NCBI GenBank assembly: GCA_022842825.1
Contig: JALHOU010000022.1
Span: 2,044-34,839 of the forward strand
Direction of reading: 5' to 3'
Length of the DNA: 32,796 nucleotides
Source of the DNA: Rubrivivax sp.
Lineage (GTDB): Bacteria; Pseudomonadota; Gammaproteobacteria; Burkholderiales; Burkholderiaceae_C
This document shows, one piece after another, positions 1 through 32,796 of the stretch; the first letter of the stretch is position 1, and each line of letters opens with the position of its first letter. The position numbers and the translations under genes were made by a program. Below the pieces are notes generated by a model. The model was not told where the DNA came from and did no database searches. It saw nothing but the letters and a program-made list of their open reading frames with translations.

Positions 1-6
1 GGGCCT

Positions 7-918
7 TCAGGGGCGGGGCCTGTTGTGGGCCCCGTTGTGCGCAGCGGCCAGCACGTCCCGCAACAGCAAGGCCAGCTCGGACAGCACGAGCTCGGGCGCC
101 GACTCGATGACCATGTGTTCGCTGCCCCTCGCCACCACGCGACTTGTCCTGGACGTGAGGCCCAGCATCTGCGCCTGCAGCCGGTCGTGCGAGTCGTTGA
201 ACAGCGTGACCGCCGGCTCCGAGATGCCGATGAAACGCACGCGCAGATAGGGCAGCCCGCGGGAGATGATGCGAACCGGCAGGTTCTCGGGCAGTTGGGT
301 CGCCCTGACCTCGGCCTGGCTGTCCCAGTGGTCATAGCCCAGGCGCTGGCGGAACCACTGCTGCGCGTCTTCCACCCGCGCCCAGTCTTCCGGGTCCATC
401 TTGCTCTTCAGTTCGACCATCCAGTCCTCGTGCACGGCATCGACGAGCAGGAGCCCAGCCACCCGCTGCGGCTGGGTGGCGGCGTAGTGGCGCACGACCA
501 GGCCGCCCAGCGAGTAGCCCACCAGAACGACCGGCGCCTCGCCGCTTTCCCGAAGCACCAGCGCATCCAGTTCCTCGCTGCGGCCCTTCACCGTCTGCAG
601 GCGTCCAGGGGGCAGCGGGTCGCTGCGGCCCAGGCCCAGCCTTTCGAAGATGCAGGTCCTGTGGCTCTGTGCGAGGACCGCCGCAATGCCCCGATAGGCT
701 TCAGCGGCCGAGACGGCGCCCGGTGATTCGAGCAGCACCGTGGGGCTGCCGCTGCCTTGGCACTGGTAGGCGAGGTGGTGGCCCTTGACGAGCAGCTTCT
801 GCCAGGTCTCGTCGGCGCCGGCGCGGGTCTGCGCGCCGGCCCCGCCGATCAGCAGTGCCAGCATCATCGCGAGAGGTACTCGCCGCAGTCCAGCCGTGAC
901 CGCGGCCCTCAATCCCAC
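7..918 (-). CDS. Secreted alpha/beta hydrolase
   Basis: This is a 303-residue alpha/beta-hydrolase-fold protein, probably an esterase or lipase-like enzyme; the substrate is unknown. The start is GTG. It gives an N-terminal signal peptide with an Arg pair, a hydrophobic stretch around LAMMLALLIGG and a plausible cleavage after GAGA, so export is likely. The nucleophile elbow reads GYSLGG, with Ser as nucleophile. A late SEHM motif probably carries the catalytic His. LLVDAVHEDW follows the elbow in the position typical of this fold. It lies 97 bp after the start of the AA_synth gene on the same strand and may be the last gene of the soxC transcript. A role in the C1/sulfur module is not evident from sequence. 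Confidence 0.85.
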   Translation of the reverse strand: MGLRAAVTAGLRRVPLAMMLALLIGGAGAQTRAGADETWQKLLVKGHHLAYQCQGSGSPTVLLESPGAVSAAEAYRGIAAVLAQSHRTCIFERLGLGRSDPLPPGRLQTVKGRSEELDALVLRESGEAPVVLVGYSLGGLVVRHYAATQPQRVAGLLLVDAVHEDWMVELKSKMDPEDWARVEDAQQWFRQRLGYDHWDSQAEVRATQLPENLPVRIISRGLPYLRVRFIGISEPAVTLFNDSHDRLQAQMLGLTSRTSRVVARGSEHMVIESAPELVLSELALLLRDVLAAAHNGAHNRPRP

Positions 919-1015
919 TCCATCCTCGCATGGGCGCGGCTGGGCGAGACGCGCGGCGCGATGCAGCAGGTGGGCATCGGCATCGGCTCGTGCTCGCTGG
1001 AGTCTGGGCGTGCCG

Positions 1016-1573
1016 TCAGCCCGCGCGTGTCTTGCCGCTGCGCGCGTTCGGGCGCGTGCCCGACGACACGGCGATGATCACGACGATCTCGCGCGGCCGT
1101 GGCGCATCACCCAGGCACACCGTGCAGGTGTCCATCTCGGGAAAGGACCACGGGTCGTCCTTGTGGGCCAGCGGCACATCGATCAAAGCCCCGATGCCCG
1201 CGACTTTGACGTTCGACGGCACCACCGCCTGGCCACCGCCCACGGCCGCGCGCAGCGGCTTGCCGAGCTTGGGGTGGATGATGGCCGAGGCATGTTCGAG
1301 GTCACCCTCGGCGCCGACCACAGCCGCCTTGCCGTAGGCGACCGCAGGCTCTTCCAGCAGCTGCAGCAGCTTCGGCACCAACTGCTCGCCGATTCGCTCG
1401 CCTGCATCGAACAGGGGCGACAGGTCTTCGACATATCGACCCGCGAAGGGGTTGTCGATGACCGCCATCGCCACCGCCCTGCGGATGGGCCGAGCGACCG
1501 TGCGCCCGGCCTCGGAGAGCACGGTCTCGACGGTGAAGACGGTCTTGCGCAGGTGCATGCGGATGCCTGACAC
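1016..1573 (-). CDS. AA_synth (DUF1185/PF06684-type) family protein
   Basis: The 185-residue product resembles the family named amino acid synthesis protein, whose biochemical role is not established. Visible hallmarks are an N-terminal VETVLSEAGR segment, the RPIRRAVAMAVIDNPFAGRY motif, and internal GAEGDLEHASAIIHPKLGKP and GGGQAVVPSN segments. No signal peptide or membrane span is seen, so it is probably cytoplasmic. The start is GTG at 1573; an ATG five codons later is a possible alternative. It sits 37 bp downstream of the soxD-like gene on the same strand, so cotranscription with soxCD is plausible. Family assignment is from remembered motifs and the function is unknown. Confidence 0.75.
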   Translation of the reverse strand: MSGIRMHLRKTVFTVETVLSEAGRTVARPIRRAVAMAVIDNPFAGRYVEDLSPLFDAGERIGEQLVPKLLQLLEEPAVAYGKAAVVGAEGDLEHASAIIHPKLGKPLRAAVGGGQAVVPSNVKVAGIGALIDVPLAHKDDPWSFPEMDTCTVCLGDAPRPREIVVIIAVSSGTRPNARSGKTRAG

Positions 1574-1610
1574 GGGCTCAGCCGCTGCCGTGCTCTCGCG
1601 ACATTGCCGG

Positions 1611-2213
1611 CTACTTGCAGTTGGTCATGCAGCGCACGGCCTTGACATCGGGCCGGTCGTCCACGATGAACCCGTTGCGGTTGGGCATCTGCACGGCGGT
1701 CAGCGACTGCGCGTCCATCACCGCGTTGGCCGGTACGAGGCCGTTGAGGTGCAGGATATAGGCCGAGACGGCGTAGATGTCGTCGGCGCTCATCGATTGC
1801 GGCGCCGTCAGCGGCATCGAGCGGCGGATGTAGTCGAACATCAGCGGCGCATAGGGGTACATGCTGCCGGGCGTGAGCACCCGCGTGTTGGTGGTGAACG
1901 AGCCGATGCCGCCCACCATGGCGCCGAACATCGGCCCGCCCTTGGCATCGGGCCCGTGGCACGACAGGCATTGCGCGTCGTAGACCTGCTTGCCCTGCGC
2001 CACCGAGCCGCGCCCGGCGGGCAGCCCGCGGCCATCGGGCGAGCGGATGTCGATGTTCCACAGCGCCAGCTGCGCTTCGGTGATGGGCTTGCCGTAGGCC
2101 ACCTGCGGCCTGGGCGGCGACGCCCCGGTGCCGGAAGGGCTCGAAGCGCACCCGGCCAGTACCAGGAACGAGAGGGCGGCAACGGCTGCCGCAGCCGACT
2201 TAGGCGATCGCAT
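1611..2213 (-). CDS. soxD: SoxD-like c-type cytochrome subunit of sulfite dehydrogenase
   Basis: This is the haem c partner that would take electrons from the molybdenum subunit encoded just upstream. One CxxCH haem site is present (CLSCHGP, in the middle of the protein), and a later SMPLTAPQSM segment offers a Met axial ligand. The N terminus has a lipoprotein-type signal (LVLAGC), so the cytochrome is probably lipid-anchored in the periplasm. The ATG at 2213 is chosen because GGGGAGG lies 6 bp upstream; the in-frame ATG at 2234 has no such site. The gene overlaps the end of soxC by 14 bp, which indicates translational coupling. At about 200 residues it is shorter than two-domain SoxD proteins and carries a single haem domain. 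Confidence 0.85.
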   Translation of the reverse strand: MRSPKSAAAAVAALSFLVLAGCASSPSGTGASPPRPQVAYGKPITEAQLALWNIDIRSPDGRGLPAGRGSVAQGKQVYDAQCLSCHGPDAKGGPMFGAMVGGIGSFTTNTRVLTPGSMYPYAPLMFDYIRRSMPLTAPQSMSADDIYAVSAYILHLNGLVPANAVMDAQSLTAVQMPNRNGFIVDDRPDVKAVRCMTNCK

Positions 2214-3504
2214 TCTTGACCTCCCCGCTGGCACTGATGGACCACGGGAACACCCCGTTGTGGTGTTGAACGAATCCCGTCAAGGCGCGCACCTTGGCGA
2301 TGTCGGCCACCGTGGGCTGTACGTAGCCTGTGCTGTCGACGGCGCGGCTGGCGATCTGCGCCGGGCTGCCGTCCCAGCGCCAGTTGAAGCGAAAACGGGT
2401 CAGGCACTTGTCGAGCACGGGCTCTTCGAGCCGCGCCTCCTGCCAGTTGCGCCCGCCGTCCACCGAGACGTCGACGGCCCGGATCGTGCCGTTGCCCGAC
2501 CAGGCGAAGCCCTGGATCTCCACCGGTCCCGGCCCGGCCATGCGCATGCCGCCCGAAGGATTGGTGATCACGGACTTGGCTTCCATCTCGAAGCTGAACT
2601 GGCGCCACTTGCCATCCGGCATCGGGTCGGTATAGCGCGCGGTCTCGCTGCGGAAATTCCATGGCGCGTCGCCCACCTTGATGCGTCGCAGCCACTTGAC
2701 GCTGACGTTGCCCTCCCAGCCGGGTACGAAGGCGCGCAGCGGATAACCCTGCTCGGGCCGCAGCATTTCGCCGTTCTGCCCGTACACGATGAGCACGTCG
2801 GCCAATGCCTTCTTCATCGGCACCGAACGCGTATGGCCGGCGCCGTCGGCGCCTTCGAACAGCATCCAGGTGGCCTTGGGGTCCACGCCGGCTTCCTCGA
2901 GCAACCACGACAGCGGCACGCCGGTCCACTGCCCGCACGAGAGCAGCCCATGGCTTTGCTGGACGGTGGTGGAGGCAGCCCGTGTCCAGTCGGTGAGCCC
3001 GTTGCCCGAGCACTCGAGGAAGTAGAACTTCGATACGGAGGGGTAGCGCATCAGGTCGCTCATCGTGAAGACGAGCGGCTGGCGCACCATGCCGTGCAGG
3101 ACGAGGCGGTGTTCGTCGGGATTGATGTCGGGTACGCCGGCGTGGTGGCGCTCGAAGAACAAGCCGTTGGGCGTGACGATGCCGTGCTGGTGCTGTAGCG
3201 GCGTCATGCTCCAGTCGGAGAAGTTCTGCCGGTTCACGAGCACGTCGGTGCGGTTGCGCGTGACCGTGTAGTAGCGCGAGGGCGTGCCGTAGGCCTTGGC
3301 CTCCATCGGCCGCCCGGCAGCCAGATTGCTCTTGGGGATTTCCAACGTCTGCGCGCTCGCGCCCAGCGCCACGCCACCGGCGGCGACGGCGGCACCGCGG
3401 CGCAGGAAGTTGCGCCGCTGCGCAACCACCGTGTCGGTGGACGTCGGCGCAGGGCTGGTCGGCGGCGCGCTCGTGTCGGGTCCGTCTCTTCGCTTCAGCG
3501 TCAT
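2200..3504 (-). CDS. soxC: SoxC-type molybdenum sulfite dehydrogenase, catalytic subunit
   Basis: The 434-residue protein belongs to the sulfite oxidase family, which uses Mo-pterin and oxidises sulfite to sulfate or acts as sulfane dehydrogenase in Sox systems. A Tat signal is clear, with RRNFLR near residues 30-35 followed by a hydrophobic alanine-rich stretch, so it is exported folded. The Mo-coordinating Cys lies in FYFLECSGNG. The C-terminal dimerisation domain follows, with VDVSVDGGRNW. No soxA, X, Y, Z or B gene is in the window, so simple sulfite oxidation with the SoxD-like cytochrome is the better guess. GGAGA lies just upstream of the ATG. The gene is divergent from the formate dehydrogenase operon, with a dyad pair between them. 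Confidence 0.9.
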   Translation of the reverse strand: MTLKRRDGPDTSAPPTSPAPTSTDTVVAQRRNFLRRGAAVAAGGVALGASAQTLEIPKSNLAAGRPMEAKAYGTPSRYYTVTRNRTDVLVNRQNFSDWSMTPLQHQHGIVTPNGLFFERHHAGVPDINPDEHRLVLHGMVRQPLVFTMSDLMRYPSVSKFYFLECSGNGLTDWTRAASTTVQQSHGLLSCGQWTGVPLSWLLEEAGVDPKATWMLFEGADGAGHTRSVPMKKALADVLIVYGQNGEMLRPEQGYPLRAFVPGWEGNVSVKWLRRIKVGDAPWNFRSETARYTDPMPDGKWRQFSFEMEAKSVITNPSGGMRMAGPGPVEIQGFAWSGNGTIRAVDVSVDGGRNWQEARLEEPVLDKCLTRFRFNWRWDGSPAQIASRAVDSTGYVQPTVADIAKVRALTGFVQHHNGVFPWSISASGEVKNAIA

Positions 3505-3622
3505 GTGCGGTCTCCGGTTGTGTTGGGTGTGCCGGGCTTGCGTTCACAGCGCGAAGCCACATGCAAGTTCATCATAGACACGGGCTCGAGCGAATGACAA
3601 GACATGGTGAACGCTGACACCA

Positions 3623-3639
3623 TGGGCATCGGTCTTGCT
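3623..3639 (+). promoter_or_regulatory. Candidate sigma54 promoter for the formate dehydrogenase operon
   Basis: TGGGCATCGGTCTTGCT matches the sigma54 consensus YTGGCACGRNNNTTGCW at 11 of 14 defined positions, with invariant GG and GC at correct spacing. It would start transcription near 3650, giving a long leader of about 120 nt to the ATG at 3773. The dyads at 3676-3732 lie downstream of it, unlike the other two promoters, which lowers confidence. Confidence 0.35.
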
Positions 3640-3675
3640 GTGTGGCTGCGGTGGTCGGCGCTTTTCGCAGCCGAG

Positions 3676-3732
3676 GTTTCGATTCGAAAACCCGCGGCGC
3701 GACGACTGGCCTCATGCGTTTCGTTTCGAACA
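3676..3732. promoter_or_regulatory. Pair of GTTTC-N5-GAAAC-type dyads between soxC and fdh operons
   Basis: The first site, GTTTCGATTCGAAAA at 3676-3690, contains a perfect 6-1-6 palindrome. The second, GTTTCGTTTCGAACA at 3718-3732, is weaker. Their centres are 42 bp apart, about four helical turns. The motif recurs at 10194, 23691 and 26365, so this is probably a regulator-binding region serving one or both divergent operons. Confidence 0.6.
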
Positions 3733-3772
3733 TCGCGCGGCCTGCTTGCGCCAAGAGGAAGCTGGAGACCTG

Positions 3773-5563
3773 ATGAATGATCGCCCGCGCGACGCGGCCC
3801 AGGCGGCTGGTGCGGCACCGCAGCCGATCCGCTTTCGTGCCACGCTGAAAGGCCGCCGCACGGACGCCGTATCGCGGGCCGAGGTGCGCGCGCTGCTGGG
3901 CGACGCGCCGCGCGTGCGCGAGCTCCTGGTCGAATACCTGCACCGCCTGCAGGATGCGCATGGACACCTGGCCGACCGCCACCTCGTCGCATTGGCCGAC
4001 GAACTGCGCCTGTCGATGGCCGAGGTGTACGAGGTGGCCTCGTTCTATCACCACTTCGACATCGTGAAGGCGGGCGAGACGCCGCCGCCGGTGTTGACGG
4101 TTCGCGTCTGCGATTCGCTGTCTTGCGAGCTGGCCGGCGCACGCTCGCTGCTCGAGCGCCTGCCCGAGCTGCTGGGCCCGAAGGTGCGCGTCGTGGCGGC
4201 GCCGTGCATTGGTCGCTGCGAGCAGGCACCGGCGGCGGCGGTGGGCCAGTGCGCGCTGGCCTGCGCCAGCGCCGAGAAGGTCGTGGCCCTGGTCGAGGCC
4301 GGCCAGGCGCGGCATCCGCCGAGCGCCGACAACGGGTGCTTCGATCCCGTGCAGCTCGTGCAGCCGCAGCACTCGCCCGGTGTGCAGCAAGAGGTGGCGC
4401 CGGCGTACGTGGGGCTCGAGGCCTACCGCCGCGCCGGCGGCTACCGCCTGTACACGCGCTGCGCGACAGGGCAGTGGCCGCTGGAAGAGGTGCTGCAGGC
4501 CATGGAGCACTCGGGGCTGCGCGGCCTGGGCGGCGCGGGCTTTCCCACGGGCCGCAAGTGGCGCATCGTCGGCGCCGCGCCGGCGCCGCGACTGCTGGCC
4601 GTGAACATCGACGAAGGCGAGCCCGGCACGTTCAAGGACCGCACCTACCTCGAGCGCGATCCGCACCGCTTCCTGGAGGGCATGCTGATCGCGGCGTGGG
4701 CCGTGCAGGCCCGGGCCTGCTACATCTACCTGCGCGACGAGTACCACGGCTGCCGCGCCCTCCTGCAACGCGAGATCGCCCGGCTGCAGGCCGAGGCGCC
4801 GGCGGCGTTGCCCGAGATCCATCTGCGCCGCGGCGCCGGGGCCTACATCTGCGGCGAAGAGAGCGCGATGATCGAGTCGATCGAAGGCAAGCGCGGTCTG
4901 CCGCGATTGCGGCCGCCCTATGTTGCCCAGGTAGGGCTGTTCGGCCGTCCCACGCTTGAGCAGAACATGGAGACGCTGTACTGGGTGCGCGACATCCTGG
5001 AACGCGGGCCGCAATGGTTTGCAGGCCACGGGCGCCAAGGTCGCAAAGGGCTGCGCAGTTTCTCGGTCTCGGGTCGCGTGTGCAGGCCCGGCGTGCATCT
5101 GGCGCCGGCCGGCATCAGCGTGCGCGAGCTGATCGACGAGTACTGTGGCGGCATGCTGCCCGGGCATGACTTCTATGCCTACCTGCCCGGCGGCGCGAGC
5201 GGCGGCATCCTCCCCGCCACGCTGGGGCACCTGCCGCTGGACTTCGACACCCTGCAGCCCTACGGCTGCTTCATCGGCTCGGCTGCGGTGATCGTGCTGT
5301 CCGGGCACGACCGCGCCAGCGACGCGGCGCGCAATGTGATGCGCTTCTTCCGCCACGAGAGCTGCGGCCAGTGCACACCGTGCCGCAGCGGCACGGCGAA
5401 GATGGTCGAGCTGCTGGGCCCGGCGGCATCACGCGCCTGGGACCGCCCGCTGCTCGAGGAGCTGTCGGCCACCATGATGGATGCGTCCATCTGCGGCCTG
5501 GGGCAGGCGGCGCCGAATCCGGTGCTGTCGGTGCTCAAGCACTTTGCGCACGAGCTGGATTGA
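3773..5563 (+). CDS. fdhB: NAD-dependent formate dehydrogenase beta subunit (NuoE-NuoF fusion)
   Basis: This 596-residue diaphorase subunit passes electrons from the formate-oxidising alpha subunit to NAD+. The N-terminal NuoE-like domain has a [2Fe-2S] site at C113, C118, C145 and C149. The NuoF-like domain follows, with GLGGAGFPTG and RRGAGAYICGEE for NADH and FMN binding and a C-terminal [4Fe-4S] site in ESCGQCTPCRSG plus a later Cys in SICGLG. Fusing FdsG- and FdsB-like parts resembles the two-subunit FDH1 of Methylobacterium rather than the Cupriavidus FdsGBACD layout. ATG 3773 is chosen over upstream in-frame ATG 3635 because GGAG lies 5 bp before it and the upstream codons do not match the family. 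The alpha gene follows after 16 bp. Confidence 0.92.
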   Translation: MNDRPRDAAQAAGAAPQPIRFRATLKGRRTDAVSRAEVRALLGDAPRVRELLVEYLHRLQDAHGHLADRHLVALADELRLSMAEVYEVASFYHHFDIVKAGETPPPVLTVRVCDSLSCELAGARSLLERLPELLGPKVRVVAAPCIGRCEQAPAAAVGQCALACASAEKVVALVEAGQARHPPSADNGCFDPVQLVQPQHSPGVQQEVAPAYVGLEAYRRAGGYRLYTRCATGQWPLEEVLQAMEHSGLRGLGGAGFPTGRKWRIVGAAPAPRLLAVNIDEGEPGTFKDRTYLERDPHRFLEGMLIAAWAVQARACYIYLRDEYHGCRALLQREIARLQAEAPAALPEIHLRRGAGAYICGEESAMIESIEGKRGLPRLRPPYVAQVGLFGRPTLEQNMETLYWVRDILERGPQWFAGHGRQGRKGLRSFSVSGRVCRPGVHLAPAGISVRELIDEYCGGMLPGHDFYAYLPGGASGGILPATLGHLPLDFDTLQPYGCFIGSAAVIVLSGHDRASDAARNVMRFFRHESCGQCTPCRSGTAKMVELLGPAASRAWDRPLLEELSATMMDASICGLGQAAPNPVLSVLKHFAHELD

Positions 5564-5579
5564 GAGGCCGGGAACGCCC

Positions 5580-8438
5580 ATGAACGCCAATGCCGCCAGT
5601 ACCGCGACCGAACACGCCGCTGTCACCGTGCGCTTCACGCTCAACGGCCGGGCCGTGACTGCACGCAGCGACCAGAGCCTGATCGAGGCCGCGCGCGACT
5701 GCGGCGTGGAGATTCCCCATCTGTGCCACAAGCCCGGCCTGCGGCCCGATGGCAACTGCCGCGCCTGCGTGGTGGAGGTGAAAGGCGAGCGCACGCTGGC
5801 CGCCTCGTGCTGCCGTCTTCCCAGCGAGGGCATGGAGGTGCACAGCGACAGCCCGCGCGCGCGCAGCGCGCAGAAGATGGTGCTGGAACTGCTGCTGGCC
5901 GACATGCCCGGCCGCGGGCCCGAAGGTGCGAGCTCGGCGCCGCACCCGCACCGCCGCGATTCCGAACTCGACGGCTGGGCCGTGCGCCTGGGCGTGGGCA
6001 CGCCGCGCTTTGCGCGCCGCGCGCAGCCGCCGGCAGACCTCTCGCACGCCGCGATCGCCGTCAACCTGGATGCCTGCATCCAGTGCACGCGCTGCCTGCG
6101 CGCCTGCCGCGAAGAGCAGGGCAACGACGTCATCGGCATGGCCTGGCGCGGCGATGGCGCGCGCATCGTCTTCGACCTCGGCGATGCCATGGCCCAGTCC
6201 ACCTGCGTGGCCTGCGGTGAGTGCGTGCAGGCCTGCCCTACTGGCGCGCTGATGCCGGCACGCGGTGCCGGCATGACCGTGGCCGACAAGGCCGTGCACT
6301 CGGTGTGCCCATTCTGCGGCGTGGGTTGCCAGCTCACCTACCACGTCAAGGACGAGCGCATCGTACGGGTAGAGGGGCGAGACGGCCCCGCCAACCATGG
6401 CCGACTGTGCGTGAAGGGCCGCTACGGCTTCGACTATGCGCACCACCGCCAGCGCCTGACGCAGCCGCTGATCCGCAAGCCTGGCGTGCCCAAGGACGGC
6501 GCGACGGCGTTCGACCCCGACCGCTGGCAGGACATCTTCCGGCCCGCCGGCTGGGACGAAGCGCTGGCTCTGGCGGCGGGTGGCCTGAAGGCCCTGCGCC
6601 AGCAGCATGGGCCGCAGGCGTTGGCCGGCTTCGGCTCGGCCAAGGGTTCCAACGAAGAGGCCTATCTGTTCCAGAAGCTGGTGCGCACGGGCTTCGGCAC
6701 GAACAACGTCGATCACTGCACGCGGCTGTGCCACGCCTCCAGCGTGGCCGCGTTGATGGAAGGCGTGAGCTCGGGCGCGGTCAGCAACCAGGTCAACGAC
6801 GTCGCGCAGGCCGAGGTCATCTTCGTCATCGGCGCCAACCCCACCGTCAACCATCCGGTGGCGGCGACGTGGATCAAGAACGCGGTGCGCAGGGGCGCGC
6901 ACCTGATCGTGGCCGATCCGAGGCTCACCGAGCTCGGGCGCCATGCCGAGCATGTGCTGCAGTTCCACGCCGACACCGACGTGGCGATGCTCAATGCGCT
7001 GCTGCACGTGATCATCGAAGAGGGCCTGGCCGACGAGGCCTTCATCCGCGACCGCACCTCGGGCTACGAGGACCTGAAGCGCAATGTGCAGTCGTATTCG
7101 CCCGAGGCCATGGCGCCCATCTGCGGCATCGCCGCACCCAGGCTGCGCGCGGTGGCCCGGCTCTATGCCAAGAGCCGCGCCTCCATGATCCTGTGGGGCA
7201 TGGGCATCAGCCAGCATGTGCATGGCACGGACAACGCCCGTTGCCTGATCGCGCTGGCCATGGTCAGCGGGCAGATCGGCCGCCCCGGCACCGGCCTGCA
7301 CCCGCTGCGCGGGCAGAACAACGTGCAGGGAGCGTCGGACTCCGGCCTGATCCCGATGCTGCTGCCCGACTACCAGCGGGTCGACAACGCCGCTGCGCGC
7401 GCGCGCTTCGAGGCCTTGTGGGGCACGGCATTGGACCCCAAGCCCGGCCTGACCGTGGTCGAGATCATGCACGCCGCCGCCGCGCGGGAGGTCCGCGGCA
7501 TGTACATCATGGGCGAGAACCCGGCCATGAGCGACCCGGATCTGAATCATGCGCGTGCCGCGCTGGCCTGCCTGGACCACCTCGTGGTGCAGGACATCTT
7601 CCTCACCGAGACCGCCTGCCTGGCCGACGTGGTGTTGCCGGCCAGCGCCTGGCCCGAAAAGGACGGCACCGTCACCAACACCGACCGCATGGTGCAACTG
7701 GGGCGCCGGGCCATCGAACCGCCCGGCGATGCGCGCGCCGACCTGTGGATCATCAACCAGATGGCGCGCGGCATCGGCCTGGACTGGCAGTATGACCATC
7801 CGCGCCAGGTGTTCGACGAGATGCGCCGCGGCATGAACTCGATCGCCGGCATCACCTGGGAACGCCTGGAACGCGAGAGCGCGGTGACCTACCCCTGCGA
7901 GAAGGAAGGCGATCCCGGCCAGGCGGTGCTCTTCACGACGCGCTTCCCCACGCCGAGCGGCCGTGCGCGCCTGGTGCCGGCCGATCTGATTCCGGCCGAT
8001 GAACGGCCCGACGCCGACTATCCCATGGTGCTCATCACCGGGCGCCAGCTGGAGCATTGGCACACGGGCGCCATGACGCGACGTGCCGGAGTGCTGGACG
8101 CGCTGGAGCCTGAACCGGTGGCCAGCCTGCACCCGCTGGACATCGAGCGCCTCGGGCTTGTACCAGGCGACATCCTCACGGTGAGTTCGCGCCGCGGCCA
8201 GATCAGCCTGTACAGCCGTGCCGACGAAGGCACGCCGCAGGGCGCCGTGTTCATCCCCTTCTGCTTCTACGAGGCGGCAGCCAACCGCCTGACAAACGCC
8301 GCGCTGGACCCGTTCGGCAAGATCCCCGAATTCAAGTACTGCGCCGTCAAGATCGTGGCCGGTGGACCCCGGCCCGAGCGCGCGTCCTACGGCGGTGGCC
8401 AGGCCTTCGCCGACCTTGAAGCGGCGGCCCGGGCCTGA
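5580..8438 (+). CDS. fdhA: NAD-dependent formate dehydrogenase alpha subunit (Mo/W bis-MGD)
   Basis: This is the 952-residue catalytic subunit that oxidises formate to CO2 in the cytoplasm. The N-terminal NuoG-like [2Fe-2S] site is C49, C60, C63 and C77. Two ferredoxin-type [4Fe-4S] motifs follow ([11 protein letters not shown] and [11 protein letters not shown]). The catalytic domain opens with CPFCGVGC and LCVKGRYG. The metal-ligand Cys384 is followed by His385 in [12 protein letters not shown], in place of the selenocysteine of FdhF. No HxxxCxxC cluster motif is evident between the [2Fe-2S] and ferredoxin domains. Size and partner resemble Methylobacterium FDH1, a tungsten enzyme, but sequence alone does not decide Mo or W. 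No fdsC or fdsD chaperone gene is in the window. Confidence 0.93.
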
Positions 8439-8478
8439 GCCGCGTGCCCCACCCCAACCACCCCCGAATGGAGCCTGC

Positions 8479-10149
8479 ATGCCCTCCGACATCGAAATTG
8501 CCCAACTCGCCAAGATGCAACGCATCTCGAAGGTGGCGCAGGAACGACTGGCCATCGCCGACGAGCACCTGGAACCCTATGGCCACTACAAGGCCAAGGT
8601 CTCGCTGGAGTACCTGGACAGCCTGAAGGGCCGCAAGGACGGCAAGCTGGTCCTCGTCACCGCCATCAGCCCCACGCCGGCCGGCGAGGGCAAGACCACC
8701 ACCACTGTGGGCCTGGGCGATGCGCTCAACCACATCGGCAAGAAGGCCGTCATCTGCCTGCGCGAGCCCTCGCTCGGGCCGGTGTTCGGCGTCAAGGGCG
8801 GCGCGGCCGGCGGCGGTTACGCGCAGGTGGTGCCGATGGAGGACATCAACCTGCACTTCACCGGCGACTTCGGCGCCATCCAGCTGGCCAACAACCTGCT
8901 GGCGGCAATGATCGACAACCACATCCACCATGGCAACGAGCTCGGCATCGACGTGCGGCGCGTGACCTGGAAGCGCGTGCTGGACATGAACGACCGCGCG
9001 CTGCGCGACATCACCGTCAGCCTGGGCGGCCCGGCCAACGGCTACCCGCGGCAAGACGGCTTCGACATCGTCGTGGCCTCGGAGGTGATGGCCATCTTCT
9101 GCCTGGCCACCTCGCTGGACGACCTGAAGACGCGGCTGGGGAACATCGTCATCGGCCACACACGCGAGCAGAAACCGGTGACGGCGCGTGACCTCCAGGC
9201 CGACGGCGCCATGACGGTGTTGCTCAAGGACGCGCTCAAACCGAACCTGGTGCAGACGCTAGAGAACAACCCGGCCTTCATCCACGGCGGCCCGTTTGCC
9301 AACATCGCCCATGGCTGCAACTCGGTGATCGCGACCAGCGCCGCGCTCAAGCTCGCCGACTACGTGGTCACCGAGGCCGGGTTCGGCGCCGACCTGGGGG
9401 CGGAGAAGTTTGTCGACATCAAGTGCCGCAAGAGCGGCTTGCGCCCGAGCGCTGCCGTCATCGTGGCCACCGTGCGTGCGCTCAAGTACCACGGCGGGCA
9501 GGACCTGAAGACCATCACCGAGGAGAACGTCGATTCGCTCGCCAAGGGCATCGTCAACCTCGAGCGCCATGTCGACAACGTGCAGCGCAACTACGGCATC
9601 CCCTGCGTGGTCTCGATCAACAAGTTCAACACCGACACCGCCGCGGAGGTGGAACTGCTGCGCGCCCGCATGTCCAAGCTGGGCGTGCCGGTGGTGCTGG
9701 CCACGCACTGGGGCGAGGGCGGCAAGGGCGCGGCCGAACTGGCGCGGGTCGTGGTCGGCCTGTGCGAGAAACCCTCAACCATGAGCTTCGTCTACGAGGA
9801 CAGCGATACGTTGTGGGAGAAGATCAACAAGGTCGCGACCAAGATCTACCACGCCGGCGAAGTGACGGCCGACGCCAAGGTCCGGGCCCAGATCGCCAAG
9901 CTGCAGCAAGACGGCTATGGTCACTACCCCATCTGCGTGGCGAAGACGCAGTACAGCTTCTCCTCGGATGCCCAACTGCGCGGCGCGCCCGAGCGCCACA
10001 CGCTGAACATCCGCGAGGTCCGGTTGGCGGCGGGCGCGGAGTTCATCGTCATGGTGTGCGGCGACATCATGACCATGCCCGGGCTGCCCAAGGTCCCTTC
10101 CGCGGTGAAGATCGACCTTGTCGGCGGCAAGGTCGTCGGCCTGTTCTGA
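8479..10149 (+). CDS. fhs: Formate-tetrahydrofolate ligase
   Basis: The 556-residue enzyme interconverts formate plus THF and 10-formyl-THF at the cost or gain of ATP. Length is that of the family. The P-loop reads [16 protein letters not shown] near residues 66-81, and the family segments [18 protein letters not shown] and FVDIKCR are intact. ATG 8479 has GGAG 6 bp upstream and begins with the expected PSDIEIAQ. It lies 40 bp after fdhA, so the two are probably cotranscribed. With FolD (19347-20240) it links methylene-THF to formate, and with formate dehydrogenase to CO2 and NADH. It could also run in the assimilatory direction. Confidence 0.96.
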
Positions 10150-10174
10150 ACCTCCAGGCCGCGCCTGTGAAGAC

Positions 10175-10211
10175 GTTTCTTTCGAGGCCGGCCGTTTCCA
10201 TTGGAAACGGC
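10175..10211. promoter_or_regulatory. Upstream activator dyad for the Rieske oxygenase operon
   Basis: The core GTTTCCATTGGAAAC at 10194-10208 sits in a perfect 10-1-10 palindrome spanning 10191-10211. A degenerate neighbour starts with GTTTC at 10175, about two helical turns away. The palindrome centre is about 80 bp upstream of the sigma54 -24 element, a normal distance for an NtrC-type activator site. Confidence 0.7.
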
Positions 10212-10280
10212 GCACGCTGCGGTGCGCGGCGGCCCGCATGGTATCCCCGTGCTGCCAAGGAGCAGGCGGCACGCCTACCA

Positions 10281-10297
10281 TTGGCACAGATCATGCG
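10281..10297 (+). promoter_or_regulatory. Sigma54 promoter of the Rieske oxygenase operon
   Basis: TTGGCACAGATCATGCG matches YTGGCACGRNNNTTGCW at 11 of 14 defined positions, including TTGGCAC and the GC at correct 12-bp spacing. The start of transcription would be near 10308, and the oxygenase alpha ATG at 10351 follows a strong AGGAGGT site at 10336-10342. Confidence 0.7.
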
Positions 10298-10350
10298 TTG
10301 AGTCGCATCAATCCACCCCACGCACTTTCCCAAGCAGGAGGTAACACGCG

Positions 10351-11568
10351 ATGGCTCGCAACTCTGCCCAGTGGCACGAAAAGCCGAAGTTCCCCAATTC
10401 GCACTTCGTCGATTCGCGCATCTACACCGACGACGCGCTGTTCCGCGAGGAGCAGGAGAAGATCTTCAACAAGACTTGGATCATCGCCTGCCACGAGAGC
10501 GAAGTTCCGAACGTCCACGACTACCGCACCTTCAACCACCCGGGCGGCGCCAAGCTGTTCGTCATGCGTGGCGACGACAACAAGGTGCGCTGCTTCTACA
10601 ACATCTGCCCGCACCGGGGCAACGCGCTGTTGTACGACCCGGTGGGCAACACCAAGCGCATCACCTGCATCTTCCACGCTTGGTCATTCGATGCCAAGGG
10701 CGCCTGCGTCGACATCTCGCGCGGCAAGGCCGGCTACCAGGACCGCTACGGCTGCGAAGACGCCGGCCTGCGCGAGGTGCGTACCGAAGTCGGCTTCGGC
10801 GGCTTCGTGTGGGTGGCGGTGGACGACGGCGCCTGCACGCTGAACGAATACATCGGCCCGGCGCTCGAACTGCTGGGCGACAACCTCAACGAACCGCTGG
10901 AGGTCTTCCACTACCACAAGGCCGTGGTGGAGACCAACTACAAGCTGTGGCACGACACGAACAGCGAGTTCTATCACGACTACATGCACTACTTCAATCG
11001 TGCCACCGGCATGCTGCAGCCGGGCTACTTCGACCGCAAATACACCGGCTACGCCAACGGTCATGCGTCGGTGGGCTCGATGTCGGTGAAGTACGACGCC
11101 TACGATGGCAGCAAGGCGCGCGCCGTGGGTTGGCCCGGCCTGGCCCCGGGCGGGTGGGTGCTGATAGATATCTTCCCCGGCATGACATACAACCTGCGCA
11201 CATCGGTGCTGCGCATGGATACCGCCATTCCCCTGGGGCCCAACAAGGTCGTGATCGAGTTCCGCGGCCTCGGCCTGAAGCGTGACACACCCGAGGAGCG
11301 CGCCGAGCGCATCCGCGACCACAACGTCATCTGGGGCCCGTTCGGGCGCAACCTGCACGAAGACCTGCTGGGGGTGTTCGGGCAGGGCGTGGCGATGCGT
11401 ACCGGCAGCGACAGCAAGTGGGTGCTGCATGGCCGCGAGGAGAACTCGACCATCCACGACGAGGTCGGAATGCGCCACTTCTATGGCGAATGGAGCCGTC
11501 GCATGGGGCGCGCGGCCTATGACCCGTATGGCGACAACAAGCTCGCCAAGCTGGAAAGGGCGGCGTGA
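10351..11568 (+). CDS. Rieske non-haem iron oxygenase, alpha (large) subunit
   Basis: The 405-residue hydroxylase large subunit would bind O2 and substrate at mononuclear iron. The Rieske [2Fe-2S] site is C86-P-H88 and C106-IF-H109, with 17 residues between the pairs. The iron site is in TNSEFYHDYMH: Glu206 at the bridging position usually held by Asp, then His209 and His213. That gives H-x3-H, whereas most of the family has H-x4-H. Asp338 in HEDLLGVFGQG is the likely carboxylate ligand. Together with beta, reductase and Rieske ferredoxin this has the component set of methanesulfonate monooxygenase, but MsmA is described with about 26 residues between the Rieske pairs, so it is not a classic MsmA. 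The substrate is inferred only from context. Confidence 0.9.
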   Translation: MARNSAQWHEKPKFPNSHFVDSRIYTDDALFREEQEKIFNKTWIIACHESEVPNVHDYRTFNHPGGAKLFVMRGDDNKVRCFYNICPHRGNALLYDPVGNTKRITCIFHAWSFDAKGACVDISRGKAGYQDRYGCEDAGLREVRTEVGFGGFVWVAVDDGACTLNEYIGPALELLGDNLNEPLEVFHYHKAVVETNYKLWHDTNSEFYHDYMHYFNRATGMLQPGYFDRKYTGYANGHASVGSMSVKYDAYDGSKARAVGWPGLAPGGWVLIDIFPGMTYNLRTSVLRMDTAIPLGPNKVVIEFRGLGLKRDTPEERAERIRDHNVIWGPFGRNLHEDLLGVFGQGVAMRTGSDSKWVLHGREENSTIHDEVGMRHFYGEWSRRMGRAAYDPYGDNKLAKLERAA

Positions 11569-12044
11569 TGGCCGCGCAGGACATGCAGGCCCGCGTGGCG
11601 GTCACCGAGTGCGTGCATCGCGCGGCGCTGGCGATGGACGCCAAGCAGTTCGCCGCCTTCTTCGCGCTGTGCGACGACACGTTCCACTACGCCATCACCG
11701 CGCACAGCCCCGAGATCCGCAAGGACATGATCTGGATGGAGCAAGACAAGAAGGGGCTCGAGACCCTGATCGGCAACCTGCCCAAGCACAACAGCGACCA
11801 TTCGCCGATCTCGCGCCACGTCACCGTCTACACGGTCGACTTCAATCCCGACGGCAGCGAGGCCAAGGTGGTCTCGGCCTTGCAGGTGTTCCGCACGGCG
11901 CTCGACGGCGGCGCGACCGAGCTCTTCGCGGTGGGCAAGATGTACGACACCGTTCGCCTGAGCGCCGCCGGCGCCCGCCTTGCGGACCGTCGCATCCACC
12001 TCGATACCCGCATGCTCGGCATCGGCTACCACGTGCCGTTTTGA
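11568..12044 (+). CDS. Rieske oxygenase beta (small) subunit
   Basis: The 158-residue protein has the shape of the ring-hydroxylating dioxygenase beta family (SnoaL/NTF2-like fold), a structural partner of alpha in alpha3beta3 hydroxylases. Recognisable parts are the DAKQFAAFFALCDDTFHYAI opening, the RHVTVYTVDF strand and the DRRIHLDTRMLGIGYH end. The ATG at 11568 overlaps the alpha stop as TGATG; a GTG one codon earlier is possible. The tight overlap supports coupled translation. No catalytic residues are expected in this family. It is among the shorter members. Confidence 0.85.
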   Translation: MAAQDMQARVAVTECVHRAALAMDAKQFAAFFALCDDTFHYAITAHSPEIRKDMIWMEQDKKGLETLIGNLPKHNSDHSPISRHVTVYTVDFNPDGSEAKVVSALQVFRTALDGGATELFAVGKMYDTVRLSAAGARLADRRIHLDTRMLGIGYHVPF

Positions 12045-12066
12045 AGCTGCGCGACGCCACGGCCCG

Positions 12067-13110
12067 ATGAAGATCCAGCTCAACGCCCGCAATCGCGCGC
12101 ATCTGTTCGAGGCGCGGGCGGGGGTGTCCGTTCTCGAGTCCGGGCTGGCCGGGGCCGTGAACCTGCCCTACGAATGCGGCAGCGGCACCTGCGGCACCTG
12201 CAAGGCCAAGCTGGTTGCCGGGGAGTTGCATGACGCCTGGCCGCAAGCGCCCGGCCGCAAGTACCTGAAGCAACCCGCGGACTTCTTGATGTGCCAGTGC
12301 CAGGCCCGCTCGGACCTGGTGATCGAGGTGGGCAGCTTCGTGCACTCGATGGACGCCGGTGCCTGCGTTCCGGCGGCGGCCCAGGGCGAGGTGGTGCAGG
12401 CGCGTCTGCTGACGCACGACGTGGTGCTTCTGGAGATCGAGCTGTCGCAGCCGATGCCCTTCGACGCGGGTCAGTACGCGCTGGTGCGCGTGCCGGGCAT
12501 CGACGGCTACCGGGGCTGGTCGATGGTGAACTACGCGCACCGGCCGCAGCGGTTGCAGTTCGTGGTCAAGCGCAAGCCGGGCGGTGCGGTGTCCGAGTGG
12601 TTGTTCGGCGGCGCCAGCGTCGTGGGTGCCCGGCTCGATCTGTTCGGCCCCATGGGCCACGCCACCTTTCACCCGCACCTGGGCAAGAACCTGCTGTGCA
12701 TCGCCGGGGGCAGCGGCATCGCCGGCATGATGTCGATCCTCAGCCGCGCGGTGCAGGAGGGTTACTTCGCGCAGTTCGATGGCCACGTGTGCTTTGGCGT
12801 GCGCACCATGCGTGACGCGTTCTTTCTGGAAGAGCTGGCGGCCCTGCGTCGCCAGGCGGGCCAGCGGCTGGCGGTGACCGTGGCCTTGTCCGACGCCGAG
12901 GTGCAGCCGGCCGAGGCGGCGGCCCACCCTGCGCTGCGCTTCGACCACGGCTACGTGCACGAGGTGGCCAAGCGCATGATGGACGGCCGCTTCGCCAATA
13001 CACGCGCCTACATCGCCGGCCCGCCGCCGGTGGTGGACGGCAGCATCCGCTTCCTGCTGCTCGAGGCCAAGCTCGCGGCAGATCACATCAAGTACGACAA
13101 GTTCAGTTGA
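12067..13110 (+). CDS. Oxygenase reductase: plant-type ferredoxin plus FAD/NAD(H) domains
   Basis: The 347-residue protein would carry electrons from NADH to the Rieske components. The N-terminal [2Fe-2S] domain (residues 1-95) has C37, C42 and C45 in ECGSGTCGTC, with the fourth Cys in FLMCQCQ. A ferredoxin-NADP+ reductase-like module follows: the FAD-binding RGWSMVN segment, then the nucleotide-binding LLCIAGGSGIAGMM. The C-terminal AYIAGPPPVVDG closes the NAD domain. The layout is that of benzoate/toluate dioxygenase-type reductases, which normally need no separate ferredoxin, yet a Rieske ferredoxin gene follows after 16 bp. The electron route could therefore be branched or three-part. Confidence 0.92.
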   Translation: MKIQLNARNRAHLFEARAGVSVLESGLAGAVNLPYECGSGTCGTCKAKLVAGELHDAWPQAPGRKYLKQPADFLMCQCQARSDLVIEVGSFVHSMDAGACVPAAAQGEVVQARLLTHDVVLLEIELSQPMPFDAGQYALVRVPGIDGYRGWSMVNYAHRPQRLQFVVKRKPGGAVSEWLFGGASVVGARLDLFGPMGHATFHPHLGKNLLCIAGGSGIAGMMSILSRAVQEGYFAQFDGHVCFGVRTMRDAFFLEELAALRRQAGQRLAVTVALSDAEVQPAEAAAHPALRFDHGYVHEVAKRMMDGRFANTRAYIAGPPPVVDGSIRFLLLEAKLAADHIKYDKFS

Positions 13111-13126
13111 ATCGCGCGGCAACCCG

Positions 13127-13855
13127 ATGAGCAAGACACTCGTGTGCAAGGTGGCCGATGTGCCGTTGAACGGCACCCACCGCGTCGACCTGCCCAGCGG
13201 CCTGAAGGTGCTGGTCGCCAACGCCGAAGGCAAGCTGTACGCCTACCCCGGCATCTGTCCGCACCAGGACGTGGACCTGGGCGAAGGCTTCTTCGATGGC
13301 AAGACGCTCACCTGCCACCAGCATCTGTGGCAGTGGGACATCCACAGCGGCAGCGCCGTCGGCTTGGCCGAGGCGCCGCTGGAGCAGTATGCGCTCGAGG
13401 TGCGCGGCGACGATGTGTTGATCGGCCAGGAGAGCGCGCTCAATGCGTGCGAGCTCTTCGTCGGCCTGCCATCGGTGTTGCTCGCGCGGCTGGACAAGCT
13501 GGCCACGCGGCGCGAGTACAAGGCCGGCGAGTACGTCTACAAGGTGGGCGACCCGGCGGAACACTTCCATGTGCTCGAGGCGGGGCGCGTGGAGTTCCTG
13601 ATCGGCCGCGACGAGCGCATGAGCGCGGCCGGCTTCATGCTGAAGAAGGGCGAGCTCTTCGGCTGGGCGGCGCTGCTGGAGAAGATGCCGCGTCGCATCG
13701 CCAGCGCCAGGTGCCACGAAGACTCTGCGGTGTTGTGCCTGAACGGTGCAGAAACGCTCAAGGTTCTGGAGTCCGCTCCCGAGTCAGCCTACGCCGTCAT
13801 GCGCAAGCTCTGCGCCACGATCACGAGATACCTATCTGTTGAAGGGGCGACATAG
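13127..13855 (+). CDS. Rieske ferredoxin fused to a cyclic-nucleotide-binding-fold domain
   Basis: This 242-residue protein joins two modules. Residues 1-103 are a Rieske ferredoxin with C44-P-H46 and C63-HQ-H66 sixteen residues apart, similar to small ferredoxins of multicomponent oxygenases. Residues 109-235 are a CNB/CRP-like beta-roll, with YVYKVGDPAEHFHVLEAGRV and the binding-cassette segment GELFGWAALLE followed by RRIASA. The Glu that normally contacts the ribose is replaced by Trp, while the phosphate Arg is retained. There is no helix-turn-helix, so it is not a CRP-type regulator. I infer ligand-gated or localised electron transfer to the oxygenase. The reading frame is continuous with no internal stop. 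Confidence 0.88.
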   Translation: MSKTLVCKVADVPLNGTHRVDLPSGLKVLVANAEGKLYAYPGICPHQDVDLGEGFFDGKTLTCHQHLWQWDIHSGSAVGLAEAPLEQYALEVRGDDVLIGQESALNACELFVGLPSVLLARLDKLATRREYKAGEYVYKVGDPAEHFHVLEAGRVEFLIGRDERMSAAGFMLKKGELFGWAALLEKMPRRIASARCHEDSAVLCLNGAETLKVLESAPESAYAVMRKLCATITRYLSVEGAT

Positions 13856-13941
13856 ACGTCGATGCATTCCCGGGCGCCATCCCAGAGCGGAACAACCGCC
13901 AACGCCCACGTTCCACCACTCACCACCCTGGAGGTAGACAA

Positions 13942-15054
13942 ATGAGTGTCCCTGTTTCCCGACGCCTGGCGTCGATGATGATGGCCTTCGCCGCAGTCGC
14001 GGCCCCGCTTGCCGCTGTCGCCCAAGACTTCGGCAAGCCCGGCGAACCGATCAAGCTGGTCGTCGGCTACCAGCCCTATTACGCGCAGGCCTGGTCGGCG
14101 GCGGTGATGCGTGGCAAGGAGATGTGGAAGAAGTACCTGCCACCGGGCTCGACGGTGGAGTTCCAGGTCGGTCTGCAAGGCGCCGTCATCGTCAACCAGA
14201 TGCTGGCCGGCAAGCAGCAGATCGGCTACATGGGCGACATGCCTGCGATCGTCTCGACCACCAAGCAGGAGGTGGCTGATGTGCGCATCGTGGCCACGCT
14301 GGGCCTGGGCAAGGACAACTGCAACATCTTCCTCACGCGCACCGATGCGCCGCAGTTCAAGAGTCCCAAGGAAGCGCTGGCCTGGCTCGACGGCAAGCAG
14401 GTTGCGGTGCCCAAGGGCAGCTGCACCGACCGCTACGCCCAGACCGTTTTCCGCAAGGAGAACATCAAGCCGGCGGCCTACCTGAACCAGAACATCGAGG
14501 TCATCACCAGCAACTTCAAGGCCGGAAAGCTGGACGCCGCGGTGGTGTGGGAGCCCACCGCGTCCAAGCTGGTGGATGAAGGCCTGGCCCGGCGCGTCGC
14601 CTCCGGCGCGAGTGTCGACGAGATCGACGGCGGCTTCATGGCCATGCGCTACGACCTGATCCAGGCCCGCCCCGATGTGGTCAAGGGCTGGCTGCAGGCC
14701 GAGCTCGATGCCCAACTCTTCATCGCCGACCCCCGCAATGCCGCCGAGATGGTGAAGCTGATCGCGGCGCAGACCACCGGCTTCTCCGACAAGGTCCTGT
14801 TCCGCGCCTACTACGGTCAGGCGCCGGCGGCGCAAGGCGGCACCGACGTGCGCAATTCGCTGGAGTACACGCTGACACCGGCCGCCATGGAGCTGATCAC
14901 GCGAGCCACCGCCTTCCTGTTCTCGGCGAAGAGCATCAACGTCGAGAAGCTGCGCCCGGAGGCGGTGATGCCGCAGTTCACGCAGGAGATCCTCAGGGAA
15001 CGCAAGCTGACGGCACCGATTGCGCAGGTGCGTTCGATGCCCGACCCGAAGTAG
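13942..15054 (+). CDS. Periplasmic substrate-binding protein, NitT/TauT (NMT1-like) ABC family
   Basis: The 370-residue protein has a signal peptide ending at AAVA before QDFG and then a NMT1/TauA-like fold with GEPIKLVVGYQPYYAQAW. This family binds sulfonates, nitrate, bicarbonate, riboflavin or thiamine precursors, so the ligand cannot be named from family alone. The segments GYMGDMPAIV and LDAAVVWEPTASKLV are typical of the ligand cleft. GGAGG at 13930-13934 precedes the ATG. It is the first transporter gene, 86 bp after the Rieske ferredoxin fusion, and a GC-rich hairpin follows it. It is the likely capture protein for the oxygenase substrate. Confidence 0.9.
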   Translation: MSVPVSRRLASMMMAFAAVAAPLAAVAQDFGKPGEPIKLVVGYQPYYAQAWSAAVMRGKEMWKKYLPPGSTVEFQVGLQGAVIVNQMLAGKQQIGYMGDMPAIVSTTKQEVADVRIVATLGLGKDNCNIFLTRTDAPQFKSPKEALAWLDGKQVAVPKGSCTDRYAQTVFRKENIKPAAYLNQNIEVITSNFKAGKLDAAVVWEPTASKLVDEGLARRVASGASVDEIDGGFMAMRYDLIQARPDVVKGWLQAELDAQLFIADPRNAAEMVKLIAAQTTGFSDKVLFRAYYGQAPAAQGGTDVRNSLEYTLTPAAMELITRATAFLFSAKSINVEKLRPEAVMPQFTQEILRERKLTAPIAQVRSMPDPK

Positions 15055-15078
15055 CGCACCCGCAGCAACGAAGGCCGT

Positions 15079-15102
15079 GCGGCGGCGCCCCGGCGCCGCC
15101 GC
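15079..15102 (+). other. Intercistronic GC hairpin after the binding-protein gene
   Basis: GCGGCGGCGCC and its exact reverse complement are separated by two bases, 24 bp after the binding-protein stop. There is no following T-run, so it is not a clear terminator. Such stems often stabilise the upstream message, so binding protein is made in excess over membrane components. Confidence 0.55.
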
Positions 15103-15143
15103 TGCGTGCCACGTCAGTGGACCGGACAGGACCAGAGGGGACT

Positions 15144-16511
15144 ATGAGTGAACACGCCGGCGCGCCCGACGAAGAGCTGATCGCGCTGCTCAAGCGCACG
15201 CTGCCGTTCAGTTCTGTCAGCGCGGAGATCCTCCAGCGCGTGGCGGCGTTGTCGCGCCGCGAGATCTTCGGCCCCGGGCGCAGGCTGTACAACGTGGGCG
15301 ACGCCTCCGACGATGTCTACGTGGTGCTGTCGGGTTCCGTACAGCACACGCTGGGCGCCGAGGTCGGAGCCAAGGACGCGCTGCGCATCCTGGTGCCCGG
15401 CGAGGTCTTTGGCTGGGCCGCGTTGCTGGAGTCGCAACCCGGGCGCCTGGCCACGGCCACCACGCTGGAGCGCTCGGAGCTGGTCCGCATCAACGGCGAG
15501 GCGCTGCTTGGCATCCTCGACGCCGACCCCGCGGCCGGCCAGGTGGTGATGAGCCGGTTTGCAGCCCTGATCAATACCGACTACACGGTGCCGGAAGCGC
15601 GTGCGCGCGTGCGCGGCGTGACCAGCGTTGCGCCGGCGGCGCGGCCGGCGACAGCGCCGCAGCGAGGCGCGATGAGCGGCCTGGCGCTCAACGTGTACCG
15701 CATTTCGCAGTGGCTGAAGAGCCCGCGGCCCTACTTCATGGTGCTCGGCTTTGCCATCTTTCTTGGCTTCTGGTACCTCGCGACCGAGGTCTGGCGCCTG
15801 CCGCGCTTCAAGGAGATGCCGGGCCTGACCGTGGTGCTCAAGGAGTGGCTCAACCCCGATCCGGTCTACGGCCTGTCGCTGCACTCGCCCGAGTACTACA
15901 CGCACATCTGGTTCAGCGTGCGTCGCGTGGCGCTGGCCTTCTTCCTGGCCACCGCGCTCGGGGTCCCGCTGGGGCTGTTTCTCGGCTGGTCGCAGAAGTT
16001 CCGCGAGTACGTCTTCCCTGTCTTCGAGACGCTCAGGCCGATCCCGATCCTGGCCTGGGTGCCGCTGTCGATCCTGATGTTCAAGCTGCCCGAGTCCTCG
16101 GTGCTGTTCCTCACGTTCCTGGCGTCGTTCTTCGCCACTGCCTTGAACACCATGCTGGGCGTGCAGTCCATCGACGAGTCGTACACGCGCGCCGCGTCGT
16201 GTCTGGGCGCCAGCAAGTGGCAGGTGTTTCGCCACGTCATCGTGCCCGGCTCGCTGCCCTTCGTCTTCACGGGGCTGCAGATCTCGGTGGGCGTGGCCTG
16301 GTTCTCGCTGGTGGCCGCCGAGATGGTGTCGGGCCAGTATGGACTGGGTTACGTCATCAACACCTCGTACACCGACGTCAAGTACCCGACCATCGTGATC
16401 GGCATGATCACGCTGGGCGCCGTCGGCTACATCACCAGCGCCATGGTGCGCATCGCAGGAGACCATTTGATGCAGTGGCGCGTGCGTGAACTCGCGTTGG
16501 GTGGCCGGTGA
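15144..16511 (+). CDS. CNB-domain/ABC permease fusion (NitT/TauT type)
   Basis: The 455-residue protein begins with a CNB-fold domain at residues 10-145 (RLYNVGDASDDVYVVLSGSV, then GEVFGWAALLE and GRLATA). A Pro/Ala-rich linker leads to an ABC permease from about residue 185. The permease has its EAA loop at RAASCLGASKWQ..HVIVPGSLP, which docks the ATPase. ATG 15144 with AGAGGGG just upstream is preferred over GTG 15117. An internal ATG at 15672 has GAGG 4 bp before it and would give a normal-sized 279-residue permease without the CNB domain. I infer that the cytosolic N-terminal domain could gate transport. The stop overlaps the next gene as TGATG. Confidence 0.88.
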   Translation: MSEHAGAPDEELIALLKRTLPFSSVSAEILQRVAALSRREIFGPGRRLYNVGDASDDVYVVLSGSVQHTLGAEVGAKDALRILVPGEVFGWAALLESQPGRLATATTLERSELVRINGEALLGILDADPAAGQVVMSRFAALINTDYTVPEARARVRGVTSVAPAARPATAPQRGAMSGLALNVYRISQWLKSPRPYFMVLGFAIFLGFWYLATEVWRLPRFKEMPGLTVVLKEWLNPDPVYGLSLHSPEYYTHIWFSVRRVALAFFLATALGVPLGLFLGWSQKFREYVFPVFETLRPIPILAWVPLSILMFKLPESSVLFLTFLASFFATALNTMLGVQSIDESYTRAASCLGASKWQVFRHVIVPGSLPFVFTGLQISVGVAWFSLVAAEMVSGQYGLGYVINTSYTDVKYPTIVIGMITLGAVGYITSAMVRIAGDHLMQWRVRELALGGR

Positions 16512-17371
16512 TGAATGCCATGCAAGAGGCCTCGGCCCTGAAGCAGCGGCTTACCAAGGGTGCGATCCGCATCGACGATGTGGTCAAGACCTACGACCCC
16601 GACGGTGCCGCCGTGATGGCGGTGGACCATTGCTCGCTCGACATCGCCGCCGGCGAGATCTGCATGATCGTTGGCCCCTCGGGCTGCGGCAAGACGACGC
16701 TGTTGAACGCCATCGCGGGCTTCCACAGCATCACCTCGGGCGCCATCTACCTGGACGGCGAGATGCTGTGCGGGCCGGGCAAGCCGATGGCCGAACCGAG
16801 CTCCGAGCGGATCGTCGTCTTCCAGAACGGCGCCTTGTTCCCGTGGAAGACGAACCTCGAGAACGTGGCCTTCGGGCCGATGATGCAGGGCAAGCTCTCC
16901 AAGAAGCAGGCCCACGAGAAGGCGCGCGCCATGATGGCCGATGCCGGCTTGTCCGGCACGGAGCACAACTTCCCGGGTGAAGTGTCCTCGGGCCTGCGGC
17001 GCCGGGTGGAGATCGTGCGCGCGCTCATGAACGATCCGAAGGTGCTGCTGTTCGACGAGCCGTACCGCGCGCTCGATTCGCTGACCAAGTCGGTGATGCA
17101 CGAGGCGCTGCTGGAGATCTACTACAAGAACAACGTCACCATCTTCTTCATCACGCACGACCTCGAAGAGGCCATCTTCCTCGGCCACAAGCTGGTGATC
17201 ATGACCACACGCCCCTGCCGCCCCAAGAAGATCCTGACGGTGGACATCCCGCATCCTCGCGACTACGGTGTGCTGACCTCGCGCCGCTTTCGCGAGCTGA
17301 TGGAAGAGACCAGCGAAGCCGTGCACGAAGAGGCGCGCAAGGCTTTCGCTGCTGGCGAAAAGGAGGGCTGA
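16511..17371 (+). CDS. ABC importer ATPase 1, with altered signature motif
   Basis: This 286-residue NitT/TauT-type ATPase has Walker A GPSGCGKTT, the Q-loop in VVFQNGALFPW, Walker B LLFDEPYRALD with its catalytic Glu, and the switch His in FFITHDLEEA. The signature motif reads VSSGL where most family members have LSGGM/Q. It therefore provides a complete Walker/H side but a weak signature side. The second ATPase at 18207 has the opposite defect, suggesting a heterodimer. The ATG at 16511 overlaps the permease stop; ATG 16520 is an alternative. Confidence 0.92.
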   Translation: MNAMQEASALKQRLTKGAIRIDDVVKTYDPDGAAVMAVDHCSLDIAAGEICMIVGPSGCGKTTLLNAIAGFHSITSGAIYLDGEMLCGPGKPMAEPSSERIVVFQNGALFPWKTNLENVAFGPMMQGKLSKKQAHEKARAMMADAGLSGTEHNFPGEVSSGLRRRVEIVRALMNDPKVLLFDEPYRALDSLTKSVMHEALLEIYYKNNVTIFFITHDLEEAIFLGHKLVIMTTRPCRPKKILTVDIPHPRDYGVLTSRRFRELMEETSEAVHEEARKAFAAGEKEG

Positions 17372-17373
17372 GC

Positions 17374-18204
17374 GTGGCCAGGAAAGGCGGTGGATTCTTC
17401 GGCTGGCTCGCGAGCCGGAGCACGCGGCGCGCCATCGTGGCGTTGGTGGTGTTCGTGGTGCTGTGGGAAATCGGCTCGCGCTCCAAGCAATGGCTGGGCT
17501 TCGAGATGCCATGGGTGAGCAAGGTGCCGCCGCCCTCCAGTGTGGTCGTGGCCTGGTCGGGCCTGGTGGGCGACCTCGGTTACTGGCAGAGCTGGCTGAT
17601 GAGCGGCATGCGGGTTCTCAGCGGGTTCTTCGCGGCCATGGTCGTTGGCATCCCCTTGGGGCTGGCGATGGCGGTCAGCCGCACCTTCCATGGCGTGGCC
17701 TTTCCCACCTTCGAGGTGCTTCGGCCGATCCCGCCGCTGGCCTGGGTGCCGGCGTCGATCATCTTCTGGCCGACGCAGGAGTTGTCGATCGCGTTCGTCA
17801 CTTTCCTCGGCGCCTTCTACACCATCGTCCTCAACGTGGTCGGGGGCGCACGCTCGATCGACGTGCGCTACTTCCAGGCCGCGCAGGCCATGGGATCTTC
17901 GCAATGGGACATCTTCCGCCGCGTGGTGCTGCCGGCTACGCTGCCCTCCATCATCGTCGGCGCCGCGGTGGGCATGGGCATCACGTGGGAGGTGGTGGTG
18001 GCCGCAGAGATGATCTCCGGTGGCGGCAGCCAGATGGGCGGGGCCGGCGGGGGCCTGGGCTTCTTCATCTGGAACTCCTATCTCGGCGGTTCGTATCAGC
18101 AGATCGTGGTCGGCATGATCAGCATCGGCATTGCCGGCTTCCTGTGCAGCGAGGCGCTGCGGCATCTCGGCGGGTACCTTACGCCGTGGCAGAAACGGAG
18201 ATGA
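17374..18204 (+). CDS. ABC importer permease 2, NitT/TauT type
   Basis: The 276-residue inner-membrane permease lacks the CNB extension of its partner. Multiple hydrophobic spans include IVALVVFVVLWEIG and FVTFLGAFYTIVLNVVGG, and the EAA coupling loop reads QAAQAMGSSQWD..RVVLPATLP. The start is GTG, two bases after the previous stop, with AGGAGGG at 17361-17367. It would pair with permease 1 to form a heterodimeric channel. A Gly-rich loop near GGGSQMGGAGGG in the late part is longer than I expect for SsuC-type permeases. Confidence 0.92.
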   Translation: MARKGGGFFGWLASRSTRRAIVALVVFVVLWEIGSRSKQWLGFEMPWVSKVPPPSSVVVAWSGLVGDLGYWQSWLMSGMRVLSGFFAAMVVGIPLGLAMAVSRTFHGVAFPTFEVLRPIPPLAWVPASIIFWPTQELSIAFVTFLGAFYTIVLNVVGGARSIDVRYFQAAQAMGSSQWDIFRRVVLPATLPSIIVGAAVGMGITWEVVVAAEMISGGGSQMGGAGGGLGFFIWNSYLGGSYQQIVVGMISIGIAGFLCSEALRHLGGYLTPWQKRR

Positions 18205-18206
18205 GC

Positions 18207-19091
18207 ATGACCACCGAGACACCGGCGCTGGTGCGCCCGGTCGTGCGCGCCGGCGAGATCCGGGTCGACAACGTGAGCAAGGAGTATGGCGCCGGAGAGC
18301 TGTACAAGAGCGTTGTCAAGGACTGCTCCTTCACGGTCGAACGCGGCAAGCTCACGGTGATGATCGGGCCTTCGGGCTGCGGCAAGAGCACGCTGATCCG
18401 GCTCATGGCGGGCTTCGAGAAGCCCACTTCGGGCACCGTGCTGCTGAACGGAAAGCCCGTCGCCGGCCCGGGGCGCGACCGCCTCGTCGTGTTCCAGGAG
18501 ACGGCGCTGTTCCCGTGGATGACGACCTACGACAACATCATGTTCGGCCCGCGCGCGCGCGGCGAGGACGATGCGCAGGCCAAGGCCCTGGCCGAATTCC
18601 TGCTGGACAAGGTGGGCTTGAAGCAGTTCCGGGACAAGTATCCGCCGCAGCTCTCCGGCGGCATGCAGCGGCGCGCCGAACTGGCGCGCGCCATGATCAA
18701 CAACCCCGAGGTCATGATCCTCGACGAACCCTTCCGCGGCCTGGACGAGATGTCCAAGGAGCTGATGTGGGAGTACTACGCGCGTCTGTACGAGGAGTCG
18801 CGCCGCACCAACTTCTTCGTCACCACCGACATCGACGAGGCCATCTTCCTGGCCGACCGGCTGCTCATCATGAGCAACATCCCGACCCAGGTGTGCGCCG
18901 TGATGGAAGTCGACCTGCCGCGCCCGCGCAAGCTCTCCGACATGGTCGACAGCGACCGTGCCAACCAGATCAAGATGGCCGCGCTGTCGGTGCTGCACCG
19001 CGAGGCCATGAAGTCCTTTGCCGGCGGCAGCCGGGCCGCGACGGACTTCATCGAGGCCTATTCCAAGCGCGTCAGGAAGCCTGCACCCTGA
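18207..19091 (+). CDS. ABC importer ATPase 2, with altered H-loop
   Basis: The 294-residue ATPase has Walker A GPSGCGKST, the Q-loop in VVFQETALFPW, a canonical signature LSGGMQRRAELARAM and Walker B MILDEPFRGLDE. The switch-region His is replaced by Thr (FFVTTDIDEA). With ATPase 1 this places both altered residues at one composite site and leaves the other canonical. ATG 18207 has GGAG 6 bp upstream; ATG 18201, which overlaps the permease stop as ATGA, is the alternative. Confidence 0.92.
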   Translation: MTTETPALVRPVVRAGEIRVDNVSKEYGAGELYKSVVKDCSFTVERGKLTVMIGPSGCGKSTLIRLMAGFEKPTSGTVLLNGKPVAGPGRDRLVVFQETALFPWMTTYDNIMFGPRARGEDDAQAKALAEFLLDKVGLKQFRDKYPPQLSGGMQRRAELARAMINNPEVMILDEPFRGLDEMSKELMWEYYARLYEESRRTNFFVTTDIDEAIFLADRLLIMSNIPTQVCAVMEVDLPRPRKLSDMVDSDRANQIKMAALSVLHREAMKSFAGGSRAATDFIEAYSKRVRKPAP

Positions 19092-19099
19092 GCCCGGCC

Positions 19100-19297
19100 G
19101 TGGAGCTGCTGTGGTCGCGCGAGACCATGATCGGGCTGGCCCTGCTGGGTGGGGCGAGCTCGCTTGCGGCGATGTGGATGCAGCGCAGCGGCCGGGCCGC
19201 GCCGGCGCGGCTGAAGCTGCTGAACCGGGTGGCCTACGCCTTCATGCTGGCCAGCGTGGCGGTCTTCATCGTCGCCGGTTTTCGCGCGCCGGCTTGA
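19100..19297 (+). CDS. Small two-span membrane protein, unknown
   Basis: The 65-residue product has two hydrophobic segments, around MIGLALLGGASSLAAMWM and VAYAFMLASVAVFIVAGF, joined by a basic loop with RSGRAAPARLKLL. I do not recognise the family. The start is taken as GTG 19100, eight bases after the ATPase 2 stop; ATG 19127 would remove the first nine residues. Its place between transporter and folD on the same strand suggests the same transcript. It could be a transporter accessory, but that is only position-based. Coding status is supported by hydrophobic layout and tight spacing. Confidence 0.6.
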   Translation: MELLWSRETMIGLALLGGASSLAAMWMQRSGRAAPARLKLLNRVAYAFMLASVAVFIVAGFRAPA

Positions 19298-19346
19298 GGC
19301 GGGCGCCGCGCCGGTCACGTTCATCATCCTCATCGGAGCCCGCGTC

Positions 19347-20240
19347 TTGAGTGCGAAGATCATCGACGGCAACGCCATCGCCAGGCTGGTGCGCGCCGAG
19401 TGGCGAGAGCGCGTGCGCGCCTTGCATGAAGCCGGCGTGACGCCCGGCCTGGCGGTCATCGTCGTCGGCGACAACCCGGCCTCGCATGTGTATGTGCGGC
19501 ACAAGACCCGGGCCTGCGCCGATCTGGGCATGCACTCCGAGAAGCACGAGTTCCGCGACGATGCGGCAGAGCACGAAGTGGTGCGGCGCATCGCGCAGCT
19601 GAATGCCGACGCGCGCATCCACGGCATCCTGGTGCAGTTGCCGCTGCCGCCGCACTTCGATGCCCGCCGCGTGCTCGAGGCCATCCATGTCGAGAAGGAC
19701 GTGGACGGGTTCAATCTCTACAACGTCGGCGCGCTGGTGGCCGGCCAGACGGTGTTCCCGCCTTGCACGCCCTTCGGCGTGTTGTGCATGCTGGAGTACA
19801 GCCGGATCCCGATCGCCGGCCAGAACGTGGTGGTCGTGGGGGCCAGCAACATCGTGGGCAAGCCGATGGCGATGATGCTGATGAAGCGCGATGCCACCGT
19901 CAGCATCTGCCACGTCAAGACCCGCGATCTGGCGCAGTACACCATCCTCGCCGACATCCTTGTGGTTGCCGCCGGCAAGCCCGATCTGATCACGGCGCCG
20001 ATGGTGCGCACCGGTGCGGTGGTGATCGATGTGGGCATCAACCGCCTTCCCGATGGGCGGCTGGTGGGCGACGTGGACTTCGAGGGCGTGAAGGCGAAGG
20101 CCTCTCACATCACGCCCGTGCCCGGCGGCGTGGGGCCGATGACGGTGACCATGCTGCTGGTCAACACGATCCAGGCGGCCGAGCGCCACGCCGGGCTTGC
20201 CGTGCGCGCGGCAAGCGACCTGGTGCCGGGGTTCGCCTAG
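19347..20240 (+). CDS. folD: Methylene-THF dehydrogenase/methenyl-THF cyclohydrolase
   Basis: The 297-residue bifunctional enzyme interconverts 5,10-methylene-THF and 10-formyl-THF in the cytoplasm. The catalytic Lys lies in YVRHKTRAC. HGILVQLPLP and the PCTPFGV segment are family hallmarks, and the NADP site includes VVVGASNIVGKP. The C-terminal PGGVGPMTVTMLL is intact. The start is TTG at 19347 with GGAG 8 bp upstream; the resulting SAKIIDG matches the usual N terminus. It is the last gene of the oxygenase/transporter operon, placing C1-THF oxidation directly with the oxygenase. A housekeeping folD elsewhere in the genome is likely. Confidence 0.95.
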   Translation: MSAKIIDGNAIARLVRAEWRERVRALHEAGVTPGLAVIVVGDNPASHVYVRHKTRACADLGMHSEKHEFRDDAAEHEVVRRIAQLNADARIHGILVQLPLPPHFDARRVLEAIHVEKDVDGFNLYNVGALVAGQTVFPPCTPFGVLCMLEYSRIPIAGQNVVVVGASNIVGKPMAMMLMKRDATVSICHVKTRDLAQYTILADILVVAAGKPDLITAPMVRTGAVVIDVGINRLPDGRLVGDVDFEGVKAKASHITPVPGGVGPMTVTMLLVNTIQAAERHAGLAVRAASDLVPGFA

Positions 20241-20248
20241 CGGCCAGG

Positions 20249-20284
20249 GATCGGTGCCTGCGCCGCCAGGCTTGGTGGCCGATC
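20249..20284. terminator. Possible shared transcription end between convergent operons
   Basis: An imperfect inverted repeat runs from GATCGG to CCGATC with an inner CTG..CAG pairing, between the folD stop and the stop of the convergent gcvT-like gene. No T-run is present on either side, so termination is only suggested. Confidence 0.25.
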
Positions 20285-21422
20285 ACAACGCAGGCTGGGC
20301 GCGAGGCCGCGTGCGGGGCGCGTCCCGGAACGGCAGGCGGTTCACTGTGGCCAGCCGGCCGTCCATTGAGCGCAGCCGATCGCCCGGCGCCGCGTCGGCG
20401 TCGACCCAGCCCAAGCCGATCGGCCGATGCAGGGTCGGCGATTCACACTCGCTGCTCACGCTGACGCGGCCCGATCGGCCTGGATGCCCCGTACGACGTG
20501 TACGTCCCGCAAGTTCCGGACACCCCGCAGGTGTCGGACCCCCCGGCTGCGCAGGCCCCGGCGCTTCGAAGCACAGCCCGACCAGGCGGCATGAGGGCGC
20601 CGCGAAGCGCTGCCGGCGCAGCGCTTCGCGGCCGATGAACGGACCCGCACCGTTCAGGTCCACCAGTCGCGCGAGGCCCAGCGCCTGCGGGGAGGGCGCT
20701 GCCACCAACTCGCGGCTGAAGAGCACATGGCCGGCCTCGATGCGCAGCGAGTCCGCGGCCTCGAAGCCGCACTCCAGCAACCCGTGCCCGGTACCCAGGG
20801 CCACCAGCCGCTGCCACAACGCCGGGCCGTGCGATGCGGCGGCGATGATCTCGTAGCCCAACTCGCCGCTGTAGCCCAGCCGGCCCACGCAAACCTCGAT
20901 CCCGTCGACGCACGCCATCGCGAAGCCGAAGTAGGGCAGCGCACGCACTGACGCGGCCCCCAGCAGCTGGGCCAGCAGTCGCGCACTGCGCGGGCCTTGC
21001 AGGGCCAGCACGGCCTGCGGCGCAATCATCGGCACCACGGCGACTCCCAGGCGCCGGCACAACTGCGCGATGCGGCCGGCCTCATCGCGGCGCCCGGCAA
21101 AGAGCCAATAGCGGTCGACCGCCAGGCGCCACACAGTGGCATCAATGACCACGCCGCCAGCGTCGTTCAACATCAGCGTGTAGGCGATGCGCCCCGGGTG
21201 CAATGCCCGCAGGTTGCGTGTCTGCATCTGCGCCAGCGCGTCGCAGGCGGCGCGCCCGCTGAAGTGCCAGGCGCCCATGAAGGAGAAGTCGAACAGCCCC
21301 ACCTGCTCGCGCGTGGCGTGGTGTTCCAGCACCGCATCGGTGAAGCGCAGCGGCACGCTGCCGCCGCCCGGCAGGGCTTGCAGCTCGACGCCACGTCGGC
21401 GAAACCATGCTTGCAGATCCAT
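20283..21422 (-). CDS. GcvT/aminomethyltransferase-like folate protein
   Basis: The 379-residue protein has the GcvT fold used by glycine-cleavage T protein, THF-dependent demethylases and YgfZ. Seen are REQVGLFDFSFMGAWHFSG near the N terminus, the YSGELGYEI motif and the GLARLVDLNGAGPFIGREAL segment. A likely role is moving a one-carbon group to or from THF, which would fit FolD and Fhs; the donor is not known. No gcvP or gcvH is nearby. Between CFEAPGPA and SPTLHRPIGLGWV it contains extra low-complexity residues encoded by an 18-bp repeat, probably on a surface loop. It is the last gene of the panB operon, 12 bp after the TauE gene. Confidence 0.85.
   Translation of the reverse strand: MDLQAWFRRRGVELQALPGGGSVPLRFTDAVLEHHATREQVGLFDFSFMGAWHFSGRAACDALAQMQTRNLRALHPGRIAYTLMLNDAGGVVIDATVWRLAVDRYWLFAGRRDEAGRIAQLCRRLGVAVVPMIAPQAVLALQGPRSARLLAQLLGAASVRALPYFGFAMACVDGIEVCVGRLGYSGELGYEIIAAASHGPALWQRLVALGTGHGLLECGFEAADSLRIEAGHVLFSRELVAAPSPQALGLARLVDLNGAGPFIGREALRRQRFAAPSCRLVGLCFEAPGPAQPGGPTPAGCPELAGRTRRTGHPGRSGRVSVSSECESPTLHRPIGLGWVDADAAPGDRLRSMDGRLATVNRLPFRDAPRTRPRAQPAL
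20483..20536 (-). repeat. Imperfect 18-bp tandem repeat inside the gcvT-like gene
   Basis: On the minus strand three adjacent 18-mers are related: ACCTGCGGGGTGTCCGGA, ACTTGCGGGACGTACACG and a more diverged third unit TCGTACGGGGCATCCAGG. The period keeps the reading frame, so the insert adds about 18 residues to the protein rather than breaking it. Confidence 0.6.
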
Positions 21423-21434
21423 GGCGCGCAGCGC

Positions 21435-22175
21435 CTAGAACGTGCGCAGCAGCAGCACCGCGCCGACGACGAGGCACAGCACGGCCGCGCCGCGCTTGAG
21501 CTGGCCGGTGCTGGCCACATGCGCGAGCTTCACGCCGGCCATCACGCCTAGCAGCTCGAAGCCGGTGACCAGCAGCACGAGGTGGCCGTCGACCGCGCCG
21601 TAGGACAGGTTGGCCACCGTGCCCGCTGCGGCCGAGACGATCTGCAGTGCCTGGCTGGTGCCCACTGCCATCAACGGCGCAAAGCCGAACATCATCATCA
21701 GCGGCACCGAGAACAGCGGGCCTCCGGCGCCCGAGAGCCCCGAGCCGAATCCTGCCGCGGCACCGACAAAGACCAGCAGCCAGCGCTCCTGCGCGGGCGT
21801 ACGCGGGCGCGCCGCCTGGTTGCGTGGCGGCAAGAAGATGTAGCAGCCGGCAAAGATGATGAGGCCGGCGATGATGCGCGTCAGCGCCACCGGGCTGAAG
21901 CCCTTGGCGGCCACCGCGCCCAGGGCGCTGAAGGCGACGGCAGCGGCGCAGACCACGGCGGTCTGACGCCAATCGATGCTGCCTTTTCGCTGGAAGAGCC
22001 AGGTGCCCAGCAGCCCGGTGAAGAAAAAGGTGGCCAGCGCGGTGGCCGCCGCCGCATGCGGCCCCAGGCCACCAAAGGCGATGAGCGCGGGCACCAGCAG
22101 CACGCCGCCGATGCCGACCGCGCCGATGAGGATGCCCACCACCAGGGCCACCGCGGCCAGCGCGAGGAAGCCCAT
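21435..22175 (-). CDS. TauE/SafE family membrane exporter
   Basis: The 246-residue integral membrane protein belongs to the TauE/SafE (DUF81) family, members of which are linked to sulfite, sulfonate or sulfoacetate export. About eight hydrophobic segments are visible, with the repeated family signatures IGAVGIGGVLLVPAL in the first half and GFGSGLSGAGGPLFSVPLMM in the second. It lies between the CNB gene and the gcvT-like gene in one operon. With soxCD in the same putative regulon, removal of sulfite released by the oxygenase is a reasonable inference. Substrate specificity cannot be read from sequence. Confidence 0.9.
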   Translation of the reverse strand: MGFLALAAVALVVGILIGAVGIGGVLLVPALIAFGGLGPHAAAATALATFFFTGLLGTWLFQRKGSIDWRQTAVVCAAAVAFSALGAVAAKGFSPVALTRIIAGLIIFAGCYIFLPPRNQAARPRTPAQERWLLVFVGAAAGFGSGLSGAGGPLFSVPLMMMFGFAPLMAVGTSQALQIVSAAAGTVANLSYGAVDGHLVLLVTGFELLGVMAGVKLAHVASTGQLKRGAAVLCLVVGAVLLLRTF

Positions 22176-22198
22176 GCTGCGGGGGCCGGCTCAGCCTC

Positions 22199-22660
22199 TC
22201 AGCCGGCCGCGTAGGCGGTCAGCGTGCTGGTGACGAGCAGGCTCACCTCGCGCATCACGGCGTAGCCCAGGCTGTGGTCGTTGGCCATCAGCTCGATGAG
22301 CCGGTGGCCGTCGATGGCCAGCGCCGTGCATTGCGTGATGCACGAGGCGGTGGCGATGCGTTGTTGCGCCCCCTCGATGAGGGCGGCCCAGCCGAAGACT
22401 TCACCACGGCGGATGATCTCGCCCGCCGTGACCTGGCGCTGCCCCATCGGCAGACCGAAGCGCACCATGCCGTCCAGCAGCACATAGAACAGCCGCGCCT
22501 CGTCGCCCACCTTGTACAGCGCGGTGCCGGCCGGCAGCGCCTGCACCTCGGCCAGAGAGGCCAGCACCTCGCGCTGCTGCGGCGACATGCGGCGGAAGAA
22601 CGAGGCGCGGGCGAGGATGTCCTCCACCTGCGCCTCGCCGGGCGATGCGCCCAGGTTCAC
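22199..22660 (-). CDS. Stand-alone CNB-fold protein without DNA-binding domain
   Basis: The 153-residue protein is a single CRP-like beta-roll: ALYKVGDEARLFYVLLDGMV, then GEVFGWAALIE and QQRIATA. It ends after the capping helices with no helix-turn-helix or enzyme domain. The binding cassette is of the same GWAAL type as in the Rieske ferredoxin fusion and the permease fusion, with Trp at the usual Glu position and Arg retained. The start is GTG, four bases after the panB stop. It could be a ligand sensor or a partner that dimerises with the fused CNB domains; both ideas are inference. Confidence 0.85.
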   Translation of the reverse strand: MNLGASPGEAQVEDILARASFFRRMSPQQREVLASLAEVQALPAGTALYKVGDEARLFYVLLDGMVRFGLPMGQRQVTAGEIIRRGEVFGWAALIEGAQQRIATASCITQCTALAIDGHRLIELMANDHSLGYAVMREVSLLVTSTLTAYAAG

Positions 22661-22664
22661 GACG

Positions 22665-23543
22665 CTACTTCTTCCAGCCCACCAGCTGCTTGAACTTGGC
22701 CAGCTCGTCTTCCTTCATGAACACGGTGTGCTCGGGCCCGGGGTAGCGGCGGTTCTTCACGTCGTCCATGTACTCGCTGTAGCCGGCCTCGAGGATGGGC
22801 ACGAGGTCGCGGTAGATCTTCGAGTGCCGCGGTACATGCTTCTCGTAGAGGTGGAACAGGTCCGAGCCGATGATGTGCACGCCGTCGGCACGGTTGCCCG
22901 CACCCAGGCTGATGACGGGCACCGGCAGCACCTCGGCCAGGTATTCGCAGACCTCGGAGGTCGTGACCTCGCACATGATCGAGAAGCAGCCGGCGTCGAC
23001 GAAGGCCCAGGCATCGTCGATGAGCTCCTTGGCGCGGTCGGCCGTCTTGCCCTGGGCCACGAACCCGCCGAGCTGCGGCATGCGCATCGGGCAGATGCCG
23101 ATGTGGCCCTGCACCGGGATGCCGGCCTTGACGATGGCCTCGATGTTCTTGGCGTGGTGCTGGTTCCCCTCGCACTTCATGACCTCGGCGCCGGCCTGGG
23201 CCACGTACTTGGCGGCGTTCTCCACCGCCTGCATCGGCGAGAGGTGGAAGCTCATGTAGGGCATGTCGACCATGCGCAGCCCGTACTGCGAGCCGCGCTT
23301 GACGGCCTGCGCCATGAACATCACTTCCTCGAACGACACCGAGGTGGTGCTCTCGTGGCCAAACAAGACCATGCCGCCGGTGTCGCTGACGCACAGGATG
23401 TCGATGCCCAGGCGGTCGGCGACGATGGCGTTCTCGTAGTCGTACACGGCCAGCTGGACGATCGGTTCCTTCTTCTTGCGCTTTTCCATCAGCATCGGGA
23501 TGGTGACCTTCTTGCGCTTGGGTGCCTGGGCCTCGGTGGACAT
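22665..23543 (-). CDS. panB: Divergent ketopantoate hydroxymethyltransferase-like enzyme
   Basis: The 292-residue protein belongs to the PanB family, whose housekeeping members transfer the C1 unit of methylene-THF to alpha-ketoisovalerate. The metal ligands appear kept: Asp54 in VSDTGGM (canonical GDSLGM), Asp93 in VDMPYM and Glu125 in KCEGN. Glu192 aligns with the catalytic base. Many surrounding motifs differ, and an N-terminal Lys-rich extension is present. No panC is adjacent. It is headed by a strong sigma54 promoter match and a dyad shared with the oxygenase operon, so a specialised C1 role with another 2-oxo acid is as likely as pantothenate synthesis. GAGGAAG precedes the ATG. Confidence 0.88.
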   Translation of the reverse strand: MSTEAQAPKRKKVTIPMLMEKRKKKEPIVQLAVYDYENAIVADRLGIDILCVSDTGGMVLFGHESTTSVSFEEVMFMAQAVKRGSQYGLRMVDMPYMSFHLSPMQAVENAAKYVAQAGAEVMKCEGNQHHAKNIEAIVKAGIPVQGHIGICPMRMPQLGGFVAQGKTADRAKELIDDAWAFVDAGCFSIMCEVTTSEVCEYLAEVLPVPVISLGAGNRADGVHIIGSDLFHLYEKHVPRHSKIYRDLVPILEAGYSEYMDDVKNRRYPGPEHTVFMKEDELAKFKQLVGWKK

Positions 23544-23613
23544 CGGTTCTTCCTCTCGGTGGTGGGTTCAGTTGCAGGACGACAGTACGTCAGATGCCGC
23601 CATCGCCGGCACA

Positions 23614-23630
23614 AGCGATTCTCGTGCCCG
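23614..23630 (-). promoter_or_regulatory. Sigma54 promoter of the panB-CNB-tauE-gcvT operon
   Basis: Read on the minus strand, CGGGCACGAGAATCGCT matches YTGGCACGRNNNTTGCW at 12 of 14 defined positions with invariant GG and GC correctly spaced. Transcription would begin near 23603, about 60 nt before the panB ATG. Confidence 0.72.
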
Positions 23631-23690
23631 GCGCCCGGGCGCCGATGCCGGCGGTGCGCCCATGCAATCCGGGCCGTGCGGGGTTGCGCT

Positions 23691-23728
23691 GTTTCGATCC
23701 GAAACCTGAGCCTGGTGCGCGAGGAAAC
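23691..23728. promoter_or_regulatory. Upstream activator dyad for the panB operon
   Basis: GTTTCGATCCGAAAC at 23691-23705 has perfect GTTTC/GAAAC arms. A weaker site, GGTGCGCGAGGAAAC, occupies 23714-23728, 23 bp away centre to centre. The strong site is about 70 bp upstream of the -24 element, in the gap between the response regulator stop and panB. Confidence 0.7.
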
Positions 23729-23739
23729 CCATGCGTCCC

Positions 23740-25158
23740 TCACTCGGCGGTGCTGGGGGCGGGCACGCCCGCACGTTGCAGGCCCCAACGCCGGCGGCGC
23801 ATCCACAGCGCCTTGCGGCCGATGCCCAGCAGGTGGGCCAGTTCGATCTCGGAGTGCGTGTCCTGGTACCGCAGGATCACGTCGCGGATGTAGCCCTCCA
23901 CTGGCAGAGGGTGGCCCGGAATCACCGCGCGCATCTCGGGCTCGGGTGGGGGGGCAGGTGGCAGGCTGTCGGCAAGATCGCGATAACAGAGCAACTCGCC
24001 GTCGCCCAGGATCACGGCGCGTTCGATCAGGTTCTCCAGCTCGCGCACGTTGCCGGGCCACTCGTAGCTGCGCAGGAAGCGCACGAACTCGTCGTCGAAG
24101 CCGGTAATGCGCTTGCCGATCTTGGCCGCGAAGAAGGCCGTGAAGTGCCGCGCAATGAGCTCGATGTCCTCGAGACGCTCACGCAGCGGCGGCACGCGCA
24201 CGCCGATGACGTTGAGACGGTAGTACAGGTCTTCGCGGAACTCGCCGCGTTCCACCGCCGCCTTCAGGTCCTTGTTGGTGGCGGCCAGGAAACGCAGATC
24301 CACGCGCGAGGTCTCCTTGCCGCCCACCGGCCTCACACGGCGGTCCTGCAGCACGCGCAGAAACTTCACCTGCAGCGGCAGCGGCAACTCGCCGACCTCG
24401 TCCAGGAACAGCGTGCCGCCATGGGCCTCGCGGATCAGACCCTCGGTGGCGAGCACGGCGCCGGTGTAAGCGCCCTTGGCGTGGCCGAACAGCTCCGACT
24501 CGATCAGGTCGGCGGGGATCGCGCCGCAATTCACCGGCACGAAGGGCCCAGCGGCGCGGGCGCTGGCGTAGTGGATCGCCTGCGCGACCAGTTCCTTGCC
24601 GGTGCCGCTCTCGCCCGAGATCAGCACGGTGGCGTCTGACGGCGCCACGCGGCGGATGAGCTCCAGCACACGTTCCAGCCCGGGGCTGCGGCCGACCAGG
24701 CCATGGCGCAGCTGCTCCTTCCTGAGCGTGCGCTTGAGCAGCGCATTCTCGCGTTGCATGCGCCGCTCCTGGATGGCGCGGCGCACGGCGTGCAGCAACT
24801 CGTCGTTGGCGAACGGCTTGATGATGTAGTCCACGGCCCCGGCGCGCAGCGCCTCGACGGCCGTCTCCACCGACGAGTAGCTGGTGATGATGATGGCCGG
24901 CGGCGCATCGGCGTCCATGTTCAGGTGATGCAGCAGTTCCAGGCCGGTGCCATCCCCCAGGCGCATGTCGCTGATGACGAGGTCGATGCCGCCGCGCTCC
25001 AGCGCCGCGCGCCCGGGCAGCAGGCCATCGGCCGTGATCGTCTCGTAGCCCTCGCCCTCCAGCAGCATCACCACGGCTTCGCGGATCGCAGGCTCGTCGT
25101 CGACCAACAGGATGCGCTCGACGGCGTGGCCGGGGGCGGGGGCGGGCCTCAGCGACAT
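23740..25158 (-). CDS. NtrC-family sigma54-dependent response regulator
   Basis: The 472-residue activator has three domains. The receiver domain (residues 14-130) has phospho-acceptor Asp64 in VISDMRL. The AAA+ domain has Walker A GESGTGKE, the sigma54-contact loop GAYTGA (a common variant of GAFTGA) and Walker B GGTLFLDEVGE. The C-terminal Fis-type helix-turn-helix covers about the last 45 residues (ELAHLLGIGRKALW). It overlaps the kinase gene by 10 bp, so the two form one unit. It lies directly upstream of the panB control region. I infer that it binds GTTTC-N5-GAAAC and drives the nearby sigma54 promoters. Confidence 0.95.
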   Translation of the reverse strand: MSLRPAPAPGHAVERILLVDDEPAIREAVVMLLEGEGYETITADGLLPGRAALERGGIDLVISDMRLGDGTGLELLHHLNMDADAPPAIIITSYSSVETAVEALRAGAVDYIIKPFANDELLHAVRRAIQERRMQRENALLKRTLRKEQLRHGLVGRSPGLERVLELIRRVAPSDATVLISGESGTGKELVAQAIHYASARAAGPFVPVNCGAIPADLIESELFGHAKGAYTGAVLATEGLIREAHGGTLFLDEVGELPLPLQVKFLRVLQDRRVRPVGGKETSRVDLRFLAATNKDLKAAVERGEFREDLYYRLNVIGVRVPPLRERLEDIELIARHFTAFFAAKIGKRITGFDDEFVRFLRSYEWPGNVRELENLIERAVILGDGELLCYRDLADSLPPAPPPEPEMRAVIPGHPLPVEGYIRDVILRYQDTHSEIELAHLLGIGRKALWMRRRRWGLQRAGVPAPSTAE

Positions 25159-26252
25159 GCGTTGTCCTGCGTCTGCAGCGGCAGCACGAGGCGGAAGACG
25201 GCGCCGCCCTCGGGGTGGTTCTCGGCGTACAAGGTGCCGCGGTGCTCCTGGACGATCTCCTGGCTGATGGCGAGACCCAGGCCCGTGCTCTCGCTGCCGC
25301 GCTTGGTGGTGTAGAAGGGCTCGAACACCTTGTGCAGATCGCCCACCGCCAGACCGGGGCCGCTGTCGCGCACGTTGACCCTGACCTTGGTGTCGTCGAT
25401 CAGCACCTCCACCAGGATGGTGCCGCGTCCGTTCATCGCCTGGGCCGCATTCAGGAACAGGTTGTAGAAGACCTGCTGCAGATGCGCGACGTGCCCGAAG
25501 ACGAGCGCTTGCGCGTGGCGGTGGTGCACGAGATTGACGGTCTCGCCCAGGCTGTCGTAGCTGAACACGGTGGCAGCCTCGTCGATGGCAGCGTCGACGG
25601 CGAAGGGCGCGGGCAGCTCCTCGCCCGCGCGCGAGAAGGCATTGAGCTTGCGCGAGATCGAGATCAGGCGCCGCACGCTGGAGGAGATCGTGCTCAGGCC
25701 TCGCGTCACGACCTCCGGCGAGACACCCCGCGGCGACTGCAGGATCTGCAGCATCGAGTGCATCGCGGCCAGCGGGTTGCCGATCTCGTGGCTGACGCTG
25801 GCCAGCATGAAGCCCAGGGAGGCCAGTCGCGCGGTCTGGGTTTGGCTGATCTGCAGCTCGCGAACCAGGGTCTCGTCGCTCACGATCAAGCAGGCACCCT
25901 TGGGCAATCGGCGCACCCAAACCCGTTCGTGCACGGTGCTTGACGCGCTGTTGCGCGTGACCTGCACTTCTTGTGGCGTCAGCCAGGGAGGCTCGCCGCT
26001 CAGCACGGCGGCGTAGTCGGGAAACAGGACGGTGAAGTGGCGCTCGGTCATCTCGGCCAGGCAGAGGCCGCGGCGTTGCATGGGCGGGTTCAGGTACAGC
26101 ACCACGCCGCCCTCGTCGACAACAATCACCGGCCAGGGCACGGCGTCGGCGAACGGGACGAGCGCCTCCTTCAGCGTCGGCTGCGGGATGGTCGACCGCT
26201 TGCGCGGCTCCACCACCCGCAGGGCTGGGAACGGGCTCTGTCGTAGGGTCAT
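25149..26252 (-). CDS. Soluble PAS-domain sensor histidine kinase
   Basis: The 367-residue kinase has no transmembrane segment, so it should sense a cytoplasmic signal. A PAS-like domain spans about residues 30-125 (VPWPVIVVDEGGVVLYLNPP). The phospho-acceptor His155 is in SVSHEIGNPLAAMHSML. The N-box NLFLNAAQAM, G1 DSGPGL and G2 GLGLAIS motifs follow. The layout resembles NtrB-type kinases. ATG 26252 is taken because the PAS domain starts soon after it; codons upstream to 26447 show no family likeness, and the ribosome site is weak. The signal could be an oxygenase product or folate/C1 status, but sequence does not say. Confidence 0.9.
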   Translation of the reverse strand: MTLRQSPFPALRVVEPRKRSTIPQPTLKEALVPFADAVPWPVIVVDEGGVVLYLNPPMQRRGLCLAEMTERHFTVLFPDYAAVLSGEPPWLTPQEVQVTRNSASSTVHERVWVRRLPKGACLIVSDETLVRELQISQTQTARLASLGFMLASVSHEIGNPLAAMHSMLQILQSPRGVSPEVVTRGLSTISSSVRRLISISRKLNAFSRAGEELPAPFAVDAAIDEAATVFSYDSLGETVNLVHHRHAQALVFGHVAHLQQVFYNLFLNAAQAMNGRGTILVEVLIDDTKVRVNVRDSGPGLAVGDLHKVFEPFYTTKRGSESTGLGLAISQEIVQEHRGTLYAENHPEGGAVFRLVLPLQTQDNACR

Positions 26253-26333
26253 GTCGGCGAATGATGGACTATCTGCGTCGGCGGACAAGAGGCCAAGCCC
26301 GCAATCCGAAACCCGGCTCGTGGGGCGACGCGC

Positions 26334-26379
26334 GTAGCGCACCGAAACGACGCTTCTGTGTCGCGTTTCGTATCGAAAC
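26334..26379. promoter_or_regulatory. Dyad sites upstream of the kinase-regulator operon
   Basis: GTTTCGTATCGAAAC at 26365-26379 has perfect arms (6-3-6 palindrome). A weaker site, GTAGCGCACCGAAAC, is at 26334-26348, 31 bp away. A further GAAAC half-site lies at 26308-26312. The position 110 bp before the kinase ATG suggests autoregulation. I see no convincing sigma54 element here. Confidence 0.6.
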
Positions 26380-26422
26380 CAAGGTCCGCCGACGCTTGAG
26401 GGCGAACGAACCTGTGCTGGCG

Positions 26423-27952
26423 CTACATCACCGCGCCCAGTTGCCACGGCACGAACTCATTTTGCCCGTAGCCATGTTGCTCGCTCTTGGTGGCGCGGCC
26501 GGAGGCCGTCTCGAGCATGAGGCGGAAGATGCGCTCGCCGGCGGCGTCCACCGTGTCGTTGCCCTCGACGATGCCGCCGCAGTCGATGTCGATGTCGTCT
26601 TCCTGCTTCTGCCACAGCGCCGTGTTCGTGCTCAGCTTGAGCGAGGGCGAGGGCGCGCAGCCATAGGCCGAGCCGCGCCCCGTGGTGAAGCAGATGAGGT
26701 TGGCGCCTCCGGCCACCTGCCCGGTGGCCGACACGGGGTCGTAGCCCGGCGTGTCCATGTAGACGAAGCCCCTGGCGGTGACGCGCTCGGCAAACTCGAC
26801 GACGTCGACGAGGTTGGTCGTGCCGCTCTTGGCGATGGCGCCCAGGCTCTTCTCGAGGATCGTCGTGAGCCCGCCGGCCTTGTTGCCGGCCGAAGGGTTG
26901 TTGTCCATCTTCATGGCGTTGCGGGCGGTGTAGGCCTCCCACCAGGCGATGCGCGCCAGCAGCTTGTCGGCGACCACCTTGCTGACGGCGCGGCGCGTGA
27001 GCAGATGCTCGCCGCCGTAGATCTCCGGCGTTTCGCTGAGGATGCCGGTGCCGCCATGGCGCACGAGGCGGTCGACCGCCGCGCCGAGCGCCGGGTTGGC
27101 GCTGATGCCCGAGTAGCCGTCGCTGCCGCCGCACTGCAGGCCCACCGTGATGTGGCTGGCCGCCACCGGCTGGCGCTTGACGCGGTTGGCCTCGGCGAGC
27201 ATCTCCTTGACCATCGCCACGCCGCGCGCCACGGTCTTCGCGGTGCCGCCGGTGTCCTGGATGTTGAAGGTGCGCAGCCACGCGCCCTCGCTCAGGCCCT
27301 CCTGCGCCACCAAACCCTGGATCTGGTTGGTCTCGCAGCCCAGGCCGACGATGAGCACGCCGGCGAAGTTGGCGTGCCGCGCATACCCGCCGAGCGTGCG
27401 GCGCAGCACGAGCAGTTCCTCGCCGTCGCTGGCGGTGGCGCAGCCCATGCCGTGCGTGAGCGCGACGACGCCGTCGACGTTGGGGTAGGCCGCCAGCGCC
27501 TCGGGGTGGATGTCGCGGCGGAACTGGTCGGCGATGGCACGCGCGGCGGTGGCCGAGCAGTTGACGCTCGTGAGCACGCCGATGTAGTTGCGAGTGGCCA
27601 CGCGGCCATCGGCGCGCACGATGCCGTCGAAGGTGGCAGGACGGTCGACATAGGCCGTGGGCGTGGCGCCGGCGCCCGGCTCGTGCGCGCGCTGGAAGTC
27701 GCTGAAGGCAAGGTTGTGCGTGTGCACGTGCTGCCCAGGCGCAATCGCCTGCGTGGCGGTGCCGATGATCTGGCCGTAGCGCCACACCGGCTCGCCCGCC
27801 GCGATGGCGCGCGTGGCCACCTTGTGCCCAGGCGGCACGAGGCCGGCGACGGTGACGCCGTTTTCCGCGGCGAGCACGGTGCCCGAGAGGAGCTGGCGGC
27901 GTGCGATGACGACGTTGTCCCCGGGGTGGATGCGAATGGCGGGCGAGGTCAT
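26423..27952 (-). CDS. UxaA-family sugar-acid dehydratase (altronate/galactarate type)
   Basis: The 509-residue protein combines the N-terminal SAF-like UxaA domain (RIHPGDNVVIARRQLLSGT) with the large C-terminal dehydratase domain (YIGVLTSVNCSATAAR, VALTHGMGCA, LQCGGSDGYSGISANPALG). These enzymes remove water from altronate, galactarate or related acids with an iron or Fe-S centre. It ends the minus-strand sugar-acid operon, 16 bp after the FAH-family gene. The actual acid is not clear, because the operon also has an enolase-superfamily dehydratase. Confidence 0.9.
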   Translation of the reverse strand: MTSPAIRIHPGDNVVIARRQLLSGTVLAAENGVTVAGLVPPGHKVATRAIAAGEPVWRYGQIIGTATQAIAPGQHVHTHNLAFSDFQRAHEPGAGATPTAYVDRPATFDGIVRADGRVATRNYIGVLTSVNCSATAARAIADQFRRDIHPEALAAYPNVDGVVALTHGMGCATASDGEELLVLRRTLGGYARHANFAGVLIVGLGCETNQIQGLVAQEGLSEGAWLRTFNIQDTGGTAKTVARGVAMVKEMLAEANRVKRQPVAASHITVGLQCGGSDGYSGISANPALGAAVDRLVRHGGTGILSETPEIYGGEHLLTRRAVSKVVADKLLARIAWWEAYTARNAMKMDNNPSAGNKAGGLTTILEKSLGAIAKSGTTNLVDVVEFAERVTARGFVYMDTPGYDPVSATGQVAGGANLICFTTGRGSAYGCAPSPSLKLSTNTALWQKQEDDIDIDCGGIVEGNDTVDAAGERIFRLMLETASGRATKSEQHGYGQNEFVPWQLGAVM

Positions 27953-27968
27953 GGCCGTGGCTCAGTGA

Positions 27969-28832
27969 TCAGCTGTCGATCAGCTCCGGGTTCCAGGCGT
28001 GCACGGTCTGCTGCTGCTCGCCGAGCTTCTCGATGCCGAGCTTCATCACGTCGCCCGCCTTGAGGAAGATGGGGCTGGGCTTCACGCCCAGGCCCACGCC
28101 GGGCGGCGTGCCGGTGGTGATGCAGTCGCCGGGCTCCAGCGTCATGAACTCGCTCACGTAGCTGACCAGTCTGGCGACGCCGAAGATCATCGTCTTCGTG
28201 CTGCCGTTCTGGAAGCGCCTGCCGTTGACCTCGAGCCACATCGAGAGGTTCTGCGGGTCGCCCACCTCGTCGGTGGTGACAAGCCACGGGCCGATGGGAC
28301 CGAAGGTGTCGCAGCCCTTGCCGCGGTCCCACTGGCCGCCGCGCTCGAGCTGGTACTCGCGCTCCGAGACATCGTTGACGACGCAGTAGCCGGCCACGTG
28401 CTTGAGCGCGTCGGCCTCCGACACGTATCGCGCGCGTGAACCGATGACGACGCCGAGCTCGACTTCCCAGTCGCTCTTCACGCTGCCTTTGGGCAGCACC
28501 ACCGCGTGGTTGGCGCCGACAGCGCAGCTCGTGGTCTTCATGAACACGATCGGCTCCTTGGGGATCGGCGAGCCCGTCTCGGTCGCGTGGTCGGAGTAGT
28601 TCAGGCCGATGGCGATGAACTTGCCCATGCCTGTCCAGGGCACTGCGAGGCGCCCCTGTGGCACCACGGGCAGCTTGCTTGCGTCGAGGCTTTTCAGCGC
28701 CGCGAGGCTGCTGGGGGAGAGGGTGGCCGGCGAGATGTCGCCGATGAGCCCGGAGAGGTCGCGCAGAGCGCCCTGGGCGTCGAGCAGGGCGGGCTTCTCT
28801 TGGCCCTTGGGGCCGTGGCGCAGGAGTTTCAT
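27969..28832 (-). CDS. FAH-family hydrolase (2,4-diketo-3-deoxy sugar acid type)
   Basis: The 287-residue protein has the fumarylacetoacetase-like C-terminal fold. [22 protein letters not shown], the metal-binding [19 protein letters not shown] and [12 protein letters not shown] are all present. Close relatives include the 2,4-diketo-3-deoxy-L-fuconate hydrolase of the nonphosphorylative fucose pathway and proteins often labelled ureidoglycolate lyase. With an enolase-family dehydratase and an SDR next to it, a C-C hydrolase for a diketo sugar acid is favoured. AAGGAA lies before the ATG. Confidence 0.9.
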
Positions 28833-28881
28833 GGCAGGTTCCTTGTCTTGTGCTTGGGGCTCGGTCTCGTGGAAGGTGAAT

Positions 28882-29637
28882 TCACAGACTCCAGCCGCCG
28901 TCGACGAGCGCCGCGGTGCCGGTGGTGAAGCGCGACTCGTCGCTGGCCAGGTACACGGCCATGGCGGCGATCTCGTCGGCCGTGCCGAGGCGGCCCATCG
29001 GCTGGCGGCCGATGAACATGGCCTCGACCTGCTCGTAGGACTGGCCCGAGCTCTTCGACAGTGCCGTCATGCGCTCGCGCAGCGAGGGTGACTCGACCGT
29101 GCCCGGGCAGATGGCGTTGCAGCGCACGCCCTGCTTGATGTAGTCGAGCGCCACGCTCTTGGTGAGGCCGATCACTGCCGCCTTGGTGGTGGCGTAGACG
29201 AAGCGGTTGGCCGCCGCCTTGACGCTGCTGGCACCAGAGGCGACGTTGACGATGCTGCCGTTCTTCCTGGCCAGCATGCCCGGCAGGAAGGCCTTGATCG
29301 TGCGGTACATGCTGCGCACGTTGAGGTTGAAGGCGAACTCCCACTCCTCCTCGGTGCAGTCGAGCACGGTGCCGTGGTGCACGTAGCCGGCGGCGTTGAA
29401 GAGGATGTCCACGCCGCTGTGGCGGCGCGCCGCGTCGGCGATGGCACCAGTTTCGAGCGCATCGAGCTTCTCGACGATGACGCCGGGCTGGCCCTTGAGG
29501 CCGGACATCAGGTCCACGTTCAGGTCGGTGGCGATGACCTTGGCGCCCTCGCGCGCAAAGGCCTCGGCGGTAGCGCGGCCGATGCCCTGGCCGGCGGCGG
29601 TGACGAAGGCGGTCTTGCCTTGCAGGCGGTTGCTCAT
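28882..29637 (-). CDS. Short-chain dehydrogenase/reductase (2-keto-3-deoxy sugar acid type)
   Basis: The 251-residue classical SDR has the NAD-binding [10 protein letters not shown] near the N terminus, NAAG after it, a catalytic Ser in NVASGASS and YATTK as the YxxxK pair. PGTVESP follows, and the end [12 protein letters not shown] is typical. An acidic residue in ATDLNVD suggests NAD rather than NADP. It resembles BDH2-like and 2-keto-3-deoxy-L-fuconate 4-dehydrogenases, which fits the adjacent FAH hydrolase and dehydratase. The gene lies 49 bp upstream of the hydrolase gene. Confidence 0.9.
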
Positions 29638-29667
29638 GAGCGGTCTTCTTCGATGAGGAGTCGGTGG

Positions 29668-29718
29668 AGGGTCAAGGAAGGATCAATGAAGGGTCCATGA
29701 AGGATCCATGAAGGGTCG
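29668..29718 (-). repeat. 11-bp tandem repeats upstream of the SDR gene
   Basis: On the plus strand four full units and a partial fifth run in register: AGGGTCAAGGA, AGGATCAATGA, AGGGTCCATGA, AGGATCCATGA, AGGGTCG. The fourth base alternates G/A. The period is one helical turn. They lie 31 bp before the SDR start, within the 114-bp gap to the enolase-family gene. Confidence 0.7.
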
Positions 29719-29751
29719 GCAATGCGTCAAGCGAGACGCCGAGTTCGGGCC

Positions 29752-30855
29752 TCAATGGAGGATATGCCGCGCGACGGCGCGGCGCTCGATCTCGTCCCAG
29801 CGCCAGGCGATGCCGAGTCCCGCGGACTGGGGCACGAGGGCGCGGCCGTCCTCGATGACGAGGCGGCTGCTGGCCACGGCGTCGAGCTGCGGGATGTACT
29901 CCACCCAGCGACCGGCCGGCGCGGCGCCCACCAGCGACACGTGCAGCTCCATCAGGAAGTGGGGTGCGATGTGCAGATTGCAGGCCTCGGCCATGTGCGC
30001 CACCTTGAGCCAGGGTGTGATGCCGCCGACGCGCGCGACGTCAACCTGGACGATGCTGGCGGCGCCGGCGCGGATGTAGTCGGCGAACTGCCCGGGCGAG
30101 TAGAGTGACTCGCCCACCGCGATGGGCACCTCGCTCGCGGCGGCCAGACGCGCATGCCCGGTCAAGTCGTCGGCCGGCAGCGGCTCCTCGAACCACGCGA
30201 CGCCGAGCGCGGCGTAGTGCGGCGCGCGCTTCAGCGCCTCGGACAGCGTGAAGCACTGGTTGGCATCGACCATGATCTCGAAGCCTTCGCCCACGGCGGC
30301 ACGCACGGCGCGCAGCCGCGCCAGGTCTTCGGCGAGATGCGGCTTGCCGACCTTGATCTTGGCGCCCTTGAAGCCGGCCGCCTGCGCGGCGAGCGTCTCG
30401 CGCACGAGCGTCTCGGGGCTCAGGTGCAGCCAGCCGCCCTCGGTGGTGTAGACGGGGATGCGCGCCTGCGCACCGCCGGCGGCGCGCCACAGCGGCAACC
30501 CGGTGGCGCGGCAGCGGCGATCCCACAGGGCCGTGTCGATGGCGGCGAGCGCCAGGCTTGTGATGGCGCCGACGCTGGTGGCGTGCGTGGCGAAGAGCCC
30601 GTCGCGCCAGATGGCTTCGATCTCGTCCGCTTCGCGGCCGATGAGGCGCGGGCCGAGGTGGTCCTTCAGCAGCGCGAAGACCGAGGAGCCACCGGTGCCG
30701 ATGGTGTAGCTGTAGCCGTCGCCTGCGCTGCCGTCGTCGCAACGGATGCGCACCATGGGCGTCTCCTGCGTGACGAAGCTCTGGATGGCGTCGCTGCGCG
30801 GGACGGGCGGGGGCAGGTTGACCTGCAGCAGTTCGACTTCCTTGATGCGGGGCAT
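29752..30855 (-). CDS. Enolase-superfamily (mandelate racemase/MLE) sugar-acid dehydratase
   Basis: The 367-residue protein has the superfamily residues: K166 and K168 in KIKVG, metal ligand D197 in VDANQ, E223/E224 in FEEPL, E249 in GESLY, and a His in HIAPHF for acid-base chemistry. The N-terminal capping domain includes TIGTGGSS. Members dehydrate acid sugars such as fuconate, rhamnonate, galactonate or talarate; the exact one cannot be told here. With SDR and FAH genes it forms a route from aldonate to diketo acid and cleavage. There is no clear ribosome site before the ATG. Confidence 0.88.
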   Translation of the reverse strand: MPRIKEVELLQVNLPPPVPRSDAIQSFVTQETPMVRIRCDDGSAGDGYSYTIGTGGSSVFALLKDHLGPRLIGREADEIEAIWRDGLFATHATSVGAITSLALAAIDTALWDRRCRATGLPLWRAAGGAQARIPVYTTEGGWLHLSPETLVRETLAAQAAGFKGAKIKVGKPHLAEDLARLRAVRAAVGEGFEIMVDANQCFTLSEALKRAPHYAALGVAWFEEPLPADDLTGHARLAAASEVPIAVGESLYSPGQFADYIRAGAASIVQVDVARVGGITPWLKVAHMAEACNLHIAPHFLMELHVSLVGAAPAGRWVEYIPQLDAVASSRLVIEDGRALVPQSAGLGIAWRWDEIERRAVARHILH

Positions 30856-31168
30856 GGCGGTGGCTGCTATGAGCGTTGGCTGACTCGCGCCAGGCCGGGA
30901 GTCGCCCGGCGGCGACCTACTTTCTTTGCTGGCGCAAAGAAAGCAGGCAAAGAAAGCACCTGGATGTCCTGATGCGATGGCTCGCTACGGCGACGGGCCT
31001 CCATCTGGCCGGCGCGCTCCGGCACCAAACACCAACGATGCAGTTGCGCGCAGCGACTCGCGCCCGCGAGAACGGGAAGGCCGACCGGCCCGCGCGCTGC
31101 GGCGGCGGGCCCGAACTCCCGAGCGCGGCTCGGAGCGGCGACTCTCCGCAGGCATCGAAAGAGGCGAG
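30856..31168. other. Intergenic stretch with Burkholderiales-type repeat hairpin
   Basis: This 313-bp gap separates dctM from the enolase-family gene. At 30920-30943 CTTTCTTTGC and GCAAAGAAAG form a perfect 10-bp stem with a TGGC loop, and a further copy of GCAAAGAAAG follows at 30947. This type of repeat is familiar from Burkholderiales intergenic regions. The remainder (30980-31168) is GC-rich and I see no convincing gene or promoter in it. Confidence 0.6.
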
Positions 31169-32575
31169 TCAAAGCCCCGCCATCCGTGGCAACCACAACG
31201 AGATCGAAGGCACATAGGTGAGGATCACCAGCGCCAGCAACAGCGGCACCAGCCACGGCAGGATCGCCATCGTCGTACGCTCGACGCTCAGCTTGGCCAC
31301 GCGCGCCAGCACGAACAGCACCATGCCCATCGGCGGGTGCAGCAACCCGATCATCAGGTTGAGCACCATGATCAGGCCGAAATGCACCGGGTCCACGCCG
31401 AGCTGCCGGGCAATCGGCAGCAGGATGGGCACGAGGATGGTGATGGCCGCCGTCGGCTCGAGGAAGCAGCCGACGAAGAGCATCAGCAGGTTGGCCATGA
31501 GCAGGAAGAGCCACGGCTCCGTGGTCACCGCCAGCACCCACTTGGCGATGTCGGAGGTGACGCCGGTGGCGGTGAGCATCCAGCCGAAGATCGACGCGGC
31601 CGCGACGATGAACATCACCGTGGCGGTGGTCTCCACGGAGTCAAGGCTGATCTTCACGAAGAGCTTCCAGCTCATCGTGCGGTACCAGGCGATGCCGAGG
31701 AACAGCGCCCAGGCGCTGGCGGCGATGGCGCCCTCGGTGGGCGTGAAGAGGCCCGTCGTCATGCCGCCGATCAGCAGCACCGGCGTCATGATGGGCAGCA
31801 CGGCCTGGAACTTCCACTTCCAGTCGGCCAGGAAGAGCAGGGCGATGGCGCCGATGACCACCGGCTGCCCTGGCAGGCCGGCGCCAGTGGCGGCCTGCGT
31901 GGCGTAGTAGGTGAGCACCGGCGCGGCGGCAACGATGCCGAGCTCGATCATCGCGCGGCCGAAGCGCGTGGCGCTGAACTTGACGTCGCCGCCCCACTTG
32001 TTCTTGTGCGCGAAGTAGGCGACGGTGATCATCATCATCACCGCCATCAGGATGCCTGGCAGCAGCCCGGCGAGGAACAGCGCCCCCACCGACACGTTGG
32101 CCATCATGGCGTAGATGACGAAGGGCAGGCTGGGCGGGATGATGGGCCCGAGCGTGGCCGACGCGGCGGTGACGCCGACCGCGAATTCGGCGTCGTAGCC
32201 GTGGTCCTTCATCGCCTTGATCTCGACCGTGCCCAGGCCCGCGGCGTCGGCGATGGCCGTGCCGCTCATGCCGGCGAAGATGACCGAGCCGACGACATTC
32301 ACGTGCCCCAGGCCGCCCTTGAGCCAGCCCACCAGCGCGAGGGCGAAGTTGTAGATGCGGTTGGTGATGCCGGCGTTGTTCATCAGGTTGCCGGCGAGGA
32401 TGAAGAAGGGCACCGCGAGCAGCGGGAAGCTGTCGATGCCGCCGATCATGCGGTGCACCACCGCGAAGGGCGGCAGGTCGCCGCTGATCAGGATGTAGAC
32501 CAGCGAGCTGCCGGCCATGGCAATGGCCACGGGCAGGCCGCTGGCCATGAGGAACAGGAAGAGTGCCTTCAGCAT
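31169..32575 (-). CDS. dctM: TRAP transporter large permease subunit (DctM)
   Basis: The 468-residue integral membrane protein is the large TRAP subunit, which imports organic or sugar acids with sodium or proton coupling. Many hydrophobic spans are seen. Family segments include LLAVPFFILAGNLMNNAGIT, FAGMSGTAIADAAGLG, GPIIPPSLPFVIYA and LLHPPMGMVLFV. The likely cargo is the sugar acid handled by the enzymes downstream. It follows dctQ; its first 15 codons are duplicated just upstream. AGGGG lies nine bases before the ATG. A DctP-type binding protein is expected outside the window. Confidence 0.94.
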   Translation of the reverse strand: MLKALFLFLMASGLPVAIAMAGSSLVYILISGDLPPFAVVHRMIGGIDSFPLLAVPFFILAGNLMNNAGITNRIYNFALALVGWLKGGLGHVNVVGSVIFAGMSGTAIADAAGLGTVEIKAMKDHGYDAEFAVGVTAASATLGPIIPPSLPFVIYAMMANVSVGALFLAGLLPGILMAVMMMITVAYFAHKNKWGGDVKFSATRFGRAMIELGIVAAAPVLTYYATQAATGAGLPGQPVVIGAIALLFLADWKWKFQAVLPIMTPVLLIGGMTTGLFTPTEGAIAASAWALFLGIAWYRTMSWKLFVKISLDSVETTATVMFIVAAASIFGWMLTATGVTSDIAKWVLAVTTEPWLFLLMANLLMLFVGCFLEPTAAITILVPILLPIARQLGVDPVHFGLIMVLNLMIGLLHPPMGMVLFVLARVAKLSVERTTMAILPWLVPLLLALVILTYVPSISLWLPRMAGL

Positions 32576-32587
32576 GGCGGCGTGCCC

Positions 32588-32641
32588 CTACGGATGCGGC
32601 AGGCCGCTGGCCATGAGGAAGAGGAACAGGGCCTTGAGCAT
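32588..32641 (-). repeat. Duplicated dctM 5' end forming a 17-codon upstream frame
   Basis: Between dctQ and dctM a short frame encodes MLKALFLFLMASGLPHP then TAG. Its first 15 residues equal the DctM N terminus. The two DNA copies differ at five positions, all third-codon and silent. The stop is 12 bp before the dctM ATG. The ribosome site is poor. It may be a remnant duplication, a leader peptide or an assembly join. Confidence 0.75.
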
Positions 32642-32665
32642 GGGGCTTCGCGCGGCCGCTTGCCT

Positions 32666-32796
32666 TCAGCGGTCCGACATGGTGGACTCGGGGCGCTCCA
32701 GCACGCTGTAGCCGCGCTGCCAGTGCACCTTGGCCACCCAGACCGAGCGCAGCGTCATGGCCATGAAGCCGAACAGGCACACGCCGTAGACGATGT
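32666..32796 (-). CDS. dctQ: TRAP transporter small permease subunit (DctQ), C-terminal part
   Basis: Only the last 42 codons are in the window; the gene runs past the right edge. The visible end has a hydrophobic segment (IVYGVCLFGFMAMTLRSVW) followed by a polar tail ending ERPESTMSDR, typical of the final span of DctQ. The stop lies 24 bp before the duplicated dctM leader. DctQ binds DctM in the membrane. Assignment rests on position and the last span. Confidence 0.75.
   Translation of the reverse strand, partial: IVYGVCLFGFMAMTLRSVWVAKVHWQRGYSVLERPESTMSDR

What the first reader, a model, noticed from the sequence alone, without database searches (positions are those of the whole stretch)
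13127..13855. Rieske ferredoxin fused to a CNB-fold sensor domain
An electron-transfer ferredoxin carries a CRP-like ligand-binding domain in one continuous frame. I know of no described oxygenase ferredoxin with such a domain. It suggests direct control of electron flow by a small ligand, or recruitment to a partner.
Basis: partly seen in the sequence, partly recalled or inferred. Interest (0 to 1): 0.82.

Follow-up and report, generated by a model that had tools for sequence, protein, structure and literature searches.

The report
Rieske ferredoxin with CNB sensor domain
In bacteria that seem to feed on small sulfonates, an electron-carrying protein, the matching uptake pump and a free-standing protein carry the same unusual CRP-like sensor domain, which suggests that one signal or one docking contact controls both uptake and breakdown.

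Summary
ORF 13127-13855 encodes, in one frame, a Rieske ferredoxin (aa 4-80) and a CNB domain (aa 128-215). All 120 listed homologues (of 1269) have both, and the CNB is under purifying selection. The fusion is the ferredoxin of a methanesulfonate-monooxygenase-like operon with a sulfonate-type ABC importer, sulfite dehydrogenase, TauE exporter and C1-folate enzymes. In all three the nucleotide-contacting Glu of CNBs is replaced by Trp while the Arg is kept; none of 12 readable other CNBs of this genome has that Trp. Ferredoxin and permease CNBs are sister clades and tend to be lost together. cAMP control is therefore unlikely; a shared other ligand, or CNB-CNB docking of ferredoxin to importer, is more likely, and sequence alone does not decide. 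A precedent for a CNB controlling an electron-transfer enzyme exists: HoxI, through which NADPH activates a soluble hydrogenase. Substrate is inferred: the alpha subunit has a 17-residue Rieske spacer, not the 26 of proven methanesulfonate monooxygenases.

The parts
13127..13855 (+). Rieske-CNB ferredoxin (Rieske aa 4-80, CNB aa 128-215, predicted C-helix aa 218-238)
   Evidence: Pfam; homologues; model; fold
10351..11568 (+). Rieske oxygenase alpha subunit, MsmA-like, CXH-X17-CXXH
   Evidence: Pfam; spacer read from the translation; relatives
11565..12044 (+). oxygenase beta subunit
   Evidence: Pfam Ring_hydroxyl_B
12070..13110 (+). reductase (Fer2, FAD and NAD domains); the true start may lie a few codons away
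   Evidence: Pfam
13942..15054 (+). sulfonate-type ABC substrate-binding protein
   Evidence: NMT1_2; SsuA_fam E 1.5e-26 but below its cut-off
15117..16511 (+). CNB fused to ABC permease (CNB aa 51-136, permease aa 282-447)
   Evidence: Pfam; model
16508..17371 (+). ABC ATPase 1
   Evidence: Pfam
17374..18204 (+). second ABC permease, no CNB
   Evidence: Pfam
18207..19091 (+). ABC ATPase 2
   Evidence: PF00005 E 2.2e-35
22199..22660 (-). free-standing CNB protein, 153 aa
   Evidence: Pfam E 2.3e-15; homologues
21435..22175 (-). TauE/SafE sulfite exporter family protein
   Evidence: Pfam
20283..21422 (-). GcvT-family C1 transferase
   Evidence: Pfam
22665..23543 (-). PanB-like ketopantoate hydroxymethyltransferase
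   Evidence: translation; TIGR00222 213.8 bits against cut-off 207.55
19347..20240 (+). FolD
   Evidence: Pfam
8479..10149 (+). formate-tetrahydrofolate ligase (FTHFS)
   Evidence: PF01268 E 6.1e-266
2200..3504 (-). SoxC-type sulfite dehydrogenase
   Evidence: TIGR04555 607.8 bits against cut-off 420
1611..2234 (-). cytochrome c beside it
   Evidence: Pfam
23740..25920 (-). response-regulator/sigma-54 activator, possible regulator of the locus
   Evidence: Pfam; that it regulates the locus is inference

Best explanation
The protein is the ferredoxin of a methanesulfonate-monooxygenase-like system that oxidises a small sulfonate to sulfite plus a C1 unit. Its C-terminal CNB is a divergent CRP-type sensor that does not read cyclic nucleotides. 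The same module sits on the importer's permease and on a free CNB protein and binds a common small ligand, plausibly an anion of the pathway (the sulfonate, sulfite or formate), through the retained cassette Arg and the new Trp. Ligand binding moves the C-helix and so adjusts electron delivery to the oxygenase and substrate uptake together, keeping sulfite and C1 intermediates in check. Shown: domains, gene order, the shared Trp/Arg signature, kinship of the CNBs, correlated loss, purifying selection. Inferred: substrate, ligand, allosteric effect, electron-transfer role.
For: A reductase gene lies within 400 bases upstream of the fusion in 38 of 38 loci L021-L058. The gene set matches the published msm region of Filomicrobium (TauE, GcvT, PanB-like, SoxC, SoxD, msmABCD, msmEFGH; PMC4433239 section 15). 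The permease carries a CNB in 42 of 46 tabulated loci (41 of 45 once one contig counted twice is removed). A free CNB of this type was found in 13 loci, the window included. Trp180 and Arg190 in 42 of 42 aligned fusions; over the three classes Trp in 90 of 90 and Arg in 88 of 89 readable domains. Ferredoxin and permease CNBs form a clade with support 0.98 in a tree with 8 other CNBs of this genome. Genomes of L062, L064 and L066, with Rieske-only ferredoxins, gave no such CNB at E<=1e-12. Precedent for ligand control of an electron-transfer enzyme through a CNB protein: HoxI (passages).
Against: No ligand is known. Trp could fill the pocket so that nothing binds. The CNB can be missing from the ferredoxin alone (L059, L061) or the permease alone (L038), and L060's genome keeps a strong CNB match after losing both, so the three are not strictly interdependent. 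L050, L052 and L056 carry a second, Rieske-only ferredoxin beside the fusion, so the fusion need not be the main carrier. The n=17 clade has not been shown to use methanesulfonate. In HoxI the cassette keeps Glu and lacks the Arg, the reverse of this family, so its ligand cannot simply be carried over.
Confidence: 0.42

Rival explanations
1. Docking: CNB domains are assembly modules. C-helix pairing between the ferredoxin CNB and the permease CNB (with the free CNB as competitor or cap) holds electron supply and oxygenase at the importer for substrate channelling; no ligand is needed.
For: Ferredoxin and permease CNBs are sister clades and tend to be lost together (39/1/2/3 after removing a duplicate, Fisher p 0.0027; 0.018 if L062 and L066 count as one). 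Both models end the CNB in a helix (aa 218-238; aa 138-155), the one that pairs in CRP (recalled). A low-confidence stretch, aa 170-186, joins CNB and permease.
Against: Conservation is strong in the phosphate cassette (F178, G179, W180, R190, A192 in 42 of 42), which a pure docking role does not need. L059 and L061 keep the permease CNB without a ferredoxin CNB, L038 the reverse.
Confidence: 0.28
2. HoxI-like redox sensing: the CNB binds a pyridine nucleotide (NADPH or NADH) and activates or throttles the reductase-ferredoxin chain and the importer according to reducing power.
For: HoxI is a small CNB subunit that sits as a dimer on the diaphorase of the Cupriavidus necator soluble hydrogenase; only the six-subunit enzyme with HoxI is activated by NADPH (PMC3702609, passages). 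HoxI aligns to the ferredoxin CNB with 26% identity over 108 residues.
Against: HoxI keeps Glu and lacks the cassette Arg, opposite to this family; a CNB on a permease has no HoxI counterpart; to the free CNB the match is weak (26.6 bits).
Confidence: 0.1
3. Cyclic-nucleotide control: the CNB binds cAMP, cGMP or another cyclic nucleotide with an altered pocket and ties the pathway to carbon status.
Against: Glu is replaced by Trp in 42 of 42, which removes the ribose contact (role recalled); 10 of 12 readable other CNBs of the genome keep Glu and none has Trp.
Confidence: 0.08
4. The CNB is a structural or stabilising tail with no regulatory role, carried along by descent.
For: Six related loci do without it on the ferredoxin, so it is not needed for electron transfer as such.
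Against: dN/dS 0.03-0.14 in the CNB, like the Rieske part; single origin and wide retention; same module on the permease.
Confidence: 0.1

Closest known systems
Rieske ferredoxins of oxygenases (T4moC, BphA3; MsmC of methanesulfonate monooxygenase)
   Same: Rieske fold, CXH-X16-CXXH ligands, gene beside reductase and oxygenase; solved relatives T4moC (1vm9, E 9.3e-17) and 8jng MsmC (E 3.4e-4)
   Different: solved relatives are mostly 102-115 aa chains without CNB; this one adds a CNB of about 139 residues
HoxI, the NADPH-activation subunit of the Cupriavidus necator soluble hydrogenase (PMC3702609 and PMC12319191, passages)
   Same: a CNB without HTH working on an electron-transfer enzyme; 26% identity to the ferredoxin CNB
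   Different: separate subunit, not fused to an iron-sulfur protein; keeps the cassette Glu and lacks the Arg; no permease partner
CNB domains of CRP/FNR proteins (GlxR, CRP, 3mdp)
   Same: beta-roll plus C-helix; cassette Arg retained
   Different: no HTH; cassette Glu is Trp; fused to a redox protein
Methanesulfonate monooxygenase system msmABCD/msmEFGH (PMC4433239, PMC5068391)
   Same: component set, transporter and neighbours
   Different: 17-residue alpha spacer; ferredoxin and one permease carry CNB; ferredoxin gene follows the reductase gene
Family 2B encapsulin shell proteins
   Same: a CNB in a non-regulator protein; weak profile match to the CNBs here (E 4.7e-7, below cut-off); the title of PMC8049743 links a family 2 encapsulin to sulfur metabolism (search listing only)
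   Different: shell protein, no Rieske domain

Membership tests
Rieske-type oxygenase ferredoxin | CXH-Xn-CXXH cluster ligands | tested here: met
   C44, H46, C63, H66 in 42 of 42
Rieske-type oxygenase ferredoxin | Rieske ferredoxin fold | tested here: met
Rieske-type oxygenase ferredoxin | transfers electrons from reductase to oxygenase | not testable with these tools
   needs an assay
CNB domain superfamily | PF00027 above cut-off and CNB fold | tested here: met
cyclic-nucleotide-binding CNB | phosphate-cassette Glu (ribose contact, recalled) | tested here: not met
   Trp180 in 42 of 42; FGE of 5kbf aligns with FGW of the free CNB
cyclic-nucleotide-binding CNB | phosphate-cassette Arg | tested here: met
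   Arg190 in 42 of 42
cyclic-nucleotide-binding CNB | binds a cyclic nucleotide | not testable with these tools
   needs a binding assay
CRP/FNR transcription regulator | C-terminal helix-turn-helix | tested here: not met
   protein ends after the C-helix at residue 242; only the two Pfam domains
HoxI-type NADPH-activation subunit | cassette residues of C. necator HoxI (Glu kept, no Arg) | tested here: not met
   one HoxI sequence only
Methanesulfonate monooxygenase (MSAMO) | 26-residue spacer in the MsmA Rieske motif | tested here: not met
   17 in the window alpha; among loci where the motif was read, 26 only in L050, L052, L063 and L065
Methanesulfonate monooxygenase (MSAMO) | alpha, beta, ferredoxin and reductase in one operon with an msmEFGH-type importer nearby | tested here: met
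Methanesulfonate monooxygenase (MSAMO) | oxidises methanesulfonate | not testable with these tools
   I came across no growth or enzyme data for this clade in the passages read

The most novel reading that the evidence does not exclude
A pathway-private, post-translational control circuit: one CNB lineage, changed to read a non-nucleotide pathway anion, was copied onto the ferredoxin, the importer and a free protein, so that a single metabolite sets uptake and electron supply of the same oxygenase at once. That would be, as far as I know, the first Rieske electron carrier under direct ligand control and a new ligand class for the CNB fold.
Probability: 0.33. Interest if true: 0.87.

Novelty: new variant of a known kind. 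Interest (0 to 1): 0.7.

Why it matters
Rieske oxygenases are usually thought to be controlled by transcription and by substrate gating of the catalytic component (recalled). A conserved sensor or docking domain on the ferredoxin, matched on the importer, points to control at the level of electron supply and makes it testable with purified parts. It also offers a compact case of a CNB that seems to have left cyclic nucleotides behind, next to HoxI, and a sequence marker (GWA with a following Arg) for a short-spacer branch of putative sulfonate oxidation.

Tried and rejected
Sequencing error or frameshift fusion: rejected, since the fusion recurs in all 120 listed homologues and in 38 loci from named genome records.

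Classical cAMP control: judged unlikely for lack of the cassette Glu, not excluded.

Plain MSAMO membership: not claimed, as the 26-residue spacer is absent. Variovorax sp. WS11 (L065), with 26 and a Rieske-only ferredoxin, did not grow on methanesulfonate in PMC7143210 (passages), so the spacer alone does not prove use. The separate ferredoxin of L050 is closest to T4moC among solved chains and 8jng was not among its hits, so I do not call it MsmC.

Plasmids: 97 records matched, none over 80% of the query. Fold searches showed no single chain with both domains in the rows listed, which is no proof of absence.

Ligand hints from outlying CNBs of this type: L068 has one divergent from FTHFS, L032 and L057 one upstream of FTHFS; L067's neighbours gave no lead. 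Left as a weak hint of a C1 ligand.

L089 (G480), fetched as a possible CNB-free relative, has the importer and FTHFS but no Rieske or oxygenase match in the stretch; it served only as tree outgroup. Of 54 loci given to, 8 are not in the ferredoxin/permease table: L022, L040, L051, L057, L063, L064, L065 (no readable permease) and L089. L049 and L084 are one contig and were counted twice; corrected. The automatic permease test returned 'None' where the best hit began late; I set those by hand. The FTHFS query was out of frame by one base, so its percentages there mean nothing; redone.

The permease model is middling (pLDDT 73.3) and was used only for its CNB and linker. Genome searches scored at most 4 candidates per genome in most genomes, so weaker matches may be missed.

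Full report
Observation. The window encodes at 13127-13855 (+) a 242-aa protein in one frame. Pfam finds a Rieske domain at aa 4-80 and a cNMP-binding domain at aa 128-215, both above cut-off. A search of about 5.8 billion proteins gave 1269 relatives at E<=1e-3; the 120 listed all carry both domains and are 55-97% identical. A scan of GTDB species genomes gave 48 loci. L021-L058 (38) hold the fusion (L057 is cut by the contig end). L059-L062, L064 and L066 hold a Rieske-only ferredoxin at the same place. L063 and L065 belong to a branch with a 26-residue alpha spacer, and L067 and L068 are CNB proteins without Rieske match. By record titles the hosts are chiefly Betaproteobacteria, some labelled Gammaproteobacteria; L055, a Thioalkalivibrio MAG, is the most distant at 44%.

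Surroundings. Upstream lie oxygenase alpha (10351), beta (11565) and reductase (12070); downstream a sulfonate-type binding protein (13942), a permease whose N-terminus is a second CNB (15117-16511), an ATPase, a second permease and a second ATPase. Further out are a formate-dehydrogenase-like molybdopterin protein, FTHFS, FolD, GcvT-like, TauE/SafE, a third, free-standing CNB (22199-22660), a PanB-like enzyme, a sigma-54 activator, a SoxC-type sulfite dehydrogenase and a cytochrome c. Apart from the CNBs and some folate genes this is close to the list published for the msm region of Filomicrobium (PMC4433239, section 15). The alpha subunit, however, has CXH-X17-CXXH. PMC4433239 (passages and section 16) says that all isolates with proven growth on methanesulfonate have a longer spacer, 26 residues, and that Methylibium petroleiphilum and Methyloversatilis universalis have 17. 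PMC5068391 (passages) names the Thiobacillus thioparus DSM 505 record that holds L023 in an omitted branch of one of its MsmA/MsmE trees. L050 and L052 are telling: there an alpha with a 26-residue spacer, a beta and a separate Rieske ferredoxin stand before the same kind of reductase, Rieske-CNB, binding protein and CNB-permease. This suggests that the CNB-bearing module serves the same or a close substrate. I put methanesulfonate or another small sulfonate at about 0.6, as inference.

Synteny. In 38 of 38 fusion loci a reductase gene lies within 400 bases upstream; a binding-protein gene is present in 36 of 38, the two misses (L040, L057) ending shortly after the fusion; in L053 the transport genes lie upstream.

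The CNB module. 40 ferredoxin, 37 permease and 13 free CNB domains were aligned. Trp stands at the cassette position in 90 of 90: FGWA in most, FGWN in 3 ferredoxins, IGWA in 3 and FGWS in 1 permease, FGWS in 1 free CNB. The later Arg is present in 39 of 39 readable, 36 of 37 and 13 of 13. Canonical CNBs have Glu where the Trp is (FGE of 5kbf against FGW of the free CNB). By a loose motif Trp occurs in 119 of 120, 120 of 120 and 119 of 120 listed homologues of fusion, free CNB and permease; the two misses show no motif match. Control: PF00027 has 23 matches in this genome, 3 of them in the window. The other 20 were fetched; 12 could be read at this position and 8 could not; Glu in 10, Met in 1, Leu in 1, Trp in none.

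Kinship. A tree with the 8 of those CNBs that were long enough puts all 40 ferredoxin CNBs in one clade (0.82), all 13 free CNBs in one (0.99), all 37 permease CNBs in one that also holds two CNBs from L032 and L057 (1.0), and ferredoxin plus permease together (0.98). The node uniting all three classes is weak (0.14); with the outlying CNBs L067, L068 and L027 added, two genome CNBs fall inside. Mean identity between the classes is 0.29-0.35, against 0.20-0.24 to the genome's other CNBs.

Are they linked? Where both could be read, 40 loci have CNB on ferredoxin and permease, 1 on the ferredoxin alone (L038), 2 on the permease alone (L059, L061) and 3 on neither (L060, L062, L066); Fisher p 0.0025. 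L049 and L084 are one contig, so the first count should be 39: p 0.0027; counting L062 and L066 as one event gives 0.018. Relatedness of the other loci is not corrected for, so this is suggestive. In the tree the six loci lacking one or both CNBs nest among CNB-bearing ones, which favours loss, but genes are missing for some rows and L065/L066 are placed oddly. The genomes of L062, L064 and L066 (1.7-2.0 Mb; completeness not told) gave no CNB of this kind at E<=1e-12; that of L060 still has a strong match in a 191-aa frame, probably a free CNB. L045 carries two CNBs in tandem on its permease.

Specificity. Of 398 genomes of the phylum, 169 have a permease match; among the rows listed (the list is cut) only the own genome and G300 also match the CNB part. 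Of 399 genomes of the order, 13 have an alpha relative at E<=1e-100; 12 of these were read (window; G042 was not fetched). In 9 of 9 others with an alpha of at least 72% identity a Rieske-CNB lies beside it or, for G084, on another contig that continues the reductase; the additional alpha copies of 55-62% identity in G084, G128 and G168 have no fusion of their own seen beside them, one (L080) a Rieske-only match; G330 (44%) has a Rieske-only match and G085 (42%) none.

Selection. NG86 dN/dS in 13 pairs is 0.03-0.14 in the CNB and 0.01-0.22 in the Rieske part, lower in the CNB in 8 of 13; dS is high in several pairs, so values are rough. The CNB is not decaying.

A precedent found late. Checking the three papers that hold both 'Rieske' and 'cyclic nucleotide-binding' (passages) showed none about such a fusion, but one mentions HoxI. 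HoxI is a CNB protein in hydrogenase clusters (PMC12319191, passages). In Cupriavidus necator a HoxI dimer on the diaphorase serves as the NADPH activation site: NADPH activated only the six-subunit enzyme (PMC3702609, passages). I fetched hoxI from pHG1: it has Glu at the Trp position and no Arg at the Arg position, and is 26% identical to the ferredoxin CNB over 108 residues. So a CNB acting on a redox enzyme with a ligand other than cAMP is known, but the pocket here differs. I added a HoxI-like rival at 0.10 and lowered docking from 0.30 to 0.28, cyclic nucleotides from 0.10 to 0.08 and structural tail from 0.12 to 0.10; the best explanation stays at 0.42.

Mechanism. Conservation of the cassette speaks for a ligand; the new Trp with the kept Arg speaks for a small anionic, partly hydrophobic ligand more than a cyclic nucleotide. 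Sharing with the importer speaks for joint control or physical docking; ligand-dependent docking would fit all data. Three loci with a second, Rieske-only ferredoxin (L050, L052, L056) leave open that the fusion is a regulator more than a bulk carrier.

Literature. Searches for Rieske with cyclic nucleotide-binding domain, ferredoxin and oxygenase (0 papers), methanesulfonate with cyclic nucleotide-binding (17, judged by titles), Rieske with cyclic nucleotide-binding (3, passages read) and permease with that domain, fused and sulfonate (0) found no description of either fusion. Most subscription papers are not held, so this does not prove novelty. PMC5023235 (passages) says only that methanesulfonate genes of Methyloversatilis FAM5 were silent under the conditions tested.

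Noticed in passing
15117-16511: ABC importer permease with an N-terminal CNB, an architecture as unusual as the one reported; 120 of 120 listed homologues (of 205) found by the CNB region have both domains.
   Followed up: yes
L045 12016-13941: Permease with two CNB domains in tandem; P0242 and P0243 (616 aa) may be the same form.
   Followed up: partly
L050 and L052, about 6340-10730: Alpha with a 26-residue spacer and its own Rieske-only ferredoxin in front of reductase, Rieske-CNB and CNB-permease: a possible swap of the oxygenase on a constant supply module.
   Followed up: partly
L068 10004-11918; L032 4332-6918; L057 3913-6931: CNB with the same Trp next to formate-tetrahydrofolate ligase, a weak hint of a C1 ligand.
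   Followed up: partly
homologue lists: The public label 'toluene monooxygenase system ferredoxin subunit' is given to the fusion and even to free CNB proteins without a Rieske domain; it is misleading.
   Followed up: no
L026; L060; L061: Record titles look doubtful: a 'Rhizobium' MAG nearly identical to Thiobacillus L023 in this gene, and two MAGs titled Bordetella parapertussis carrying this operon.
   Followed up: no
22665-23543 (-): PanB-like enzyme, 72-88% identical (some matches partial) in syntenic loci, beside the free CNB or TauE; its role in sulfonate/C1 metabolism is unexplained.
   Followed up: partly
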